NCBI RefSeq assembly: GCF_036173065.1 | Contig: NZ_CP108041.1 | Span: forward strand, 1,302,001-1,366,000 | DNA from: Rhodococcus sp. NBC_00297 | Lineage (GTDB): Bacteria > Actinomycetota > Actinomycetes > Mycobacteriales > Mycobacteriaceae | Length of the DNA stretch: 64,000 bases | Direction of reading: 5' to 3' | Shown here: positions 1-64,000 of the stretch, in pieces | How the letters are laid out: every line of letters begins with the position of its first letter | Numbering within the stretch: the stretch's first letter is position 1 | Position numbers and translations under genes: made by a program | Notes under the pieces: generated by a model | Databases searched by the model: none | What the model was told of the DNA's origin: nothing | What the model saw: only the letters and a program-made list of their open reading frames with translations

Positions 1-747
1 GTTCTCCACGGTGACAGTCTGGGACGGACGCTTGGTCGTCGTCGCACCGAAACCGCGCATCACGGTCGTCCGCGTGGTGCCGCCGCCCACGGAACCCGGA
101 TCGCCGTCCGGCCTGAGACCGTCGTCGTCGTGGACGCTGCGCCCGATGAGCGACCGTCCGCCCAGGAACGTGAAGAGCAGTGCTCCGATGGCCGCGTTGA
201 ACAGCAGACTTCCGAGGAACAGAGTCAGCGGACTGTTGGTGAGCCCGGCGTCGGCCGCGATGCGGTTGACGGTGACGCCGTAGATGCTGATCGGCGAGAA
301 CCCGCCCGCCTGGGCACCGTGGATGACCATCATGCCCATGAGCAGCGCATTGATCTTGTAGCGCGCCGCGAAGCCGAGGGCGATGGGTGCCACGATCGCC
401 ACGGCTGCGGGGCCCAGTGCCCCGATCGCCGTGAGAACGCCGGTGATACCGAACATCACCCACGGAATGAGCGCGACCCTCCCCCCGACGAGTCGTACGG
501 CGCCACGGACCAGGAGGTCGACGGTGCCGTTGTTCTGGGCGATCGCGAAGAGATACGTGATGCCGACGAGGGTGAGGAAGAGACTGCTCGGGAATCCCCC
601 GATGATCTGGTCCGTGTCCATGCCGACGGCGAGCGTGCCGACGAGGAACGCTGCGACGAAGCCCAGGGCGCCCATGTTCACCGGCAGCACCGTGGCTGCG
701 AGGAACATGACGACCAGCGCGAGAATGGGTATCAACTCGGTCGACAT
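1..747 (-). CDS. MatC-like dicarboxylate (malonate-type) carrier, 3' end cut by window
   Basis: Integral-membrane carrier, probably importing a small di- or monocarboxylate. The 249 codons seen begin MSTELIPILALVVMFLAA and show several hydrophobic segments, the run NMGALGFVAAFLVG, and IGALGPAAVAIVAPIAL in the middle. This resembles the MatC N-terminal domain of malonate/dicarboxylate carriers; similar folds occur in the SLC13/CitMHS group, so the substrate is uncertain. The reading frame runs open through base 1, so the C-terminal half is missing. A GntR/FadR regulator is divergently transcribed 208 bp away, with inverted repeats between them, which suggests substrate-responsive control of this carrier. 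Confidence 0.7.
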   Translation of the reverse strand, partial: MSTELIPILALVVMFLAATVLPVNMGALGFVAAFLVGTLAVGMDTDQIIGGFPSSLFLTLVGITYLFAIAQNNGTVDLLVRGAVRLVGGRVALIPWVMFGITGVLTAIGALGPAAVAIVAPIALGFAARYKINALLMGMMVIHGAQAGGFSPISIYGVTVNRIAADAGLTNSPLTLFLGSLLFNAAIGALLFTFLGGRSLIGRSVHDDDGLRPDGDPGSVGGGTTRTTVMRGFGATTTKRPSQTVTVEN

Positions 748-797
748 CGATGGTCTCCGGTCCGTGTGAGTGTCTCGCGGGCGTCTGCCCGAGAGCG

Positions 798-824
798 TCA
801 GTGGCGAAGTGGACTAGCCACTGA
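798..824. promoter_or_regulatory. inverted repeat, candidate GntR operator 1
   Basis: TCAGTGG (798-804) and CCACTGA (818-824) form perfect 7-bp arms. The site lies between the divergent carrier and GntR genes and shares the CAGTG half-site with the second repeat at 842-859, so it is a candidate operator for the adjacent GntR protein. Binding is inferred. Confidence 0.4.
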
Positions 825-841
825 GACACCGATGACTCTGG

Positions 842-859
842 CAGTGAACTGGGTCACTG
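842..859. promoter_or_regulatory. inverted repeat, candidate GntR operator 2
   Basis: CAGTGA-ACTGGG-TCACTG, perfect 6-bp arms, about 100 bp upstream of the GntR start. It shares its core half-site with the repeat at 798-824. Inferred operator. Confidence 0.4.
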
Positions 860-955
860 TCAACCCTCACTGTGGGCGGAGTAACGACGCCGTGGTGGCG
901 CTACTCTGTGGGTGAGTGGAGCAGAGCACGAGTGACGTAGAGAACGGGTGACCCA

Positions 956-1651
956 GTGGCCGACCAGATCCGTCCGGTGAACCGCCCGCGGTTGTACGAG
1001 GTGATCGTCGAGCAGTTGTGCGACCACATCGCGGCGCGCGACATGCAGGTCGGCGAACGATTGCCGGCCGAGCGCGAACTCGCCGGCCAGCTCGGCGTCA
1101 GTCGCGCGTCCCTCAGCCAGGCCCTGGTGGCTCTCGAGGTGCAGGGCATCCTGTCCGTGCGGCACGGCGACGGAGCAGTACTGGTTCGTAGACCGGTGGG
1201 CGACATGGCCATTCGGGCGCTCCGCGAGCACGCCGATCGCCTTCCCGAGGTCATCGAGGCGCGTGAGGCACTCGAGGTCAAACTGGCCGAACTGGCCGCG
1301 GCCCGGCGCAGTGACGACGAGATGCGCGCCATCGACCACGCCCTGGACGTCATGGAGGCGGAGATCTCCGGCGGTGAGCGAGGAGTGTCGGGGGACGAAC
1401 TGTTCCACCGGGCCGTGACGGCCGCGGCGCATTCCCCGCTCCTCGCCCGGTTGATGGGCGAGATCGCCGAACTGATTCGCGAGACCCGCATCGAGTCGCT
1501 GTCGCAATCGGATCGCCCACGATCGTCTCTCGAAGGTCATCGGCGTATCGCCGAGGCCATCCGGCGCGAGGACACCGTGGAAGCCGGACGTGCGATGGCC
1601 GATCACATCCGCCTGGTCTCCGACGTGGAACTACTTCGGGCCGAACGCTAG
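956..1651 (+). CDS. GntR/FadR-subfamily transcriptional regulator
   Basis: DNA-binding regulator of 231 aa. Residues ~10-75 form a GntR winged helix (LPAERELAGQLGVSRASLSQ, then a wing ending GILSVRHGDGAVLV). Residues ~90-220 are an all-helical FCD ligand-binding domain starting VIEAREALEVKLAELAA. FCD-type GntR proteins sense carboxylates, which fits the divergent MatC-like carrier. The chosen start is GTG at 956. Two inverted repeats in the intergenic region are candidate operators. Family assignment is firm; the ligand is unknown. Confidence 0.88.
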   Translation: MADQIRPVNRPRLYEVIVEQLCDHIAARDMQVGERLPAERELAGQLGVSRASLSQALVALEVQGILSVRHGDGAVLVRRPVGDMAIRALREHADRLPEVIEAREALEVKLAELAAARRSDDEMRAIDHALDVMEAEISGGERGVSGDELFHRAVTAAAHSPLLARLMGEIAELIRETRIESLSQSDRPRSSLEGHRRIAEAIRREDTVEAGRAMADHIRLVSDVELLRAER

Positions 1652-1743
1652 CGAGCGCGGTCTCGCGCGAGAGAGGCCGCGACGCAAGGGCTGGAGTCGC
1701 CGCCGCGCCGTTTCCGAACGACCGACACGGGTAGCCGACCAGG

Positions 1744-2805
1744 ATGCCCGTCGTCAGAGTCGCGTCCGATCCCGGCTTCGCCGCCACCGTCGCCGATTCC
1801 GTGGTCGTGGGCCTCGACGGATCGGCCACGCGCGACGGGGACGTGCTCGGCGTCGAGAGGATCACGATCCCGCTGCCACCGGTGCAGAGCGGCAGCCCCG
1901 ATCTCGACACCTGGGCGTCCCTGCTCGGCCATACCGGGGGCAGCGAGGACATCCTCACCGTGTGCGTGTCCGAGATACCGCGGCGCGTGCGGTCCCGCCC
2001 CGTACTCGCCGAGATCGTCGGGCCGTCGATGGTGGTCGTCTACGTTCCGTCGTTCGGGACCCACCGAGTCGCGCCGCGGGCGCGCGCCGTCACGCTGGCC
2101 GCGCTGGAAGCGCTACGCGACGCCACCGGTGTCGACAGGCCCGATCCCGCCACGGGTCTCGCGCACTGGTCCACCGTCTCCGGCCACGACGCCCTGGTGG
2201 CGCCCGCCCTGGCGGGACGAGCGCGAGTGGTCGCGGGCATGATCCGCACCAACCGCCCGTGGCGGTTGATGCCGACGTTGTCCGGCGCACTCGCCGCGGC
2301 GACCGCGACGTCCGCGTTCGGCCTCTTCTACTCGAGCATCTGGCAGATGGCGGCCTCGATGTCGATCGTGCGTCTGTCAGCGGTGTCCGCCACCGCCCTC
2401 GTGGCCGTGACGACATGGCTCATCGTGCCGAACGGACTGTGGGAGAGGCGCGCTCGACGCGAGCGTGGGTTCGATCGCACGATGTACAACCTCGCCACCC
2501 TCGGTACGGTCGTGTCCGGGGTGGCCGTCATGTACGCGGTCCTGTTCGCGGTGGTCGGCGCGGCGGCCGCGGTGGTGATCTCTCCGTCGTTCCTGTCCGA
2601 ACAGATCGGGCGTGCGGCGAACCTCTCCGATTACGTTCGCCTGGCCTGGCTCTCGGCATCACTCGGCACCGTGGCGGGCGCCGTCGGCAGCACCGTGGCC
2701 GACCGGGAGCAGATTCTCCGTGCGACGTTCGGACACCGCGAGGTCCTTCGTCGACGCGCAGCTGCCGGCCGACTGGACGACACGCAGGACCACGTCGACT
2801 CGTGA
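1744..2805 (+). CDS. conserved membrane protein of unknown function
   Basis: Protein of 353 aa not assigned to a functional family. The N-terminal ~170 residues are soluble and rich in small residues; the second half carries about four hydrophobic segments (from LMPTLSGALAAATATSAFGL to LAWLSASLGTVAGAVGS) separated by an Arg-rich loop (LWERRARRERGF), and ends in a charged tail. This is consistent with a cytoplasmic domain tethered to the membrane. It begins ~90 bp after the GntR gene on the same strand and may be cotranscribed, but nothing ties its role to that regulator. Confidence 0.7.
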   Translation: MPVVRVASDPGFAATVADSVVVGLDGSATRDGDVLGVERITIPLPPVQSGSPDLDTWASLLGHTGGSEDILTVCVSEIPRRVRSRPVLAEIVGPSMVVVYVPSFGTHRVAPRARAVTLAALEALRDATGVDRPDPATGLAHWSTVSGHDALVAPALAGRARVVAGMIRTNRPWRLMPTLSGALAAATATSAFGLFYSSIWQMAASMSIVRLSAVSATALVAVTTWLIVPNGLWERRARRERGFDRTMYNLATLGTVVSGVAVMYAVLFAVVGAAAAVVISPSFLSEQIGRAANLSDYVRLAWLSASLGTVAGAVGSTVADREQILRATFGHREVLRRRAAAGRLDDTQDHVDS

Positions 2806-2904
2806 CCGGTCCCGAATTCCGATGAAACCATCAGGAGTGGCACCGACGCCTGTTACGTTGCCGCGGAGCCGGGGGGACGGCTTCCGCACACGGGGGGAAC
2901 GACG

Positions 2905-3975
2905 ATGGCGACACGACGACAGGCTCTGCAGACTCTGATCGGCGGAGGCGTGCTCGGCACGGGGCTGCTCGCGGCCACGGGACCGACGGCCTCGGCCGCT
3001 CCCACAGGCGCGTATCGAGTGGACCTACACGCGCACATGATCCCGCCGATGTATCGGGAGGCCGTGCTGCGCGCCGGGCTTCTGGTTCCGGGCGGCCTAC
3101 CGCTGCCCGCGTGGTCGCCGGAGTCCGCTCTCGCGTTCATGGACGAGTTCGGCATCGCGGCCCAGGTGCTCTCGATCTCCGACCCCGGAGTGCGGTTCGT
3201 GCGAGGCCTCGAGGCGGTGCGCCTCGCGCGCTCCTGCAACGACTACGCGGCCGACCAGGTTCGACTGCATCCCACTCGTTTCGGCTCCCTGGTCACCGTG
3301 CCACTTCCGGACGTGCCGGCGTCCCTCGCCGAGATCGCGTACGGCCTGGACGTGCTGGGAATGGACGGGGTGGCACTGCTGTCGTCGTACGACGGCATCT
3401 ACCTCGGTGACCCACGCTTCGAGCCGATCATGGCGTTGCTCGACGCGCGGTCCGCCCTCGTCTTCGTGCACCCCGGCGAGCTCCCCGCGGGTTCGGCTCC
3501 CCCACTGCCGCTTCCGAGCTTCCTCCTCGAGTTCCCGTTCGAGACCACACGGACCGCGGTCGAGATGATCGCGGCCGGCACCCTCGACCGGTATCCGAAC
3601 ATCCGCTTCGTCCTCGCTCACGCGGGCGGTTGCCTGCCGTACCTCGCCACGCGGCTGGGTGCGCCCCGCGCCGTCGCACCGGATCAGATCCCGTCCGTGT
3701 CGCTGCTCGGCCTCGAGGGTGCACTGCGACGCTTCCATTACGACACCGCACTGTCCGCCTCGGCGTCGTCGCTGCGATCGGTGCTCGAAGTGACCGACGT
3801 CGACCACATCGTCTTCGGAACCGACTGGCCCTTCAGCGGACTCACCTACTCAGCCTCGGACACGGACGACCCGGCCCCCGGACTGTCCGACGTGTTCGAC
3901 GGCGACGGCCGGGCACGGGTGGAACGCGCCAATCCCCTCGCACTGCTCCCTCGGCTGGCGGCGGAGCTGCGGTAG
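2905..3975 (+). CDS. exported amidohydrolase-2 family metal-dependent hydrolase/decarboxylase
   Basis: TIM-barrel amidohydrolase of 356 aa, of the group that includes ACMSD and gamma-resorcylate/6-methylsalicylate decarboxylases. Metal-ligand signatures are visible: HxH in VDLHAHMIPP (~res 39-48), His in LVFVHPGE, His in RFVLAHAGG, and Asp in FGTDWPF near the C-terminus. The N-terminus MATRRQALQTLIGGG followed by a hydrophobic stretch and ASA|AP looks like a Tat signal peptide (twin Arg at 4-5), so it probably acts outside the membrane. Substrate unknown. The next gene starts 28 bp downstream. Confidence 0.78.
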   Translation: MATRRQALQTLIGGGVLGTGLLAATGPTASAAPTGAYRVDLHAHMIPPMYREAVLRAGLLVPGGLPLPAWSPESALAFMDEFGIAAQVLSISDPGVRFVRGLEAVRLARSCNDYAADQVRLHPTRFGSLVTVPLPDVPASLAEIAYGLDVLGMDGVALLSSYDGIYLGDPRFEPIMALLDARSALVFVHPGELPAGSAPPLPLPSFLLEFPFETTRTAVEMIAAGTLDRYPNIRFVLAHAGGCLPYLATRLGAPRAVAPDQIPSVSLLGLEGALRRFHYDTALSASASSLRSVLEVTDVDHIVFGTDWPFSGLTYSASDTDDPAPGLSDVFDGDGRARVERANPLALLPRLAAELR

Positions 3976-4003
3976 CCGGTCGAGGTTCTGCCACCATGGG
4001 GGT

Positions 4004-5065
4004 ATGGCCACGAGCACCACTGCCCCACTCACCGGATATCTCAGCGACAACGCTGCGGGCACCGCCCCGGAGATACTCGCGGCCATGGCGGAGGCATCGA
4101 CCGGGCTCGCAGCCCCGTACGGCAACGATCCGACGTCCGCTCGTCTCACGACGCTGATGGCCGACGTCTTCGAGCGTCCCGTCGACGTGTTCGTCGTCGG
4201 AACCGGTTCGGCGGCCAACGGACTGGCGCTGGCCGCGTGTACACCGCCGTGGGGCAGCATCCTCACTCATCCCGACGGCCACATCACCAACGACGAGGCC
4301 GGCGCTCCGGAGTTCTTCACCGACGGCGCCAAGATCGTCCTCGTGGACGGCCCCCGTTCGACGATGGATCCCACCGCACTGCGCGCCGCGGTCGTGCGAC
4401 GACGCGGCGACGTCCACAGTGTCCAGCCGTCGGTGGTGAGCCTCACGCAGGTCACCGAGACGGGCAGCGTCCACACCCTCGACGAGTTGCGTGAGGTGTC
4501 GACCATCGCGCACGATGCCGGACTCCGCGTGCACATGGACGGCGCCCGGTTCGCCAACGCGCTCGTGGCCCTCGAGTGCACGCCGGCCGAGATGACCTGG
4601 CGAGCAGGCGTGGACATCCTGTCCTTCGGCGCGACGAAGAACGGCACGATGACCGCCGAGGCCATCGTGTCGTTCGATCCCTCGTTGTCCACCGAACTGG
4701 CATTCCGACACAAGCGCGGTGGCCAGCTGACGTCCAAGATGCGGTTCCAGAGCGCGCAACTGGTCGCGTACCTGGAGAACGACCTCTGGATGCGTCATGC
4801 GCGGAACGCCAACGCGATGGCCGCGCGGCTCCGAGACGGGCTCCGACAGATCGGGGGCATCGAGGTCGTGGGCGACGCGTCGGCGAACATGTCCTACTTC
4901 CGCTTCCCCGCTGCTCTGACACAGGCACTGCACGACCGCGGATTCACGTTCTACGACGACCGGTGGGAGCCGGGGGTCGTGCGTCTCGTGACGTCGTTCG
5001 CGCACACTGGGCGCGACGTGGACGCGTTCGTCGATGCCGTGCGGGCACTCGCCATTATTGACTGA
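4004..5065 (+). CDS. L-threonine aldolase-type PLP enzyme
   Basis: PLP-dependent fold-type I lyase of 353 aa, likely low-specificity threonine aldolase (threonine to glycine plus acetaldehyde). N-terminal LSDNAAGTAPEILAAM, the region HMDGARFANAL and the Schiff-base lysine in SFGATKNGTM match the beta-eliminating lyase/threonine aldolase family, and length is normal. The stop lies inside a palindrome that probably serves the downstream TetR gene. A related beta-hydroxy-amino-acid substrate is possible. Confidence 0.82.
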   Translation: MATSTTAPLTGYLSDNAAGTAPEILAAMAEASTGLAAPYGNDPTSARLTTLMADVFERPVDVFVVGTGSAANGLALAACTPPWGSILTHPDGHITNDEAGAPEFFTDGAKIVLVDGPRSTMDPTALRAAVVRRRGDVHSVQPSVVSLTQVTETGSVHTLDELREVSTIAHDAGLRVHMDGARFANALVALECTPAEMTWRAGVDILSFGATKNGTMTAEAIVSFDPSLSTELAFRHKRGGQLTSKMRFQSAQLVAYLENDLWMRHARNANAMAARLRDGLRQIGGIEVVGDASANMSYFRFPAALTQALHDRGFTFYDDRWEPGVVRLVTSFAHTGRDVDAFVDAVRALAIID

Positions 5066-5071
5066 TCAGTC
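5060..5071. promoter_or_regulatory. palindrome GACTGATCAGTC, candidate TetR operator
   Basis: A perfect 12-bp palindrome 12 bp upstream of the TetR start at 5084 and overlapping the stop codon of the aldolase gene. Position and symmetry fit autoregulation by the adjacent TetR protein; inferred. Confidence 0.5.
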
Positions 5072-5083
5072 TAGAATGGGTGC

Positions 5084-5437
5084 ATGCCGAGACCGCGCGA
5101 GTTCGACACGGACACTGTGCTCGCGGCCGCGGTCGACACGTTCGTCCGTCACGGTTACACCGGCGCGTCCGTCGATCAGATCCTCGACGCCGTCGGCATC
5201 CGACGGGCGAGCCTCTACAACGCGTTCGGAAGCAAGCGCGGACTGTTCCTCACCGCACTGCGCTCGACGCACTCCACGATGCCTCTGCTTCTCGTCGCTC
5301 TCATGGATCTGGCCCCCTCCGATCCCTCGGTGAGGCAGGAGATTCACGAGAAGTTGGTTGCCGAGAACATCGACGCACAGGCACTGGGCGACGCGGTACT
5401 CACGCGCGCCTGCATCGAGAGAAAGGGCACAGCATGA
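5084..5437 (+). CDS. short TetR-family regulator
   Basis: Only 117 aa, against ~190-200 for a typical TetR protein. Residues 1-60 hold an intact TetR helix-turn-helix (YTGASVDQILDAVGIRRASL followed by YNAFGSKRGLF). The C-terminal ligand domain is reduced to ~55 residues ending DAVLTRACIERKGTA. It is either a naturally short form or one that has lost its distal domain. The stop overlaps the next start (ATGA at 5434-5437), so the two are translationally coupled. Confidence 0.75.
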   Translation: MPRPREFDTDTVLAAAVDTFVRHGYTGASVDQILDAVGIRRASLYNAFGSKRGLFLTALRSTHSTMPLLLVALMDLAPSDPSVRQEIHEKLVAENIDAQALGDAVLTRACIERKGTA

Positions 5438-5787
5438 ACACCGTGACCATCGTCGACGGCCGACTGGTCGTCGAACCCCGCGGCCTCGACAAGCTCTGGA
5501 GCTTCACGCGCCGACTCGACATCCCGCTGTCCGAGGTGAAGGGCGCCACCGTCGACACCGGTGTACGGCGTGAGCCCAGGGGCATCAGGGCTCCGGGCCT
5601 CTCGATACCGGGGAAATACGCCGGCACCTTCCACCGTGACGGCGAGAAGGTGTTCTGGAACGTCGGGGACCCGGTGCGCAACATCGTGATCGAGCTCGAC
5701 GGCACCGGACGGTTCGATCGCCTCGTCCTGACGGTGGACGATCCGACCGGGACGGAGAACGCGGTCAACTCCGCACTCGCGACCTAG
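5434..5787 (+). CDS. small conserved protein coupled to TetR
   Basis: 117-aa soluble protein with alternating beta-type segments (VTIVDGRLVVEPRGLDKLWS, GKYAGTFHRDGEKVFWNVGD, RFDRLVLTVDD), reminiscent of small bacterial PH-like/beta-sandwich proteins seen in Actinobacteria. No catalytic motif, signal peptide or membrane segment. Its start overlaps the TetR stop by four bases, so it is the probable target of that regulator. Function unknown. Confidence 0.65.
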   Translation: MNTVTIVDGRLVVEPRGLDKLWSFTRRLDIPLSEVKGATVDTGVRREPRGIRAPGLSIPGKYAGTFHRDGEKVFWNVGDPVRNIVIELDGTGRFDRLVLTVDDPTGTENAVNSALAT

Positions 5788-5790
5788 TTC

Positions 5791-6777
5791 TCACAGGTCC
5801 CCCCATGCCTCCGGATTGACTGCGTGGGGCGGCATCGTGCCGGCGGCCATCGCGACGGCGTTCTCCGCGCACAGACGCGCCATCTCGCTCCGCACCGACA
5901 CCGTCGCGCTCCCGACATGCGGCAACAGCACGGTGTTGGCCAGCTCCGACAGGCCGGGTGCAATGGCTGGTTCGTCCTCGTAGACGTCGAGCCCCGCACC
6001 GGCGATCACGCCGTCGCGCAACGCCTCCACCAGAGCAGACTCGTCGACCACCGGCCCGCGCGCGGTGTTCACCAGAATCGCGGAGGTCTTCATCGCGCCG
6101 AGAACCCGAGCATCGACGAGGTGGTACGTCGCCTCGGTCAGCGGAACGTGCAGGGACAGGAAGTCGCTCGTCGCCACCAACTCGTCCCACGAGACGTGCT
6201 CGACACGACCGCCGAACTCGCCGAGCTCCGCATCGTCGACGGGCCTGTCGGACGGAGGCCGGGGGCAGAACCGCACCGTCATACCGAATCCGAGAGCGCG
6301 CCGCGCCGTCGCGCGAGCGATGCGCCCGAATCCTGCCAGTCCCAGCACCCGCCCGGACACGTCCGTGCCGAGCATCAGGTCCGGTGCCCATCCGGTGAAC
6401 TCACCGGCGCGCACCATCCGGTCCGCCTCGAGCGCCCGACGCGCTGTGGCCAGCATCAGCAGGAGAGCGATGTCCGCCGTGGAGTCCGTCAGGACGCCCG
6501 GAGTGTTCCCGACGACGATGCCTCGGACGGTGGCGGCGCCGACGTCGATGTTGTCGACACCCACCGCGTAGTTGGAGATCCCACGCAGGCGCGCACTGGC
6601 GAGTGACACTCTGTCGAACCGGTCTCGGAGCTGGGCCACCACCACGTCGTAGTCGCCGGAGGCGCATCGCTCCACCAGCGCGACGTGATCGAGCGCGATC
6701 ACGTCGACGTCGGCGGCGCGGCGCAGAATCTCCATACCCGGTTCCGGAATCGGCAGGGTGACCAGGATCCGCGTCAT
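5791..6777 (-). CDS. D-2-hydroxyacid dehydrogenase (NAD(P)-dependent)
   Basis: Oxidoreductase of 328 aa interconverting a 2-keto acid and D-2-hydroxy acid (glyoxylate reductase/phosphoglycerate-dehydrogenase-like). The Rossmann signature is LGLAGFGRIARATARRA (~res 147-163). Catalytic residues are visible: Arg in NTARGPVVDESAL, Glu in DVYEDEP and His in VLLPHVGSAT. The start overlaps the stop of the upstream CoA-transferase gene by four bases, so the two are probably cotranscribed with the MarR gene and act on the same carboxylate. Confidence 0.86.
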   Translation of the reverse strand: MTRILVTLPIPEPGMEILRRAADVDVIALDHVALVERCASGDYDVVVAQLRDRFDRVSLASARLRGISNYAVGVDNIDVGAATVRGIVVGNTPGVLTDSTADIALLLMLATARRALEADRMVRAGEFTGWAPDLMLGTDVSGRVLGLAGFGRIARATARRALGFGMTVRFCPRPPSDRPVDDAELGEFGGRVEHVSWDELVATSDFLSLHVPLTEATYHLVDARVLGAMKTSAILVNTARGPVVDESALVEALRDGVIAGAGLDVYEDEPAIAPGLSELANTVLLPHVGSATVSVRSEMARLCAENAVAMAAGTMPPHAVNPEAWGDL

Positions 6778-7970
6778 GCGTCGTTCTCGCTCTCGGTGCG
6801 TCCCAACCGTTCCCGCAGCACTTCGGCGGTGTGCTCGCCGAGGTCCGGTCCGAGCGATCGGATGGGAACGGACGCATCGCCGATGACGGGCACCACACCG
6901 ACGAAACCCACGTCCACCGGAGTCTCACCACCGACGTCCACGGGGAACGTCTGAATCATGTTGCGCGCTCGGTACTGTGGATCCCGCACGATGTCGGCGG
7001 CCGTGTAGATGGGCCCCGACGGCACACCGGCCCGATCGAGCACCGCCAACGCCTCGTCGCGGGAGTGCAGCATGGTCCAGGCGGAGATGGCCGCGTCCAG
7101 TTCGTCCCGACGTCGCCAGCGGCCGGCGTTGGCGGACAGCTCGGGATCCGCGCCGAGATCCGGCCGACCGATCGTCTCCATGTAGCGCTGGAAGATGGCG
7201 TCGCCGTTGCCGGCGATGATGATCGAGTGACCGTCGTTGCACGGGTACGCATTCGAGGGCGCGATGCCTTCCATCCGCCCACCGGTGCGCTCGCGTTCCA
7301 CTCCGTAGGCGAGGTAGTCGGGTACCAGCGATTCCATCATCGACAGAATCGACTCGTTGAGCGCGACGTCGATCGAGCGTTGCTCGAGCGAGAGCTCGCT
7401 CGACGCGGTCTGGCGTCGGAACAGAGCCATGACACAACCGAAGGCGGCGTAGAGGCCGGCGATGGAGTCACCGATCGACACTCCGACGCGAACCGGTGGT
7501 CGGTCGGGGTCGCCGACGAGGTTGCGAAATCCCCCGTAGGCCTCGGCGACGGCGGCGAAGCCCGGACGCTCGGCCATCGGACCGGTCTGCCCGAAAGCGG
7601 AGATGCGGGTGATGATGAGATCAGGGTTCCTCTCGCTCAACCGCTCCGGCGAGAGTCCCCATTTCTCGAGAGTGCCGGGCCGAAAGTTCTCGAGCACGAT
7701 GTCGCACTGCGCGGCGAGATCCAGCACGTCCTGCCGCCCCTGCTCGGTGCGCAGATCGAGCACGATCGACTTCTTGTTGCGGTTGATCGTCCGGTACAAC
7801 ATCGACGTGGTACCGGAATAGAGACGCCAGTTCCGGATCTCGTCGCCGGTGCCGGGTCGCTCGACCTTGATCACCTCCGCGCCGAAGTCCGCGAGCATGC
7901 GTCCCGCGGTCGGCGCGGCGATGTAGTTGCCGAGCTCCAGCACTCGAATGCCGGTCAGCGGTAGCGACAT
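6774..7970 (-). CDS. class III (CaiB/BaiF) acyl-CoA transferase
   Basis: 398 aa, family III CoA-transferase that moves CoA between carboxylic acids. Typical signatures are the N-terminal GIRVLELGNYIAAPTAGRML, DFGAEVIKVERPGTGDE, and the catalytic-Asp region VGVSIGDSIAGLYAAFG. Length is normal for formyl-CoA/succinyl-CoA transferases. It lies between a MarR regulator (13 bp upstream) and a hydroxyacid dehydrogenase (overlapping), an arrangement that suggests activation and oxidation of a hydroxy-acid. Confidence 0.88.
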   Translation of the reverse strand: MSLPLTGIRVLELGNYIAAPTAGRMLADFGAEVIKVERPGTGDEIRNWRLYSGTTSMLYRTINRNKKSIVLDLRTEQGRQDVLDLAAQCDIVLENFRPGTLEKWGLSPERLSERNPDLIITRISAFGQTGPMAERPGFAAVAEAYGGFRNLVGDPDRPPVRVGVSIGDSIAGLYAAFGCVMALFRRQTASSELSLEQRSIDVALNESILSMMESLVPDYLAYGVERERTGGRMEGIAPSNAYPCNDGHSIIIAGNGDAIFQRYMETIGRPDLGADPELSANAGRWRRRDELDAAISAWTMLHSRDEALAVLDRAGVPSGPIYTAADIVRDPQYRARNMIQTFPVDVGGETPVDVGFVGVVPVIGDASVPIRSLGPDLGEHTAEVLRERLGRTESENDA

Positions 7971-7983
7971 GGGGTCCTCTCCG

Positions 7984-8505
7984 TCAGTCCCGGTCGTCCG
8001 GGCGCACGTCCTGCTCGGGATACCGGTCCATCAGCATCCTGTGGACCGCCGGGTTCGCACCCTCGAGCACCCGGCCCGCGAGTCGCCCGAGCTCGAGTGC
8101 GTCCTCACGACCGAGGCGGTCGACGACCAGTTCTCGCACCTGCGCGACGTGACCGGGAGCCGCGCGACGAACGATCTCCATGCCCTCGTCGGTCAACGTC
8201 ACCGCGGACTGCCCACCGGGGCCTCCGCGTGGCCCCCGTTCGACCCACCCCCGCGACTCCATACGCGTGAGTGCGTGGGAGACCCGAGAGAGTGATCCTG
8301 CGGCGAAGGCAGCGATCTCACTCGTCGGCGAACTCCGACCAGGCGACTCGGACAGACCGGCCAGAAGCATGTATTCGAAGTGGTTGACCCCCGCGTCGTT
8401 CTTCAACTGCGAGTTCAGTACTGCGGGGAGCGCCTCGAGGAGGCCTGCGACCGCGAGCCACGCGCGTACCTCGTCGGGTCGCAGCCACTCGACGTCGTCG
8501 TTCAC
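7984..8505 (-). CDS. MarR-family transcriptional regulator
   Basis: 173 aa winged-helix regulator. The recognition region is TSEIAAFAAGSLSRVSHALT with the wing RGWVERGPRGGPGGQSAVTL. It is the first gene of the probable operon with the CoA-transferase and hydroxyacid dehydrogenase genes. A MarR-type operator (TTGAAGGTTCAA) sits 40 bp upstream of its start, in the intergenic region shared with the divergent monooxygenase remnant, so it likely controls both directions. Confidence 0.87.
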   Translation of the reverse strand: MNDDVEWLRPDEVRAWLAVAGLLEALPAVLNSQLKNDAGVNHFEYMLLAGLSESPGRSSPTSEIAAFAAGSLSRVSHALTRMESRGWVERGPRGGPGGQSAVTLTDEGMEIVRRAAPGHVAQVRELVVDRLGREDALELGRLAGRVLEGANPAVHRMLMDRYPEQDVRPDDRD

Positions 8506-8524
8506 GCACCCAGCCTAGGTGTCG

Positions 8525-8556
8525 TGAACCTTCGCTACCCTCACTTGAAGGTTCAA
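8525..8556. promoter_or_regulatory. MarR-type operator region
   Basis: TTGAAGGTTCAA at 8545-8556 is an inverted repeat of the classic MarR form. The same half-site also pairs with TGAACCTT at 8525-8532 (second arm AAGGTTCA at 8548-8555). It lies between the divergent MarR gene and the monooxygenase remnant. Confidence 0.55.
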
Positions 8557-8609
8557 CTCGACGACACTACAGTGTGTTGACACTTCACTACATCGGCAGA
8601 ACGGCACCA

Positions 8610-8785
8610 ATGCAGATCGGGATCGGCAACTTCGTGTCGGCCGTCGTCGAGTACGACACCGGCCACCGCGTCACCGCTCGCGAGCGGGTGGCGCATCTCT
8701 TGGACGGACCATGCTGCGGGGCATCGAGTTGCTCGGCACCGAGGTCGCGCCGCTGGTGAAGGCACGCGTGAGCGATCGCCTCCGA
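8610..8785 (+). pseudogene. remnant of LLM-class (luciferase-like) flavin monooxygenase
   Basis: The start ATG at 8610 opens MQIGIGNFVSAVVEYDTGHR, the canonical N-terminus of actinobacterial luciferase-like FMN/F420 monooxygenases (~330-350 aa). After about 34 residues the frame shifts, and the neighbouring frame reads GIELLGTEVAPLVKARVSD (8714-8770), which is a typical C-terminus of the same family. The ~300 residues between are gone, so this is an internal deletion with frameshift. It faces away from the MarR gene with the operator between them, suggesting it was once the MarR target. Confidence 0.7.
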
Positions 8786-8788
8786 GCA

Positions 8789-9793
8789 TCACGACCGGAG
8801 CGCCTCCGCCAGCATGGGCACCACGGTGTCGAGTGCGTACTGCAGCGAGAGCGCCGAGTTGGTGGAGTAGGACTTCGCCACCGCCGGGTCGTCGAACACG
8901 ATCGCATGCCCCTGCGCCACGGCCGGGATACTGCGGAACAGCGGGTTCTGCTCGATGTCCTGCGCAGTCTTGCCGATCGGAAACATGACGACGAGATCCG
9001 CGTCGAGCAGACCCAGCTGCTCGTCCGCGATCGGTACGGAGAACCGCACCGGGGTCATCGATGCGATGGTCGGGTTCTGCCGGAACCCGAGCCGCATCAG
9101 GAACTGCACCCGCTCGCTGTCCTCTATGTAGGCGCCGTAGCCGGTTCCGCTGAGGGCGCCCACCGTCACGGTCCTCTCTGCGAACTCCGGATGGTCCGCA
9201 GCGGCCGTGCGGAAGCCGTCGTCCAGCCCTGCGATCAGCTCGGCGCCCTTCTCGGGCACACCGAGCGCCGCGGCAACCATGGTGACCTGATCCTCGTAGG
9301 ACGTCGTGTAGTTCTCCGCACCCTCCGGGATGCCGACGGTCGGGGCGATGGCCGCCAGGCGGTCGTGCCGGCCGACGTCGCCCGAGCTCTTGGTGTCGAG
9401 GATCAGATCCGGCTCGAGTGCCGCCACGGCTTCGTAGGACGGTTCCAGGGTTCCGATGATCTCGGGTGGTGTGTCGTAGAGACCCTCCGCCCACGGACCG
9501 ACGCCCTCTCCGCCGAAGTCGAGCCAGTCGCTGGCACCGACCGGCTGGAACCCGAGGGCCAATGCCGTCTCCGCGTCCCCCCACCCCAGCGCCACGACGC
9601 GCGTCGGCGCCGATTCGAGGTCGACGGCGCCGAACGCGGTGTCGACCGTCGCGGGATAGACGCCGCCGGCCGCTGTCTGCGCCGCGTCGCGGCCGTCCTC
9701 GGTGGCGGCCGACGAGCACGACACGGTGAGGGCCACCGTCGCGACGAGTACAGGGATCAGTCGCCTCACGGGCGCACACACGGTGAGAAACAT
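8789..9793 (-). CDS. iron-siderophore ABC transporter substrate-binding lipoprotein
   Basis: 334 aa FepB/FecB-type periplasmic binding protein that captures ferric siderophore outside the cell. The hydrophobic N-terminus ends VALTVSCSS, a plausible though imperfect lipobox. The mature part has RVVALGWGDAETALALG and EPDLILD, typical of the fold. An IdeR/DtxR-type box (9793-9811) abuts the annotated ATG, so transcription may begin inside this gene and the true start may be the GTG at 9769 (MRRLIPVLVATVAL). No permease or ATPase gene is adjacent; these must be elsewhere. Confidence 0.85.
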   Translation of the reverse strand: MFLTVCAPVRRLIPVLVATVALTVSCSSAATEDGRDAAQTAAGGVYPATVDTAFGAVDLESAPTRVVALGWGDAETALALGFQPVGASDWLDFGGEGVGPWAEGLYDTPPEIIGTLEPSYEAVAALEPDLILDTKSSGDVGRHDRLAAIAPTVGIPEGAENYTTSYEDQVTMVAAALGVPEKGAELIAGLDDGFRTAAADHPEFAERTVTVGALSGTGYGAYIEDSERVQFLMRLGFRQNPTIASMTPVRFSVPIADEQLGLLDADLVVMFPIGKTAQDIEQNPLFRSIPAVAQGHAIVFDDPAVAKSYSTNSALSLQYALDTVVPMLAEALRS

Positions 9794-9811
9794 TGCGTTA
9801 GCCTAACCTAA
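9793..9811 (-). promoter_or_regulatory. IdeR/DtxR iron box
   Basis: Read on the minus strand the site is TTAGGTTAGGCTAACGCAA, 17 of 19 positions matching the IdeR consensus TTAGGTTAGSCTAACCTAA. It predicts iron-dependent repression of the siderophore-binding protein gene. It touches the first base of the ATG at 9793, which bears on the start choice. Confidence 0.75.
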
Positions 9812-9945
9812 CCTGAGGCCCACGGGCGCACTGCGATCCAGCTCACAATCAGCATCACCGCAGGTGAGACCCGTTCTCGACTGGTCGCCGAAAAATATCT
9901 CGGCAGATCGGTAATGAAATTCGGGATGGGCGCGATTCAGTAGAC

Positions 9946-10239
9946 ATGAGCATTGCAACCGACTTCGCCACCGCAGACGTCACGCGCAACCACGGTGCCG
10001 ACACCGCCCACGACATCGACTCCATGCACGACGAGATCGAGCGTCTCGACGCCCAGATCCTGGCCGCAGTGGCACGACGCACCGAGCTCACTCGCACTGT
10101 CGGCATGATGGAGCCCCGCTCGGCCGCATCGTCCGCACGCGAGATGTCGGTGCTCCAGCACTTCGGTGATCTCGGCCGCGAGGGCCGCACCCTCGGCATG
10201 CTCCTCCTGCGCATGGGCCGCGGACAGATCGCTCGCTAG
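9946..10239 (+). CDS. chorismate mutase, AroQ type (Rv0948c-like)
   Basis: 97 aa all-helical chorismate mutase converting chorismate to prephenate for Phe/Tyr synthesis. IDSMHDEIERLDAQILAAV, RRTELTRTVGMM, SAREMSVLQHFGDLGREG and the C-terminal LLLRMGRGQ match the intracellular M. tuberculosis enzyme, which is weak alone and is activated by binding DAHP synthase through its C-terminal tail. Cytoplasmic; no signal peptide. Stands alone, with an SMR efflux gene 24 bp downstream. Confidence 0.88.
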   Translation: MSIATDFATADVTRNHGADTAHDIDSMHDEIERLDAQILAAVARRTELTRTVGMMEPRSAASSAREMSVLQHFGDLGREGRTLGMLLLRMGRGQIAR

Positions 10240-10263
10240 TCCCGCCCGCGGTAGAACTACCGC

Positions 10264-10596
10264 ATGGTGTGGTTCGTTCTGGCGGCGGCCGTGGTGGCCG
10301 AAGTGTCCGCCACCCTGTCGCTCAAAGGTTCCGAGACCCGTCCCGTCCTCTACGTCGTGGTGATCATCGGTTATCTGCTGGCCTTCGTCGGACTCGCGTC
10401 CGTACTGCGCCGCGGTATGGCCCTCGGTGTCGCCTACGGTATCTGGGGAGCAAGCGGTGTCGCTCTCACCGCCCTTCTCGCGTCAGCGCTCTTCGGTGAA
10501 CCGCTGACCATCGTGATGGGTCTCGGAATCGGACTGGTCATCGTCGGTGTACTCCTCGTCGAGACCGGGTCCCACCCCGCAGAGCGGGAACCGTGA
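10264..10596 (+). CDS. SMR-family small multidrug efflux protein, subunit 1
   Basis: 110 aa, four predicted membrane helices. The N-terminal WFVLAAAVVAEVSATLSLKG carries the essential membrane Glu (AEVSAT), and the middle has ALGVAYGIWGASGVALTALL, both typical of QacE/EmrE-type proton-coupled drug exporters. Its stop overlaps the start of a second SMR gene (GTGATG at 10593-10598), indicating a heterodimeric pair of the EbrAB/YkkCD kind. Confidence 0.88.
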   Translation: MVWFVLAAAVVAEVSATLSLKGSETRPVLYVVVIIGYLLAFVGLASVLRRGMALGVAYGIWGASGVALTALLASALFGEPLTIVMGLGIGLVIVGVLLVETGSHPAEREP

Positions 10597-10922
10597 TGCA
10601 GTACCTCTTCCTCCTCGGCGCCATCCTCCTCGAGGTGTCGGCCACGCTGTCGCTCCGCGTGGCGGCCACCGGACGCCCCGCGTTCTACGGGGTCGTCGCT
10701 CTCGGCTATCTCCTCGCGTTCGTCGCCCTGCTCGGTGCGCTCCGTTCGGGTCTGGCCCTGGGAGTGGCCTACGGCATCTGGGCCGCGTGCGGAGTCGCCC
10801 TCACCGCCGTGGCCTCCCGGTACCTCTTTCGAGAACCCCTGACCCGCCGCATGCTCGGCGGGATCGCATGCATCGTCGTCGGCGTCCTGCTCATCGAACT
10901 CGGTGCCGCGGCCGCTCGATGA
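10593..10922 (+). CDS. SMR-family small multidrug efflux protein, subunit 2
   Basis: 109 aa, four membrane helices, with the membrane Glu in LEVSATLSLRVA and the GVAYGIWAACGVALTAV signature. It is a close paralogue of the preceding gene and overlaps it. Initiation may be GTG at 10593 or ATG at 10596. The pair probably forms a heteromeric exporter for cationic compounds. It ends 13 bp before the convergent transketolase-like gene. Confidence 0.87.
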   Translation: MMQYLFLLGAILLEVSATLSLRVAATGRPAFYGVVALGYLLAFVALLGALRSGLALGVAYGIWAACGVALTAVASRYLFREPLTRRMLGGIACIVVGVLLIELGAAAAR

Positions 10923-10935
10923 ACCTGCCGAGCAG

Positions 10936-13290
10936 TCAGTGACCGGTGACGTCGAGTGCGGCCCGGACGATCGAGTCGGTGTCGATCTGATGGTGGCGGT
11001 ACACCTCGTCGAGTGCGCCGACCTGACCGAACTCACTCACCCCGAGAGACGTGGACGGCACCCGATTCACCGTCGCCAGGAACGCGAGCGTGTGGGGATG
11101 ACCGTCGAGGACCGTCACCATCGGCGTCGCCCGCTCTGCCGGGAGCAGATGATCGAGAATCCACGACTCCGCCTCGAGATGCCCCTGCCGTGCCTGCACC
11201 GCCCGATACAGCTCCCCCGGACTCGTGACGCACAGGACGTCGGCAGCGAGCCCGATCTGTTCGAGCCGCTCCGCCGCGTCGAGGGCCTCGGTGACCATCG
11301 CGCCCATCGCCGCGATGGTCACCACCGCACCGTCCCGCCGCACCAGCGGGTATCCCCCGGCGACCACCTGCCGCCGTCGGCGCTCCCGCGCCGCCGGATC
11401 CGCCGGAACGTTCGCCAGCGACTGATCGACCGGCCTGGTCGACAGGCGCAGATACGCCGACGTGCCGCCCGGGCGCCCCAACCGTCCGATCGCCGCCAGC
11501 AGCGTCCACTCGACGTCGATCGCGAACGCCGGTTCCCAGCTCACGCACCCGGGCTGCTCCAGACCGATCGACGGGGTCTTGATCGACTGGTGCGCACCAC
11601 CTTCCGCCGCCAGGGTCACTCCCGAGGGGGTGCCGACGAGGATGGACTGTCCGCCTGCGTAGATGCCGTACGACCACGGCTCGAGCGCGCGCTCGACGAA
11701 CGGGTCGTACATGACTCCGATCGGGAACAGCGGCTCTCCCCACCGGCTCCACGTCGCACCGAGCTCGCCCATCAGTCCGACGAGGTTGGTCTCGGCGATG
11801 CCCAGTTCCATGTGTTGCCCCGTGGGGCTCTCGCGCCAGTGCATGATCGTCTCGGCGTCGTCACCGAACCAGTCGTGGCGTTCCGAGGACGACCAGACGC
11901 CGATCTTGTTCACCCAGCCGCCGAGGTTGGTGGTGGAGCTGACGTCGGGACTGACGGTGACGACCCGCCGCGCGGCGTCCGGAGCCGCTCTGGTGAGGTC
12001 GAGCAGGACGCGACCGAGCGCGGCCTGTGTCGTCGCCGTTCCCTTGGGCGTGCGCCCGATGTCGGTGGGCACCGAGGGAGGCTCGGCCGTGTGTATCGGT
12101 TCCCGGCGCAGCCGGTCCGCGGTGTCCGCGCACACCCGCCCGGCCGGACTGTCGTCCGAGAATCGTGCCCAGGGCGCGTCGGGGTCGGTGCCCAGCGCGC
12201 CCGCGAGTTCGGCGTACTCCTCGACCGTCAGCAACGACGAGTGATTTTGCGGATGACCCTGCGTCGGCAACCCGAAGCCCTTGACGGTGTACGCGATGAT
12301 CACGGTGGGACGGGTGTCGTCGATACGGGCGAACGCGGCGCGCAGTGCGGCGAGGTCGTGTCCGCCCAGGTTGCGGACGGCCTCCGTCAGAGCGGCATCG
12401 TCCAGATCGGCGACGAGGGCACGAATCCGTTCGGCACCGGGCCCGGCGCCGGGCAGTCGGGTGCGCAGTTCGTCCGCCGTGCAGCGCAGGAGGCGTTGGT
12501 ACTCCGGGTTGGGCATGTCGACGATGCGTTCGCGCAGGGCCTCGCCGCCGGGACGGGCGAACAATGCGTCGAGAAGGGTGCCGAACGAGACCGTGACGAC
12601 CTGCCAGCCGGCGGCGTCGAACATCTTCTCCAGCCGCCGCGCAGCGAAGTTCGGCACCACTCGATCCAGCGATTGGCGGTTCAGGTCGACGATCCACACG
12701 ATCTCGCCGAGGTCGGCGATTCCCGGGTCGATCACCGCTTCCCACACCGCGCCCTCGTCCAGTTCGGCGTCGCCGACGAGCGAGTACTGCCGCCCCCGGA
12801 ATCCGGTCGCTGTCCGGGCGTCGTCGTGCGCGTCACCGAAGGCGGCGTCGACGTAGCGGCGCGACATCGCGCCCCAGATCGGTGCGGTCGCTCCGATTCC
12901 CACGGACCCGGTGGAGTAGTCGACGGTGTCGGGGTCCTTGGCGCGCGACGGGTAGGACTGCAGCCCGCCGTAGGACCGCAGCGTCGTCAGGTACTTCTCG
13001 TCCAACTCACCGAGGAGGTAGTTGATCGCGTGCAGCACCGGAGACGCGTGCGGCTTGACCGACACCCGGTCCCCGGGCTGCAACTGTTCGAACCACAGGG
13101 AGGTCATGATCGACACCATCGACGCGCACGAGGCTTGGTGGCCTCCGACTTTGAGTCCGCTGGGGTTGGGCCGAATTCGATTGGCGTGGTGAATCATCGA
13201 GGTCGACAGCCACAACACACGCTGTGCGATCTCCTCCAGGGTCTCCACCGTCTGTGGCGCTCGATCATCGACATGCTCGTTGCTGGTCAT
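10936..13290 (-). CDS. transketolase-like / AceE-type 2-oxoacid dehydrogenase E1
   Basis: 784 aa thiamine-diphosphate enzyme. N-terminal half: NPSGLKVGGHQASCASMVSI, and the ThDP/Mg motif GDAELDEGAVWEA followed by VDLNRQSLD, as in homodimeric pyruvate dehydrogenase E1 (AceE). C-terminal half: pyrimidine-binding and transketolase C-terminal domains (MELGIAETNLVGLMGELGAT, VTIAAMGAMVTEALDAA). Slightly shorter than AceE (~890 aa). No E2 or E3 neighbour, so it may act on a different 2-oxo acid or as a transketolase. Start supported by GAGGGGGAA upstream. Confidence 0.8.
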   Translation of the reverse strand: MTSNEHVDDRAPQTVETLEEIAQRVLWLSTSMIHHANRIRPNPSGLKVGGHQASCASMVSIMTSLWFEQLQPGDRVSVKPHASPVLHAINYLLGELDEKYLTTLRSYGGLQSYPSRAKDPDTVDYSTGSVGIGATAPIWGAMSRRYVDAAFGDAHDDARTATGFRGRQYSLVGDAELDEGAVWEAVIDPGIADLGEIVWIVDLNRQSLDRVVPNFAARRLEKMFDAAGWQVVTVSFGTLLDALFARPGGEALRERIVDMPNPEYQRLLRCTADELRTRLPGAGPGAERIRALVADLDDAALTEAVRNLGGHDLAALRAAFARIDDTRPTVIIAYTVKGFGLPTQGHPQNHSSLLTVEEYAELAGALGTDPDAPWARFSDDSPAGRVCADTADRLRREPIHTAEPPSVPTDIGRTPKGTATTQAALGRVLLDLTRAAPDAARRVVTVSPDVSSTTNLGGWVNKIGVWSSSERHDWFGDDAETIMHWRESPTGQHMELGIAETNLVGLMGELGATWSRWGEPLFPIGVMYDPFVERALEPWSYGIYAGGQSILVGTPSGVTLAAEGGAHQSIKTPSIGLEQPGCVSWEPAFAIDVEWTLLAAIGRLGRPGGTSAYLRLSTRPVDQSLANVPADPAARERRRRQVVAGGYPLVRRDGAVVTIAAMGAMVTEALDAAERLEQIGLAADVLCVTSPGELYRAVQARQGHLEAESWILDHLLPAERATPMVTVLDGHPHTLAFLATVNRVPSTSLGVSEFGQVGALDEVYRHHQIDTDSIVRAALDVTGH

Positions 13291-13604
13291 GGCGCTTCCC
13301 CCTCAGGACGTCATCTCCGGCTCGATGCTTCGCGGAGATCCCCAGGTGACCACGGTCTTGCCGACTGCGCAAGATCCGGCTCCGCGACCGAGCATTCTGC
13401 GCACAGCACCGCATGTCGTCGTGGGTGTTCCGAGCGTGTCGACCACTCGGGTGACCGACGACACCCGGTGAGTGGGCGCCCGTGTTCGAGGACACCGGCC
13501 GGATGTGGTGTGCGGAGCCGACGGACGGGTACACGATGAACGGCGAGACACACCCTCAGCTGCGGTCCACGAGCCGGTTACACGAACGCAGCGAAGGACG
13601 CCCC
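13291..13604. other. 314-bp divergent intergenic region
   Basis: Lies between the transketolase-like gene and the GAF/ANTAR gene and must hold both promoters. I see no coding signature. The ribosome site of the minus-strand gene is at its left edge. An imperfect inverted repeat (CACTCGGGTG and CACCCGGTGAGTG, 13444-13474) sits in the middle. In-frame upstream starts for the ANTAR gene (GTG 13482, ATG 13536) fall here but lack a convincing ribosome site. Confidence 0.5.
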
Positions 13605-14327
13605 ATGGCATCGAACTCGGCCCGCGAGCCCCATCCACCAGACGAACGCGTCATGGGCGCCCTGCGGTCCGGACGCACTGCGGAGACATGGCTGGCCGCG
13701 TGCGTGCAGTGGTGCCGGGCGGACGGAGCCGCCGTGGTGGCGGAATCTGCGGCCGATGCCGACGTCCGGCTCGTCACGTACGCGACGGACGACCTGGCGG
13801 AGCGGCTGGCCGACCTCCAGTACCTGCTCGGCTGCGGACCGCACACCGAGTCGATGGCGGGAGCGGGACACAGCCGACTCGATGTCGAGGACCCTGACCA
13901 CGGCGTCCGCTGGACCACTCTCGTCGACGAATTGGCGACCCTCGGAGTCGTCGAGGTCGCGACGTTCCCCATCGGTGCACCCGCCACCCCCCTGGGAACG
14001 CTCCAGATGTACTGGCGTGGTCGACGCCGCAGCAGCACGCACTCCGACGCCGCCATCGCAGCGCTCGTGGAACGTCGCCCGGAGTTGCTGGCGCCGCGAG
14101 TTCCCCTGTGCGACGACCTGGACGGAGACTCTGTCCTCACGGCCGTCGACGGCGGGCCCGACCACGGCTTCGACCTGTCGACCGTGCACCTGGCGATCGG
14201 CGTGGTGGTCGCTCGGCACCACCTCGGCGTCCAGGCAGCGTCGGCACTGCTGCGAGCACAGGCCTACAGCGCTGGGACCACGGTCACCGAGCAGGCTCGA
14301 CGGGTGCTGGACGACCAACGAGGCTGA
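13605..14327 (+). CDS. GAF and ANTAR domain protein (RNA-binding antiterminator type)
   Basis: 240 aa. The N-terminal ~150 residues resemble a degenerate GAF sensor (LQYLLGCGPHTESMAG, PIGAPATPLGTLQMYWRG). The C-terminal ~55 residues look like an ANTAR domain (TVHLAIGVVVARHHLGVQAA with SALLRAQAYSAG), which binds dual-hairpin RNA to stop termination. ATG 13605 is preferred because GAAGGA lies 8 bases upstream. RNA targets are unknown. Confidence 0.75.
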   Translation: MASNSAREPHPPDERVMGALRSGRTAETWLAACVQWCRADGAAVVAESAADADVRLVTYATDDLAERLADLQYLLGCGPHTESMAGAGHSRLDVEDPDHGVRWTTLVDELATLGVVEVATFPIGAPATPLGTLQMYWRGRRRSSTHSDAAIAALVERRPELLAPRVPLCDDLDGDSVLTAVDGGPDHGFDLSTVHLAIGVVVARHHLGVQAASALLRAQAYSAGTTVTEQARRVLDDQRG

Positions 14328-14363
14328 CGACCGTCGTCGCCGACACCCACTAGGCTCCCCTTC

Positions 14364-16751
14364 ATGCTGTCGAGCGACGTCCCCACCGCAGTCGGACTCA
14401 CCACAGCGGAAGCGGAGACCCTCGCATCGCAGGGTCGGTCCAACGACGTGCCGGCCCGCTCCTCGAGGTCGGTCGCAGACATCCTGCGCGGCAACATCTT
14501 CACGCGCATCAACGCGATTCTGGCGGTACTTCTCGTCATCGTGCTGTCGACCGGATCGATCATCGACGCGATGTTCGGTCTGCTCATCGTCGCCAACAGC
14601 GGGATCGGCATCATCCAGGAACTGCGCGCGAAGCGCACCCTCGACGCGCTCGCCATCGTGGGCCAGAGTCGGCCCATCGTGCGACGAGACGGCCGTGCAC
14701 GGGACCTCGCTCCCCACGAGGTGGTGCTCGGCGACGTCGTGGAACTCGGTCCGGGCGATCAGATCATCGTCGACGGCGACGTGATCGAGGCGGACTCGCT
14801 CGACGTCGACGAATCACTGCTGACGGGTGAGTCCGACTCGATGACCAAGACCCCGGGCGACTCCGTGTTCTCCGGGTCGTTCGTCGTCGCCGGCCGCGGA
14901 GCCTACCGCGTCACCAAGGTGGGGAGGGAAGCGTACGCGGCCCAGTTGGCCGAGGAGGCAGGCAAGTTCACGCTCATCGACTCCGAACTCCGGTCCGGTA
15001 TCGACCGCATCCTCCGCCACATCACCCGGGTGATGGTCCCGGCCGGCATCGTCATCGTCGTCAACCAGCTCGTCGTCACGGGCCAGCCGCTCGGCCCCGC
15101 GCTCAACGGCATGGTGGCGGCGCTGGTCCCGATGGTGCCGGAAGGACTGGTCCTGCTCACGTCACTGGCCTTCGCCGTCGGCGTGGTCCGCCTCGGACGT
15201 CGACAGTGCCTCGTGCAGGAGCTTCCGGCGGTCGAGGGGCTGGCCCGTATCGACGTGGTGTGCGCCGACAAGACCGGAACGCTGACCGAGAACGCGATGG
15301 TCATGTCGGACCTCCTCGTGCTGTCGGCCGAGTCCGACGAGGACGTCCGGCGCGACCTGTCCGCCGTCGTCGCCGACGACGATCGACCGAACGCCAGCAT
15401 GATCGCCGTCGCCGACGCGCTTCCGACCGCGCCTGCCCGGACGGCGTCCGCGCGGGCTCCGTTCTCGTCGGAGAAGAAGTGGAGCGGAGTCTCCTTCCCC
15501 GACGCGGGCAACTTCCTGATCGGTGCTCCGGACGTGCTGCTGGATCCGGCATCGGAGGCCTCCGCACGCGCCACCGAGCTGGGCGCGGCCGGAAAGAGGG
15601 TGCTGCTCTTCGCCACCAGCGACCTCCCGATGGATCACGCCGACGCGCCGGGTGTCGTGACGCCCCGAGCCCTCGTCGTGCTCGAGCAGAAGATCCGGGC
15701 GGACGCCGGCGAAACACTGAACTACTTCGCGGATCAGGCCGTCCAGGTCAAGATCATCTCCGGCGACAACGCGGTGTCCGTGGGCGCGGTGGCCGGGTCG
15801 CTCGATGCTCTGCCGTCGGGCGATGCGGTCGACGCTCGCAGTCTCCCGTCGAACACGGACGATCTCGCGGACACCATGGAGCGTCATGCCGTGTTCGGAC
15901 GGGTACGCCCGGAACAGAAGCGGGACATGGTCACCGCCTTGCAGAGCCGTGGTCACACGGTGGCCATGACGGGTGACGGCGTCAACGACGTTCTCGCACT
16001 GAAGAAGGCCGACATCGGTGTCGCCATGGGCGCGGGAAGTCCCGCGGCGCGGTCCGTGGCGCAGATCGTGTTGCTGGACAACGCCTTCTCGACGCTGCCC
16101 CACGTGGTGGCCGAGGGTCGACGAGTCATCGGCAACATCGAACGGGTCTCCACGCTGTTCCTCACCAAGACGGTCTACTCGGTGGTGCTCGCGGTCCTCG
16201 TCGGGCTGTCCGGTCTGCTGTCCCTGGTCGTGAACGTCGACCCGCTGCCCTACCCGTTTCTTCCCCGCCACGTCACCATCGCGGCGTGGTTCACCATCGG
16301 CATTCCCGCGTTCCTGCTGTCGCTGGCGCCGAACAACGAACGGGCCCGCTCCGGCTTCGTCCCTCGGGTGCTGCGCAAGGCGGTCCCCGCCGGACTGGTG
16401 GTGGGTGTCGCCACGTTCGCGACCTACCTCGCCACCTACGACGGACCCGATGCCTCGCGGGCGGACCGGATCCAGTCGAGCACCTCGGCGCTCATCACGC
16501 TGATCGTCGTCGCGATGTGGGTCCTCGGGACGGTGGCCCGGCCCATGCAGTGGTGGAAGGTGACTCTGCTGACCGTGTCCGTGGCGGCCTACGCGGTCAT
16601 CTTCACCGTGCCGCCGCTCGCCCGCTTCTTCGAGCTCGATGCGGGCAACGTGTCCTACACCGTGCTCGCCTTCGTCTCCGCGGCAGTGGGTATCGCGGTC
16701 CTGGAGGCGGTACGCCCCGCCATGCGGCGCCGCGCGCACCGCACGGCGTAG
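14364..16751 (+). CDS. ctpE: cation-transporting P-type ATPase, CtpE-like
   Basis: 795 aa membrane pump. Actuator-domain [11 protein letters not shown], phosphorylation site [15 protein letters not shown], hinge [19 protein letters not shown], and a membrane segment with [20 protein letters not shown]. Length, the short N-terminus without a heavy-metal domain, and the MVPEGL segment match mycobacterial CtpE, reported as a Ca2+-uptake ATPase. It stands alone; an imperfect GC hairpin follows the stop. The ion is inferred from family resemblance only. Confidence 0.85.
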
Positions 16752-16752
16752 C

Positions 16753-16775
16753 GCGCACAGCACCGCGTGCTGCGC
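16753..16775 (+). terminator. GC hairpin after ctpE
   Basis: GCGCACAGCAC-CGC-GTGCTGCGC, a 9-bp stem with a bulge, starting 2 bases after the ctpE stop. No T-run follows, so termination is only suggested. Confidence 0.35.
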
Positions 16776-16779
16776 ATGA

Positions 16780-17505
16780 TTGGCGACGACGGGAATCGGG
16801 CATTTCACAGGTGTGCATTTCACGCCGGCCCGGGTCGAGCGCATCGTCGCAGTGGTGCCCGCCCACAACGAGGACGCGTCGCTGTCTGCGTGCCTCGATG
16901 CCCTGCGCACCGCTCGCACGCTGTCGCCGGTCCCCGTCCGACTGGTGGTGGTGCTGGACGCCTGCAGTGACCGCACCGCGGAGGTGGTGGGTGGGGGCGT
17001 CCGGTGCGTCACGACGGACGTCGCGAACGTGGGAGCTGCACGGGCCCTGGGGTTCCGGTCCGAGACGTCGAGCGCCGGATCGTCCACCTGGTACGTCAAC
17101 ACCGACGCCGATTCGCTGGTCGACCCCGACCACTTCCGATCGATCGTGGCGTGCGCTGCGCAGGCACACGTCGTCCCCGGACCGGTGCGCGTCGACGAGG
17201 GCCTGCGTGATCCCGTCGTGCTCCGGCGATTCCGGCGCGACTACGCGGACCGTGAACGACGCGGACTCCTGCAGGTCCACGGAGCCAACCTCGCGGTGCG
17301 CGCCGACGCCTACCGTGCGGTCGGCGGATTCCGTGCGCTCGCCGTCCACGAGGACGTCGATCTGGTCGCGCGACTCGGACGCCGGGGGTACCGCATACGC
17401 CGCACCGGCGCTCCGTGCGTGACCACGTCGGCCCGCACCAGTACGCGCACCACAGGTGGTTTCGCCACGTTCCTCGACGAGATGGCGACTCCCGTCACCG
17501 CCTGA
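16780..17505 (+). CDS. family 2 glycosyltransferase
   Basis: GT-A fold transferase of ~230-241 aa. Signatures: IVAVVPAHNEDASLSACLDA at the N-terminus, VVLDACSDRTAE, the DxD motif in NTDADSLVDPDH, and HEDVDLVARLGRRGYRIRR near the end. No membrane anchor. The start is uncertain: TTG 16780 or GTG 16813 (VHFTPARVERIV). The gene abuts, stop to stop, the convergent methyltransferase operon; acyl-CoA dehydrogenase, PIG-L deacetylase, methyltransferase and GT2 genes recur together in other actinobacteria (from general knowledge), so it probably belongs to that pathway. Confidence 0.82.
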   Translation: MATTGIGHFTGVHFTPARVERIVAVVPAHNEDASLSACLDALRTARTLSPVPVRLVVVLDACSDRTAEVVGGGVRCVTTDVANVGAARALGFRSETSSAGSSTWYVNTDADSLVDPDHFRSIVACAAQAHVVPGPVRVDEGLRDPVVLRRFRRDYADRERRGLLQVHGANLAVRADAYRAVGGFRALAVHEDVDLVARLGRRGYRIRRTGAPCVTTSARTSTRTTGGFATFLDEMATPVTA

Positions 17506-18603
17506 TCAGTGTGCGCCGGTACCCCGCGTGAAGACGTCGACGAGAACGTCGTCGTCGCGGTACTCCGCCCGGAGGAGCAGGTGCGGTGACGCGCGGAACG
17601 CGGTGTGCACCTCGGCCGCAGTGCTCGGGTACTCCGGAACGTCGTGGCGCCAGTGCGCGACGCACACGGTTCCGCCGGGCTCTGCCGCATCGACCGCCTT
17701 CGACACCAGAGCGTCGAGCTCCGTCGGGTGGACGTAGTAACACATCTCGCTCAGCACGACGAGATCGAACTGCTCGTCCGGCCACCCGTCGTGCAGCGAC
17801 TCTCGGCGGAACTCCACGTTCGGAATCCCACGCTCCCGCGCGCGACGCAACGGTGCCTCCGCGATGTCCGTGGAGAGCAGGCGATCGGCTCGGCCCGCGA
17901 TGAGTTCGGACAGAACTCCGACGGAACACCCCGGCTCGAAGGCCGACCGGTACCGCTCGTTCGGAAGCATTGCCATCGTGAGGGCGTACTTGCGTCGCTC
18001 GTACCACCGGCTCTCGAACCCCCACGGGTCCGGATCGGCCTCGTACATGCGCTCGAAATAACTCGCCGGGACACCTCCGGCCTGCCCGCCCGATTCCGAC
18101 CGGCCTCCGGCCTGCCCGCCCGATTCCGACCGGCCTCCGGCCTGCCCGCCCGATTCCGACCGGCCTCCGGCCTGCCCGCCCGATTCCGACCGGCCTCCGG
18201 CCTGCCCGCCCGATTCCGACCGGCCTCCGGCCTGCCCGCCCGATCCCGACCGGCCTCCGGCCTGCCCGCCCGATCCCGACCGGCCTCCGGCCTGCCCGCC
18301 CGATCCCGACCGGCCTCCGGCCTGCCCGCCCGATCCCGACCGGCCTCCGGCCTGCCCGCCCGATCCCGACCGGCCTCCGGCCTGCCCGCCCGATCCCGAC
18401 CGGCCTCCGGCCTGCCCGCCCGATCCCGACCGGCCTCCGGCCTGCCCGCCCGATCCCGACCGGCCTCCGGCCTGCCCGCCCGATCCCGACCGGCCTCCGG
18501 CCTGCCCGCCCGATCCCGACCGGCCTCCGGCCTGCCCGCCCGATCCCGACCGGCCTCCGGCCTGCCCGCCCGATCCCGACCGGCCTCCGGCCTGCCCGCT
18601 CAC
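17506..18603 (-). CDS. NodS-like SAM methyltransferase with N-terminal decapeptide repeat
   Basis: 365 aa. Residues ~178-365 form a class I methyltransferase: SYFERMYEADPDPWGFESRW, the SAM loop AFEPGCSVGVLSELIAG, and VVLSEMCYYVHP, like NodS-type N-methyltransferases. Residues 3-176 are 17 copies of a Gly-rich decapeptide GGQAGGRSGS (12 copies, start-proximal) or GGQAGGRSES (5 copies), encoded by the tandem array at 18074-18600 and absent from the family. The GTG start overlaps the PIG-L stop (GTGA), so the array begins right after the initiation codon and the native N-terminus appears displaced. Predicted disordered. Confidence 0.85.
   Translation of the reverse strand: MSGQAGGRSGSGGQAGGRSGSGGQAGGRSGSGGQAGGRSGSGGQAGGRSGSGGQAGGRSGSGGQAGGRSGSGGQAGGRSGSGGQAGGRSGSGGQAGGRSGSGGQAGGRSGSGGQAGGRSGSGGQAGGRSESGGQAGGRSESGGQAGGRSESGGQAGGRSESGGQAGGRSESGGQAGGVPASYFERMYEADPDPWGFESRWYERRKYALTMAMLPNERYRSAFEPGCSVGVLSELIAGRADRLLSTDIAEAPLRRARERGIPNVEFRRESLHDGWPDEQFDLVVLSEMCYYVHPTELDALVSKAVDAAEPGGTVCVAHWRHDVPEYPSTAAEVHTAFRASPHLLLRAEYRDDDVLVDVFTRGTGAH
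18074..18600. repeat. 30-bp tandem repeat (minisatellite), 17 full copies plus a 17-bp partial
   Basis: The plus-strand unit is CCTCCGGCCTGCCCGCCCGA followed by TTCCGACCGG or TCCCGACCGG. The first five copies (18074-18223) carry TTCC; the next twelve carry TCCC; otherwise units are identical by eye. The unit is a multiple of three with no stop in any frame, so copy changes keep the methyltransferase frame. No unique spacers, so this is not CRISPR. Confidence 0.97.
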
Positions 18604-19352
18604 ACGAACACCGTCTCGTGAGAACGCAGGAGCCGCTCAAGAACCCACGGCGGGAGGATCTCGTCCTCGTTCCCGTCCCGAGTCGTCTGGCTGACGAATC
18701 TGCTCACCGCTACCTCCTTGCGCGCGATCGCGTCCGCGTCGAGAGTGATCGTGCGGGCCGACTCCCAGTCCACGGCCTCGTCCCCCGGTTCTGCCCAGTG
18801 CCACATCCACACCGGGTACTCGACGAGCGTGCACCCGTTCCGGCTCGCCGCCGCGGCCGACGCGCGCCCGACCGCTTCGTGATCGGGGTGGCCGTCGCCG
18901 CGCAGCGTCGTCGCGCACCACACCGTCGTACCGCGCCCCACGGTGTCGAGCACGTCGACGAGAGCGTCGACGAGGGCGCGCTCGTGCTCGGCCACCTGTC
19001 CGTCGGGCATGCTCAGCCGACGGATGTCGACGATACCGAGATCCACCAGCGCCGACGCACTCTCGGCTCTGCGCACCGCTTCCAGGTCGGCGCGCGACCG
19101 CGCGGGCGTGGGGGTGTGAGACGCGCCCCCGTCAGTGACGGCGACTATCGTCACCGGAACACCGGACGCGGCCAGCATCGATGCCCAGCCGCCCAGACCG
19201 AGGACCTCGTCATCGGGGTGCGGAGCGACGAGGACCAGATGCGCCAGCCCGTCGTGGACAAGGTCGGGGTACGTCGGACCGTTCTCGCGCCACACGGACT
19301 CCGGCGTTCCACGCTGTGCCACCGGGCGCTCCGCGAACCTGCCCACACTCAC
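18600..19352 (-). CDS. PIG-L (LmbE-like) family deacetylase
   Basis: 250 aa zinc-dependent N-deacetylase of the MshB/LmbE family, acting on an N-acetyl sugar or similar. Zinc motif VAPHPDDEVLGLGGW (~res 42-56) and the distal His motif GHPDHEAVG are intact. The GTG start overlaps the acyl-CoA dehydrogenase stop, and its own stop overlaps the methyltransferase start, giving a tightly coupled three-gene operon. Not the mycothiol MshB by context; substrate unknown. Confidence 0.88.
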   Translation of the reverse strand: MSVGRFAERPVAQRGTPESVWRENGPTYPDLVHDGLAHLVLVAPHPDDEVLGLGGWASMLAASGVPVTIVAVTDGGASHTPTPARSRADLEAVRRAESASALVDLGIVDIRRLSMPDGQVAEHERALVDALVDVLDTVGRGTTVWCATTLRGDGHPDHEAVGRASAAAASRNGCTLVEYPVWMWHWAEPGDEAVDWESARTITLDADAIARKEVAVSRFVSQTTRDGNEDEILPPWVLERLLRSHETVFV

Positions 19353-20314
19353 GATGCGGAACCCGACGCCGCGACCGCCCGGCCCAGGTTCTCCAGATCG
19401 ACCTCGGCGTGGCTCTGGCGAAGATACGTCGTCAGGTCTGCCACCCGGCGGGAGTGCTCCGCGTCCAGACCGAGGGGTGCCGCACCCAGCGCGCGGCCGA
19501 CCCGGTCGAGAACTTCGGTGCAGGCCCGCTCCACGATGGCGCGAACCCGCATGGCGCGGACTCTCGCCTCGTCCAGAGCCAGTGGGTCTCGGTCCACCTC
19601 GTCGGCAGCGACGTCGAAGGTGTTGACACAGGCCGTCAGTGCCGCGTCCACTGCTCCGAGGTGCGCGAGCGCATGCGGTCCGGCCCGGTCCGCAGCGGCC
19701 CGGCGGTAGAGCGGGTCGGCGACGGCGAGTGCCACCCCGAACCAGCAGGCGGCCACCCCGATCGCACCGTGCCAGAATCCGGCACGCGCGGTGTAGTCAC
19801 CCGGTTGCCCCACCGCGACCGCGGACGTTCCCGCGAGAGACACTGCGCCGGAATCGCTCTCGCGCATTCCCGTCGCGTGCCACGTGTTCGGCTCAGGGGT
19901 CACGGTGCCGCTGTCCAGCGCCACGGCGAACAAGGCGGAGTCCTCCCCCGCCCGTGCGGTCACCAGCGCGTGCGAGCAACTGTGGGCTCCCGAGCACCAC
20001 ATCTTCCGGCCGGTCAGCGACCAGGAACCGTGCTCGTCGGAGACCGCGTTGACGGGCGGCGGCGTCTCTGCGGCCCACACTCCCCACATCTGCTCGGACG
20101 AGGTCGCGGGACCACCCAGCTCCGCGCAGATGGCGACGGCGTCGAAGTGGGCTTCGAGCAACCGGCCGACCACCGCGTCGTCGCGGCACCACGCGGTCAG
20201 CAGATCCCAGCGTCGCCTGGTCGCACCGGACCCCGGTAGCGGGATCTCACCAGCGGATGCGATGCGGGACCGTACGGCCGCGGCGACACCGGGGTCGAGA
20301 TCGTCCGTACTCAC
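19349..20314 (-). CDS. acyl-CoA dehydrogenase-like flavoprotein
   Basis: 321 aa, shorter than the ~380 of typical acyl-CoA dehydrogenases. SSEQMWGVWAAE, SLTGRKMWCSGAHSCSHALV (the flavin/substrate-contacting beta region) and a helical C-terminal domain are recognisable, but no catalytic Glu context stands out. GTG at 20314 is preferred because AGGAG lies 8 bases upstream; longer upstream starts lack a ribosome site. First gene of the operon with PIG-L and methyltransferase. It may be a divergent or non-CoA member of the family. Confidence 0.78.
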   Translation of the reverse strand: MSTDDLDPGVAAAVRSRIASAGEIPLPGSGATRRRWDLLTAWCRDDAVVGRLLEAHFDAVAICAELGGPATSSEQMWGVWAAETPPPVNAVSDEHGSWSLTGRKMWCSGAHSCSHALVTARAGEDSALFAVALDSGTVTPEPNTWHATGMRESDSGAVSLAGTSAVAVGQPGDYTARAGFWHGAIGVAACWFGVALAVADPLYRRAAADRAGPHALAHLGAVDAALTACVNTFDVAADEVDRDPLALDEARVRAMRVRAIVERACTEVLDRVGRALGAAPLGLDAEHSRRVADLTTYLRQSHAEVDLENLGRAVAASGSAS

Positions 20315-20500
20315 GTGAGTCGCTCCTGTCGTCGTTCCGCGGGGTACCCGATCAGCGTCAGGCCTACGCAGACCGGTCGATCGCTCGCTGTGCGGCTGCA
20401 CAGCGCAGGCCGACCCGACGTGGAGTCACGCACCTGTCGCGGGGCTGCTCGCCGGGCGACGCTGAGGGGACCGCGAACGACGACCCGTGAAGGACAGCGC

Positions 20501-21367
20501 ATGGCATCGATGGCAGGCAAGGTCGTACTCATCACCGGCGGTGCGTCCGGGATCGGTCTCGAGACCGGACGCCGACTCGCGTCGCAGGGCGCGCACGTGG
20601 TGCTCGTGGACCGATCCGACATACCCGCATCGGTGATCGGGAGCCTGGACACCAGCGCTCACGGCCGGCACCTGGCCGTGACCGCCGACGTCACGGACAC
20701 CGCGTCACTCGAATCAGCTGTTGCACAGATCCTCTCGGAGTACGGGTGCCTCGACGTGGTGGTGGCCAATGCGGGCATCGCCGAGGCCGGCACCGTCGCC
20801 ATCAGCGACGTCGAGACACTGACCCGCATCGTCGACATCAATCTGAACGGCGTCATCCGCACCGTGCACGCCACGTTGCCCGCCGTGACCGCACAGCGCG
20901 GCTTCTATCTGTTGGTCTCGTCCGCGGCCGCCCTGAAGACCGTGCCGGGCCAGTCCGCCTACGCGGCCGCCAAGACGGGTGTCGAGGCATTCGGCGGCGG
21001 ACTGCGCCTCGAGGTGGCACACAAGGGCGTCGGCGTCGGGGTCGCGCATCCCGCATTCGTCCGGACTCCGATGTTCCAGTCGCAGCACAGCATCGAGTCG
21101 GTGCGGGCGAGCATCGAGGAACTGCCCTGGCCGTTCGATGTCGTCACCGACGTCGAGGACTGCGCCGACGCGTTCGTCGACGCCATCGTCCGGCGCCGCC
21201 GGAAGGTGTACGTGCCGGGCGCTCTGCGCGGCGTCGACAAGATCCGCGGTGTGTTCACCGGCTCGTTGTGGGACGCGATTCTCCGTCCGAAGATGCGGAA
21301 GACGGTTCCGCTACTGGAGCGGGGGATCCTGGAGAGCCGAGCGCGCGCTGCGCTCACGCGTCAGTAG
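20501..21367 (+). CDS. short-chain dehydrogenase/reductase (SDR)
   Basis: 288 aa NAD(P)-dependent oxidoreductase. Cofactor motif LITGGASGIGLETGRRL (~res 10-26), VVVANAGIAEAG, catalytic Ser in LLVSSAAALK and YAAAK in QSAYAAAKTGVEAF. ATG 20501 has GAAGGA 7 bases upstream. The C-terminal ~35 residues are basic and could contact membrane or partner. Its last 57 bases overlap the 3' end of the convergent PucR gene. Substrate unknown, probably an alcohol/ketone of the neighbouring catabolic pathway. Confidence 0.85.
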   Translation: MASMAGKVVLITGGASGIGLETGRRLASQGAHVVLVDRSDIPASVIGSLDTSAHGRHLAVTADVTDTASLESAVAQILSEYGCLDVVVANAGIAEAGTVAISDVETLTRIVDINLNGVIRTVHATLPAVTAQRGFYLLVSSAAALKTVPGQSAYAAAKTGVEAFGGGLRLEVAHKGVGVGVAHPAFVRTPMFQSQHSIESVRASIEELPWPFDVVTDVEDCADAFVDAIVRRRRKVYVPGALRGVDKIRGVFTGSLWDAILRPKMRKTVPLLERGILESRARAALTRQ

Positions 21368-22495
21368 CCACCAGGCGAGGACGAGATCGGCTGTCCGGTC
21401 GATGTCGAGGCCCGTCAGATCACCGAAACGCGCCACCCTGTTGCGCACGGTGTTGCGATGCACGAAGAGGGCGGCGGCGGTGTCGTCGACGCGCCGATCA
21501 TGGTCGAGGTACGCCGCGACGGTGTCCAGGATCTCGCGACCCGCCTCGCCGCGTTCGGCCACCGTGGTCAGATGCGCGGACGCGAGTCGATCCGCGGCCT
21601 CCTCCCCCAGCGCGAGGAGAGGAAGCGGTCCGAGTGCGGCCAGGTCGACCACCCCAGTCCTCGCGAAGCGGGTGGCGAGGTCGAGTGCGTGCCGCGCCTG
21701 CCCGTACGACGCGCGCGCGTCCGTGGCCGGTCGAGCATCGCCCAGACCGACCGCCACCGAGGCCGCGAGGCGGTCCGGAACCACGGGCAGAAGGGCGACG
21801 AGACAGCCGTCGATGACCGCGTCCACCACGCCGAGATCATCGGTGCCGCAACGTAGTCGCAGCATCGACCGGATGTCCGACACGATCGACGAGTCGTTCC
21901 AGGTCACACAGGCGACGCTGTAGTGGTGATCGAGCGCGATACCGTGCTCACGGGCGTCCCGCTCGACGGACGCGGGCACGTACGACCCGTCGACGAGCTG
22001 CCGGATGAGATCCGCACGCCGGGTGGCACCCGTGACCGCTCGTTCCTGCATCACCGTGTTCACGGCGGCCGAGTACGACGTGGCCCACTCCCACATCATG
22101 TCCTGCATGTCGTCGATGACATCGGTCGACAACTGCTGCTCGACGGCGTTGCGCCGGATCATCTTGAACAGCTCGCGGGCACCGAGTTGGATGCTGTGTG
22201 CGACGAGTTCGAGGGGGATCCGCTGATCGGCCCACCGCCGGACCAGGTCGGCGACGTCCCGCTCGTTCACGGCAGGTGCATCGCTGCGCACTCGCCACAG
22301 CACGATGTCCAGGACGGCGCGCGTGTTGCGCTGCACCTCCTCGTGCGCCACCGAGTCGTACACCGGAATGCTCCTGCGGTACAACGACGTCAGGTCCGAC
22401 GCGACGGCATCGAGTTCCTGCTCGGCGTCGGTGACGAGGGAGGCGATGCGCGCGGCGATCTCCCGCTCCCGCGGAGTACCCGTCCGGTCGCTCAT
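21311..22495 (-). CDS. PucR-type transcriptional regulator
   Basis: 394 aa. The C-terminal ~60 residues hold the PucR helix-turn-helix (YLDHDRRVDDTAAALFVHRN followed by TVRNRVARFGDLTG). The N-terminal ~180 residues are a helical sensor domain, with a GGDEF-like CdaR middle domain between. ATG 22495 has a strong ribosome site (GAGGAGG). It is the last gene, 34 bp behind an SDR gene, of the thioesterase/BVMO/fusion hydrolase/SDR operon and probably controls it. Confidence 0.83.
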   Translation of the reverse strand: MSDRTGTPREREIAARIASLVTDAEQELDAVASDLTSLYRRSIPVYDSVAHEEVQRNTRAVLDIVLWRVRSDAPAVNERDVADLVRRWADQRIPLELVAHSIQLGARELFKMIRRNAVEQQLSTDVIDDMQDMMWEWATSYSAAVNTVMQERAVTGATRRADLIRQLVDGSYVPASVERDAREHGIALDHHYSVACVTWNDSSIVSDIRSMLRLRCGTDDLGVVDAVIDGCLVALLPVVPDRLAASVAVGLGDARPATDARASYGQARHALDLATRFARTGVVDLAALGPLPLLALGEEAADRLASAHLTTVAERGEAGREILDTVAAYLDHDRRVDDTAAALFVHRNTVRNRVARFGDLTGLDIDRTADLVLAWWLLTRERSARSALQDPPLQ

Positions 22496-22529
22496 CGCGC
22501 CTCCTCTTCCACCACCCTGCCTGTCCGGT

Positions 22530-23363
22530 TCACGAGCGTCGCACATCCCGAGCAGCGAGCGCACGAATCCGCGGGGCTGCTGCTCGACTCCGCGCAGTGA
22601 ACGGTGCCGTCGGGAGCGCGGCACGGAGGACGAGGAGGACGCGGCCGGCTCTCGGGTACACCATGCGCGACGACCGCCGCTCCAGCGCGCGGACGATGTG
22701 CGGAACGATGTCGTCGACGGGGCTGACCGCACCGAACGGGCCGGGAAGGGCGGCGAGCAGGGCCGCGAACGCGGGCTGCGCCATCTTTCCCGTGACCATC
22801 GACGTGTCGATCCATCCCGGGTGCAGGGATCCGACGCGCACCCCGGTGCCGCTGAGTTCCAGTCGCAGGGCGTTCGCGAACGCTTCCAGCCCGGCCTTCG
22901 CCGCGGCGTAGCCCGAGTGGCCGGGCTGATGAGCGAAGGACGCCCAGGAACACGTGAAGGCGATGTGGCCGCGCGAGACCAGGACAGCCGGGAGCGCGGC
23001 CCGCACGATGTTGTGGGCACCGACCAGGTTGATGTCGATCATGCGCTTCCACGCTCCGTCGGGCAGAAGGTCGAGCGGACCGTACTCCGACACACCGGCA
23101 TTGGCCCACACGATGTCGACCCGCCCCCGCTCGGCGACGACGGTGTCGATCACTCGGCGGCAGGCATCGGCGTCCCGGACGTCGAGCACGTGGGTGTCGC
23201 ACGGGCCCGTCAGCGACCGCGCGGTGCGGGTCAGACCGCCCTCGTCCACGTCGAGCAGGACGACGATCGCACCGAGGTCCGAGCACCGCCGCGCCGTTGC
23301 GGAACCGATGCCTCCGGCCGCGCCCGTGACGACGAGGACCTGGCCGTCGAGGTTGCTCACCAT
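22530..23363 (-). CDS. short-chain dehydrogenase/reductase (SDR)
   Basis: 277 aa. VVTGAAGGIGSATARRCSDL is the cofactor motif; VWANAGVSEYGPL and the catalytic Tyr/Lys in GHSGYAAAKAGLEAF are intact. ATG 23363 is used, with GGGGAG upstream, and overlaps the end of the fusion hydrolase gene by 7 bases. Basic C-terminus. Operon partner of a Baeyer-Villiger-type monooxygenase, so it may oxidise an alcohol to the ketone substrate of that enzyme (inference). Confidence 0.85.
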   Translation of the reverse strand: MVSNLDGQVLVVTGAAGGIGSATARRCSDLGAIVVLLDVDEGGLTRTARSLTGPCDTHVLDVRDADACRRVIDTVVAERGRVDIVWANAGVSEYGPLDLLPDGAWKRMIDINLVGAHNIVRAALPAVLVSRGHIAFTCSWASFAHQPGHSGYAAAKAGLEAFANALRLELSGTGVRVGSLHPGWIDTSMVTGKMAQPAFAALLAALPGPFGAVSPVDDIVPHIVRALERRSSRMVYPRAGRVLLVLRAALPTAPFTARSRAAAPRIRALAARDVRRS

Positions 23364-25123
23364 TCGACTCTCCCCTGTGACGTGGGCGGGAGGTCGACGA
23401 CCGCCAGCGCGGATTCGGTGATGCTTCCGAGAATCAGCTGCGTGCCGCGTCGGACCACGCTGGTCGCCATCGAGTACTCGGGAGATGCCGACTGCAGGTC
23501 GTGCACGACCGTGCCGCCGGAGTCGAGAGCGATCACCCACGTCGTGGACTCGCCCTGTCGCACACTCTCGGGGAGGCGGTACGCGAACCTCCGGACGATG
23601 CCGGGGAGCTGCGCGACCCGATCGTGCAGTGTGCTGCGCGGCGTCGCCAGGGCCACCCACAGAAGGTCACCGTCGACCGAGACGTTGTCGGGGAAGGCCG
23701 GCAGGTTGTCGGCGACGACATGCGGCGGTCCGGCGTGACCGTCGACGAGGGGGTACCGCAGTACGGCGAAGTCGCCTGTCGAGATCACGGTGACGGAATC
23801 CTCGTCGTCCGAGACCGCCAGCCCGTTGGCGAACTGGACACCGTCGACGAGCGTGCGCGCGGCGCCGTCGGGCGACACCACCGCCAGCCGGCCCGTGCCG
23901 GAGTGCTCGAGGAGATCGGCGAGGAAGTCGTGGAACCCGAACCGCCGGGTGGACACCGTGAAGTAGATGTTGCCCGACCGCCCCTGGACGATGTTCGACG
24001 CGAAGGTGATCGGTTCGCCGTCGAGTCGGTCGAGAAGGACGTCGACCACCCCGGTGCCGAGATCCACGCGGAGAACACCTCGTTCGGCATCGCACACCAG
24101 CAACGTGGCGTCGTCGACGACGGTGATGCCGAGCGGTCGACCTCCCGTGTGCGCGAGAGTCTCGACGCCGTGACCGGTGTCGTCGATGGTGACCCGGACG
24201 ATGCGCCCGTCCTCCAGGCCGGTGAGTACTCGCCCCCGCGAGTCCAGCCTGACGTCCTCCGGCCCGCGGCCCGGTAGTTCGAGACGCCGGATCGACGCCA
24301 CCGGCTCCCTGCTCGTCACCTGCCGTGCTCGGGCCGGCGCGCTCGGTGGAGTCCACCGGACCGGGCGTAGTCGCGGAGCCACCGTGGAAGTGGGTCGGAC
24401 GGCCTCGCTCGGGTGCGCGTCGCCGGCGATCACGGCGGCCACGGCACCGGCCGAACTCCACGGGGCACCGTGCCCCTCGCGCCGCAGCGGATACGCGGTG
24501 GTGCGCGGGCCGCCTGCACTGTCGGCCATCGCGGCCGGATCCACACGTCGGTCGTTCAGGCCGTACACCAGTGAGACCGGGACGGACAGTCTCGACAGTC
24601 GTTCTCTCAGCGGCGCTTCGGTCACGTAGTGGTCGATCGCCGTCGAGGACGCGCGGAACCGGCGCAGTCCCGTCGCGACGAGGTCCCGCACCGCGAACTC
24701 GGGAACCGGACCACCGGGAGCGAACGCCGACGCGAGACCGGACCGGAGCCTGCGCTCGGGCAGCATCGTCCACACCGCGGCGCCGAGGACCGGCACACCG
24801 AGAACCATCTCGGAGACACCTCTGGCCGTCAGCCGACTCGCCGTGGTCGGCGGAGTCGCGACCAGCACCAGACGGGTCACGAGGCCCGGGAACTGCTCCG
24901 CCAGGGACGTGGCGACGAGTCCGCCGCGCGAGTGCCCCACCACGACAGCGGGACCGATGCCGGCGGCCCGGACCGCCCGGGCGATGTCGAGGGCGTCCTG
25001 CTCGATCGACGCGGTACCCGCGATCTCGGGCGCGAGCACCGTACCGGTGAGCAGCAGTCGAACGCGATCCCAGATCGCAGGCGACCCGCCGAGTCCGTGC
25101 AGGAGGACGACGGGCTCGCTCAT
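23357..25123 (-). CDS. fusion: alpha/beta-hydrolase + strictosidine-synthase-like beta-propeller
   Basis: 588 aa, two domains. Residues 1-~225 are an alpha/beta-hydrolase (VVLLHGLGGSPAIWD, nucleophile elbow VVGHSRGGLVA with Ser65, and GLNDRRVD for the acid). A Pro/Arg-rich linker (~225-265) follows. Residues ~270-588 match the strictosidine-synthase-like/APMAP and SMP-30 propeller group (GPEDVRLDSRGRVLTGLEDG, FTVSTRRFGFHDFLADLLEH, FANGLAVSDDED, NLPAFPDNVSVDGDLLWVAL). The frame is continuous. Both domains are known for ester or lactone hydrolysis, which fits the adjacent monooxygenase that would make esters or lactones. Confidence 0.82.
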   Translation of the reverse strand: MSEPVVLLHGLGGSPAIWDRVRLLLTGTVLAPEIAGTASIEQDALDIARAVRAAGIGPAVVVGHSRGGLVATSLAEQFPGLVTRLVLVATPPTTASRLTARGVSEMVLGVPVLGAAVWTMLPERRLRSGLASAFAPGGPVPEFAVRDLVATGLRRFRASSTAIDHYVTEAPLRERLSRLSVPVSLVYGLNDRRVDPAAMADSAGGPRTTAYPLRREGHGAPWSSAGAVAAVIAGDAHPSEAVRPTSTVAPRLRPVRWTPPSAPARARQVTSREPVASIRRLELPGRGPEDVRLDSRGRVLTGLEDGRIVRVTIDDTGHGVETLAHTGGRPLGITVVDDATLLVCDAERGVLRVDLGTGVVDVLLDRLDGEPITFASNIVQGRSGNIYFTVSTRRFGFHDFLADLLEHSGTGRLAVVSPDGAARTLVDGVQFANGLAVSDDEDSVTVISTGDFAVLRYPLVDGHAGPPHVVADNLPAFPDNVSVDGDLLWVALATPRSTLHDRVAQLPGIVRRFAYRLPESVRQGESTTWVIALDSGGTVVHDLQSASPEYSMATSVVRRGTQLILGSITESALAVVDLPPTSQGRVEW

Positions 25124-26610
25124 CGCGGCACCGCGTCCGCGTGGACCGCGTGGTGCTTCTCGTCGAATCGCGTGGCACGGCGTCGATACCCGAGGATGCT
25201 GCCCGGCCAGAGATTGCTGTTACGGCCGGCGGGGTCGAGGTACCAACTCGAGCACCCACCGCTCGTCCACACCGTCCCGTCGGTGAGGTCGTCGATGTCG
25301 GTCGAGTACTCGGCCTGCGCCCGGGCGGTCGGCTCGATGGAACCGCGTGCGGTCATCGCACGACGCATCGCCTTCTCGATGTATGCGATCTGAGACTCGA
25401 ACATCAGGATCACCGACGTGTGGCCGAGTGCGATGTTCGGTCCGTGCATCAGATAGAGATTCGGGAATCCCGCGACGGTCGTTCCCAGGTAGGCCCGCGG
25501 ACTGTCGCCCCACGTGTCCGCCATCGATCGACCCGACCCGTCGAAGACACTGTCCGTCAGCGGAAGTCGACTGGTGTCGAACCCGGTGCCGAAGATGACG
25601 GCGTCCACCTCGTGCGCGGTGCCGTTCGTGTCGATCACTCCGGTCGGAGTCACGGTCGCCACGCCCGCCGTCTCGACGGACACGTTGGGTTGCGCCAGGG
25701 CCGGGTAGTACTCGTCGGACAGCAGGATCCGCTTGCAGCCCATCCGATAGTCCGGTGTGAGTTTCTGCCGCAGAACAGGATCGCTCACGGCATGCGCGAG
25801 GTGCGCACGACCCTCGCGCTCCCCGATCGCCATCAATGCAGGATGGCGGAAGGCCAGGAGCTTCACCTCCCGCTCGAGGTAGATGGCCGCGCGCGCAGCA
25901 CGCTGGTATCCGGGAACCGACTTCAGCAGGGTCCGCGTGCGTGCGGAGATGGGCTTGTCGTCGCGCGGCATCACCCACGGTGCCGTGCGCTGGAACAGGG
26001 TCAGGGACTCCACCAGCGGTTGGATTCTCGGGACGAACTGGATCGCGGAGGCACCGGTACCGACGACGGCGACGCGCATACCCGTCAGATCCGTGTCGTG
26101 GTCCCACTGCGACGAGTGGAACATCGGACCCGCGAAGGACTCGATGCCGTCGACGGCGGGGAGAGAGGGGTCGGCGAGGGACCCCGTGGCGAGAACGACG
26201 TGATCCGCGGTCGACGTCCCGCGCGGCGTCTCGAGAGTCCACCGCGCCGCGCTCGCGTCCCAGGTGAGGGACGTGACCGGGCACTGAGTACGGAGTCGCG
26301 GGAGCAACCCGTGGTCCCGCGCGACCCGGTCGAGGTACTCGCGGATCTCGGGCTGCCGTGCGTAGGTGTGACGCCACCGGTGGCTGGGAGCGAACGAGAA
26401 CGAATAGAGGAGGCTCTGGACGTCGCACGCAGCACCCGGATAGTCGTTGTCGCGCCACACCCCGCCGAGCGTCGCCGCCCGCTCGAAGATGACGACGCTT
26501 CCCTGGTGCAACGGTGCCAGCCCGATCGCTGCTCCGACTCCCGCGAAACCCGAGCCGATGACCGCCAGCGTGTGGTGGTCGGAACTCGTGGTGGTCCCGG
26601 ACGATGTCAT
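25120..26610 (-). CDS. flavin-containing monooxygenase, Baeyer-Villiger type
   Basis: 496 aa FAD/NADPH monooxygenase. FAD motif IGSGFAGVGAAIGL (~res 18-31), the BVMO fingerprint FAGPMFHSSQWDH (FxGxxxHxxxW) at ~165, and NADPH motif VVGTGASAIQF. Expected to insert oxygen into a ketone to give an ester or lactone. The start overlaps the thioesterase stop (TGATG) and its stop overlaps the fusion hydrolase start (ATGA), so the products are probably used in sequence. An N-oxygenating FMO is the main alternative. Confidence 0.86.
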   Translation of the reverse strand: MTSSGTTTSSDHHTLAVIGSGFAGVGAAIGLAPLHQGSVVIFERAATLGGVWRDNDYPGAACDVQSLLYSFSFAPSHRWRHTYARQPEIREYLDRVARDHGLLPRLRTQCPVTSLTWDASAARWTLETPRGTSTADHVVLATGSLADPSLPAVDGIESFAGPMFHSSQWDHDTDLTGMRVAVVGTGASAIQFVPRIQPLVESLTLFQRTAPWVMPRDDKPISARTRTLLKSVPGYQRAARAAIYLEREVKLLAFRHPALMAIGEREGRAHLAHAVSDPVLRQKLTPDYRMGCKRILLSDEYYPALAQPNVSVETAGVATVTPTGVIDTNGTAHEVDAVIFGTGFDTSRLPLTDSVFDGSGRSMADTWGDSPRAYLGTTVAGFPNLYLMHGPNIALGHTSVILMFESQIAYIEKAMRRAMTARGSIEPTARAQAEYSTDIDDLTDGTVWTSGGCSSWYLDPAGRNSNLWPGSILGYRRRATRFDEKHHAVHADAVPR

Positions 26611-27140
26611 CACTGACCCTCTTTCCCTGCGTGGTGGTGACGGGCGAACTCCGACCATTCCGCGACTGCTGTCGGGATGCGGTCGGGCAGCACGAACGTG
26701 CCGTCGAGAGCGAGGATCCGCGCCGGCGGCACCGACCCGCCGCCCCGATCGGTCAGTCGGACGGACACCACCGCGGTGGCATGGTCGACGTCGCGAATGT
26801 GGAAGACCTGCTCGAAGTACAGGTTCTTGGCATCGGTACCGATCAGACGGGTCCGCACGCGATACGCACGCGGGAAGGTCAGCGAGCGCCGGTAGGTGAT
26901 GCTCTGCGCCGTGACGACGGGACTCCAGCCCCGCACGCGGAACTGGTGCCACAGACCGGTTCTCGCGTAGTACGCGATGCGGGCCGCGTCCAGAACGGAC
27001 AGGTACCGGCCGTTGGTCATGTGCATCAGGATGTCGAGATCCGCCGGGAGTACGCGGAACCGTGTCTCGAGAGGATCACCCACTCGCGCCGTCCGTCCGA
27101 ACGAGTGCATGCGGAGGACCCAGCGCAGCATCATGATCAC
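26610..27140 (-). CDS. hotdog-fold thioesterase-like protein
   Basis: 176 aa, single hotdog domain resembling the 4HBT_2/THEM6 group: LPADLDILMHMTNGRYLSVL at the N-terminal helix and SITYRRSLTFPRAYRVRTRL in the sheet. Would hydrolyse acyl-CoA thioesters. First gene of the five-gene operon. Start may be GTG 27140 or ATG 27134/27131. Substrate unknown. Confidence 0.78.
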   Translation of the reverse strand: MIMMLRWVLRMHSFGRTARVGDPLETRFRVLPADLDILMHMTNGRYLSVLDAARIAYYARTGLWHQFRVRGWSPVVTAQSITYRRSLTFPRAYRVRTRLIGTDAKNLYFEQVFHIRDVDHATAVVSVRLTDRGGGSVPPARILALDGTFVLPDRIPTAVAEWSEFARHHHAGKEGQ

Positions 27141-27273
27141 GGGCCACTCCTCGCCGGACGACGGTATCGATCACTCGAGTGTGGCCTTCGGGAGCGTCGC
27201 GCACGATGGCTGTCGCGACACGGCGCCGCACGATGCGTTGTGCACGTGCCCACCGCCGCGAGGGATGCGCGCG

Positions 27274-27861
27274 TCAGTGCCCGGTGACCACGCCGAAGGC
27301 TCTCACCACGAGGTCCACGACGTCGTCGAGCGACAGGTCGTCGCGCTCGACGTACTCGTCGGCCGCCCGGTCGAGGAATCCCGTCCAGGCGACGACCGCC
27401 GTCTGCATCACCGGAGTCAGGGGCTGCTCCAGTCCGACGATGTCCGCCACCTGACGCGCGCCTGCCGCACGTGCCTCGCGGAGTGCCCGTTCGACGGCCG
27501 GATCGCCCAGCACGCCCTCGACGACGACGCGGACGTACAGCGTCCGATGGTTCTCCAGGAACTCGATGTGCCGTCGGACGAAACCGTCGAGGCGTTGCTC
27601 CGGAGTCTGCTCGTCCGCCCTCGGACTCTGGTGATGCACCAAGCGCGACAACACGTCTGCGAGCGCCGCAGCCACCAGGCCCTGCTTGTCGGTGAAGTAG
27701 TAGAACAGCAACCCGTGTGCCACGTCGGCCCGCCGGGAGATGGCGGCCGCGCTGATGTCCGCGTCGCCGCCCTCGCTCATGAGGGCGATGGCCGCATCGA
27801 TGAGTGCCTGTCGACGATCCCGTCGCGGACGACGCGCGCCGTCGGGGGGTTTCGCGGACAT
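27274..27861 (-). CDS. TetR-family repressor
   Basis: 195 aa. N-terminal HTH (DISAAAISRRADVAHGLLFY then YFTDKQGLVAAAL) and a helical ligand domain of normal size. Divergently transcribed from the VOC dioxygenase-like gene with a 15-bp operator between them, so it most likely represses the downstream VOC/FAH/monooxygenase/SDR cassette and itself. Confidence 0.87.
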   Translation of the reverse strand: MSAKPPDGARRPRRDRRQALIDAAIALMSEGGDADISAAAISRRADVAHGLLFYYFTDKQGLVAAALADVLSRLVHHQSPRADEQTPEQRLDGFVRRHIEFLENHRTLYVRVVVEGVLGDPAVERALREARAAGARQVADIVGLEQPLTPVMQTAVVAWTGFLDRAADEYVERDDLSLDDVVDLVVRAFGVVTGH

Positions 27862-27912
27862 GGCACCGAGGGTAGTGCACCCCGCCCTGCACCTCGAGCA
27901 CGAGTCAATTTC

Positions 27913-27927
27913 TTGACTGACAGTCAA
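27913..27927. promoter_or_regulatory. TetR operator TTGACTG-A-CAGTCAA
   Basis: Perfect 7-bp arms around one base, between the divergent TetR gene (start 27861) and the VOC gene (start 27973). Spacing and symmetry suit a TetR dimer; TTGACTG can also act as a -35 element, so bound repressor would block the promoter. Confidence 0.6.
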
Positions 27928-27972
27928 AGTGCTCGTAGCGTCGCGGTCACTTCCCCACGACGAGAGGCGACG

Positions 27973-28611
27973 ATGAACGCGACGGGTGACCACACCGGCT
28001 CGGCCGGTCTCGGCAGGCACGGACCGGATCGCATCGCCCACTGGGTGGTGAAATCGACTCGCACCGACGAGATGGTGCGGTGGTACGGCACGGTCTTCGG
28101 GGCGCAGGTCGCGTATCAGGACGACGAGATCACGTTCCTGACCTGGGACGACGAGTCGCACCGCCTGGCGATCATCGCCGTGCCCCCGGTTCTGCGGCTT
28201 CTCTTCCCGCTCGCGAGGCTCAAGCGCAAGGTCTACGGCATCGACCACATCGCGCTGACCTTCACGTCCCTCGAACGGCTGCTCGAGAACTACGTGCGGT
28301 TGAAGCGCCAGGGCATCCGCCCGGTCTGGTCCATCAACCACGGCCCGACCATCTCCCTCTACTACGAGGATCCCGACGGCATCCGACTCGAGTTCCAGGT
28401 GGAGAACTTCGACCCGGATCACACCGCGGCGTTCTTCTACAGCGACGAGTTCGCCCGCAATCCGATCGGCGTGAACATCGACCCGGACTACCTGCTGAGC
28501 CGACTGCGCAACGGCGATTCGCCGAAGGAGCTGCGGCGGCGGGAGGCCGGGACCAGGCCGGGCCGACCGGTCGTGGCGAACAAGAAGACCATCTCGTTCC
28601 GTACCTTGTGA
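27973..28611 (+). CDS. VOC-fold extradiol-dioxygenase-like protein
   Basis: 212 aa, two beta-alpha-beta modules of the vicinal-oxygen-chelate fold. The expected 2-His-1-Glu iron site is present: His in RIAHWVVKS (~res 23), His in GIDHIALTF (~res 96) and Glu in IRLEFQVEN (~res 139). This fits a type I extradiol catechol dioxygenase or a related lyase. Start has GAGAGG upstream. First gene of the cassette with FAH hydrolase, FAD monooxygenase and SDR; a longer two-domain relative occurs in the second cassette (42937-44103). Confidence 0.8.
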   Translation: MNATGDHTGSAGLGRHGPDRIAHWVVKSTRTDEMVRWYGTVFGAQVAYQDDEITFLTWDDESHRLAIIAVPPVLRLLFPLARLKRKVYGIDHIALTFTSLERLLENYVRLKRQGIRPVWSINHGPTISLYYEDPDGIRLEFQVENFDPDHTAAFFYSDEFARNPIGVNIDPDYLLSRLRNGDSPKELRRREAGTRPGRPVVANKKTISFRTL

Positions 28612-28636
28612 TCCCTTCTCGAGAAAGCGAATCACC

Positions 28637-29563
28637 ATGCCCGTGAACATTGTTCGCACTGCCGAGGGATGGTGGCGCCTGCACGGTGAGACCGCGGCCC
28701 GGATCGACACCACGGCCGACACCACCCGTGATCTGCTCGCCGATCGTGCGGCCGTCGAGAGCGCACACGGCGAGGACGCCGTCGTGGCGGATCTCGACGT
28801 CCTCTCGCCGATCACCGCACCGTGCCGCGTCGTGGCTCAGTTGCTCAACTACCGGTCGCACGCGCTGGACATCGGAGCCGACCCGGCAACGCTGTACCCC
28901 ACGTTCTTCCGGAAATCGTCGGCCTCCATCAGCGGCCCCAACGACCCGATCCGCCAACCCGCCGAGGTCGCCCTGCTGGATCACGAGATCGAGCTGGGCA
29001 TCGTCATCGGGGCGGACGTCCCTGTCGGGACCACGGTCACGCAGGACACCCTGCCGCACTACGCCGCGGGGGTGGTCGTGGCCGACGACGTGTCGGCGCG
29101 CGAGATCCAGCTGACCCGCGTCCAGGTCTACGAGAGCAAGTCGTATCCCACCTTCACGCCACTCGGCCCGCGACTCGTCCTGTTCGACGCAGCAGACTGG
29201 GCGCGGCTCCCCGAGTTGCACATGACCCTGTCCGTCAACGGCGACGTCCGTCAGGATCAGACCATCGGCGATGACCTGATCACGCCACCCGCCGAGGCAC
29301 TCACCCGCCTGTCTCGTTTCCAGTCCCTCTCCGCAGGAGACGTTCTCCTGACGGGCACGCCGGTCGGAACCGCCATCTCCGCCCCACCGAAGATCGTGCA
29401 GAAGATCGGCGAACTCCTTCCGCCGGCGGTCAAGTGGAAGATCTTCTTCGCTCGACAGGCGCGCAATCCCCATTACCTCTCCGTCGACGACGTCGTGACC
29501 GCCACCATCCGCACGGCCGACGGCACCATCGATCTCGGCACTCAGCGGACCGTCGTCCGATGA
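28637..29563 (+). CDS. fumarylacetoacetate-hydrolase family protein
   Basis: 308 aa FAH-fold metal enzyme that hydrolyses C-C bonds in ring-cleavage products or decarboxylates/hydrates them. The metal Glu residues lie in LLDHEIELGIVIG, and NDVSAREIQ-like ADDVSAREIQ and YESKSYPTFTPLGP are typical. The C-terminal LLTGTPVGTAISAPP matches the family. It is clearly paralogous to the protein at 42005-42940. The stop overlaps the monooxygenase start (ATGA). Likely handles the product of the neighbouring VOC dioxygenase. Confidence 0.88.
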   Translation: MPVNIVRTAEGWWRLHGETAARIDTTADTTRDLLADRAAVESAHGEDAVVADLDVLSPITAPCRVVAQLLNYRSHALDIGADPATLYPTFFRKSSASISGPNDPIRQPAEVALLDHEIELGIVIGADVPVGTTVTQDTLPHYAAGVVVADDVSAREIQLTRVQVYESKSYPTFTPLGPRLVLFDAADWARLPELHMTLSVNGDVRQDQTIGDDLITPPAEALTRLSRFQSLSAGDVLLTGTPVGTAISAPPKIVQKIGELLPPAVKWKIFFARQARNPHYLSVDDVVTATIRTADGTIDLGTQRTVVR

Positions 29564-31341
29564 CGACTCCGGTGGTGATCGTCGGCGCGGGACCGGCAGG
29601 CGCCACAGCCGCACTGCTGTTGGCTCGCAGGGGTATCCGCACCGTTGTCCTGGAGCGTCGAGCCACGCCGCTCTTCCATCCGGCCGCACACGTGATCAAT
29701 GCCCGCACGCTCGAGATCTGGCACGAGTACAGCCCCGATCTCGCGTCGGTCATCGCGTCGATGTCGCCTCCGCACGACGAGGTGAACCTCATCAGTTGGT
29801 TCGGCGGCATCGGCGACGGCCCCATCGGGTCCATCGACCTGCTGTCCGATCCCGAGCGGAAAGCAGTCGTCGAGAGCCAGAGCCCGTACATGGTCTCGCA
29901 CATCGGACAGCACCTGCTCATGCCCGTGCTGTGGAACGCGCTGGACGAGGACCCGCTCATCGACTTCCGCCGCGGCGTCACGGTTCTGGATGTCGAGTCC
30001 ACACCCGAGGTCGCCCGAGTGCGAACGCGCAGTGGAGATGACGACGGAGAGCTGACCGCTCGGTACGTCTTGGGGTGCGACGGGGCCAACAGCCCTGTTC
30101 GCGATGCCAGTGGAATCGACCTCGACGGGCCGGTCCTGGCGAACATGGGCAGCGCGTTCTTCACCTCGCACACGCTGTTCCCGGACGACGCTCGTCCACT
30201 TCTGAGCTGGATCTACACGCCGGATCTGTGCGGCGTACTGATCTCGCACGCCGATCACCGGTACATCCTCATGACGGCCTACCTGCACCCGGCCCAGGAG
30301 ATCGCCGCGAACAGCCGCCAGTTCTGGGCCGACATGTTGCCGAAGGTGCTCGGTGACAAAGACTTCGAGCTGGAGTCGACCGGCACCTGGGTGATGACCT
30401 CGCAGACCGCGGACTCGTTCCGCCGCGAGCGGCTCCTGCTCCTCGGTGACGCTGCGCATCGGTTCCCGCACACCGGCGGCTTCGGCCTGAACTCCGGGGT
30501 GCAGGACGCGCACAATCTCGCGTGGAAGCTCGACGCGGCGCTGTCCGGCACTGCCTCTCCCACTCTGCTCGACACCTACGAGACGGAGCGCCGACCGGTG
30601 GTGGAGAAGTTCGCGGAACAGAGTGTGGCCAACCATTTCCGGCTCGACGACATCGGTGGACGCATCGGCATCACCAACAGGATGCTCGCGGTCGCGACCC
30701 GTGTCGCGGCACGTGCACCGCTCGTGTCGCTCCCCGACCGGCTCGTCGCGCCGATGGCCACGGCGATGATGCGTCGGCAGATGCGTCGAGCGCGGCGACT
30801 GCATCCTCGGGCTCCGGGTTCGACGGCACTGCGCGGGCAGATCGCGGAGGCGTTGCCCGGTCAAATCGAACACTTCGTCTCCACCGGTCTGCAGTTCGGC
30901 TATCTGCACACGAGCGACCTCGTCGCCGACGACGACTCTGCAGTGCGGCCGCCCGAGGACGTGGTCGACTATCTCCCCACCACCTACCCCGGCGCCCGGC
31001 TTCCCCACGCGATGATCTCGACGCGCGGGCTCACCACGGGTATCCACGACGTACTCCACCGGACCTCGTTGACCCTCCTCGCCCTCGACGACGACGGGTG
31101 GGAGAACGAGCTCGGCACTCACCGCATCGTGGGCCCGGGCGTCGTGGTGGCCCCCGTCGACGCACCGGATCCCGCAGACCGACGTCGACTGATCGACCTG
31201 CTGGAGGTCGGCGAGAAGGGAGCCGTGCTGGTCCGCCCGGACGGGCACGTGGCCTGGCGTACGACCTCGCCGGCGTCGTCGGGTGTGGCCGAGTTGACGA
31301 GATTCCTCGAACGCTGGCGCCAGCACTATCCGATGCGGTGA
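29560..31341 (+). CDS. FAD-dependent aromatic hydroxylase (MhpA/PheA group)
   Basis: 593 aa class A flavoprotein monooxygenase. GxGxxG in VVIVGAGPAGATAALLLARR, DG motif in LGCDGANSPVRD, GD motif in LLLLGDAAHRFPHTGGFGLN, and a C-terminal thioredoxin-like domain (~res 460-593). The family hydroxylates phenolic rings with NAD(P)H. It follows FAH in an overlapping operon; together with the VOC gene this gives a ring hydroxylation, ring cleavage and hydrolysis set. Paralogue at 40461-42008 is shorter. Confidence 0.87.
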   Translation: MTTPVVIVGAGPAGATAALLLARRGIRTVVLERRATPLFHPAAHVINARTLEIWHEYSPDLASVIASMSPPHDEVNLISWFGGIGDGPIGSIDLLSDPERKAVVESQSPYMVSHIGQHLLMPVLWNALDEDPLIDFRRGVTVLDVESTPEVARVRTRSGDDDGELTARYVLGCDGANSPVRDASGIDLDGPVLANMGSAFFTSHTLFPDDARPLLSWIYTPDLCGVLISHADHRYILMTAYLHPAQEIAANSRQFWADMLPKVLGDKDFELESTGTWVMTSQTADSFRRERLLLLGDAAHRFPHTGGFGLNSGVQDAHNLAWKLDAALSGTASPTLLDTYETERRPVVEKFAEQSVANHFRLDDIGGRIGITNRMLAVATRVAARAPLVSLPDRLVAPMATAMMRRQMRRARRLHPRAPGSTALRGQIAEALPGQIEHFVSTGLQFGYLHTSDLVADDDSAVRPPEDVVDYLPTTYPGARLPHAMISTRGLTTGIHDVLHRTSLTLLALDDDGWENELGTHRIVGPGVVVAPVDAPDPADRRRLIDLLEVGEKGAVLVRPDGHVAWRTTSPASSGVAELTRFLERWRQHYPMR

Positions 31342-31412
31342 CAGCGGCATGTCGAGGGTTCCGCGCTCCGATTCCTTCGGCACGACCGGAACCGACGGGG
31401 TTGACTGTGCCC

Positions 31413-32141
31413 ATGACTGACACGAGGGTCGCCATCGTGACCGGCGGTGGACGCGGGATCGGACGGGCCATCAGCCTGGCCCTGGCCCGCGCCGGGTGGG
31501 ACGTGGTGATCGGCTACCACTCCGACGCGGACTCGGCCGACGCCGTCGGCGCGGACATCCGAGCCCTCGGTCGCCGTGCGTTGTGCTGCGCGGTCGACAT
31601 CGTCGACGAGGATTCCGTCGCCGCGTTCTTCGCGGCAGCGGAGGCGTTCGGGCCGGTGACCGGGGTGGTGAACAACGCCGGCGCGGCCACCGCAGTGGGG
31701 CGGCTCGAGGACAACGACCTCGCGGCGATCCACCGGGACCTCGACGTCGACCTCTTCGGAGTGATCGTCTGCTGCAAGTTCGCGCAGGCAGCACTCATGA
31801 GACAGGGCGGTGGATCGATCGTCTCGATCTCGTCCGCGGCCGCGACGCTCGGAAGTCCGTCGAGGTACGTCCACTACGCGGCAGCGAAAGCCGGAGTCGA
31901 CGCACTGACACTCGGACTGTCGAAAGAACTTGCCCCCGCGATCCGCGTGAACGCCGTGTCGCCCGGCACGATCTGGACCGACTTCCACCAGGAGCCGGAC
32001 CGGCCCGCGCAGGTCGCCCCGACGGTGCCGCTCGGTCGAGCGGGCACCGTCGACGACATCGCGGGAGCCGTCGTCTGGCTCATGTCCGAGGACGCGAGTT
32101 ACGTGACGGGTGCGGTGCTCCGGGTGGCCGGTGGACTGTGA
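31413..32141 (+). CDS. short-chain dehydrogenase/reductase (FabG-like)
   Basis: 242 aa. AIVTGGGRGIGRAISLALAR, VVNNAGAATAVG, catalytic Ser in SISSAAATLG, Tyr/Lys in YVHYAAAKAGVDAL, and the C-terminal SYVTGAVLRVAGGL. Complete classical SDR. ATG 31413 chosen (GTG 31407 also in frame). Last gene of the TetR-controlled cassette, 71 bp after the monooxygenase; its stop is one base from the stop of a convergent gene. Confidence 0.85.
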   Translation: MTDTRVAIVTGGGRGIGRAISLALARAGWDVVIGYHSDADSADAVGADIRALGRRALCCAVDIVDEDSVAAFFAAAEAFGPVTGVVNNAGAATAVGRLEDNDLAAIHRDLDVDLFGVIVCCKFAQAALMRQGGGSIVSISSAAATLGSPSRYVHYAAAKAGVDALTLGLSKELAPAIRVNAVSPGTIWTDFHQEPDRPAQVAPTVPLGRAGTVDDIAGAVVWLMSEDASYVTGAVLRVAGGL

Positions 32142-32142
32142 A

Positions 32143-32763
32143 CTACCTGCGGTGCGGACCCACCTTGTTCTCCGAGTTCTCGTAGTCCCCCCGGTAGAGG
32201 CGATTGCTGAACGGCTTCTCGTTCACGGGGATCTCGATGAGCCAGTCGTGCTCACGGATGTCACGCGGCCGATACGACCCCTTGAACGTCACGGTCACCG
32301 CGCCACCGCGTTCCGCAGCGGCCTCCTCGGTGGCCTCGCGACCGGTGTTGAACGTCTCGGCGAGGTCGCGGCCGTCGTTGCCGACGATGATGGTCCCGTC
32401 GTGCACGAACTGGACGAAGGTGCCGTTCGTGGCCGCTGCGGTTCCGGCGACGGCCGACCCCAACTCCGGGTTCAGTTCGGCGACGAAGTCGGGGGTGCCC
32501 GGCGCGGCCTCGCGGTCGTCCGCTCGTACGTCCGCGTGGCGGGCCGGTGCGGGCGCGAGGGTGACGTACTGGCCGAGGGCACTGTGGCGTCCGCGATCGA
32601 CGATGTCCCAGACGTGCGAACTCGAGGTGACCTTCACCCTCCCGTCGTGGAAGACGGTGACGCGGTCGGCGCCGTTGCTCAGAATCGTGCGCTTCGCGTT
32701 GGGGGGCATCCGGTAAGTATGCGCCCCGGGACCGTCCGCACTCACGCTCGGCTCCGAAGACAT
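32143..32763 (-). CDS. hypothetical protein
   Basis: 206 aa, not recognised. Soluble, with no signal peptide or membrane segment. Segments such as RTILSNGADRVTVFHDGRVK, GTFVQFVHDGTIIVGNDGRD and GAVTVTFKGSYRPRDIREHD suggest a beta-rich protein. A shorter start at the Met of MPPNAKRTIL (32709) is possible. It is convergent with the SDR gene and precedes no obvious partner. Confidence 0.55.
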   Translation of the reverse strand: MSSEPSVSADGPGAHTYRMPPNAKRTILSNGADRVTVFHDGRVKVTSSSHVWDIVDRGRHSALGQYVTLAPAPARHADVRADDREAAPGTPDFVAELNPELGSAVAGTAAATNGTFVQFVHDGTIIVGNDGRDLAETFNTGREATEEAAAERGGAVTVTFKGSYRPRDIREHDWLIEIPVNEKPFSNRLYRGDYENSENKVGPHRR

Positions 32764-32788
32764 GGGCCCGTGGTGAGGCCAGGCGCGA

Positions 32789-33286
32789 TCAGTCGGCCGA
32801 CGTGATGGTCACCGTCACCGTGCCACCGAGCGCACCGACCACGCCGACTCCCGACGGGTCCATGGTCCCGAGTACGACGATGCCGGGGAAGAAGCTCTGA
32901 TCGCCGTAGTACAGAACGACGTCGTTCGACGGCGCGTAGTACCCGATGTCGCCGGGATCGGGATCCGCCCCTGAGGGAGACCCGTCCGTGCTCAGCACCG
33001 CCGGCAGCGGACCCGTCTTCTCCACGCCGCCGTGATCCGACATCTCCACCGTCACGGGCAGAAGTGCCGCGAGATCGCGGGCCGCCACACTGTCGTTCAG
33101 CGTTCCGATCACCGTGGTGCCCTCGACGTCGATCGCGATGCGCATCGTCTCTCCGTTCCGTTCTGCGGCGGTCGGCCGCGTGGTCGTCGGTGACGAGGCA
33201 GCCGCACCGACGGTGTCGCTCTCAGCCGAGCAGCCGGCGAGCAGAGAGACTGCGGACGCGAGGGCAATCGCTCCGCGGCGCGTCAT
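32789..33286 (-). CDS. cyclophilin-like-fold lipoprotein
   Basis: 165 aa. Signal peptide with a clear lipobox (SLLAGC, Cys19), then a Ser/Thr-rich linker and a ~120-residue domain (MRIAIDVEGTTVIGTLNDSV, ALLPVTVEMSDHGGVEKTG, DIGYYAPSNDVVLYYGDQSF) matching the bacterial cyclophilin-like family without prolyl-isomerase activity. Anchored outside the membrane. Its ATG overlaps the stop of a broken lipocalin-like gene (ATGA at 33283-33286), so its translation may once have depended on that gene. Function unknown. Confidence 0.75.
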   Translation of the reverse strand: MTRRGAIALASAVSLLAGCSAESDTVGAAASSPTTTRPTAAERNGETMRIAIDVEGTTVIGTLNDSVAARDLAALLPVTVEMSDHGGVEKTGPLPAVLSTDGSPSGADPDPGDIGYYAPSNDVVLYYGDQSFFPGIVVLGTMDPSGVGVVGALGGTVTVTITSAD

Positions 33287-33617
33287 CCACGCTCGTAGGT
33301 GGCCCGGAAGCCGTCGGCAGGATCGCTCGGTGTCGGAACGAGAGTGTCACCGTCCACCTCGTGAGCACGATGAAGGGTCTGCCCGATGAGATCGCGCGCC
33401 AGAGCCGACTCCACCGAGATCGTGAAGGTCCCCGAGGTTCCGTCGGACTCGGTCACGAGATCACCGTGGAACGACTCGTACCCCTGCAGGATCGAACGCC
33501 GAGCCCGGTCATGCGCCACTCCCCGACCAGCGGGCTCGCCTCCTCCGACGCCGTCCACGCCGCGCCCAGTGCGGGCACAGCGACCGCCTGCGCGGCAATC
33601 ACGAACGGTCTCTTCAC
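33283..33617 (-). pseudogene. broken secreted lipocalin-like protein
   Basis: GTG 33617 begins VKRPFVIAAQAVAVPALGAA, a signal-peptide-like start, then SPLVGEWRMTG, the opening of a lipocalin-like domain. The frame then drifts to a stop. The adjacent frame carries the tail of the same fold (GYESFHGDLVTESDGTSGTF, HEVDGDTLVPTP, FRATYERG) and ends at 33283. About 50 residues of the domain are missing, with a frameshift at the junction near 33500. Reading as a remnant is inference from family layout. Confidence 0.55.
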
Positions 33618-33728
33618 GGTTGGTACCTCGTCACGTCGGAGGGGTGGTCTGGCCCCACCAACGCTAGAGACGTGATCGCACGCGAGGGAGTCCCTACGAG
33701 GGCACCCTTTGCGGTCTCCCGACGACAC

Positions 33729-34019
33729 TCAGAAGTCGAGGCTGTCCACTCCGTCGGAGCCACCACGTACTCGCCGAATGTGCACCCGTCGAACGAGGCG
33801 GATGACAGGCCGGACGAGCAACTCGATGCTCCCGACAAGGAAGAGGACTGTTCCGAGCTCGGTGGTCGACTCACTGAAGGACAGCACACTGCCCGCGATG
33901 AACCACACCGCGATCGCGATGTCGTTGACGATGCTGACCACTTCCCACCGCTGACGGACGATCAACTCGTCGTGTCCGATGGTGAGTGTCAGCGTCTTCC
34001 CGCTGGTGTCGATACCCAC
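33729..34019 (-). CDS. YrhK-like small membrane protein
   Basis: 96 aa with two membrane segments (IVNDIAIAVWFIAGSVLSF and LGTVLFLVGSIELLVRPVIR) after the conserved ELIVRQRWE stretch, matching the YrhK family. Basic C-terminal tail faces the cytoplasm. No known activity. It follows a tiny acidic ORF on the same strand by 9 bp. Confidence 0.72.
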   Translation of the reverse strand: MGIDTSGKTLTLTIGHDELIVRQRWEVVSIVNDIAIAVWFIAGSVLSFSESTTELGTVLFLVGSIELLVRPVIRLVRRVHIRRVRGGSDGVDSLDF

Positions 34020-34028
34020 GGTCGCCGA

Positions 34029-34175
34029 TCAGGAGTCGGTGTTCGCATCCCCGGGGTGCGGCACGTTCTCCTCGTCGACGTACGCGGTGTGCTCGGTGTC
34101 CTGCTCGTGCTCGCGCGGTCCGTCGTTGCTTCCGGCGGCGGGCACGGCGTCCGCAGCATCACTGGGCATCGTCAT
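34029..34175 (-). CDS. small acidic hypothetical protein
   Basis: 48 aa, MTMPSDAADAVPAAGSNDGP and then an acidic tail; probably disordered. AGGA lies 8 bases before the ATG, and the ORF sits 9 bp upstream of the YrhK-like gene, which supports it weakly. No homology recognised. Confidence 0.4.
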   Translation of the reverse strand: MTMPSDAADAVPAAGSNDGPREHEQDTEHTAYVDEENVPHPGDANTDS

Positions 34176-34245
34176 CGCGGGGTCCTGCTCTCTGATCGGT
34201 GGTCGGGTCACGCCCTGAATGCCCCGCGCCCCGATTCCGCAACCC

Positions 34246-35301
34246 TCAGGCGGGTGTGCCGTCGCCGACCAGATCACCCATGTCGAGCACGAACCGGTAG
34301 CGCACGTCTCCGGCCTCGAGGCGAGCGAGAGCGATGCCGACGAGGGCCGACGGCAGCACCTCCACCTGCGCGGTGATGCCGTGGTCGCCGCAGAAGTCGA
34401 GCATCTCCTGCGTGTGCCGGCGACCACCGCTGCCGGACGAGCTCACCGATTTGCGACCGACCAGGAGATCCACCGTCTCGATCGAGACCGAGCCGAGGTG
34501 GCCCACCAGACAGAGGGTTCCGTCGAGCGCCAGGCTCGCGAGGTACGGCTGCGGATCGTGAGCGACCGGGATGCAGTCGACGACGAGATCCAGTCCGCCC
34601 TGCACCGCCGCCATCGCGGCGTCGTCGGTCGACAGTACGGTGTGGTGAGCACCCAGTTCCCGCGCCTCCTCCGCCTTGGCCGACGAGGTGGTGAACACGG
34701 TGACCTCGGCGCCCAGCGCCGCCGCGAATCGCACGGCGAGATGACCGAGGCCACCGATTCCGGCAACACCGACTCGAGAGCCGGGACCGATGTTCCAGCG
34801 GCGCAACGGCTCCCACACCGTGATGCCCGCGCACATCAGGGGAGCGACCGCGGCCGCATCGAGGCCTTTCGGCCGGTGGTAGACGAACCGATCCCGCACG
34901 ACGTACTCCGCCGAGAAGGCTCCTGCCGTCGTCGATCCGTCGACGCGGTCCCGCCCGCCGTAGGTGAGGGTGGGGAACTCACGGCAGTAGTTCTCCTGCC
35001 CCGCAGCGCACATGTCGCACACGTCGCACGAGTCGACGATGTTGCCGACGGCCACGGGGTCCCCAGGGGCGAAGTCCGTGACGCCGCTGCCCACGTCGAG
35101 CACCGTTCCGACGAACTCGTGGCCCGGGGTGAGCGGGAAGGACCCCGCGTCGTCCCGGAGCGCGTGCAGATCGGAATGGCACACACCGCAGTGGCTCACG
35201 AGCACGGCGACGTCGTCGGCCCGCAGGTCCCGTCGCTCCACCGAGTCCCGGATCAACGGGGCTCCGGGTGCGGATGCGCTGTAGGCGGCCACGGTTCTCA
35301 C
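34246..35301 (-). CDS. zinc-dependent alcohol dehydrogenase (CAD-type)
   Basis: 351 aa medium-chain dehydrogenase. Catalytic zinc Cys/His in SHCGVCHSDLHAL and PLTPGHEFVG, structural zinc in CDVCDMCAAGQENYC, cofactor motif GVAGIGGLGHLAVRF. Similar to YahK/cinnamyl-alcohol-dehydrogenase-type NADP enzymes that reduce aldehydes. GTG 35301 is preferred because AAGGGA lies 6 bases upstream. Divergent from a TetR gene with two related palindromes between them, so its expression is probably inducible. Confidence 0.87.
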   Translation of the reverse strand: MRTVAAYSASAPGAPLIRDSVERRDLRADDVAVLVSHCGVCHSDLHALRDDAGSFPLTPGHEFVGTVLDVGSGVTDFAPGDPVAVGNIVDSCDVCDMCAAGQENYCREFPTLTYGGRDRVDGSTTAGAFSAEYVVRDRFVYHRPKGLDAAAVAPLMCAGITVWEPLRRWNIGPGSRVGVAGIGGLGHLAVRFAAALGAEVTVFTTSSAKAEEARELGAHHTVLSTDDAAMAAVQGGLDLVVDCIPVAHDPQPYLASLALDGTLCLVGHLGSVSIETVDLLVGRKSVSSSGSGGRRHTQEMLDFCGDHGITAQVEVLPSALVGIALARLEAGDVRYRFVLDMGDLVGDGTPA

Positions 35302-35336
35302 TGGATGTCCCTTCGACGTGGACCGGTCGGTGGCAA

Positions 35337-35352
35337 CCAACTGGTTAGTTGG
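35337..35352. promoter_or_regulatory. inverted repeat CCAACT-GGTT-AGTTGG
   Basis: Perfect 6-bp arms, 35 bp upstream of the alcohol dehydrogenase start. It shares the CCAAC/GTTGG half-site with the 22-bp palindrome at 35375-35396 and is a likely second site for the same TetR protein. Confidence 0.55.
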
Positions 35353-35374
35353 AAGCGTAACTGAGAACGATCGA

Positions 35375-35396
35375 AGTGACCAACCGGTTGGTCACT
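35375..35396. promoter_or_regulatory. 22-bp perfect palindrome, TetR operator
   Basis: AGTGACCAACC followed directly by its exact reverse complement, ending 15 bp before the TetR start at 35412. Length and half-site are typical of a high-affinity TetR-family operator serving both divergent genes. Confidence 0.7.
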
Positions 35397-35411
35397 GCGT
35401 AGGCTCGACCC

Positions 35412-35984
35412 ATGGGTGACGCCGCCGAGACGAGACGACGAATACTCCGTGCAGGGACGGCCGAGTTCGCCGAGCACGGCATCGCGGGGGCGCGCGTCGA
35501 CCGCATCGCTGCGAACGCCGCCATCAACAAGTCGCAGATCTATGCGTACTTCGGCAGCAAACAGGCACTGTTCGACGCGGTCTTCGACAACCGGGTGGAC
35601 GTCGACATGGCGGACGTCCCGCTCGACGCGGACGACCTGCCCGGATACGTCGCGGCCCTCTACGACATGTACCTCGGCGATCCCGAGCTGGTGCGCCTGG
35701 TGACCTGGGCGCGGTTGGAGCGGACTCCGATCGGCCCCCTCTTCGCGCACCGCGAGGATGCCGGTCGCGCCGAGTTGGACGCCATCCGCGACGCACAGAA
35801 GCGGGGCACTCTCGTCGACGACGTCGCGGCGGAGGATCTCTGGTCGATGCTGGTGTCGCTCGCCGCCACGTGGGCGCAGTCCGCGATCGTCCACACCGCG
35901 CACGCGGGTGAGAGCGCGTCCGACCACGATCGCCGACGAGCAGCACTGGCAGCGACAGCGCGGAGGGCGTTCCACGCGATCTGA
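35412..35984 (+). CDS. TetR-family regulator
   Basis: 190 aa. HTH in ARVDRIAANAAINKSQIYAY followed by FGSKQALFDAVF; C-terminal helical domain of normal size (TetR_C-like with VRLVTWARLERTPIGPLF). Divergent from the alcohol dehydrogenase gene across two palindromes; the expected role is aldehyde- or alcohol-responsive repression of that gene and itself. Confidence 0.87.
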   Translation: MGDAAETRRRILRAGTAEFAEHGIAGARVDRIAANAAINKSQIYAYFGSKQALFDAVFDNRVDVDMADVPLDADDLPGYVAALYDMYLGDPELVRLVTWARLERTPIGPLFAHREDAGRAELDAIRDAQKRGTLVDDVAAEDLWSMLVSLAATWAQSAIVHTAHAGESASDHDRRRAALAATARRAFHAI

Positions 35985-36000
35985 GCCGACGAGGCACCTG

Positions 36001-36735
36001 TCAGCCGAAGACCGTCTGTCGTTCGGTGTGGGTGAAGGTGAAGATCGTGGCACCGAAGCTGAACAGCGCGGCGAGCAGGAGCACCTGGGGACCGGTGATG
36101 ACAACGCCGATGAAAGCGCCGATCGCACCGCCGAGCGAGAACGACCCCAGCAGCATGAGGTAGCAGAGCCAGTCGTAGCGGGTTCCGCCACCGCACAGAT
36201 GGCGTTCGATTCCCTGCCCCAGCTTGACCAGCGTTCCGGTGACATAACTCAGCGGAATGTAGGTCTCCTCCTTCTTGGTGAAGGCGGTGTTCAACGCGCC
36301 GAGCGCGAAAGCGATGAGAAGGATCGGATAGAAGTTCACGTCGGCGGACGACCACCCGGACAGTGCGATGTCGATCGACCCCGCCACCGCGAGCGCGATC
36401 GTCGTCACCACGGTGGCACCGTGCGGATGGTTCGACCAATACTTCCGTCGGCAGATCGACGCGATGACCACGCCGAGCAGGAACGATCCCATCAGAGCCA
36501 GTGCGGCCCAGGGAGATGCGCCCGGAGCCACCTCCTTGCCGGCGGGCTCACCGAAATGGCCCACTACCGCGCGTTCGGTATTTCCCGTCATGAAGGTGAC
36601 GAAGTATCCGGCGGAATGCAGAAATGCGACGGCGCCGACCATCCCGGCGAGGCCCGACAGAATCCAGGACAACCGGGCTTCCGGGCCGACTGCTGTGTCA
36701 CGGCTGATCGCCACAGGTGAGGTCATACCTGTCAT
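36001..36735 (-). CDS. YoaK/DUF1275 family membrane protein
   Basis: 244 aa with about six membrane segments. The N-terminal GMVGAVAFLHSAGYFVTFMT followed by GNTERAVVG and the middle ETYIPLSYVTGTLVKLGQGI are characteristic of DUF1275. The family has no settled function. Start at Met1 or Met4 (36726). Divergent from the manganese catalase gene, sharing an AT-richer 198-bp promoter region. Confidence 0.8.
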   Translation of the reverse strand: MTGMTSPVAISRDTAVGPEARLSWILSGLAGMVGAVAFLHSAGYFVTFMTGNTERAVVGHFGEPAGKEVAPGASPWAALALMGSFLLGVVIASICRRKYWSNHPHGATVVTTIALAVAGSIDIALSGWSSADVNFYPILLIAFALGALNTAFTKKEETYIPLSYVTGTLVKLGQGIERHLCGGGTRYDWLCYLMLLGSFSLGGAIGAFIGVVITGPQVLLLAALFSFGATIFTFTHTERQTVFG

Positions 36736-36933
36736 TCTCCGGACGGAATGTGCTCGGACGGCTCCGTGAGGCGTGTATCACAGAACAATAAAGATGCTTA
36801 ACACCAGTGAAATGTGGTGGGTCACAACAGCGTTCTTCGAAGGCTGGAACAACACCGAAGGATTGAGGGTGGTCAGGCTCGGGGCACCCGTGCTGCGTGG
36901 GCGGCAGTTCCGCCCCACGCCTGAGGAGGCCCC
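36736..36933. promoter_or_regulatory. divergent promoter region, DUF1275 / Mn-catalase
   Basis: 198 bp noticeably richer in A+T than surroundings (around 36775-36850). CACCA and TGGTG half-sites flank GTGAAATG near 36801-36816. It presumably holds both promoters and a stress-regulated element; no known operator recognised. Confidence 0.4.
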
Positions 36934-37887
36934 ATGTATCTGCACGTACAGAAGCTGATCCACGACATCGTTCCCGACGAGCCCGATCCCGCCGCAGCGA
37001 ACGCGCTGCAGGAGGGCCTCGGTGGTCAGTTCGGCGAAATGCGCACGATGATGCAGTACCTGTTCCAGTCGATGAACTTCCGCGGCGCCGCAGCCAAGCC
37101 CTACCGGGACCTGATCCAGGGCATCGGTACCGAGGAGATCAGTCACGTCGAACTCATCGGCACCACCATCTCTCGCCTGCTCGACGGGTCGCCGCGATAC
37201 CAGGGCAAGCAGAACGATCCGCTCGACACACCGGGCGCGGGCGGCGCCGTGCCGCTGAACATCGCCCTGTCCGAGGGCAACATCCACCACTACCTCGTCG
37301 GTGCTCAGGGCGCGATGCCCGTCGACTCGGTGGGCAACCCGTGGAGCGGCAGTTACGTCTACAACTCGGGCAACCTCGTGCTCGATCTGCTGTACAACCT
37401 GATGCTCGAATCGACGGGCCGCCTGCAGAAGTGCCGCATGTACGAGATGACGGACAACAAGACCGCCCGGTCCACCATCTCCTACCTCATCGTTCGGGAC
37501 CAGGCGCACGAGAACGGCTACGCGAAGGCACTCGAGACACTGGGTGTCGACTGGAAGAAGACGCTGCCCATTCCGAAGACGAACGCCGAGCAGTTCCCCG
37601 AGGTGAAGAAGCTCGTGGAGATGGGCCTGCAGAGCAAGCAGTACACCTTCGACCTCACCGGCGCGTCCGAGGCGGGCCGTATCTACCAGGGCATGTCGCC
37701 GTCGAAGGACGGAACGGATCTCGACGCGAGCGAACAGGCGCCGGCGGGTGCACCCCTCGACATCGCGCCCGAGCGACCGGAGGAGTTCGCACCCGGGCTC
37801 GATCCGGAGCTCATGGAGCTGATCCAGCAGACCGCAGAGATGGAGATGGCCGACATCGACGCCACGTTCGGCGAACTCGGGAAGTGA
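36934..37887 (+). CDS. manganese catalase
   Basis: 317 aa dimanganese catalase that dismutates H2O2 in the cytoplasm. Ligand regions are present: Glu in QFGEMRTMMQYLFQSMNF (~res 35), Glu/His in GTEEISHVELIG (~66-69), Glu in LMLESTGRLQKC and His in VRDQAHENGYAKAL. The C-terminal extension (SPSKDGTDLDASEQ onward) is acidic, as in related proteins. Strong ribosome site (GAGGAGG). A long perfect hairpin follows. It may protect against peroxide leaking from the nearby monooxygenases and P450. Confidence 0.9.
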   Translation: MYLHVQKLIHDIVPDEPDPAAANALQEGLGGQFGEMRTMMQYLFQSMNFRGAAAKPYRDLIQGIGTEEISHVELIGTTISRLLDGSPRYQGKQNDPLDTPGAGGAVPLNIALSEGNIHHYLVGAQGAMPVDSVGNPWSGSYVYNSGNLVLDLLYNLMLESTGRLQKCRMYEMTDNKTARSTISYLIVRDQAHENGYAKALETLGVDWKKTLPIPKTNAEQFPEVKKLVEMGLQSKQYTFDLTGASEAGRIYQGMSPSKDGTDLDASEQAPAGAPLDIAPERPEEFAPGLDPELMELIQQTAEMEMADIDATFGELGK

Positions 37888-37896
37888 TCTGACAGT

Positions 37897-37947
37897 TCAC
37901 CGATGCGGCACTGCGCGACTCTCGTTCGCGCAGTGCCGCATCGGTGA
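37897..37947. terminator. bidirectional terminator, 22-bp perfect stem
   Basis: Left arm 37897-37918 (starting TCACCGATGCGGCACTGCGC) and its exact reverse complement 37926-37947 flank the loop CTCTCGT. It fills the gap between the convergent Mn-catalase and ferredoxin reductase genes. No long T-run, but very stable. Confidence 0.75.
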
Positions 37948-39078
37948 TCACGACACCATGCGTCGCAACAACCCGACAGCCTTCTTCATCCCGTAGGCCA
38001 CGACGGTCCTGCGACCGTCGTCGTGCGTCCACTCGAGGAGAGCCGAGCCGTCCTTCACCGATCCCTCCAACACGGTGGGTGCACCGACGAGAGGCAGCGG
38101 ACCGACGACCTTGATGGACAATCCCAGTACCTCGGTCCAGAAGTGGTCGTCCGTCGGTGCGCACCGGGCCGGCACATCCAACACCGATGCCGCGGCGACC
38201 CTGCCCTGCGCGATCGCAGTGGACCAGAACGGGGTACGGCGAACCCGGCCGTTCTCGTCCGAGCCACGAGTGACGTCTCCCGCAGCGAACACTCCCGGCA
38301 CCGCGGTCGCACAGCGGTCGTCGATGTCCACGCCGCCGCCGTCACCGATCCCGCTGCCGTCGAGCCAGTGCGTGCCGGGGACCTCACCGACACAGCTGAC
38401 CACGAGATCGGCCGTCGACTCGATGCCGTCGATCCGGACCCCACCCACCGGATCGCCGATCAACTCGACGGGCCGGTCCACCCGGCGGACGTCGACCGAG
38501 CGTGCAGCCGCCCGTGCGGTGATCGCCTCGGACAGGAACGGGCCGAGTATCCGCTGCAACGGCGGATCCACGTCGATGACCGTGACCGAAACATCGCGTG
38601 CCGCACAGGCACTCACCACTTCCATCCCCAGGAACCCTGCGCCGACGACGATCGCGGACGTCGCATTCTCCAGCCGCTCCCGCAGCAGACGAGCATCGGC
38701 AAGGCTGCGCACCACCAGCTCACCGCTCTGGTCGGGTGCAGCCAGTCTGCGAGCGTCCGCCCCCGTCGCCACGATGAGAGCGTCGTACGGAACGTCGTCA
38801 CCCTCCGCGAGAGTGATCACTCGTCGCCCGACATCGACTCCGGTCGCCAGCGCGGTGACGGCGGTCAGGTCGAGATCGGACAGGTCCCAGACATCGGACG
38901 CACCGATGCCCTCCGCGAGAACGCGTTTGGACAGCGGCGGCCGGGCATAGCAGCCGTCGGGATCGCATCCGATCATGGTGATCGGACCGTCGTGACCCAG
39001 CGCTCGGAGTTCACGTGCGGCGGTACATCCGGCGATGGAATCACCGACGATCACCACCCGGCGTGCGGCACCGCTCAC
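37948..39078 (-). CDS. NAD(P)H:ferredoxin reductase (rhodocoxin-reductase-like)
   Basis: 376 aa FAD protein passing electrons from NAD(P)H to the ferredoxin of the P450 system. FAD site VVIVGDSIAGCTAARELRAL, NAD site SAIVVGAGFLGMEV, and VPGVFAAGDVTRG near the C-terminal FAD region. The first motif reads GDSIAG rather than the usual GAGLAG, an oddity. The GTG start overlaps the ferredoxin stop. Last gene of the six-gene P450 operon. Confidence 0.87.
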   Translation of the reverse strand: MSGAARRVVIVGDSIAGCTAARELRALGHDGPITMIGCDPDGCYARPPLSKRVLAEGIGASDVWDLSDLDLTAVTALATGVDVGRRVITLAEGDDVPYDALIVATGADARRLAAPDQSGELVVRSLADARLLRERLENATSAIVVGAGFLGMEVVSACAARDVSVTVIDVDPPLQRILGPFLSEAITARAAARSVDVRRVDRPVELIGDPVGGVRIDGIESTADLVVSCVGEVPGTHWLDGSGIGDGGGVDIDDRCATAVPGVFAAGDVTRGSDENGRVRRTPFWSTAIAQGRVAAASVLDVPARCAPTDDHFWTEVLGLSIKVVGPLPLVGAPTVLEGSVKDGSALLEWTHDDGRRTVVAYGMKKAVGLLRRMVS

Positions 39079-39272
39079 GCGCGCTCACGCAGCGCCGCGA
39101 CCGGACAGACACTCACGGCGGATCGAGCACCGGGTACCAACTCGTCCGGGACGTCCGCGCCGTCGTAGGCATGGTGCAGCTCGCCCTCGCCGTCGAGGCT
39201 GAACACCTCCGGCGCCTGCTCTGCGCAGATGCCGTGTCCCTCGCATCGATCCCAGTCGACATCGACGATCAT
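39075..39272 (-). CDS. single-cluster ferredoxin, P450 partner type
   Basis: 65 aa. Cluster motif CEGHGIC...CP: Cys-x2-His-x2-Cys with the distal CPVAAL, in which His replaces the usual middle Cys, as in the 3Fe-4S-type ferredoxins next to actinobacterial P450 genes. AGGAG lies upstream; ATG 39272 overlaps the P450 stop (ATGA). Transfers electrons from the reductase to the P450. Confidence 0.88.
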   Translation of the reverse strand: MIVDVDWDRCEGHGICAEQAPEVFSLDGEGELHHAYDGADVPDELVPGARSAVSVCPVAALRERA

Positions 39273-40471
39273 GACGATCTCCTCTCTGCTGCGACCAACC
39301 TCAGTGGGAGGCGGTCGAATCGGTGGATGACGTTGTTCACCGCACGCGACGGTGTGCCCGTGAGTTCGATGCGCTCGACGCGCTCGGCCAGCACTCGCAG
39401 CATCGTGGACGCCTCGAGACGAGCGAGCCCCTGACCCGCGCATCCGTGCACGCCCGATCCGAAGCCGAGTTGACGGGACGCATCGCGGGTGATGTCGAAG
39501 GAGTCCGGGTCGTGCCACTCGCGGGGGTCACGGTTCGCCGACGCGTAGAGCACCAGCACTCGCGCGCCCCGAGGAATGATCGCGTCGCCGATGGTCTCCT
39601 GGCGCACCGCCCGGCGGGAGAACGCACGGATCGGCGACTCGTATCGCACGACCTCGTTGACCGCGTTGGGAATCAGGGACGGATCCTCGCGGACCGCCTG
39701 CCACTGGTCCGGATGGGTCGCGAACAGGTGCAGTGCACCGGAGATGGCGCCGATGGTCGTGTCCAGCGACGGTCCGAGGTAGTCGATCATCAACGCCGGG
39801 CACTGCGATCTCTCGATGCGCCCCTCGTCGGCCGCGGCGAGAACGTCCGCACCCATGCTGCCCGGCAGCACCGAGCGTTCACGGACCACCCGACGGGAGT
39901 AGGCCATCATCTCCGACGCTGCTCGGGTCGCCGTCACCGCGTGCCGGTTCAGGGGACCGAGCGCATCGAATGTCGCTCCGGCCCAGCGCAGCAGGTCGTC
40001 ACGGCCGTCCTCCGGCCACCCGACGAGATCGGGAACGATCGACGTCGGGAGCGCGGTGGCCAGGTCGTCGACTCCGTCGATGCACTGCTGCGTCAGCGCC
40101 GCGTCGACGATCTGCTCGGCCTTGTCCTGCACCGCCGACGCCATCTTCCGGACGGCCTTCGGAGTGAGACGATGTGCGAGCACGGATCGCTTCAACGCGT
40201 GCTCGTCGCCGTCACTGTTGAGCGTCGTTCCACGACCGAGTCTGTTGGCGACGGGATTCAGCGCGACACCGTCGCCGGAGACGAACGTGCCGTCGTCGAG
40301 CAGCGTCGACTTGCATTCCGCGTAGCGCGTGATCGCGTGAACCTTCTGGCGAGTCAGCCACACCACCGGACCCAGAGCCCGCATCTCCGCATAGTGCGGG
40401 TACGGATCGAGAATGGCCGCGGTGGAGTAGATGTCCTCGGTGTAGCGAAGAAGTGCCGTGTCAGCTCTCAT
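39269..40471 (-). CDS. cytochrome P450
   Basis: 400 aa soluble bacterial P450. Heme loop LGFGSGVHGCAGQGLARLE, I-helix region YLGPSLDTTIGAISGAL (GPSLDTT in place of the common AGxDTT), and K-helix ExxR in NEVVRYESPI. ATG 40471 overlaps the upstream monooxygenase stop by 11 bases. With ferredoxin and reductase it forms a complete three-component class I system. Substrate probably a cyclic compound of the same operon; CYP family cannot be assigned by eye. Confidence 0.9.
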   Translation of the reverse strand: MRADTALLRYTEDIYSTAAILDPYPHYAEMRALGPVVWLTRQKVHAITRYAECKSTLLDDGTFVSGDGVALNPVANRLGRGTTLNSDGDEHALKRSVLAHRLTPKAVRKMASAVQDKAEQIVDAALTQQCIDGVDDLATALPTSIVPDLVGWPEDGRDDLLRWAGATFDALGPLNRHAVTATRAASEMMAYSRRVVRERSVLPGSMGADVLAAADEGRIERSQCPALMIDYLGPSLDTTIGAISGALHLFATHPDQWQAVREDPSLIPNAVNEVVRYESPIRAFSRRAVRQETIGDAIIPRGARVLVLYASANRDPREWHDPDSFDITRDASRQLGFGSGVHGCAGQGLARLEASTMLRVLAERVERIELTGTPSRAVNNVIHRFDRLPLRLVAAERRSS

Positions 40472-42008
40472 CGGCGCGTCCGATCGTGTTCGGGGGCAAC
40501 GGGCTCGGCGACGGCGGTACAAGGGTGTGGAGGGCGGACAGTGACCGCGCGGTCGCCATCACGGTCCGGTCGGGACGGACCAGGGCCGCGGACACACGTC
40601 CGCCACGCAACCATCTGCCGTGGTCGGACCCGGGGCTGACCAGCAGGATCTCCGCGCCACGGCGCGTGATCTCCTGACGCTGAGCGGGTTCGGGCACCAC
40701 GGCGGTGACCACCGTGAACCGATAAGGGGCGACGGCATCGAAGCGCACGCCGCGCTCCGTCGGTGCGTTCGGACACAACGTTCCCTCGAGCCGACGCGGC
40801 GACATCGACCCCCGTCGCACGAACGCCGACGGATGCAGGCGCGGGGTCGCGCTGTCCGTGACGAGGGAACTCAGACCGGGAACGCGCGTGAGCACCGGAA
40901 AGGCCCGGCGCCGCAGGCCGGCGACACGTTCGCCGCCGCCGTTCATCGCCCAGGCCACGGCGACGGCCTGGCGGATCATGGCCCGCGCGTGCGGCACTCG
41001 TTCCTGCTCGTACGTGTCGAGTGCCTGCTCGGGAAGGGTGCCGCGCAACACACCGGCCACCTTCCACGTGAGGTTGTAGGCGTCTCGCAGTCCGGCACCC
41101 ATGCCCTGACCGATGAAGGGCGGTGTCAGATGCGCGGCGTCTCCCAGCAGGAAGACCCGTCGATCACGCCACCGGTCCGCGATCTGGGCACGGAAGGTGT
41201 ACTCCGTGACCCGTACCAGCTCGAGATCGGCGTTCGGAGCGCCGCGTAGCCACGGATCGAGCAGGGGTGTGAGCGAGTCGAGATCCGAGTAGTCGTCGAC
41301 GGTCTCGTGTTGCAGCAGCTCGAACTCCCACCGGTAGCGAGTGGCGCCGATGCGCATGAACGTTCCCGCGCGGTGTGGATCGCAGAGCTGATGCACCCCG
41401 TCCCACAGACCCGGGTCGACCGGGCTCGACACGTCGACGACAAGCCACCGCTGCTCGGGCGCCAGAGTCTCCATGGAGGTTCCGAGTGCGGCGCGAACAG
41501 CGCTGTTCGCACCGTCGCACCCGAGAACGACGTCCGCGGTGACGGCGCTGCGTTCACCCGTGGCGATGTCTCGCAAGACCACCTCCACGTGGTCCTTCAT
41601 CGTGGCGACGTCGATGATCTCCACACCACCGCGAAACTCCACATGCGGGTCGCGTGTCATCGCCGTGCGCAGGATGCGCTCGAGTTCTGGCTGGTCGAAC
41701 ATGTTGGCCGGCGGGAAGCCGTGGGGGCGAGACTCCGGGTCACGCTCGAACTCGGCGATGGTGGCCATGTCCGAGTCGACCAGGCGCAGGCCGTGTCCGG
41801 GGCGAGAGATGTCGGTGAACGCGTCGGCGACGCCCAGATCGCCGAGGATGCGGTGCACCTCGTCGTCGAGGTGGACGGCACGCGGCTGCGGGAAGATGTC
41901 CTCCCACCGGTCGAGTACGAGGCACTCGATGCCGTGCCGACCGAGCAGTGAGGCCGCCACCATTCCGGTGGGTCCCGCGCCGACGACGACGGCCGGGTGG
42001 TGCGTCAC
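40461..42008 (-). CDS. FAD-dependent aromatic hydroxylase (MhpA-like)
   Basis: 515 aa class A flavin monooxygenase. AVVVGAGPTGMVAASLLGRH at the N-terminus, DG motif LGCDGANSAVRAAL, GD motif VFLLGDAAHLTPPFIGQGMG followed by AGLRDAYNLTWK, as in 3-(3-hydroxyphenyl)propionate hydroxylase. Hydroxylates a phenolic ring. Overlaps the FAH gene upstream and the P450 gene downstream. Paralogous in role to 29560-31341 but of the MhpA branch. Confidence 0.87.
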   Translation of the reverse strand: MTHHPAVVVGAGPTGMVAASLLGRHGIECLVLDRWEDIFPQPRAVHLDDEVHRILGDLGVADAFTDISRPGHGLRLVDSDMATIAEFERDPESRPHGFPPANMFDQPELERILRTAMTRDPHVEFRGGVEIIDVATMKDHVEVVLRDIATGERSAVTADVVLGCDGANSAVRAALGTSMETLAPEQRWLVVDVSSPVDPGLWDGVHQLCDPHRAGTFMRIGATRYRWEFELLQHETVDDYSDLDSLTPLLDPWLRGAPNADLELVRVTEYTFRAQIADRWRDRRVFLLGDAAHLTPPFIGQGMGAGLRDAYNLTWKVAGVLRGTLPEQALDTYEQERVPHARAMIRQAVAVAWAMNGGGERVAGLRRRAFPVLTRVPGLSSLVTDSATPRLHPSAFVRRGSMSPRRLEGTLCPNAPTERGVRFDAVAPYRFTVVTAVVPEPAQRQEITRRGAEILLVSPGSDHGRWLRGGRVSAALVRPDRTVMATARSLSALHTLVPPSPSPLPPNTIGRADES

Positions 42009-42940
42009 GCGTACCGCACCGTCGTGCGCTGCATCCCCAGGTCGAGCATCGCGTCGTCGGTGGCGATGGTCACCTCCACCACGTCACCGTCCTGCAGGTA
42101 GGCCGGGTTGCTCGCCTGACGCTTGAAGAAGGTCTTCCACTTCACGGCCGGCGGCAGCAGAGCGCCGATGATCTCGATGGGCTTCGGTGGCGCCTTCAGG
42201 GCCGTGCCTCCCGGAGTGCCGGTCAGGATCAGGTCGCCCGGGTCGACACGCTGGAATCCCGTCAGGGTCCGCAACGCTTCCGTGGGTCGGTAGATCATGT
42301 CTCGCACCGTACTGTTCTGCCGGATCTCCCCGTTGACGCGCAGCATCAACCGCAGTTGCTCGAAACGATCGAGGTCGCCGTCCTCGAGAACCAGGAGGAC
42401 GGGGCCGACGGGGGTGAAGGTCGGGTAGGACTTCGCCTCGTAGAACTGGGTCTTGGGCAGCTGGACGTCGCGGGCCGACACGTCGTTGGTGATCACCAGT
42501 GCCGCGATGTGGCGGGCGACCGTCGTGTCGTCGATCGTCGATCCGACGGGAAGGGTCGTCCCCACCACGAGCCCGATCTCCACCTCGTAGTCGAGCAGGG
42601 TGACATGGGCCGGACGGACGATGTCGGCGGTCGGTCCGCTGATCGACCCCGACGACTTCCGGAAGAAGGTCAGTGGCACCGTCTCCGGATTCATACCGGA
42701 ATCCTTCACGTGCGACACGTAATTGGTCATCTGTGCCACCACTCGACACGGCGCGGTGACGGGCGAGACTAGCTCGAGCGATGCCACGGGGACGGTCTCG
42801 CCACCGGCAGCGGCAGCATCGACGGCCGACCGGTCTGCGAGCAGGTCCGCGGTGGTGGTCGCTGTGGTGTCCACCCGAACGGCACCCTCGCGGGTCTGCA
42901 CCCACCATCCGTCGGCGGTGCGGAGAACGGCGATGCTCAT
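42005..42940 (-). CDS. fumarylacetoacetate-hydrolase family protein
   Basis: 311 aa FAH-fold hydrolase: LLDYEVEIGLVVG (metal Glu residues), TNDVSARDVQLPK, YEAKSYPTFTPVGP, LILTGTPGGTALKAPPK. Roughly half its residues match the protein at 28637-29563 by eye (for example FFRKSSGSISGP versus FFRKSSASISGP), so the two are paralogues. Overlaps both neighbours by four bases. Likely hydrolyses the ring-fission product of the VOC dioxygenase encoded just upstream. Confidence 0.88.
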   Translation of the reverse strand: MSIAVLRTADGWWVQTREGAVRVDTTATTTADLLADRSAVDAAAAGGETVPVASLELVSPVTAPCRVVAQMTNYVSHVKDSGMNPETVPLTFFRKSSGSISGPTADIVRPAHVTLLDYEVEIGLVVGTTLPVGSTIDDTTVARHIAALVITNDVSARDVQLPKTQFYEAKSYPTFTPVGPVLLVLEDGDLDRFEQLRLMLRVNGEIRQNSTVRDMIYRPTEALRTLTGFQRVDPGDLILTGTPGGTALKAPPKPIEIIGALLPPAVKWKTFFKRQASNPAYLQDGDVVEVTIATDDAMLDLGMQRTTVRYA

Positions 42941-44103
42941 GTCGAGGCTACTTTCATCAGGCCGAGAAGGCGTTCGGAGTCGAATTCGTTGTCGCTGCGC
43001 AGTCCGGTGAGGATGGATCGCAGTTCCGACAGGGACCGCTTGTTCGGTGCGATTCCCAGGAAGTCCTTGCTCGCGGGTGGTCCCCACTGCGCGAGACCGG
43101 ACGCCGTCATCGGCGCCCAGCCAGGTTCGAGCGTGGCGTCGAAGCGGTCACCGTCGCTGAAGTGCTCGACGAGGAAGCCGTCCGGGTCGCGCCAGTAGTC
43201 GAAGATCTGACTGCCCTGAATGTGCCGACCGATCCCCCACGAGTGCCGGTAGCCGCGCTCGGTGAGATAGCGGCTCCCCGCACCGATGGCGTCGAGATCG
43301 CACACCTGGTATGCCGAGTGGACGTAGCGGTCCGACGGCCCCAGCGTCATCGCGAGCGTGTGGTGGTCGGTCGGTTCGGACCCCCGGTCGCAGCGGATGA
43401 AACTCATGACCGGTCCGCGGTGACGTTGCCCGTCGTAGTAGAGGAAATCGCTGACGATCAGGCCCAGGTGTTCGAGGTACCAGGTCAGGTTCTCCAGATA
43501 GCGCGTGCGCTGCAGCACCACGTGACCGAGCCGTTCCACGAGGGCGGGCTCGTGCGGTGGCCGCTGCGTGGCATTGGTGCGCGTGATCCCCGCATCGTCG
43601 AGCGCCCCGAAGTTGTAGTCGTGGGTGCGTTGACCCGGCAGTGGGCGACCGTCGTCGAGATCGGCGACCACCCGCACCGGCTGGCCGCTCGGATCCGTCA
43701 CGGTCACCCCGATCCCCCCGATCGAGTCGGGCAGCCGCTCGACGCGATGACCCGTCGCGCGGGCGAGGCGCAGCACGTCGGCGGACTCGACGGCACGGAA
43801 GGCGGCACCGACGTAGGACGTCCGGCGCCCCTTGCGAATGATGACGCACGGCGCTCCGTCAGCCAGCCCGCGCAGATGCAACTCGTCGCCGGTCCGCACG
43901 GTGACTCCGAAGCCGAATGCTTCCGCGAACGTCTGCGCGCGGTCCAGGTCGGGCTTGCGGAACTCGAGCCAGGCGATGTCCTGGACCTTGATCACCGGGT
44001 TCATCGCACGACCGGGATGCTCACCCGGCAACGCACCCTGATCGACGTGCATCCCCTGATGCCCGTCGACGTCGCGAGTTCGGTGCGCGTGGTCGATCGT
44101 CAT
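42937..44103 (-). CDS. two-domain VOC extradiol catechol dioxygenase
   Basis: 388 aa type I extradiol dioxygenase-like protein. The catalytic C-terminal half has the His-His-Glu iron site: His in VERLGHVVLQ, His in PTDHHTLAM and Glu in DGFLVEHFSDGD; the N-terminal half is the non-catalytic module (VIKVQDIAWLEFRKPDLDRA). Longer than BphC (~290-300) because of N- and C-terminal extensions. First gene of the six-gene operon; a palindrome lies ~65 bp upstream. Confidence 0.85.
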   Translation of the reverse strand: MTIDHAHRTRDVDGHQGMHVDQGALPGEHPGRAMNPVIKVQDIAWLEFRKPDLDRAQTFAEAFGFGVTVRTGDELHLRGLADGAPCVIIRKGRRTSYVGAAFRAVESADVLRLARATGHRVERLPDSIGGIGVTVTDPSGQPVRVVADLDDGRPLPGQRTHDYNFGALDDAGITRTNATQRPPHEPALVERLGHVVLQRTRYLENLTWYLEHLGLIVSDFLYYDGQRHRGPVMSFIRCDRGSEPTDHHTLAMTLGPSDRYVHSAYQVCDLDAIGAGSRYLTERGYRHSWGIGRHIQGSQIFDYWRDPDGFLVEHFSDGDRFDATLEPGWAPMTASGLAQWGPPASKDFLGIAPNKRSLSELRSILTGLRSDNEFDSERLLGLMKVAST

Positions 44104-44165
44104 GGCCGCTCCTGAAGTAGATGATCACATCGTCACTCATGATCGGATCGCCCGTCAAGACTTTC

Positions 44166-44179
44166 TGATGAAATCATCA
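44166..44179. promoter_or_regulatory. palindrome TGATGA-AA-TCATCA
   Basis: Perfect 6-bp arms 63 bp upstream of the VOC dioxygenase start, in the promoter area of the P450 operon. It looks like a GntR- or TetR-type operator, but no such regulator gene flanks the operon. Confidence 0.45.
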
Positions 44180-44224
44180 CAAGGTTGGGTTCGAGTGGGA
44201 AGCACGGTGCTCGAGCGCTGACTC

Positions 44225-44263
44225 GTGTGCAGTGATCTGCGGTATCCGCGGATCACTGCACAC
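44225..44263. promoter_or_regulatory. long hairpin/inverted repeat upstream of MFS gene
   Basis: GTGTGCAGTGATC (44225-44237) and GATCACTGCACAC (44251-44263) are perfect 13-bp arms; the inner GCGG/CCGC extends the stem around a TAT loop with one wobble. It lies in the 233-bp divergent region, ~75 bp before the MFS start. Either an operator or an RNA structure; no T-run follows. Confidence 0.6.
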
Positions 44264-44336
44264 AGGTGGCTCGGGCGCGAGAGGTTCCCTGCCAGGGTCT
44301 CGTTGCGCCGCGGGGACGTCGATAGCGTCGACGACC

Positions 44337-45554
44337 ATGCCTTCCACCACCGAACGTCGACCGCTGCCCTTCCTCGTCTCCGTCCTGGCGATGGGCACGT
44401 TCCTCATGGGCACGTCCGAGTTCGTCGTGGCCGGGTTGCTGCCCGACATCGCCGGCGACCTGGCCATCGGGATCTCCGAGGCGGGTCTCCTGGTCACGGC
44501 ATTCGCGATCGGCATGATCGCCACGCCGGCGGTGGCGGTGGCGGTGCTGCGAGTTCCCGAGCGCACGACGCTGCTGCTCTCGCTCGCCGTGTTCGCCGCC
44601 GGACATGTCGTCGTGGCACTCACCGACGAGCTCTCCGTCGTCCTCGTCGCCCGCTTCGTGACCGCGCTGGTGACGGGGGCGTTCTGGTCGATCGCAGCGT
44701 CCGTCGGTGCTCGAGTGTCCGGCCCGGACGACGCCGCGCGTGCCATCGGCATGGTCCTCAGCGGCGGCATCCTGGCGACCGTCATCGGCGTGCCCCTCGG
44801 GTCCGTCGCCGGTCAGCTCGTCGGGTGGCGCGGCCCGTTCTGGATCCTCGCCGGGCTGGCGCTGCTCGCGACCGTTCCCGTCGCTCGCATCGTTCCCGGC
44901 GGTCGCTCCGCCTCGACCACCGTCCCGCTGCGAGAGCAGACTGCGGCGCTGATGTCGCGGCGCCTGTGGGTGGTCATGGCTGCCTGCGTACTCGTCACCT
45001 CGGCCGTGATGTCCACCTACTCGTTCATCGCCCCGCTGCTGACGGAGCGCGCGGGCCTGTCCGCCGAACTCCTCCCGGTGGGTCTCGCGATCTTCGGCGT
45101 CGGGGCCGTCACCGGCACACTCGGCAGTGGCCGGCTCGCGGGCCGCGCGCCGTACGGGACTGCTCTGGGCGGTGGCATCGCCGTCGTGGCAGCACTCGCC
45201 CTGCTCGGCGCGGTGTCGGACCACGCCGCACCGGCGATCGCACTTCTCGCGATCGCCGGTCTCGCCGGTCTCGGCATGAACCCGGTCCTCATGTCGATGG
45301 CCGTCAGGTTCGCCGAGGGCGCACCCACCCTGGCCACGTCGCTGTGCACGTCCATGTTCAACCTCGGCACCGCGATGGGGAGTGCGGTCACCGCGCGGGC
45401 CATCGGCGTGTTCGGCCCGGCCTCGATCCCGGTCGTCGGCGCAGCGTTCGCCGCCGCGCTGCTCGTTCCGCTGGCTACCCTCGTGATCATGGCCAGGCCC
45501 GGACACAGCCACCGCGCCGGCACCACCCCGCAGCACGACGCGCTGGTGTCCTGA
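44337..45554 (+). CDS. MFS drug:H+ antiporter (DHA1, AraJ-like)
   Basis: 405 aa with twelve predicted membrane helices. FLVSVLAMGTFLMGTSEFVV and AGLLPDIAGDLAIGISEAGL are the hallmark start of the AraJ/CmlA-type exporters; R-rich loop RVPERTTLLLSLAVFAAGHV and motif C-like GGILATVIGVPLGSVAGQL are present. Probably exports a toxic compound or sugar derivative. Preceded by a long hairpin. An SDR gene follows 28 bp later. Confidence 0.87.
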   Translation: MPSTTERRPLPFLVSVLAMGTFLMGTSEFVVAGLLPDIAGDLAIGISEAGLLVTAFAIGMIATPAVAVAVLRVPERTTLLLSLAVFAAGHVVVALTDELSVVLVARFVTALVTGAFWSIAASVGARVSGPDDAARAIGMVLSGGILATVIGVPLGSVAGQLVGWRGPFWILAGLALLATVPVARIVPGGRSASTTVPLREQTAALMSRRLWVVMAACVLVTSAVMSTYSFIAPLLTERAGLSAELLPVGLAIFGVGAVTGTLGSGRLAGRAPYGTALGGGIAVVAALALLGAVSDHAAPAIALLAIAGLAGLGMNPVLMSMAVRFAEGAPTLATSLCTSMFNLGTAMGSAVTARAIGVFGPASIPVVGAAFAAALLVPLATLVIMARPGHSHRAGTTPQHDALVS

Positions 45555-45581
45555 CTTCCACTCGATCAGAGGAGTACGACC

Positions 45582-46244
45582 ATGACCACGATCGCCATCA
45601 TCGGTGCTGGTGAGGGACTCGGAGCCGCCGTCGCTCGCCGCTTCGGCCGCGAGGGGTTCTCGGTCGCCCTGATCTCACGAGAGCAGGGCAATGTCGACCG
45701 CATCGCCGACTCGCTGGGCGATGCCGGGATCACCGCCGCGGGCTTCCCGGCCGACGTCCGGAACCCCGAGTCCCTGACCACCGCGCTGGACTCGGCGGCC
45801 GAGCGACTCGGACCGATCGAGGTGCTGCAGTACAGCCCTGTCCCGGCAAGGGAATTCATGAAGCCGGTCCTCGAGACACGCGTGGCCGATCTCGTCGGTC
45901 CGGTCGAGGTCTCCATCTACGGACCCGTCACCGCGGTGAACTGGGCACTGCCGGGAATGCGGTCGCTGGGACGCGGCACCGTGCTGTTCGTGAACGGAGG
46001 CAGTGCAGTTCATCCCGGCGCGACCGTCGCCGGGACCTCGGTCGCCTTCGCCGGCGAGAGTGCCTACGCCCAACTGCTGCACGACGCACTCGCACCGGAG
46101 GGGCTGCACGTCGGCCAGCTGATCATTCCGCGGGGCATCGGCGCGGGTGAGCCGTCGCACGAACCGGACGCGCTCGCGGAACTACTGTGGACCATGCACA
46201 CCGAGCGCGGTGAATTCCGCACGTTCGCAGCACCTCTGGACTGA
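45582..46244 (+). CDS. SDR-like protein lacking YxxxK
   Basis: 220 aa Rossmann protein. IAIIGAGEGLGAAVARRFGR binds the cofactor, and VLFVNGGSAV aligns with the catalytic-Ser strand, but the place of Tyr-x3-Lys reads ESAYAQLLHDAL, so the lysine is missing. It may be a binding or regulatory SDR, or use altered chemistry. RBS AGAGGAG upstream. Located between the MFS and alcohol dehydrogenase genes; probably under the XRE regulator at 47435. Confidence 0.78.
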   Translation: MTTIAIIGAGEGLGAAVARRFGREGFSVALISREQGNVDRIADSLGDAGITAAGFPADVRNPESLTTALDSAAERLGPIEVLQYSPVPAREFMKPVLETRVADLVGPVEVSIYGPVTAVNWALPGMRSLGRGTVLFVNGGSAVHPGATVAGTSVAFAGESAYAQLLHDALAPEGLHVGQLIIPRGIGAGEPSHEPDALAELLWTMHTERGEFRTFAAPLD

Positions 46245-46325
46245 CCTTCTCGACGAGAGGTGCCCTGCGGGTACACCCTTCGTCAGGGACTCCCTCGACC
46301 GCCGATGCGGGTGTCGACTGGAGAC

Positions 46326-47372
46326 ATGACCACTCCCGTGAAGGCGTACGCCGCCACCGCAGCAGACGAGCCACTGTCTCCCTACACCATCGACCGCCGC
46401 GATGTCGGACCTCACGACGTCCGGATCGACATCGCGTTCGCCGGAATCTGCCACTCCGACATCCACACCGCCCGCGGCGAATGGGGCCCGGTTCCGTACC
46501 CCCTCGTCGTCGGCCACGAGATCGCGGGAATCGTGGCCGAGATCGGCTCCGAGGTCACGAAGCACGCGGTCGGCGACCGCGTCGGCGTCGGCTGCATGGT
46601 CGGCTCGTGCGGCGAGTGCGCCCAGTGCGTCAAGGGATTGGAACAGTACTGCCTCGTCGGCAACATTCAGACCTACGGCAGCACCGACCGCGACGGCACG
46701 GTCACTCAGGGTGGCTACTCGCAGCAGGTCGTCGTCACCGAGCACTTCGTCGTCACGATCCCCGAGGGCATCGAGCTCGACGCTGCGGCGCCGCTGCTGT
46801 GCGCCGGTATCACCACGTACTCACCGCTCCGCCACTGGGGCGCAGGACCCGGCAAGAAGGTCGCCGTTGTGGGGATGGGTGGACTCGGGCACATGGCCGT
46901 GAAGCTCGCGCACGCCATGGGAGCCGAGGTCACGGTCTTGTCGCAGTCGCTGGCGAAGCAGGAAGACGGACTACGTCTCGGCGCGGACCACTACTTCGCC
47001 ACCGGCGATCCGGACACGTTCACCGAGCTCGCCTCCACGTTCGACCTGATCATCAACACCGTCAGCGCGTCGATCGATCTGAACGCACATCTGTCGCTGT
47101 TGGCCGTCGACGGTGCCATGGTCAACGTCGGCGCGCCGGCGGAACCACTCCCCCTGCACGTCTTCTCGCTCATCCCGCACCGCCGTACCTTCGCAGGATC
47201 CGCCATCGGCTCGATCGCGGAGACTCAGGAGATGCTCGACTTCTGCGCCGAGCATCGTCTCGGAGCCGAGATCGAGGTCATCTCCGCAGACAAGATCAAC
47301 GATGCGTGGGAACGGGTGCTCGCCTCCGATGTCCGCTACCGGTTCGTCATCGACACGGCGACGCTGGCCTGA
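46326..47372 (+). CDS. zinc-dependent alcohol/aldehyde dehydrogenase (YahK/AdhC-like)
   Basis: 348 aa medium-chain dehydrogenase: [32 protein letters not shown], structural zinc [17 protein letters not shown], cofactor motif [15 protein letters not shown]. Similar to NADPH-dependent aldehyde reductases. It is related to the gene at 34246-35301 but not adjacent to a TetR. The XRE/MmyB regulator 62 bp downstream on the same strand is its likely controller. Confidence 0.88.
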
Positions 47373-47384
47373 CCGCGCGAGGGG

Positions 47385-47394
47385 TGTCATGACA
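47385..47394. promoter_or_regulatory. palindrome TGTCATGACA upstream of XRE gene
   Basis: Perfect 10-bp palindrome 40 bp before the XRE/MmyB start. Possible autoregulatory site; short palindromes occur by chance, so confidence is low. Confidence 0.3.
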
Positions 47395-47434
47395 GGGCCT
47401 CCCTCATCGCCTCCGGTCGTCCTACGCTGAATTC

Positions 47435-48295
47435 ATGGACACCAAGGCCGAGGTTCGCGAGTTCCTCATGACCCGCCGCGCGAGGTTGACACCGGAGGCA
47501 GCGGGCATTACGACCAGTGGTACCCGTCGGGTGGCCGGCCTGCGTCGCAGCGAAGTGGCGTCGCTGGCCGGCCTGTCGGTCGAGTACTACGCCCGCATCG
47601 AGCGCGGCGCCATCGGCGGCGCATCGTCGTCGGTGCTCGACGCGCTCTCGCGCGCCCTGCAGCTCACCGACACCGAACATGCGCATCTGCTCGATCTGGC
47701 TCGCGCGGCCGACGGTGTCCCCACGTCGGGACGCCCCCGTCGCAGGGCGGAGCGCATCACCCCACCTCGCATCAGCCTGCAGTGGGCACTCGACTCCATC
47801 ACCGACGGCGTCGCTTTCGTGCGCAATCGACGGCAGGATCTGCTGGCCACCAACGAACTGGGAAAAGCGTTCTACGCGCCTGTCATCGGTGACGGCGGCC
47901 GGGTGCCCAACCTGGCTCGGTTCCAGTTCCTCGATCCGCTGTCGCGGGAGTTCTATCCCGACTGGGACCTGTTCGCGCAGATGTGCGTCTCCATCATGCG
48001 TGCGGAGGCCGGCCGGGACCCACACGACAAGGGCCTGCAGGACCTCGTCGGCGAATTGTCCACACGCGACGAGACGTTTCGCAGGCTGTGGGGAGCACAC
48101 GACGTCCGCACTCACGGCGCCGGGACCAAACGCTTCCACCATCCCGTCGTCGGCGAGGTCCACCTGGCCTACGAGGAACTGGTGATCACCGCGGACCCCG
48201 GTTCCGTCCTCATGGTCTACACAGCGGAGCCCGGATCCCCGAGCGCGGATCGACTGCGACTGCTGGGGTCCTGGTCGACTGAAGCAGCCCGCTGA
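47435..48295 (+). CDS. XRE-family regulator with MmyB ligand domain
   Basis: 286 aa. N-terminal XRE HTH (VAGLRRSEVASLAGLSVEYY followed by ARIERG, ~res 30-60) and a C-terminal PAS-like MmyB domain from ~105 (RISLQWALDSITDGVAFVRN). This actinobacterial type usually sits beside and controls SDR or dehydrogenase genes, as here. Followed by a terminator hairpin. Confidence 0.88.
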   Translation: MDTKAEVREFLMTRRARLTPEAAGITTSGTRRVAGLRRSEVASLAGLSVEYYARIERGAIGGASSSVLDALSRALQLTDTEHAHLLDLARAADGVPTSGRPRRRAERITPPRISLQWALDSITDGVAFVRNRRQDLLATNELGKAFYAPVIGDGGRVPNLARFQFLDPLSREFYPDWDLFAQMCVSIMRAEAGRDPHDKGLQDLVGELSTRDETFRRLWGAHDVRTHGAGTKRFHHPVVGEVHLAYEELVITADPGSVLMVYTAEPGSPSADRLRLLGSWSTEAAR

Positions 48296-48307
48296 TCGTG
48301 TACTCCC

Positions 48308-48326
48308 GACCCCGGAATCCGGGGTC
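48308..48326. terminator. hairpin GACCCCGGA-A-TCCGGGGTC
   Basis: Perfect 9-bp arms (effective loop AAT) between the convergent XRE and VOC genes, 13 bp after the XRE stop. Probably a bidirectional terminator. Confidence 0.65.
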
Positions 48327-48353
48327 TCGATTCCACTGTCGTCATCGCGTGGT

Positions 48354-48713
48354 TCAGGACGCCGCCCACACACCCAGCACGGTGCCGCTCGGATCGGCGA
48401 AGTGGAAGCGTCGTCCACCTGGAAAGTCGTAGGGGCCGGACACCACCGATCCGCCAGCGGCCTCGACCGCCTCGGCCGATGCGTCCAGGTCGTCGGAGTA
48501 GAGCAGCACGAGTGGTCCTCCCGCCGGCGCGGGGGTCTCGACCACGGCCAGCCCACCGACCTCGGCGCCGTCGGCTCCCACGATGCCGGCGTACGTCGGG
48601 CCGTAGTCGACGAACGTCCATCCGAAGGCACCCGCGTAGAAGGCCCGAGCGACCGTCAGGTCGGTGACCGACAGCTCGATGTAGTCGATGCGGTGGTGCC
48701 TGGTCGTCGCCAT
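48354..48713 (-). CDS. VOC family protein (glyoxalase-like)
   Basis: 119 aa single VOC domain: IDYIELSVTDLTVARAFYAG, AFGWTFVDYGPTYAGI, and FHFADPSGTVLGVWA at the C-terminus. This small class includes glyoxalase-like and drug-binding proteins. No partner operon. Function undetermined. Confidence 0.82.
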   Translation of the reverse strand: MATTRHHRIDYIELSVTDLTVARAFYAGAFGWTFVDYGPTYAGIVGADGAEVGGLAVVETPAPAGGPLVLLYSDDLDASAEAVEAAGGSVVSGPYDFPGGRRFHFADPSGTVLGVWAAS

Positions 48714-48887
48714 TGCCCGATCATGCCGGTCGAACACGCCCGGCGCGTGTCCTTCCGCGGGACCTCTGTCGCCGAGTGGCAACCCGCCGACCGCACGAGT
48801 AGTGTCCTCCCACGGTGTGCCGGGAAGTCTGGTCGGCGGTCGCTTCCGCGACCCCGAACGACGTCCAGCAGGAAGAGGCACCTCGAC

Positions 48888-49760
48888 ATGATGCTCGCCG
48901 TCGACACGGGCACGTACCGGACCACAGCAGGCCGAGACGCCGTGCAGGAATGGTGCCGACGCAGACTCGCCGACTGGTCCACGCCGCACACCGTTCGCCG
49001 GATCGACACCTCGCTCGGCTCGACCGTCGTCACGTCCGTCATTCGACCCGACGCGCAGCGCACCGTCGTGGTGGTGCCCGGCGAGCTGTCTTGCGCGGCA
49101 CTTCTGACGCCGCTGATCGATGCGATGCCCGACGCCACGGTGCACGTCGCCGACATGCCCGGCCAGCCCGGGCTCAGTTCGGGGGTGCGCCCGCGCCGGG
49201 GCCGGGCCTCGGCCGACTACGGTCGCTGGCTGGAGGACACCCTCACGCAGATCGGCGGCCCGCGGCCGGTTCTGCTGGGCATCGGGAGCGGCGCCGCGGC
49301 GGCCCTCTCCGCCACCTGCCGATCGTCGGTCGGCGCGATGGTGCTGGTCCGTCCCGAAGGCATCGTCCCGGTCTCTCGCCCCGATGGGCGGTTCCTGCGA
49401 CGCCGCACGTCAGCGCACAGCACCTCCAGGGCGGTGGCCGCACTCTGCGGACAGCATTTCCGTCCGGACGACGACCTGGTGGAATGGCGACTTCTGGTGT
49501 CGACGCATTGCGCCGGAACGCGCGCGGATCGCCACATCTCGGAGCGGCGGCTCGCGGAGTGGAGCCGCGCGGTGCCGCTCGAAGTGGTGGCGGGATCGTG
49601 TGATCCGGTGCTCGACCACCGTCGACTGGACGACCAGGTGTGGGAGATCACCGGTCGGGACACGACGGTGCTCGACGACTGCGGTCACCTCCCGGAACAC
49701 GAATGCCCGCGGGCGCTCACCGCCGCGATCGAGCGGGTCGACCGACTGGTCCGGACGTAG
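48888..49760 (+). CDS. alpha/beta-hydrolase-like protein
   Basis: 290 aa. TVVVVPGELSCAALLTPLID at the first strands, a nucleophile elbow GIGSGAAAALS (Gly-x-Ser-x-Gly-like), Asp in GSCDPVLDHRRL and His in DDCGHLPEHECP complete a plausible Ser-Asp-His triad. The oxyanion region lacks the common HGxx motif, so it is a divergent hydrolase. ATG 48888 or 48891 follows GGAAGAGG. Stand-alone gene; substrate unknown. Confidence 0.7.
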   Translation: MMLAVDTGTYRTTAGRDAVQEWCRRRLADWSTPHTVRRIDTSLGSTVVTSVIRPDAQRTVVVVPGELSCAALLTPLIDAMPDATVHVADMPGQPGLSSGVRPRRGRASADYGRWLEDTLTQIGGPRPVLLGIGSGAAAALSATCRSSVGAMVLVRPEGIVPVSRPDGRFLRRRTSAHSTSRAVAALCGQHFRPDDDLVEWRLLVSTHCAGTRADRHISERRLAEWSRAVPLEVVAGSCDPVLDHRRLDDQVWEITGRDTTVLDDCGHLPEHECPRALTAAIERVDRLVRT

Positions 49761-49832
49761 CGGATTCGCGTCCACCCCGGCCTCACCGCCATGATCGACT
49801 GACCGATCGTCTATTTCTCAGGATGTGAACAA

Positions 49833-51695
49833 GTGAATTCAGTACGATCCGCCTGGCGCGGAATACGCAAACCGGTATTCATTCCCGCGTCCGCGATCAT
49901 CGTCGCCATGATCGTTTTCTCCGTCATTTTCGCGGGTACCGCGGCCGACGCATTCGAGGCCCTCAACGGGGCCATCACCGACGGTGTCGGATGGTGGTAC
50001 ATCCTGACGGCGACGGGATTCGTCGTCTTCGCCCTCTACTGTGGCGCCAGCCGTATCGGCAACATCCGCCTCGGCCGCGACGACGAGAGCCCCGAATTCG
50101 GCGTCCTCTCCTGGTTCGCGATGCTCTTCAGCGCCGGTATGGGCATCGGACTGGTGTTCTACGGCGTCGCGGAACCGTTGTCGCACTACATCACTCCCCC
50201 AGTTGCCGGGGGTGTCGACGGATCGACCGACGCGGCCGCCAACCAGGCCATGGAGCTCACCCTGTACCACTGGGGTCTGCACGCATGGGCGATCTACGTC
50301 GTCGTCGGTCTCGGACTCGCGTACATGACCTATCGCAAGGGCCGCCCCCTGTCGGTTCGCTGGCTCCTCGAGCCACTGCTCGGACGGCAACGGATCGAGG
50401 GCGGTATCGGTCACGCCATCGACGCGATCGCCATCATCGGAACGCTGTTCGGCGTCGCGACCTCACTCGGTTTCGGTGTTCAGCAGATCTCCGCCGGTCT
50501 GTCCTACCTCGGCTGGGTGGAGACGAACAATTGGCTGACCATCGCCCTCATTGCCTTCGTCACGTTGCTCGCCACGTATTCCGTCGTCTCGGGTGTGTCG
50601 AAGGGCCTGAAATGGCTCTCCAACATCAACATGGCACTCGCCGCCGGCTTGGCTGTGTTCGTCCTGATCGCCGGACCGACGCTGTTCCTCATGCAGTCGT
50701 GGGTGCAGAACCTCGGTGGGTACGTCCAGGCGCTGCCGGAATTGATGCTCCGTACATCGCCTTTCGCCGAGGACGGGTGGGCCGGCGCCTGGACCATCTT
50801 CTACTGGGGATGGTGGATGAGCTGGGCACCGTTCGTCGGCATGTTCATTGCACGGATCTCGCGCGGCCGCACGATCCGCGAATTCGTCTTCGGCGTGCTG
50901 CTCGCACCGACTCTCGTCGGCTCGCTGTGGTTCACCATCTTCGGTGACTCCGGAATCCTCCGTCAGCGCAACGAGGGCACCATGCTCGCCGACGACGGAA
51001 CCGTCGGCACGGACACGAGCCTGTTCCAACTTCTCGACGGTCTTCCGCTCGCGACCGTCACGAGCGTTCTCGCCATCGCGGTGATCGTGTTCTTCTTCGT
51101 CACCTCCTCGGACTCCGGCTCACTGGTCATCGACATCCTCTCCACCGGTGGTGATCTCGACACACCCAAGATCACCCGCGTCTACTGGACCGTGCTCGAG
51201 GGCGTCGCTGCCGCTGTTCTGCTGCTGATCGGTGGATCCGGATCACTCACGGCCTTGCAGACGGCGTCGATCGCGACCGCGGTGCCGTTCTCGATCATCA
51301 TGGTGCTGGCGTGCGTGTCACTCCTGAAGGCCTTCCGCTACGAGGTGGCCACCACGCCGTCCTACGTCCGGATAACCCCTGCCGGAGATGCACCGCCCGT
51401 GGACGGCACGACACCGGCGAGACGGCCGGAGCGCGGCGGTATCTCCACCACGTTCGCCGGTCTGTCCCCGTCGAAGGACGGCCTGTCCACTCCGTCCGGG
51501 CTGCTCGCGGTCCAGTCGGTACCGCAGAGCCGACTACAGATCGACCCGGACACCGGCGCCGTCCAGTACTCGGAGCACGACGAGCCGGTCGATCCGCTCG
51601 GCGGCGAGGTCTTCGACACCCCCGAGTTCGCGGACTCCGCCGAAGGCGAAGCCCACCAACGCCGAACCGACGCCACCGCGTACGACAACTCCTGA
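49833..51695 (+). CDS. BCCT family betaine/choline transporter
   Basis: 620 aa Na+- or H+-coupled importer of betaine, choline or related osmolytes. Twelve helices expected; [20 protein letters not shown] (glycine-rich unwound helix), VAEPLSHY, and [20 protein letters not shown] with the Trp box are canonical. A ~110-residue polar C-terminal tail follows the last helix, similar in placement to osmosensing tails of BetP-type carriers. GTG start with AGGA upstream. nhaA follows by 25 bp, suggesting a shared osmotic/salt response. Confidence 0.9.
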
Positions 51696-51720
51696 TCGTC
51701 AGAGCACCGAAGGGCACCCC

Positions 51721-53043
51721 ATGACGTCATCCTCGCCACCTCCCACGCGTCGCAGTCTGCTCTCGCGGGGGTCGTGGTCCGAAGCCTCGCGCATCACCGA
51801 CGTGCTGCGCAAGGAGACCGTCGGGGGTGCCCTGTTGCTGGTCGCCACGGTGATCGCTCTCGTCTGGGCCAACTCCCCGTGGTCGGCCGCCTACGACACG
51901 CTCATGGCGACACGAGTGGGCCCGTCCGCGCTCCACCTCGATCTCACTCTCTCCACATGGGCCGCGGACGGCTTGCTCGCGATCTTCTTCTTCGTCGTGG
52001 GCCTCGAACTCAAGCGCGAATTCGTCGCCGGCGACCTCCGCGACCCGGCGCGTGCGGCACTGCCCATCGCGGCCGCAATCGGCGGCATGGCCGTACCCGC
52101 ACTGATCTTCGTCGTCGTCAACCTGCGCACCGGTGACGGCGCACTGCTGGGGTGGGCCATTCCCACCGCGACCGACATCGCCTTCGCGGTCGCCGTTCTC
52201 GCCGTCGTCAGCACGCACCTACCGCTCGCCCTGCGCACCTTTCTGCTCACGCTGGCCGTCGTCGACGATCTCCTCGCGGTGACGGTGATCGCGATCTTCT
52301 ACACCGCCGACCTGAACTTCGTGGCGCTCGGCGCCGCGATGATCCCGCTCGCCCTCTTCGCCGTCGCCGTGCAGCGACGGATCCGGTCGTGGTGGATTCT
52401 CGTTCCCCTCGCGGTCGTCACCTGGGTTCTCATGCACGAGTCCGGCGTTCACGCCACGGTCGCCGGCGTGCTGCTCGGATTCGCGGTGCCGGTGATCCGC
52501 AGTCGCGCCGCCGGCGGTCCGGAGGCCGGTCCCGGTATGGCCGAACACTTCGAACATCGCATCCGACCTCTCTCAGCCGGTGTCGCAGTGCCGCTCTTCG
52601 CATTCTGCGCCGCCGGCGTGACCGTCGGCGGCGTGTCGGGCTTCTTCGAGGCGCTCGGCGACCCGATCGCCATCGGCATCGTCGCGGGACTGGTGGTCGG
52701 CAAGACCATCGGCGTGCTGGGCACCACGTATCTCGTGTCCCGCTTCACCCGTGCCACTCTCGATGCCGGACTCGCGTGGCGTGACGTGTTCGGCGTCGCC
52801 GTTCTCGCCGGCATCGGTTTCACCGTCTCGCTGTTGATCGGCGACCTCGCCTTCGGTGAGAGCACCGAGCGAGACGATCACGTCAAGGTCGGAGTGCTGA
52901 CCGGATCGGTGATCTCGGCGTGCATCGCCGCCGCGATTCTGCGCAGCCGAAACCGCGCGTACAAGCTGATCCACGAGGAGGAGACCCGCGACGACGATCA
53001 CGACGGCATCCCCGACGTGTATCAGCGCCGCGAGGAGAGCTGA
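51721..53043 (+). CDS. nhaA: NhaA Na+/H+ antiporter
   Basis: 440 aa. Family signatures: [18 protein letters not shown], the [12 protein letters not shown] segment and [19 protein letters not shown] with the paired Asp residues for ion binding, and [15 protein letters not shown]. Exchanges internal Na+ for external protons. C-terminus is hydrophilic with an Asp-rich stretch ([16 protein letters not shown]). Probably cotranscribed with the BCCT gene; ends 1 bp from the convergent MerR gene. Confidence 0.92.
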
Positions 53044-53044
53044 C

Positions 53045-53440
53045 TCAGAGTTCGGTGACCGGCCTGCGGGCCGCGAGCAGAGCTGCGAACTCCTCGCCGT
53101 AGGCAAGATGGCGTCGCAACGTCTCGCATCGGTCCAGCGCCTTGTCGTGGCATTGGTCGACGAACTGTGTTGCGGCAGCACGGTCCTCGTCGTCGGCATC
53201 GCCGTTCCCGAGGACGTCGAGGGCTGCGAGCAGCTCGCCCATCTCGGCCAGCGTGAACTCCAGCGGCTTCATTCGCCGGATCACCAACAATCGCTCGACG
53301 TCGGCCTCGGTGTAGAGCCGGAATCCGCCGGCCGATCGCGCCGACGGGACGACGAGACCCACCGAGTCGTAGTGGCGCAGTGTGCGAATGGACAGTGCCG
53401 TGCGCTCGGCGACCTCACCGATCTGCATGCTCTCGCCCAC
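53045..53440 (-). CDS. MerR-family regulator
   Basis: 131 aa. MQIGEVAERTALSIRTLRHY then DSVGLVVPSARSAGGFRLYT is the MerR winged helix; a short dimerisation helix follows, with a single Cys-containing tail (FVDQCHDKALDRCETLRRHL) but no clear metal motif. Likely starts at Met1 or Met5. Lies 67 bp downstream of the SulP gene on the same strand. Confidence 0.85.
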   Translation of the reverse strand: MGESMQIGEVAERTALSIRTLRHYDSVGLVVPSARSAGGFRLYTEADVERLLVIRRMKPLEFTLAEMGELLAALDVLGNGDADDEDRAAATQFVDQCHDKALDRCETLRRHLAYGEEFAALLAARRPVTEL

Positions 53441-53507
53441 TGTCCCGCTCCTTCGTCGTACGTCGAGTGTGCGTCGACTCTAGTTCCGACCCGGAGACCG
53501 GGCCCGA

Positions 53508-55013
53508 TCAGTGTCCTGCGCCGAGATTTCCGCTGAGCCGGTCCCGTCGTTCCACGGACGACGCGTTCAGCCCCACGATCTCGACCTTCTTGCCCCTCGC
53601 CGCGTACTTCGTGGTGACGGCATCGAGCGTCGCGACCGTGGAGGCGTCCCAGATGTGGGACTCCGACATGTCGATGACGATGTTCTCGGGGTCACCGACG
53701 TAGTCGAACTGGTGGATCAGATCGTTGCTGGAGGCGAAGAACAGCTCTCCCAGGACCTTGTAGACGCGCGTGTTCTCGTCCGGGTGCGCCACGTCGACCA
53801 CCTCGGTGAGGTGCGCGACCCGCCGCGCGAAGAGCACCATCGCGGTGACGACACCCACGATGACGCCGTAGGCCAGATTGTGGGTCGCGACGGTCACGGC
53901 CACTGTGGCGACCATGACGAGCGTCTCGCTCTTGGGCATGCGCCGCAGGGTCGACGGACGGATGCTGTGCCAGTCGAACGTGCCCACCGAGACCATGATC
54001 ATGACCGCGACCAACGCGGCCATCGGGATGAGTGCCACGATGTCGCCCAGTCCCACCACGAGGATCAGCAGGAACGTCCCGGCGAGGAAGGTCGAGATCC
54101 GGGTACGAGCGCCGGAGACCTTCACGTTGATCATGGTCTGGCCGATCATCGCGCAGCCGCCCATGCCGCCGGTGAAGCCCGTGACGAGGTTGGCGACACC
54201 CTGGCCCCAACCCTCGCGGGTCTTGTTCGAGCGCGAATCGGTGATGTCGTCCACCAGCTTTGCGGTCATGAGTGATTCGAGCAGACCCACCAGTGCGATG
54301 GCGAGCGAGAACGGCGCGATGATCGACAGGGCGTCGAGGGTGAACGGCACGTTCGGGAGCAGCAGCGTCGGAAGCGAGGACGGCAGCTCGCCCTCGTCGC
54401 CGACATCGGGAACCTGCAGCGCGAACACGAGGGTGGCGGCGGTGAGCATCACGATGGCGATCAACGGTGCGGGCACGACGGTCGTCAGCTTGGGAAGGAA
54501 CACCATGACCACGAGACCCACTGCCACGAGGGGATACACCAGGGCGGGCACGCCGATGAGGTAGGGCAACTGCGACGTGAAGATGAGGATGGCGAGCGCG
54601 TTGACGAACCCGACCATCACGCTGCGCGGAATGAAGCGCATCAGCTTCGCCACTCCGACGACGCTGAGCACGATCTGCAGGACGCCACCGAGGATCACGG
54701 CGGCGATGAGGTAGTCGAGGCCGTACTCGCGTGACAGTGGCGCGACGACGAGGGCGATCGCTCCGGTGGCGGCGGAGATCATGGCCGGACGACCGCCGAC
54801 GATCGAGATGGTGACCGCCATCGTGAAGGACGCGAACAGTCCGACGCGGGGATCGACACCGGCGATGATGGAGAACGAGATCGCCTCCGGGATCAGCGCC
54901 AGCGCGACGACCAGGCCCGCCAGCACCTCGGTCTTCAGACGTCGAGGTGAGCGCAGCGCGGCCAGCACCGAGGTGTCCTCGGGTGGGGCGACGGTCGAGC
55001 CGGCGTGGGACAT
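53508..55013 (-). CDS. SulP family anion transporter with STAS domain
   Basis: 501 aa. N-terminal membrane domain with the SulP signature (AGLVVALALIPEAISFSIIA, GVDPRVGLFASFTMAVTISI) and ~10-14 helices; C-terminal STAS domain from ~400 (RVYKVLGELFFASSNDLIHQ, IVIDMSESHIWDASTVATLD). Imports sulfate, bicarbonate or a similar anion; which one is not decidable. Divergent from the ars operon. Confidence 0.88.
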   Translation of the reverse strand: MSHAGSTVAPPEDTSVLAALRSPRRLKTEVLAGLVVALALIPEAISFSIIAGVDPRVGLFASFTMAVTISIVGGRPAMISAATGAIALVVAPLSREYGLDYLIAAVILGGVLQIVLSVVGVAKLMRFIPRSVMVGFVNALAILIFTSQLPYLIGVPALVYPLVAVGLVVMVFLPKLTTVVPAPLIAIVMLTAATLVFALQVPDVGDEGELPSSLPTLLLPNVPFTLDALSIIAPFSLAIALVGLLESLMTAKLVDDITDSRSNKTREGWGQGVANLVTGFTGGMGGCAMIGQTMINVKVSGARTRISTFLAGTFLLILVVGLGDIVALIPMAALVAVMIMVSVGTFDWHSIRPSTLRRMPKSETLVMVATVAVTVATHNLAYGVIVGVVTAMVLFARRVAHLTEVVDVAHPDENTRVYKVLGELFFASSNDLIHQFDYVGDPENIVIDMSESHIWDASTVATLDAVTTKYAARGKKVEIVGLNASSVERRDRLSGNLGAGH

Positions 55014-55077
55014 GACGAGCCTCTTTCACGGTGCGGGACTGCCGGAGGCCGAGCACGGCCCTCCGCTGGGCGGAACC

Positions 55078-55097
55078 CTACTCTCACCGGAGAGTAG
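55078..55097. promoter_or_regulatory. inverted repeat CTACTCTC-ACCG-GAGAGTAG
   Basis: Perfect 8-bp arms in the 128-bp region between the divergent SulP and arsR genes, 64 bp from the SulP start. Operator or small hairpin; role unknown. Confidence 0.4.
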
Positions 55098-55117
55098 AGT
55101 GCGAATTGACCGAGACC

Positions 55118-55133
55118 ATCGACAACCGTCAAT
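55118..55133 (+). promoter_or_regulatory. candidate ArsR operator
   Basis: ATCGAC-AACC-GTCAAT, an imperfect inverted repeat 8 bp upstream of the arsR start; a second ATTGAC half-site lies at 55105. Placement suits autorepression of the ars operon. Confidence 0.45.
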
Positions 55134-55141
55134 ATAGAAGA

Positions 55142-55504
55142 ATGTCGAATCAGTCAGAGCCCGCCACGGGTGTCCGATGCTCGCCCCTGGTTCGTGAACC
55201 TCTGACCGAGCAGCAGTCGCACATCCTCGCGTCGATGTTCAAGGCGCTGGGCGACCCGGTCCGGTTGCGCCTGCTCAGTCTCATCGCGAGTCACGACGGT
55301 GGGGAGGCGTGCGTGTGCGACATCTCCGGATCCTTCGACCTGTCGCAGCCGACCATCTCCCATCACCTCAAGGTGCTTCGCCAGGCCGGCCTGCTCGACT
55401 CCGAGCGGCGCGGAACCTGGGTCTACTACCGCGTGGTTCCCGATGCGCTGCAGCAGTTGTCGGCCGTCATGGCCACCGTCGACCCGACGGTGGTGACCGC
55501 ATGA
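55142..55504 (+). CDS. arsR: ArsR arsenite-responsive repressor
   Basis: 120 aa ArsR/SmtB winged helix. ALGDPVRLRLLSLIASH, the metalloid site EACVCDISG (Cys57 and Cys59), and the recognition helix LSQPTISHHLKVLRQAGLL. Cys13 may be a third ligand. Expected to release DNA when it binds As(III)/Sb(III). Stop overlaps the acr3 start (ATGA). Confidence 0.92.
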   Translation: MSNQSEPATGVRCSPLVREPLTEQQSHILASMFKALGDPVRLRLLSLIASHDGGEACVCDISGSFDLSQPTISHHLKVLRQAGLLDSERRGTWVYYRVVPDALQQLSAVMATVDPTVVTA

Positions 55505-56589
55505 GCACCGCGGCGAACACCAGCGACCACCCCGCCGTCGTCGGCAAGCTCTCCACCCTCGACCGCTTCCTCCCGGTGTGGATCGGCGTCGCGATGGTCG
55601 TCGGGCTGCTGCTCGGTCGCGTGATCCCCGGGATGAACGACGCCTTGTCGTCGATCTCCGTCGACGGTGTGTCCCTGCCGATCGCGATCGGCCTGCTGAT
55701 CATGATGTACCCGGTGTTGGCCAAGGTCCGCTACGACCGGCTCGACACCGTCACCGGTGACAAGAAGCTCCTCCTCGGTTCTCTCGCTCTGAACTGGATT
55801 CTCGGCCCCGCCTTGATGTTCGCGCTGGCCTGGCTGTTCCTCCCCGACCTGCCCGAGTACCGCACCGGACTGATCATCGTCGGACTCGCCCGCTGCATCG
55901 CGATGGTCATCATCTGGAACGACCTCGCCTGCGGCGACCGCGAAGCCGCCGCCGTTCTCGTGGCGATCAATTCGGTCTTCCAGGTGGTCATGTTCGCCGT
56001 CCTCGGCTGGTTCTACCTCTCCGTGCTCCCCGGCTGGCTCGGTCTCGACCAGACCACCATCGAGGCATCACCGTGGCAGATCGCGAAATCCGTGCTGATT
56101 TTCCTGGGCATCCCGTTGATCGCCGGATTCGCCTCTCGGTACTTCGGCGAACGCGCCAAGGGCCGCGACTGGTACGAGACATCGTTCATCCCCAAGATCG
56201 GGCCGTGGGCGCTCTACGGACTGCTGTTCACCATCGTTGTCCTCTTCGCCCTGCAGGGCGACCGCATCACCTCCCAGCCCCTGGACGTCGTGGGCATCGC
56301 GCTCCCGCTTCTGGTGTACTTCGCGGTGATGTGGGGCGGCGGATACGCCCTCGGCGCAGCGATGGGACTGGGCTACGAGCGCACGACGACCCTGGCGTTC
56401 ACCGCGGCGGGCAACAACTTCGAACTCGCCATCGCTGTCGCGATCGCCACCTACGGCGCCACGTCCGGTCAAGCCCTCGCCGGCGTCGTCGGACCCCTGA
56501 TCGAAGTCCCTGTGCTCGTGGGCCTGGTCTACGTCTCGCTGGCACTGCGCAGACGATTTTCAGCCACCCGACAGACGAAGGAATCCTGA
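55501..56589 (+). CDS. acr3: ACR3-type arsenite efflux permease
   Basis: 362 aa, ten predicted helices. MMYPVLAKVRYDRLDTVTGD, the conserved Cys in GLARCIAMVIIWNDLACGDR, and FTAAGNNFELAIAVAIATYG are ACR3 hallmarks. Exports As(OH)3 driven by the proton gradient. Overlaps arsR and arsC, forming an arsR-acr3-arsC operon. Confidence 0.94.
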   Translation: MSTAANTSDHPAVVGKLSTLDRFLPVWIGVAMVVGLLLGRVIPGMNDALSSISVDGVSLPIAIGLLIMMYPVLAKVRYDRLDTVTGDKKLLLGSLALNWILGPALMFALAWLFLPDLPEYRTGLIIVGLARCIAMVIIWNDLACGDREAAAVLVAINSVFQVVMFAVLGWFYLSVLPGWLGLDQTTIEASPWQIAKSVLIFLGIPLIAGFASRYFGERAKGRDWYETSFIPKIGPWALYGLLFTIVVLFALQGDRITSQPLDVVGIALPLLVYFAVMWGGGYALGAAMGLGYERTTTLAFTAAGNNFELAIAVAIATYGATSGQALAGVVGPLIEVPVLVGLVYVSLALRRRFSATRQTKES

Positions 56590-56999
56590 TGTCCCGCAAG
56601 CCGAGTGTGTTGTTCGTCTGCGTGAAGAACGGTGGCAAGTCGCAGATGGCCGCAGGGCTGATGCGCACGGTTGCCGGTGACGATGTCGAGGTGCATTCCG
56701 CCGGGACTGCCCCCGGCAGTGCAGTCAACGCTCTGTCCGCCGAGTCGCTGCGCGAGGTCGGAGTCGATCTCACCGGTGAGCACCCCAAGCCGATCGATCC
56801 GGATCTGATGTCCCGGATGGACTACGTCGTCACCCTCGGCACCGAGGCGACCGTCGACCCGGTCGAGGGACCGACCTACCTGAACTGGGACACTGACGAG
56901 CCGTCGACGCGAGGTATCGAGGGCATCGAGCGGATGCGCCTGGTGCGCGACGACATCGCCACGCGCGTCGACGAACTCGCGGCGCGACTGCGGATCTGA
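56589..56999 (+). CDS. arsC: arsenate reductase, LMW-phosphatase type (mycothiol-dependent)
   Basis: 136 aa. Active-site loop VLFVCVKNGGKSQMA with Cys11; in most LMW phosphatases the loop is Cys-x5-Arg, here Cys-x5-Lys-Ser. The general-acid Asp is in NWDTDEPS. Cys11 is the only cysteine, so the internal-disulfide, thioredoxin-linked mechanism is impossible; this fits arsenate-mycothiol transferases of Actinobacteria. Overlaps the acr3 stop by one base (TGATG). Followed by a strong terminator. Confidence 0.88.
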   Translation: MSRKPSVLFVCVKNGGKSQMAAGLMRTVAGDDVEVHSAGTAPGSAVNALSAESLREVGVDLTGEHPKPIDPDLMSRMDYVVTLGTEATVDPVEGPTYLNWDTDEPSTRGIEGIERMRLVRDDIATRVDELAARLRI

Positions 57000-57011
57000 C
57001 ACGGGCCGCAC

Positions 57012-57050
57012 CCGACGGCCGGCACTCCCGGTCGGAGTGGCGGCCGTCGG
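57012..57050. terminator. bidirectional terminator between arsC and DUF305 gene
   Basis: CCGACGGCC (57012-57020) and GGCCGTCGG (57042-57050) with inner GGCACTCC/GGAGTGGC give a ~17-bp stem with one mismatch around CGGTC. It lies between convergent stops. Confidence 0.7.
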
Positions 57051-57057
57051 CCGGAGG

Positions 57058-57684
57058 TCAACCGAGAAGTTGTTCCATCCTGGCGATCTCGGCGTTCTGC
57101 GTGTCGACGATCGTGCGAGCCATCGCGACCGCGTCGTCGTTCGAGCCCTCCTCGATCTCCGTCTCCGCCATGGCGACCGCACCTCGATGATGGTCGATCA
57201 TCATCGTCAGCCACCGCTGGTCGAACTCGTCGCCGGACAAGGCCGTCAGGGAGGCCATGTCCTGCGAACTCATCATTCCGCTCCCCGACCCGTGATCCAT
57301 GCCCTGCATGTCGTCGGGCGTTGCCGACGGAGACGGCTGACCCCACTCCGCCAGCCATGAGGCCAACTGGTCCATCTCGGGTGCCTGCGCGTCCGCGATC
57401 TCGTCGGCGAGCGTGACCACGTCCGGGTTCGTGGAACGCCCGTCGACCATGGAGGCCATCTCGACAGCCTGAGCATGGTGCGGGTACATCATCGATGCGA
57501 ACGCGACGTCGGCGTCGGCGAAGTCCGCAGCGGGATCCTGAGACGGCGCGGACTCCATGGACGAGGAACCCATCGAGTGGCCCTCCATCGACGCGGACGA
57601 TTCGTCGTCGCCACAACCGGCGACGAGGGCGACTCCGATCGCGGCAGCGGCGAGTGTGGTGACTGTCGTGTTCTTGACATGCAT
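57058..57684 (-). CDS. DUF305 lipoprotein, Met/His-rich
   Basis: 208 aa. Signal peptide with lipobox VALVAGC; then Met/His-rich stretch (SMEGHSMGSSSMES) and two DUF305 repeats, each with a His-His core: MMYPHHAQAVEMASM and MMIDHHRGAVAMAETEI. Such motifs bind copper-like metals in related proteins. ATG 57684 has AGGAG 7 bases upstream. Outside-facing; follows the DUF6153-like gene by 85 bp in the same direction, downstream of GC-rich operators. Confidence 0.88.
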   Translation of the reverse strand: MHVKNTTVTTLAAAAIGVALVAGCGDDESSASMEGHSMGSSSMESAPSQDPAADFADADVAFASMMYPHHAQAVEMASMVDGRSTNPDVVTLADEIADAQAPEMDQLASWLAEWGQPSPSATPDDMQGMDHGSGSGMMSSQDMASLTALSGDEFDQRWLTMMIDHHRGAVAMAETEIEEGSNDDAVAMARTIVDTQNAEIARMEQLLG

Positions 57685-57769
57685 GGGCGTACTCCTGAGG
57701 TGTGTCGAACGGGATAGGGGTCTGAATCGACGTGCGATCCGCCGGGGCATCACTGCCCCGGGCTCCCCG

Positions 57770-58201
57770 TCACACCCGCAGAAGTACCGAGTCGTCCAGC
57801 GAGGACAGCGCCCATGGTGGAGCTCGACCTGCGCGGGCGACGATCACGACGACACGGTCGGATGCGTCATCGAGCGCCGGCAGGCACTCGACGGCCCCGA
57901 TCGGGACCGACATCGGCGGGAACGAGGTGACCGTCCCGATGCACGGATGCATCATGTCGTGACCGCCGGGACACGGCAGTCGCTCCGCCGCCGGACCGGG
58001 CTCCGCGATGTGCGTGGCGGCGTCAGCGTGGACCTCCGCGTCCATCGACGCGTGGTGGTTCGGCATCGCTTCATGGGCCGCGGCGGTCTGGACGGGCACC
58101 ACCATGTGCATCAGCACCACGCCCAGTGCGATCGAGACGGCCCACCAGGCCATCTGCACAGCGAGGGTCAGCGAACGTCGCTGCCGAAGACTGTGCAACA
58201 C
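57770..58201 (-). CDS. DUF6153-like membrane-anchored Met/His protein
   Basis: ~143 aa. One N-terminal hydrophobic helix (AWWAVSIALGVVLMHMVVPV) followed by an exported region with His, Met and Cys pairs (HEAMPNHHASMDAEVHADAA, LPCPGGHDMMHPCIG), suggesting metal binding. Resembles the DUF6153 group. The start is uncertain: GTG 58201 chosen; GTG 58219/58225 also possible. First gene leftward from the operator cluster at 58222-58466. Confidence 0.68.
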   Translation of the reverse strand: MLHSLRQRRSLTLAVQMAWWAVSIALGVVLMHMVVPVQTAAAHEAMPNHHASMDAEVHADAATHIAEPGPAAERLPCPGGHDMMHPCIGTVTSFPPMSVPIGAVECLPALDDASDRVVVIVARAGRAPPWALSSLDDSVLLRV

Positions 58202-58221
58202 GGGCCCCAGTGTACCGACGA

Positions 58222-58238
58222 GTACCCCCTGGGGGTAC
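58222..58238. promoter_or_regulatory. CsoR-family operator, box A
   Basis: GTACCCCC-T-GGGGGTAC, perfect 8-bp arms: the A/T-flanked C-tract/G-tract palindrome recognised by CsoR-family repressors. It lies just upstream of the DUF6153-like start. Confidence 0.72.
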
Positions 58239-58279
58239 GTCGGCGGTCGTCGCACCGACACCCGGCAACCTCGGTCAGA

Positions 58280-58293
58280 TACCCCAGGGGGTA
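58280..58293. promoter_or_regulatory. CsoR-family operator, box B
   Basis: TACCCC-AG-GGGGTA, perfect 6-bp arms, same class as box A, in the region shared by the divergent DUF6153-like and MMPL genes. Confidence 0.7.
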
Positions 58294-58297
58294 CTTG

Positions 58298-58315
58298 CAT
58301 ACCCCCCCTCGTATG
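58298..58315. promoter_or_regulatory. CsoR-type box C (variant)
   Basis: CATAC-CCCCCCTC-GTATG: outer arms are perfect but the centre is a C-tract without the matching G-tract. May be a degenerate operator or half-site next to box B. Confidence 0.45.
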
Positions 58316-58450
58316 TGACACGGTGTGCGCAGTCCAGCGGATCGAACGCGGAAGGAGTGTCCAGTGGGCCCCCCTGCCGAATGCTCACAGTTCCACCGCT
58401 GAGCACACCCTCACACCACTTCTCGACGATGGCCGATCCAGGCCCTTCAC

Positions 58451-58466
58451 ATACCCCCACCCGTAT
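58451..58466. promoter_or_regulatory. CsoR-type box D (variant)
   Basis: ATACCCCCACCCGTAT, the same pattern as box C, 12 bp before the MMPL start and overlapping its ribosome-site region (TATAGGAG). Confidence 0.45.
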
Positions 58467-58477
58467 AGGAGTCCACC

Positions 58478-60631
58478 GTGTCCCAGTCCGACACCGTCGC
58501 CGAATCCCGGCCCGGCGACCACCACGACAGTGCCCCCGGCCGCCTCGGCCGGTGGGGCGCAGCCATGGTCACCCGCCGCCGCTGGGTCTTCGGCACCTGG
58601 CTGATTCTGCTGATCGCCCTCGGATCCGCTGCACCGTCGGTGTTCTCGTCCCTCGCCGGCGCCGGGTGGCAGGCGAACGGATCGGAATCGGTGCAGGTCC
58701 GCGAGCTCGCCGAGGAACACTTCGGCGGCAACTCCTCCGCCGCGGTGCAGGTCGTCGTCCACAGCGACTCCGGTGCGCTGACGGACCCGGAAGCGACTGC
58801 CGCTCTCACCGGCGCGACCGACATCCTGAACGCCGACCCGCGTTTCGGTGAGATCGTGCCCCCGCAGCCGGGGATGACGATCAGCCCCGATGGGCGCACC
58901 GGCATCCTGATCGCCGGCGCCGACGGCACCACCGACGAGATGGTCACCGCCGTCGACGACGTCAAGGACCAGCTCACCGCACTCTCCGGCGACGGTGTCG
59001 AGGTCTACCCCACCGGCGCGTCGGCGCTGTGGTCGGACTTCGACAAGGCCAACCACGACGCGATGATCCAGGCCGAACTCATCTCCTGGCCCGTCACCCT
59101 CGCCATCATGGTTCTCGCGTTCGGCTCGCTCGTCGCCGCCGGACTCCCGCTGCTCTTGACCATCGCCGGTCTCGTCGCCTCCGCCGGCGGGCTGGTCCTG
59201 CTGAACGAGATCACCCCGATCTCGGTGTGGGCCATGAACTTCGCCATGATGTTCGCCCTCGCACTCGGCATCGACTACGCACTGTTCCTCGTCGCCCGCT
59301 TCCGCGACGCCCTGCGCTCCCGCGATCCCCGCGCGGCCGTCGCCGAGACCATGGACACCGCCGGCAAAGCCGTGGTCCTGTCCGGACTCACCGTCCTCGT
59401 CAGCTTGTCCGCCGTGCTGATCGTCCCCGCCCCCGCGGTGCGGACCATGGCCGTCGGGATCATGCTCGCCGTCACCTTCGTCCTGCTCGCCACCCTCACC
59501 CTGCTCCCCGCCGCCCTCGGCGCGCTCGGACCGAAGGTCGATGCCGCGTCCCTTCCCTACGCCAAGCGTCAGCAGCACCGCTCGTCGGTGTTCGCCGCGT
59601 GGGGCGCTCTCCTGCACAAGCACCCGTGGCCGTTCGCGCTCGCCTCGATCGGCGTCCTCGTCGCACTGGCGCTGCCTGTTCTCGGCCTGAAGGTCGCGAT
59701 GCCGTCGATCTCCGTCGTCCCCGAGGACGCGCCCGTGCGGCAGGGCTACGCCCTCGTCCAGCAGCAGTTCGGCGACGGAGCCCCCGGCGCACTGCAGATC
59801 GTCGTCTCTGACACCGACTCCGCAGACACGGCCGCCGCCGCGGCGCAGGTGTCCGGCATCGCCATGGTCACCCCACCGCAACCCGCCGCCGACGGCTCCG
59901 GCTACGCACTCCTGCAAGCGATTCCGGCGGTCGACCCCTCCGACGAGTCGATGGGCACCATCCTCGCCGACCTGCGCGGCGAGCTCCCGGAGTCGGCGCT
60001 GGTCGGCGGCGCCCCCGCGGAGAACCTCGACCTGCAGCAGGCCCTGAACGGCTCCCTGCCGCTCGTCGTCACGATCATCCTGATCCTCGGGTTCGTGCTG
60101 CTCCTCGTCGCACTGCAAGCACCCTTGATCGCGTTCCTGGGCACCGCGGTCAGCCTGCTCTCCACCGCCGCCGCGTTCGGCGTCGCGAAGCTGATCTTCC
60201 AGGACGGGCACAGCGCCTCGCTGCTCGGCTTCACTCCGCAGGGCTTCCTGAACGGCTGGGGACCGGTGTTCTTCTTCGCGATGATCTTCGCCATCGCCAT
60301 GGACTACACCGTGTTCCTCCTCGCCACCGCCAAGGAGCACGTCGAGCGCACCGGCGACGCGACGACGGCGATGATCGACGGTCTCGCCCACTCCGGGCGG
60401 GTCATCTTCGCCGCGGCCGCGGTGATGGTGGCGGTGTTCTTCACCTTCGCCCTCGCCGACCCGCTCCCGCCGAAGGAGATGGGCATCATCCTCGGCGTCG
60501 CCGTGCTTCTCGACGCCATCCTGATTCGGTTGATCCTGCTGCCCGTCCTGCTCCGACTGACCGGCTCCGCCGCCTGGTGGTCACCGGCCTGGCTCCGCAA
60601 GGCCCTCCCGTCCATCAGCTTCTCCCACTGA
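58478..60631 (+). CDS. MMPL/RND-family membrane exporter
   Basis: 717 aa in two repeats, each one helix, a ~130-residue outside domain and five to six helices. GIDYALFLVARFRDALRSRD in repeat 1 and AMDYTVFLLATAKEHVERTG in repeat 2 carry the MMPL proton-relay Asp-Tyr pairs. This compact form lacks the long C-terminus of mycobacterial MmpL3. GTG start with AGGAG. It is under GC-box operators and followed by DUF302 and the CsoR-family gene, so it may export a metal complex, sulfur compound or lipid in response to that sensor. Confidence 0.88.
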   Translation: MSQSDTVAESRPGDHHDSAPGRLGRWGAAMVTRRRWVFGTWLILLIALGSAAPSVFSSLAGAGWQANGSESVQVRELAEEHFGGNSSAAVQVVVHSDSGALTDPEATAALTGATDILNADPRFGEIVPPQPGMTISPDGRTGILIAGADGTTDEMVTAVDDVKDQLTALSGDGVEVYPTGASALWSDFDKANHDAMIQAELISWPVTLAIMVLAFGSLVAAGLPLLLTIAGLVASAGGLVLLNEITPISVWAMNFAMMFALALGIDYALFLVARFRDALRSRDPRAAVAETMDTAGKAVVLSGLTVLVSLSAVLIVPAPAVRTMAVGIMLAVTFVLLATLTLLPAALGALGPKVDAASLPYAKRQQHRSSVFAAWGALLHKHPWPFALASIGVLVALALPVLGLKVAMPSISVVPEDAPVRQGYALVQQQFGDGAPGALQIVVSDTDSADTAAAAAQVSGIAMVTPPQPAADGSGYALLQAIPAVDPSDESMGTILADLRGELPESALVGGAPAENLDLQQALNGSLPLVVTIILILGFVLLLVALQAPLIAFLGTAVSLLSTAAAFGVAKLIFQDGHSASLLGFTPQGFLNGWGPVFFFAMIFAIAMDYTVFLLATAKEHVERTGDATTAMIDGLAHSGRVIFAAAAVMVAVFFTFALADPLPPKEMGIILGVAVLLDAILIRLILLPVLLRLTGSAAWWSPAWLRKALPSISFSH

Positions 60632-60656
60632 CACCCCCGACCGAAGGACGACACTC

Positions 60657-61076
60657 GTGACCATCGCTCTGACCACCACCCTGACCGACACCGACTTCGA
60701 CACCGCCGTCCAGCGCACCCGAGACGCCCTGGCAGAGCAGGGTTTCGGCGTGCTCACCGAGATCGACATGCAGGCCACCCTGAAAGCCAAGCTCGGTGAG
60801 GACATGGAGCGCTACCTGATTCTCGGCGCGTGCAACCCGCCCCTGGCCCACCGCGCCGTCGGCGTCATGCGACAGATCGGCCTGCTGCTCCCCTGCAACG
60901 TCGTCGTCCGCGAGGACCCGGACAACGCCGACGTGATCATCGTCGACGCCATGAACCCCGACATCATGGTCCAGTCGACCGGGGTGCCGGCGCTCGGCGA
61001 CGTCGCCCACGACGCAGCGACCAAGCTCCGCGCTGCCATCGCCACGCTCGCCGACAAACCGGCACCCGGACACTGA
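60657..61076 (+). CDS. DUF302 protein
   Basis: 139 aa, DUF302 fold: FDTAVQRTRDALAEQGFGVL, EIDMQATLKAKLGEDMERYL, LGACNPPLAHRAVGVMRQIG, LLPCNVVVREDPD. The two cysteines in GACNPP and LPCNVV are conserved in many relatives and could bind a ligand. Cytoplasmic. GTG start 25 bp after the MMPL gene; probably one transcript. Function of the family is not established. Confidence 0.86.
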   Translation: MTIALTTTLTDTDFDTAVQRTRDALAEQGFGVLTEIDMQATLKAKLGEDMERYLILGACNPPLAHRAVGVMRQIGLLLPCNVVVREDPDNADVIIVDAMNPDIMVQSTGVPALGDVAHDAATKLRAAIATLADKPAPGH

Positions 61077-61084
61077 GACTCTGA

Positions 61085-61098
61085 TGCCCCCGGGGGTA
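61085..61098. promoter_or_regulatory. CsoR-family operator, box E
   Basis: TGCCCCCGGGGGTA: CCCCC/GGGGG with T/A flanks, 39 bp upstream of the CsoR-family gene, consistent with autoregulation from a second promoter. Confidence 0.6.
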
Positions 61099-61124
61099 CC
61101 ATCGGAAGCTCACGGCAGTTCTGA

Positions 61125-62326
<1,202 letters not shown>

Positions 62327-62337
62327 TCTCGGAAAGT

Positions 62338-63525
62338 ATGATCGCCGCACTGCTCACCGACGACCTCGTTCTCGGTGCAGCCGAGCTCGAGCAGGTCGAA
62401 CGCGGGGTACGCCCGCACCGTCTCCCCCGCGCAGTCCGTCAACGCGACGCGGATCCGCAGCTCGCGATGATGGAGGCGCAACCGTCCGGAGTGCGTATCG
62501 CCGCGCGCACGACCGCCGTCCAGATGGTCCTCGAGGTCCACACCACGCGCATGACCTACCGGGGTGTGATGCGCGACCGGGGCGCCGTCGACGTGGTGGT
62601 GAACGACTCGGTGCTTCAGTCGCACGTGCTCTCGGGCGGTGACACCGTCGAGATCGATCCGACCACCGGGACGAGCACGGTCCACCCGGGAACGACGGAA
62701 CGCATCACCCTCACCGATCTGCCGGCCGGGGGGAAGACGGTCGAGATCTGGCTCCCCCACAACGAACAGGTGGATCTGGTCTCGCTGTCCGCTGATGCCG
62801 TTCTGCACCCGGCGCCGACGAGCGGACCGAGGTGGCTGCACCACGGCAGCTCGATCAGCCAGGGATCCAACGCCGCGAGCCCTACGCGCATCTGGCCTGT
62901 CGTCGCGGCCCGTCGTGCCGGCGTTCGGCTGCGCAACCTGGGTTTCGGGGGCAGCGCCTTCGTCGATCCGTTCATGGCTCGCGTCGTGCGGGACTCCCCC
63001 GCGGACGTCATCAGCATCAAGCTGGGCATCAACGTCGTCAACCTCGATGCTATGCGCCTTCGTTCGTTCGTTCCCGCAGTTCACGGGTTCCTCGACACCG
63101 TCCGCGACGGGCACCCGACCACACCGCTGCTGCTGATCTCGCCGATCCACTGCGCGATCCACGAGAACACTCCGGGACCCGGGGCGATCGATCCCGACTC
63201 GTTCGCCGCCGGCTCAGCGAGATTTCGCGCGACGGGCACGGAGGGCGACATCGCGCTCGGACGCCTGACACTTCGCGTGATCCGTGACGCGCTCGCTCAG
63301 ATCGTCGACAGTCGATCGGACGACCCGAACCTCCACCACCTCGACGGACTGCTGCTCTTCGGCGAGGACGACGAACGGCGCCAACCACTTCCGGACAACC
63401 TGCATCCCGACACCGACGCCCACGCCGTCATGGGACAGCGTTTCGCGGACATCGCCTTCGGCCCGTCAGGGCCGTTCGCGCCGACGACGACAGACGACGT
63501 GCCCGACGACGCGTCGAGAGGGTGA
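62338..63525 (+). CDS. SGNH/GDSL-type hydrolase
   Basis: 395 aa. N-terminal beta-sandwich-like region (~1-155), then an SGNH esterase domain: catalytic Ser in WLHHGSSISQGSNA, Gly in NLGFGGSAF, Asn in IKLGINVVNLDAM and Asp-x-x-His in PDNLHPDTDAH. This two-domain layout resembles carbohydrate-ester hydrolases, though no signal peptide is visible. Starts 11 bp after the beta-lactamase stop, so possibly cotranscribed. Substrate unknown. Confidence 0.82.
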   Translation: MIAALLTDDLVLGAAELEQVERGVRPHRLPRAVRQRDADPQLAMMEAQPSGVRIAARTTAVQMVLEVHTTRMTYRGVMRDRGAVDVVVNDSVLQSHVLSGGDTVEIDPTTGTSTVHPGTTERITLTDLPAGGKTVEIWLPHNEQVDLVSLSADAVLHPAPTSGPRWLHHGSSISQGSNAASPTRIWPVVAARRAGVRLRNLGFGGSAFVDPFMARVVRDSPADVISIKLGINVVNLDAMRLRSFVPAVHGFLDTVRDGHPTTPLLLISPIHCAIHENTPGPGAIDPDSFAAGSARFRATGTEGDIALGRLTLRVIRDALAQIVDSRSDDPNLHHLDGLLLFGEDDERRQPLPDNLHPDTDAHAVMGQRFADIAFGPSGPFAPTTTDDVPDDASRG

Positions 63526-63675
63526 CGGTGGCTACGGCCGGATCCGCCGCCACCTCGGGCGTCGACGAGTTGCCGGACGGTGTGTGGAGTCGCGGCGGCC
63601 CGGGTATCACTCGTTCACCATGACCAGTGGGCGCGTTGCAGTCGTTCGCGCAACCAGAAGGGACAACCACCCTCG

Positions 63676-64000
63676 ATGGTGAGCGCGGGGAACCACGACG
63701 GCGGGCTTCGCACGTCGATCATCACCGACATCGTGGATGTCTGTGTCGATCTGACGGGCGCCGACGGCGCCGCCCTGGTTCTGGTCCCGCCCGGCGACTG
63801 GTCGGTGCAGAATGTCGCGCACGTGACAGACGCGACGGCGGCCCGCGTCGCACGGGAACTCCAGGCAATCGGGCTCGGTCCGGTCGTCGACGCTCTCGCC
63901 GACGGTGCGGTCCACGATGCCGCGGTGGAGGATTCACTCGATCGCCTGCGGTGGCCGCAGGTGACCGGCGCCCTGAGCGTCCTGGGCGTCGGGTGGCTAC
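63676..64000 (+). CDS. GAF-like sensor protein, 3' end cut by window
   Basis: First 108 codons of a soluble protein: SIITDIVDVCVDLTGADGAA and VARELQAIGLGPVVDALADG resemble the degenerate GAF domain found ahead of ANTAR in actinobacterial regulators, like the protein at 13605-14327. The C-terminus is outside the window, so an ANTAR domain cannot be confirmed. Confidence 0.55.
   Translation, partial: MVSAGNHDGGLRTSIITDIVDVCVDLTGADGAALVLVPPGDWSVQNVAHVTDATAARVARELQAIGLGPVVDALADGAVHDAAVEDSLDRLRWPQVTGALSVLGVGWL

Follow-up and report, generated by a model that had tools for sequence, protein, structure and literature searches.

A 17-unit in-frame tandem array at a PIG-L/methyltransferase junction is one member of a dispersed, lineage-specific short-repeat family in Rhodococcus

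We wanted to know why an open reading frame for a methyltransferase in Rhodococcus sp. NBC_00297 begins with a long tandem array, and whether this repeat belongs to the gene or to the genome. The window, that is the whole stretch of DNA that was analysed, comprises 64,000 nucleotides of contig NZ_CP108041.1 (forward-strand positions 1,302,001 to 1,366,000). The features of the locus, in window positions, are as follows.

18600..19352, minus strand: upstream gene, PIG-L family deacetylase-like (Pfam PIG-L, 90.2 bits)
18600..18603, minus strand: GTGA overlap of the PIG-L stop codon (TGA) and the methyltransferase start codon (GTG) (sequence)
17506..18603, minus strand: open reading frame of a NodS-like SAM-dependent methyltransferase, 365 aa from a GTG start; the array forms the N-terminal part (ORF list, Pfam)
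18074..18599, minus strand: tandem array made up of 17 full cores of 23 bp, spaced by 7 bp, and a truncated core (Tandem Repeats Finder, unit census, core scan)
18074..18088, minus strand: truncated core of 15 bp at the methyltransferase end of the array (sequence)
17506..18072, minus strand: methyltransferase part from residue 178, predicted to be folded from about residue 180 (Pfam, AlphaFold2, sequence)

Tandem Repeats Finder detected the array at 18074-18599 with a period of 30, 17.5 copies, 99% matches and a score of 1017; the remaining three hits in the window scored 61 or less. There were 17 cores in the window, while 0.04 were expected from shuffled sequences. A census of the units in gene order gave 12 full cores with GATCGGG followed by 5 with AATCGGG. 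The initial annotation had placed 17 near-identical in-frame 30-bp units plus a partial one behind the GTG, and both methods bore this out. The two segregated variants that it described on the plus strand, 5 TTCC units and then 12 TCCC units, are the same two blocks read in the opposite direction. The array codes for a tail rich in Gly, Ser and Arg.

The methyltransferase domain exceeded the gathering score of Pfam NodS (43.8 bits, cut-off 24), in agreement with the NodS-like domain named beforehand. For the NCBIfam NodS equivalog the score was 45.7 bits, below its cut-off of 300, therefore we call the protein NodS-like and not NodS. We also confirmed that the GTG start lies at the PIG-L stop, which occupies 18600-18602 within the overlap; the GTGA overlap may act in translational coupling. 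The sequence behind the array starts at residue 178 (VPASYFERM). From the end of the array up to the ATG in ERM (SYFERM motif), there is no in-frame ATG, GTG or TTG. Translation of the complete enzyme would therefore have to run through the array. Judged from the sequence, the tail would be a translated, disordered, Gly/Ser/Arg-rich extension. AlphaFold2, run on a 35-sequence alignment, likewise predicted the disordered N-terminus that had been proposed (ten-residue mean pLDDT of 41-51 from residue 1 to 170, and of 87-98 from residue 181 to 360). In four relatives (P0003, P0004, P0104, P0119) PIG-L and methyltransferase domains occur in a single chain, and the junction of the domains corresponds to the GTGA overlap of the window. 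In P0003 they are joined by an Ala/Thr-rich linker. The junction is probably a permissive linker.

A pattern search of the window's own genome (G000) detected units like those of the window also far from it. The 23-bp core CGGG(N)AGGCCGGAGGCCGGTCGG, with up to 2 mismatches, had 152 matches in G000 and the reversed control had 1; a pattern with one extra free position gave the same counts. Among 37 genomes of the genus, 7 had 12 or more core matches (G016, 191; G000, 152; G061, 137; G015, 29; G002, 27; G005, 25; G034, 12), 4 had one and 26 had none. G061 is labelled as the same species as G000 and is a draft assembly. Sixteen genomes of other genera gave 7 core matches in total vs 11 for the reversed control. 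G003, otherwise without the family, has one exact core (L181).

Elsewhere in the genome the core is found in short tandem arrays, arranged head-to-tail. Across 49 arrays the period was 29-33 bp with few exceptions (extremes across arrays 23-36), and the spacer, usually 6-10 bp, was characteristic of each locus, with hardly any variation inside it. The core begins with CGGG and ends with TCGG; to its left only a G at -1 was common (39/49 arrays). The longest other array had 5 cores, compared with 17 in the window, among at least 51 G000 arrays around the core matches listed. The array of the window is therefore one member of a lineage-specific, dispersed family of short repeats in a branch of Rhodococcus. 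The initial annotation looked at the repeat as a minisatellite of this gene; that view falls short, as the core occurs genome-wide, between genes, behind stop codons and in unrelated genes. In open-licence PMC papers we found no earlier description of the core sequence or of a matching Rhodococcus repeat.

We analysed the placement of 142 arrays (G000, 51; G061, 48; G002, 20; G015, 13; G005, 9; G003, 1). The G000 arrays, at least 51, were taken around core positions among the matches listed, and all loci were picked by core match and not by gene context. After 50 likely orthologues were removed by a script on the basis of left-flank similarity, 92 unique loci were left. Genes were called with a plain codon-usage script. 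We observed that 15 of the 92 loci lay 0-4 nt behind a stop codon of the same strand (expected 0.18 at random and 0.68 for intergenic positions only). The mirrored arrangement, which served as a control, was slightly above chance (2/92, expected 0.15-0.61). Called genes contained 43 loci vs 84.5 expected at random, with the core on either strand, and 49 loci were outside called genes. The family is thus enriched right after stop codons of the same strand and depleted within genes.

Arrays in genes had periods that keep the reading frame. Where several cores were present, the period was divisible by 3 in 15/15 in-gene arrays (27, 30 or 33) and in 19/29 elsewhere (P = 0.008). There was one exception, L177 of G015, which had been removed as an orthologue; its period is 29, and the gene called around it runs on the opposite strand. 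Including L177, the test gave 15/16 (P = 0.035). G016, another species, gave a fresh set of 41 loci with the same tendencies: 4/41 loci behind stops (expected 0.07-0.55; mirror 2/41, expected 0.06-0.35), 20/41 in called genes vs 38.7 expected, and periods divisible by 3 in 9/9 arrays in genes and 7/14 elsewhere. For both sets pooled, the frame bias had P = 0.0001 without L177 and P = 0.0009 with it.

The preference for sites right behind same-strand stop codons could mean that the array acts at the level of RNA or DNA, in translation coupling, mRNA stability or protein binding, and that its translation is a by-product. That the core is conserved across species while the spacers differ would fit such a cis-acting element, as would the folding of the 131-nt start of the array, which was better than that of shuffled sequences (z = -2.4). 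However, single cores and the 71-nt start were ordinary (z from -0.4 to -1.3), the 43 loci in genes have the core on either strand, and most of the genus lives without it. A structured RNA was rejected: a comparison of 17400-19400 with Rfam gave nothing at E values up to 1, and in folding only the 131-nt start stood out. We consider a cis-acting element very improbable.

The layout of the window was observed at other genes as well. L045 is a shikimate kinase (Pfam SKI, 149.6 bits), the ATG of which overlaps the upstream stop as ATGA. In-frame cores stand behind this ATG in three species, 2 in G000 (L045), 2 in G002 (L155) and 7 in G005 (L165). At L041, downstream of a gene that we take to be folD-like, three units follow ATGA at the start of a 130-aa open reading frame. 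RTGA junctions were thus seen at the window, L041 and L045. In L039, three units separate the two helicase domains (Pfam) of a RecQ-like protein; the proteins of G002 and G015 have short linkers without the array, at a divergence too great to fix its edges. As the repeat recurs in unrelated proteins, we interpret this as tolerance rather than function. In G016, L234 is another junction of the form GTGAG followed by the core, with two cores, in a called gene. A single core was also detected at L061 (1596-1618), in a long gene that encodes condensation, AMP-binding and PP-binding domains.

Further, we compared copy number between strains. The methyltransferase locus had 17 cores in G000, 3 in G061 (1 GATC and then 2 AATC) and 2 units in P0001, a protein of 215 aa that is 99% identical; one of its units has a threonine that is absent from the G000 and G061 alleles. 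All three alleles are in frame and 30-bp steps apart. The array is therefore a coding VNTR (minisatellite), that is an in-frame tandem repeat with strain-variable copy number (17, 3 and 2 units). The initial annotation had expected variable copy number and proposed a check of array length in related strains, which gave this result. Its argument that segregated variants fit expansion also gained support, as the order GATC and then AATC is kept in the 3-core allele, which is what tandem expansion predicts.

The length of 17 is an outlier (next longest 5, among at least 51 G000 arrays), and it might be suspected to be partly an artefact of assembly. Against this, G000 is assembled in 2 contigs, and the spacer variants form ordered blocks of the same polarity as in G061. 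We regard such an artefact as extremely unlikely. The 3-core allele comes from a draft assembly, in which collapse is possible. Collapse would hardly explain everything, because the differences run both ways and the P0001 allele is distinct.

We were able to compare 39 of the 51 G000 arrays with a G061 counterpart among the stretches examined (12 had none; 8 of the 48 G061 arrays had no G000 counterpart). Core number differed at 15 of the 39 loci, 7 being longer in G000 and 8 in G061. L095, an array of G061, is represented by a degenerate remnant in G000. Among the 39 loci there was no clean empty site within the species. For eight loci of G002, the G000 region to which they align has an array as well, with near-identical left flanks for L144/L049, L154/L046 and L155/L045. 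As these 8 loci and the 39 of G061 are shared with G000, many insertions seem to be old and copy number young. A strain-specific indel suspected at 1699-17474 of the window was not found, since this stretch aligns to G061 in one piece.

Two sister species, G002 and G016, have the RTGA junction and no array. The junction reads ATGAGCGGGATGTCC in G002 (methyltransferase protein 74% identical) and ATGACCGCG in G016 (59% identical). At two other loci, L162, in a gene that is presumably acyl-CoA-dehydrogenase-like, and L170, exactly 30 bp are inserted, each in comparison with two array-free relatives. At L171, L172, L179 and L180 the insert lengths against array-free relatives were other than 30 bp or indistinct. 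Flanking direct repeats were striking at L062, L047, L083, L040 and L051; the significance of flanking duplications was weak (P = 0.01 for the 92 loci, P = 0.18 for single-core loci).

A low-complexity tail that is functional in this gene, with a copy number selected to tune the methyltransferase, would account for the in-frame alleles of 17, 3 and 2 units, for the predicted disorder and for the array of the window being by far the longest among at least 51 in G000. It is difficult to reconcile with 152 cores in G000, with about half of the loci (49/92) lying outside called genes, with array-free orthologues in G002 and G016, and with the same tail on unrelated proteins. This recurrence also argues against the 'tunable' N-terminus of the initial annotation. 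We hold tuning to be very unlikely.

We consider it likely that a dispersed, lineage-specific repeat family inserted at the PIG-L/methyltransferase junction and then expanded in frame, with a translated tail that is most likely neutral. A copy would have entered the RTGA junction right after the start codon, once the lineage had split from G002 and G016. With the stop and the start both located upstream of the insert and a permissive linker at the N-terminus, 3n added bases would keep the two genes usable. The 30-bp units would then have expanded by unequal recombination or slippage, to 17 here and 2-3 in others, and the resulting disordered Gly/Ser/Arg-rich extension would most likely be neutral. 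A stronger reading is that Rhodococcus has a mobile, very short repeat of a new class, which some enzyme inserts right behind stop codons as well as at RTGA overlaps. Core enzymes such as shikimate kinase and the methyltransferase would thereby acquire disordered N-terminal tails that can expand and that vary from strain to strain. This reading seems rather doubtful to us. We found no transposase or other mover for the core family, and a phage origin was rejected, as viral contigs, a set that may omit records near the window's genome, gave no exact core match.

MIRUs (mycobacterial interspersed repetitive units, MIRU-VNTR), which belong to the same bacterial order, are dispersed short tandem repeats with polymorphic copy number. 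We set the Rhodococcus family against them by description (unit size, polymorphism, placement). It is likewise polymorphic between strains (15/39 loci). In the passages of a 2025 review that describe them (PMC12548453), MIRUs insert at start codons with a -4 overlap and have their own ORF, coupled to the next gene. The Rhodococcus family may have a comparable preference for stop/start junctions (stop adjacency at 15/92 loci, RTGA junctions at the window, L041 and L045), but at the window the array shares one reading frame with the gene that follows. Units of the family are mostly 29-33 bp with a 23-bp core, in contrast to 40-100 bp for MIRUs, with 41 places of which 12 are polymorphic, as given in the relevant part of a 2009 paper (PMC2734929).

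REP/BIME and Rickettsia palindromic elements (GTAG, CGTC) are, in the sections of PMC3733652 devoted to them, dispersed repeats of 20-40 bp that form clusters, some copies lying in ORFs, and in this the Rhodococcus family resembles REPs. Some REP palindromes supply stop codons, and in the same sections the authors speak against a functional constraint on copies within genes. The Rhodococcus core differs in having no terminal GTAG or CGTC tag and in its head-to-tail arrays. A single core forms a 4-bp GGCC stem with a 3-nt loop, while REP stems are 5-13 bp (GTAG) or 8-9 bp (CGTC) in those sections. Y1_Tnp (PF01797) was detected in 1 of the 37 genomes, G019, itself coreless, and in none of the 7 core-rich genomes. 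A REP/RAYT system was ruled out by this absence and by the missing tag. PARCELs, in the corresponding part of PMC2996958, are dispersed coding repeats, tandem and variable in number, and in this they resemble the Rhodococcus family; they differ in being 25-residue amphipathic motifs, and the Rhodococcus repeat also occurs between genes (49/92 loci outside called genes). The family works like MIRU, REP and PARCEL but departs from MIRU and REP in defining features that were tested. Most probably it is a MIRU-like repeat, either neutral or selfish.

A Rhodococcus counterpart to the mycobacterial MIRU typing loci would follow, and 15 of 39 loci already differ between two strains. Two questions become testable, namely how a 23-bp repeat spreads without an evident transposase and to what extent enzymes, shikimate kinase included, put up with N-terminal repeat tails of changing length. 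The locus is also a warning that the low-complexity tail of a single protein may belong to a DNA element spread over the genome and not be a protein-specific feature.

The edges of the arrays showed two further regularities. The first core stands directly after TGAG at the window and directly after CTAG at L040, L048, L054 and L056. The same truncated core, CGGGNAGGCCGGAG(G), ends the arrays at the window (18074-18088), L050, L053, L063 and L095, and this shared end may hint at how units get copied.
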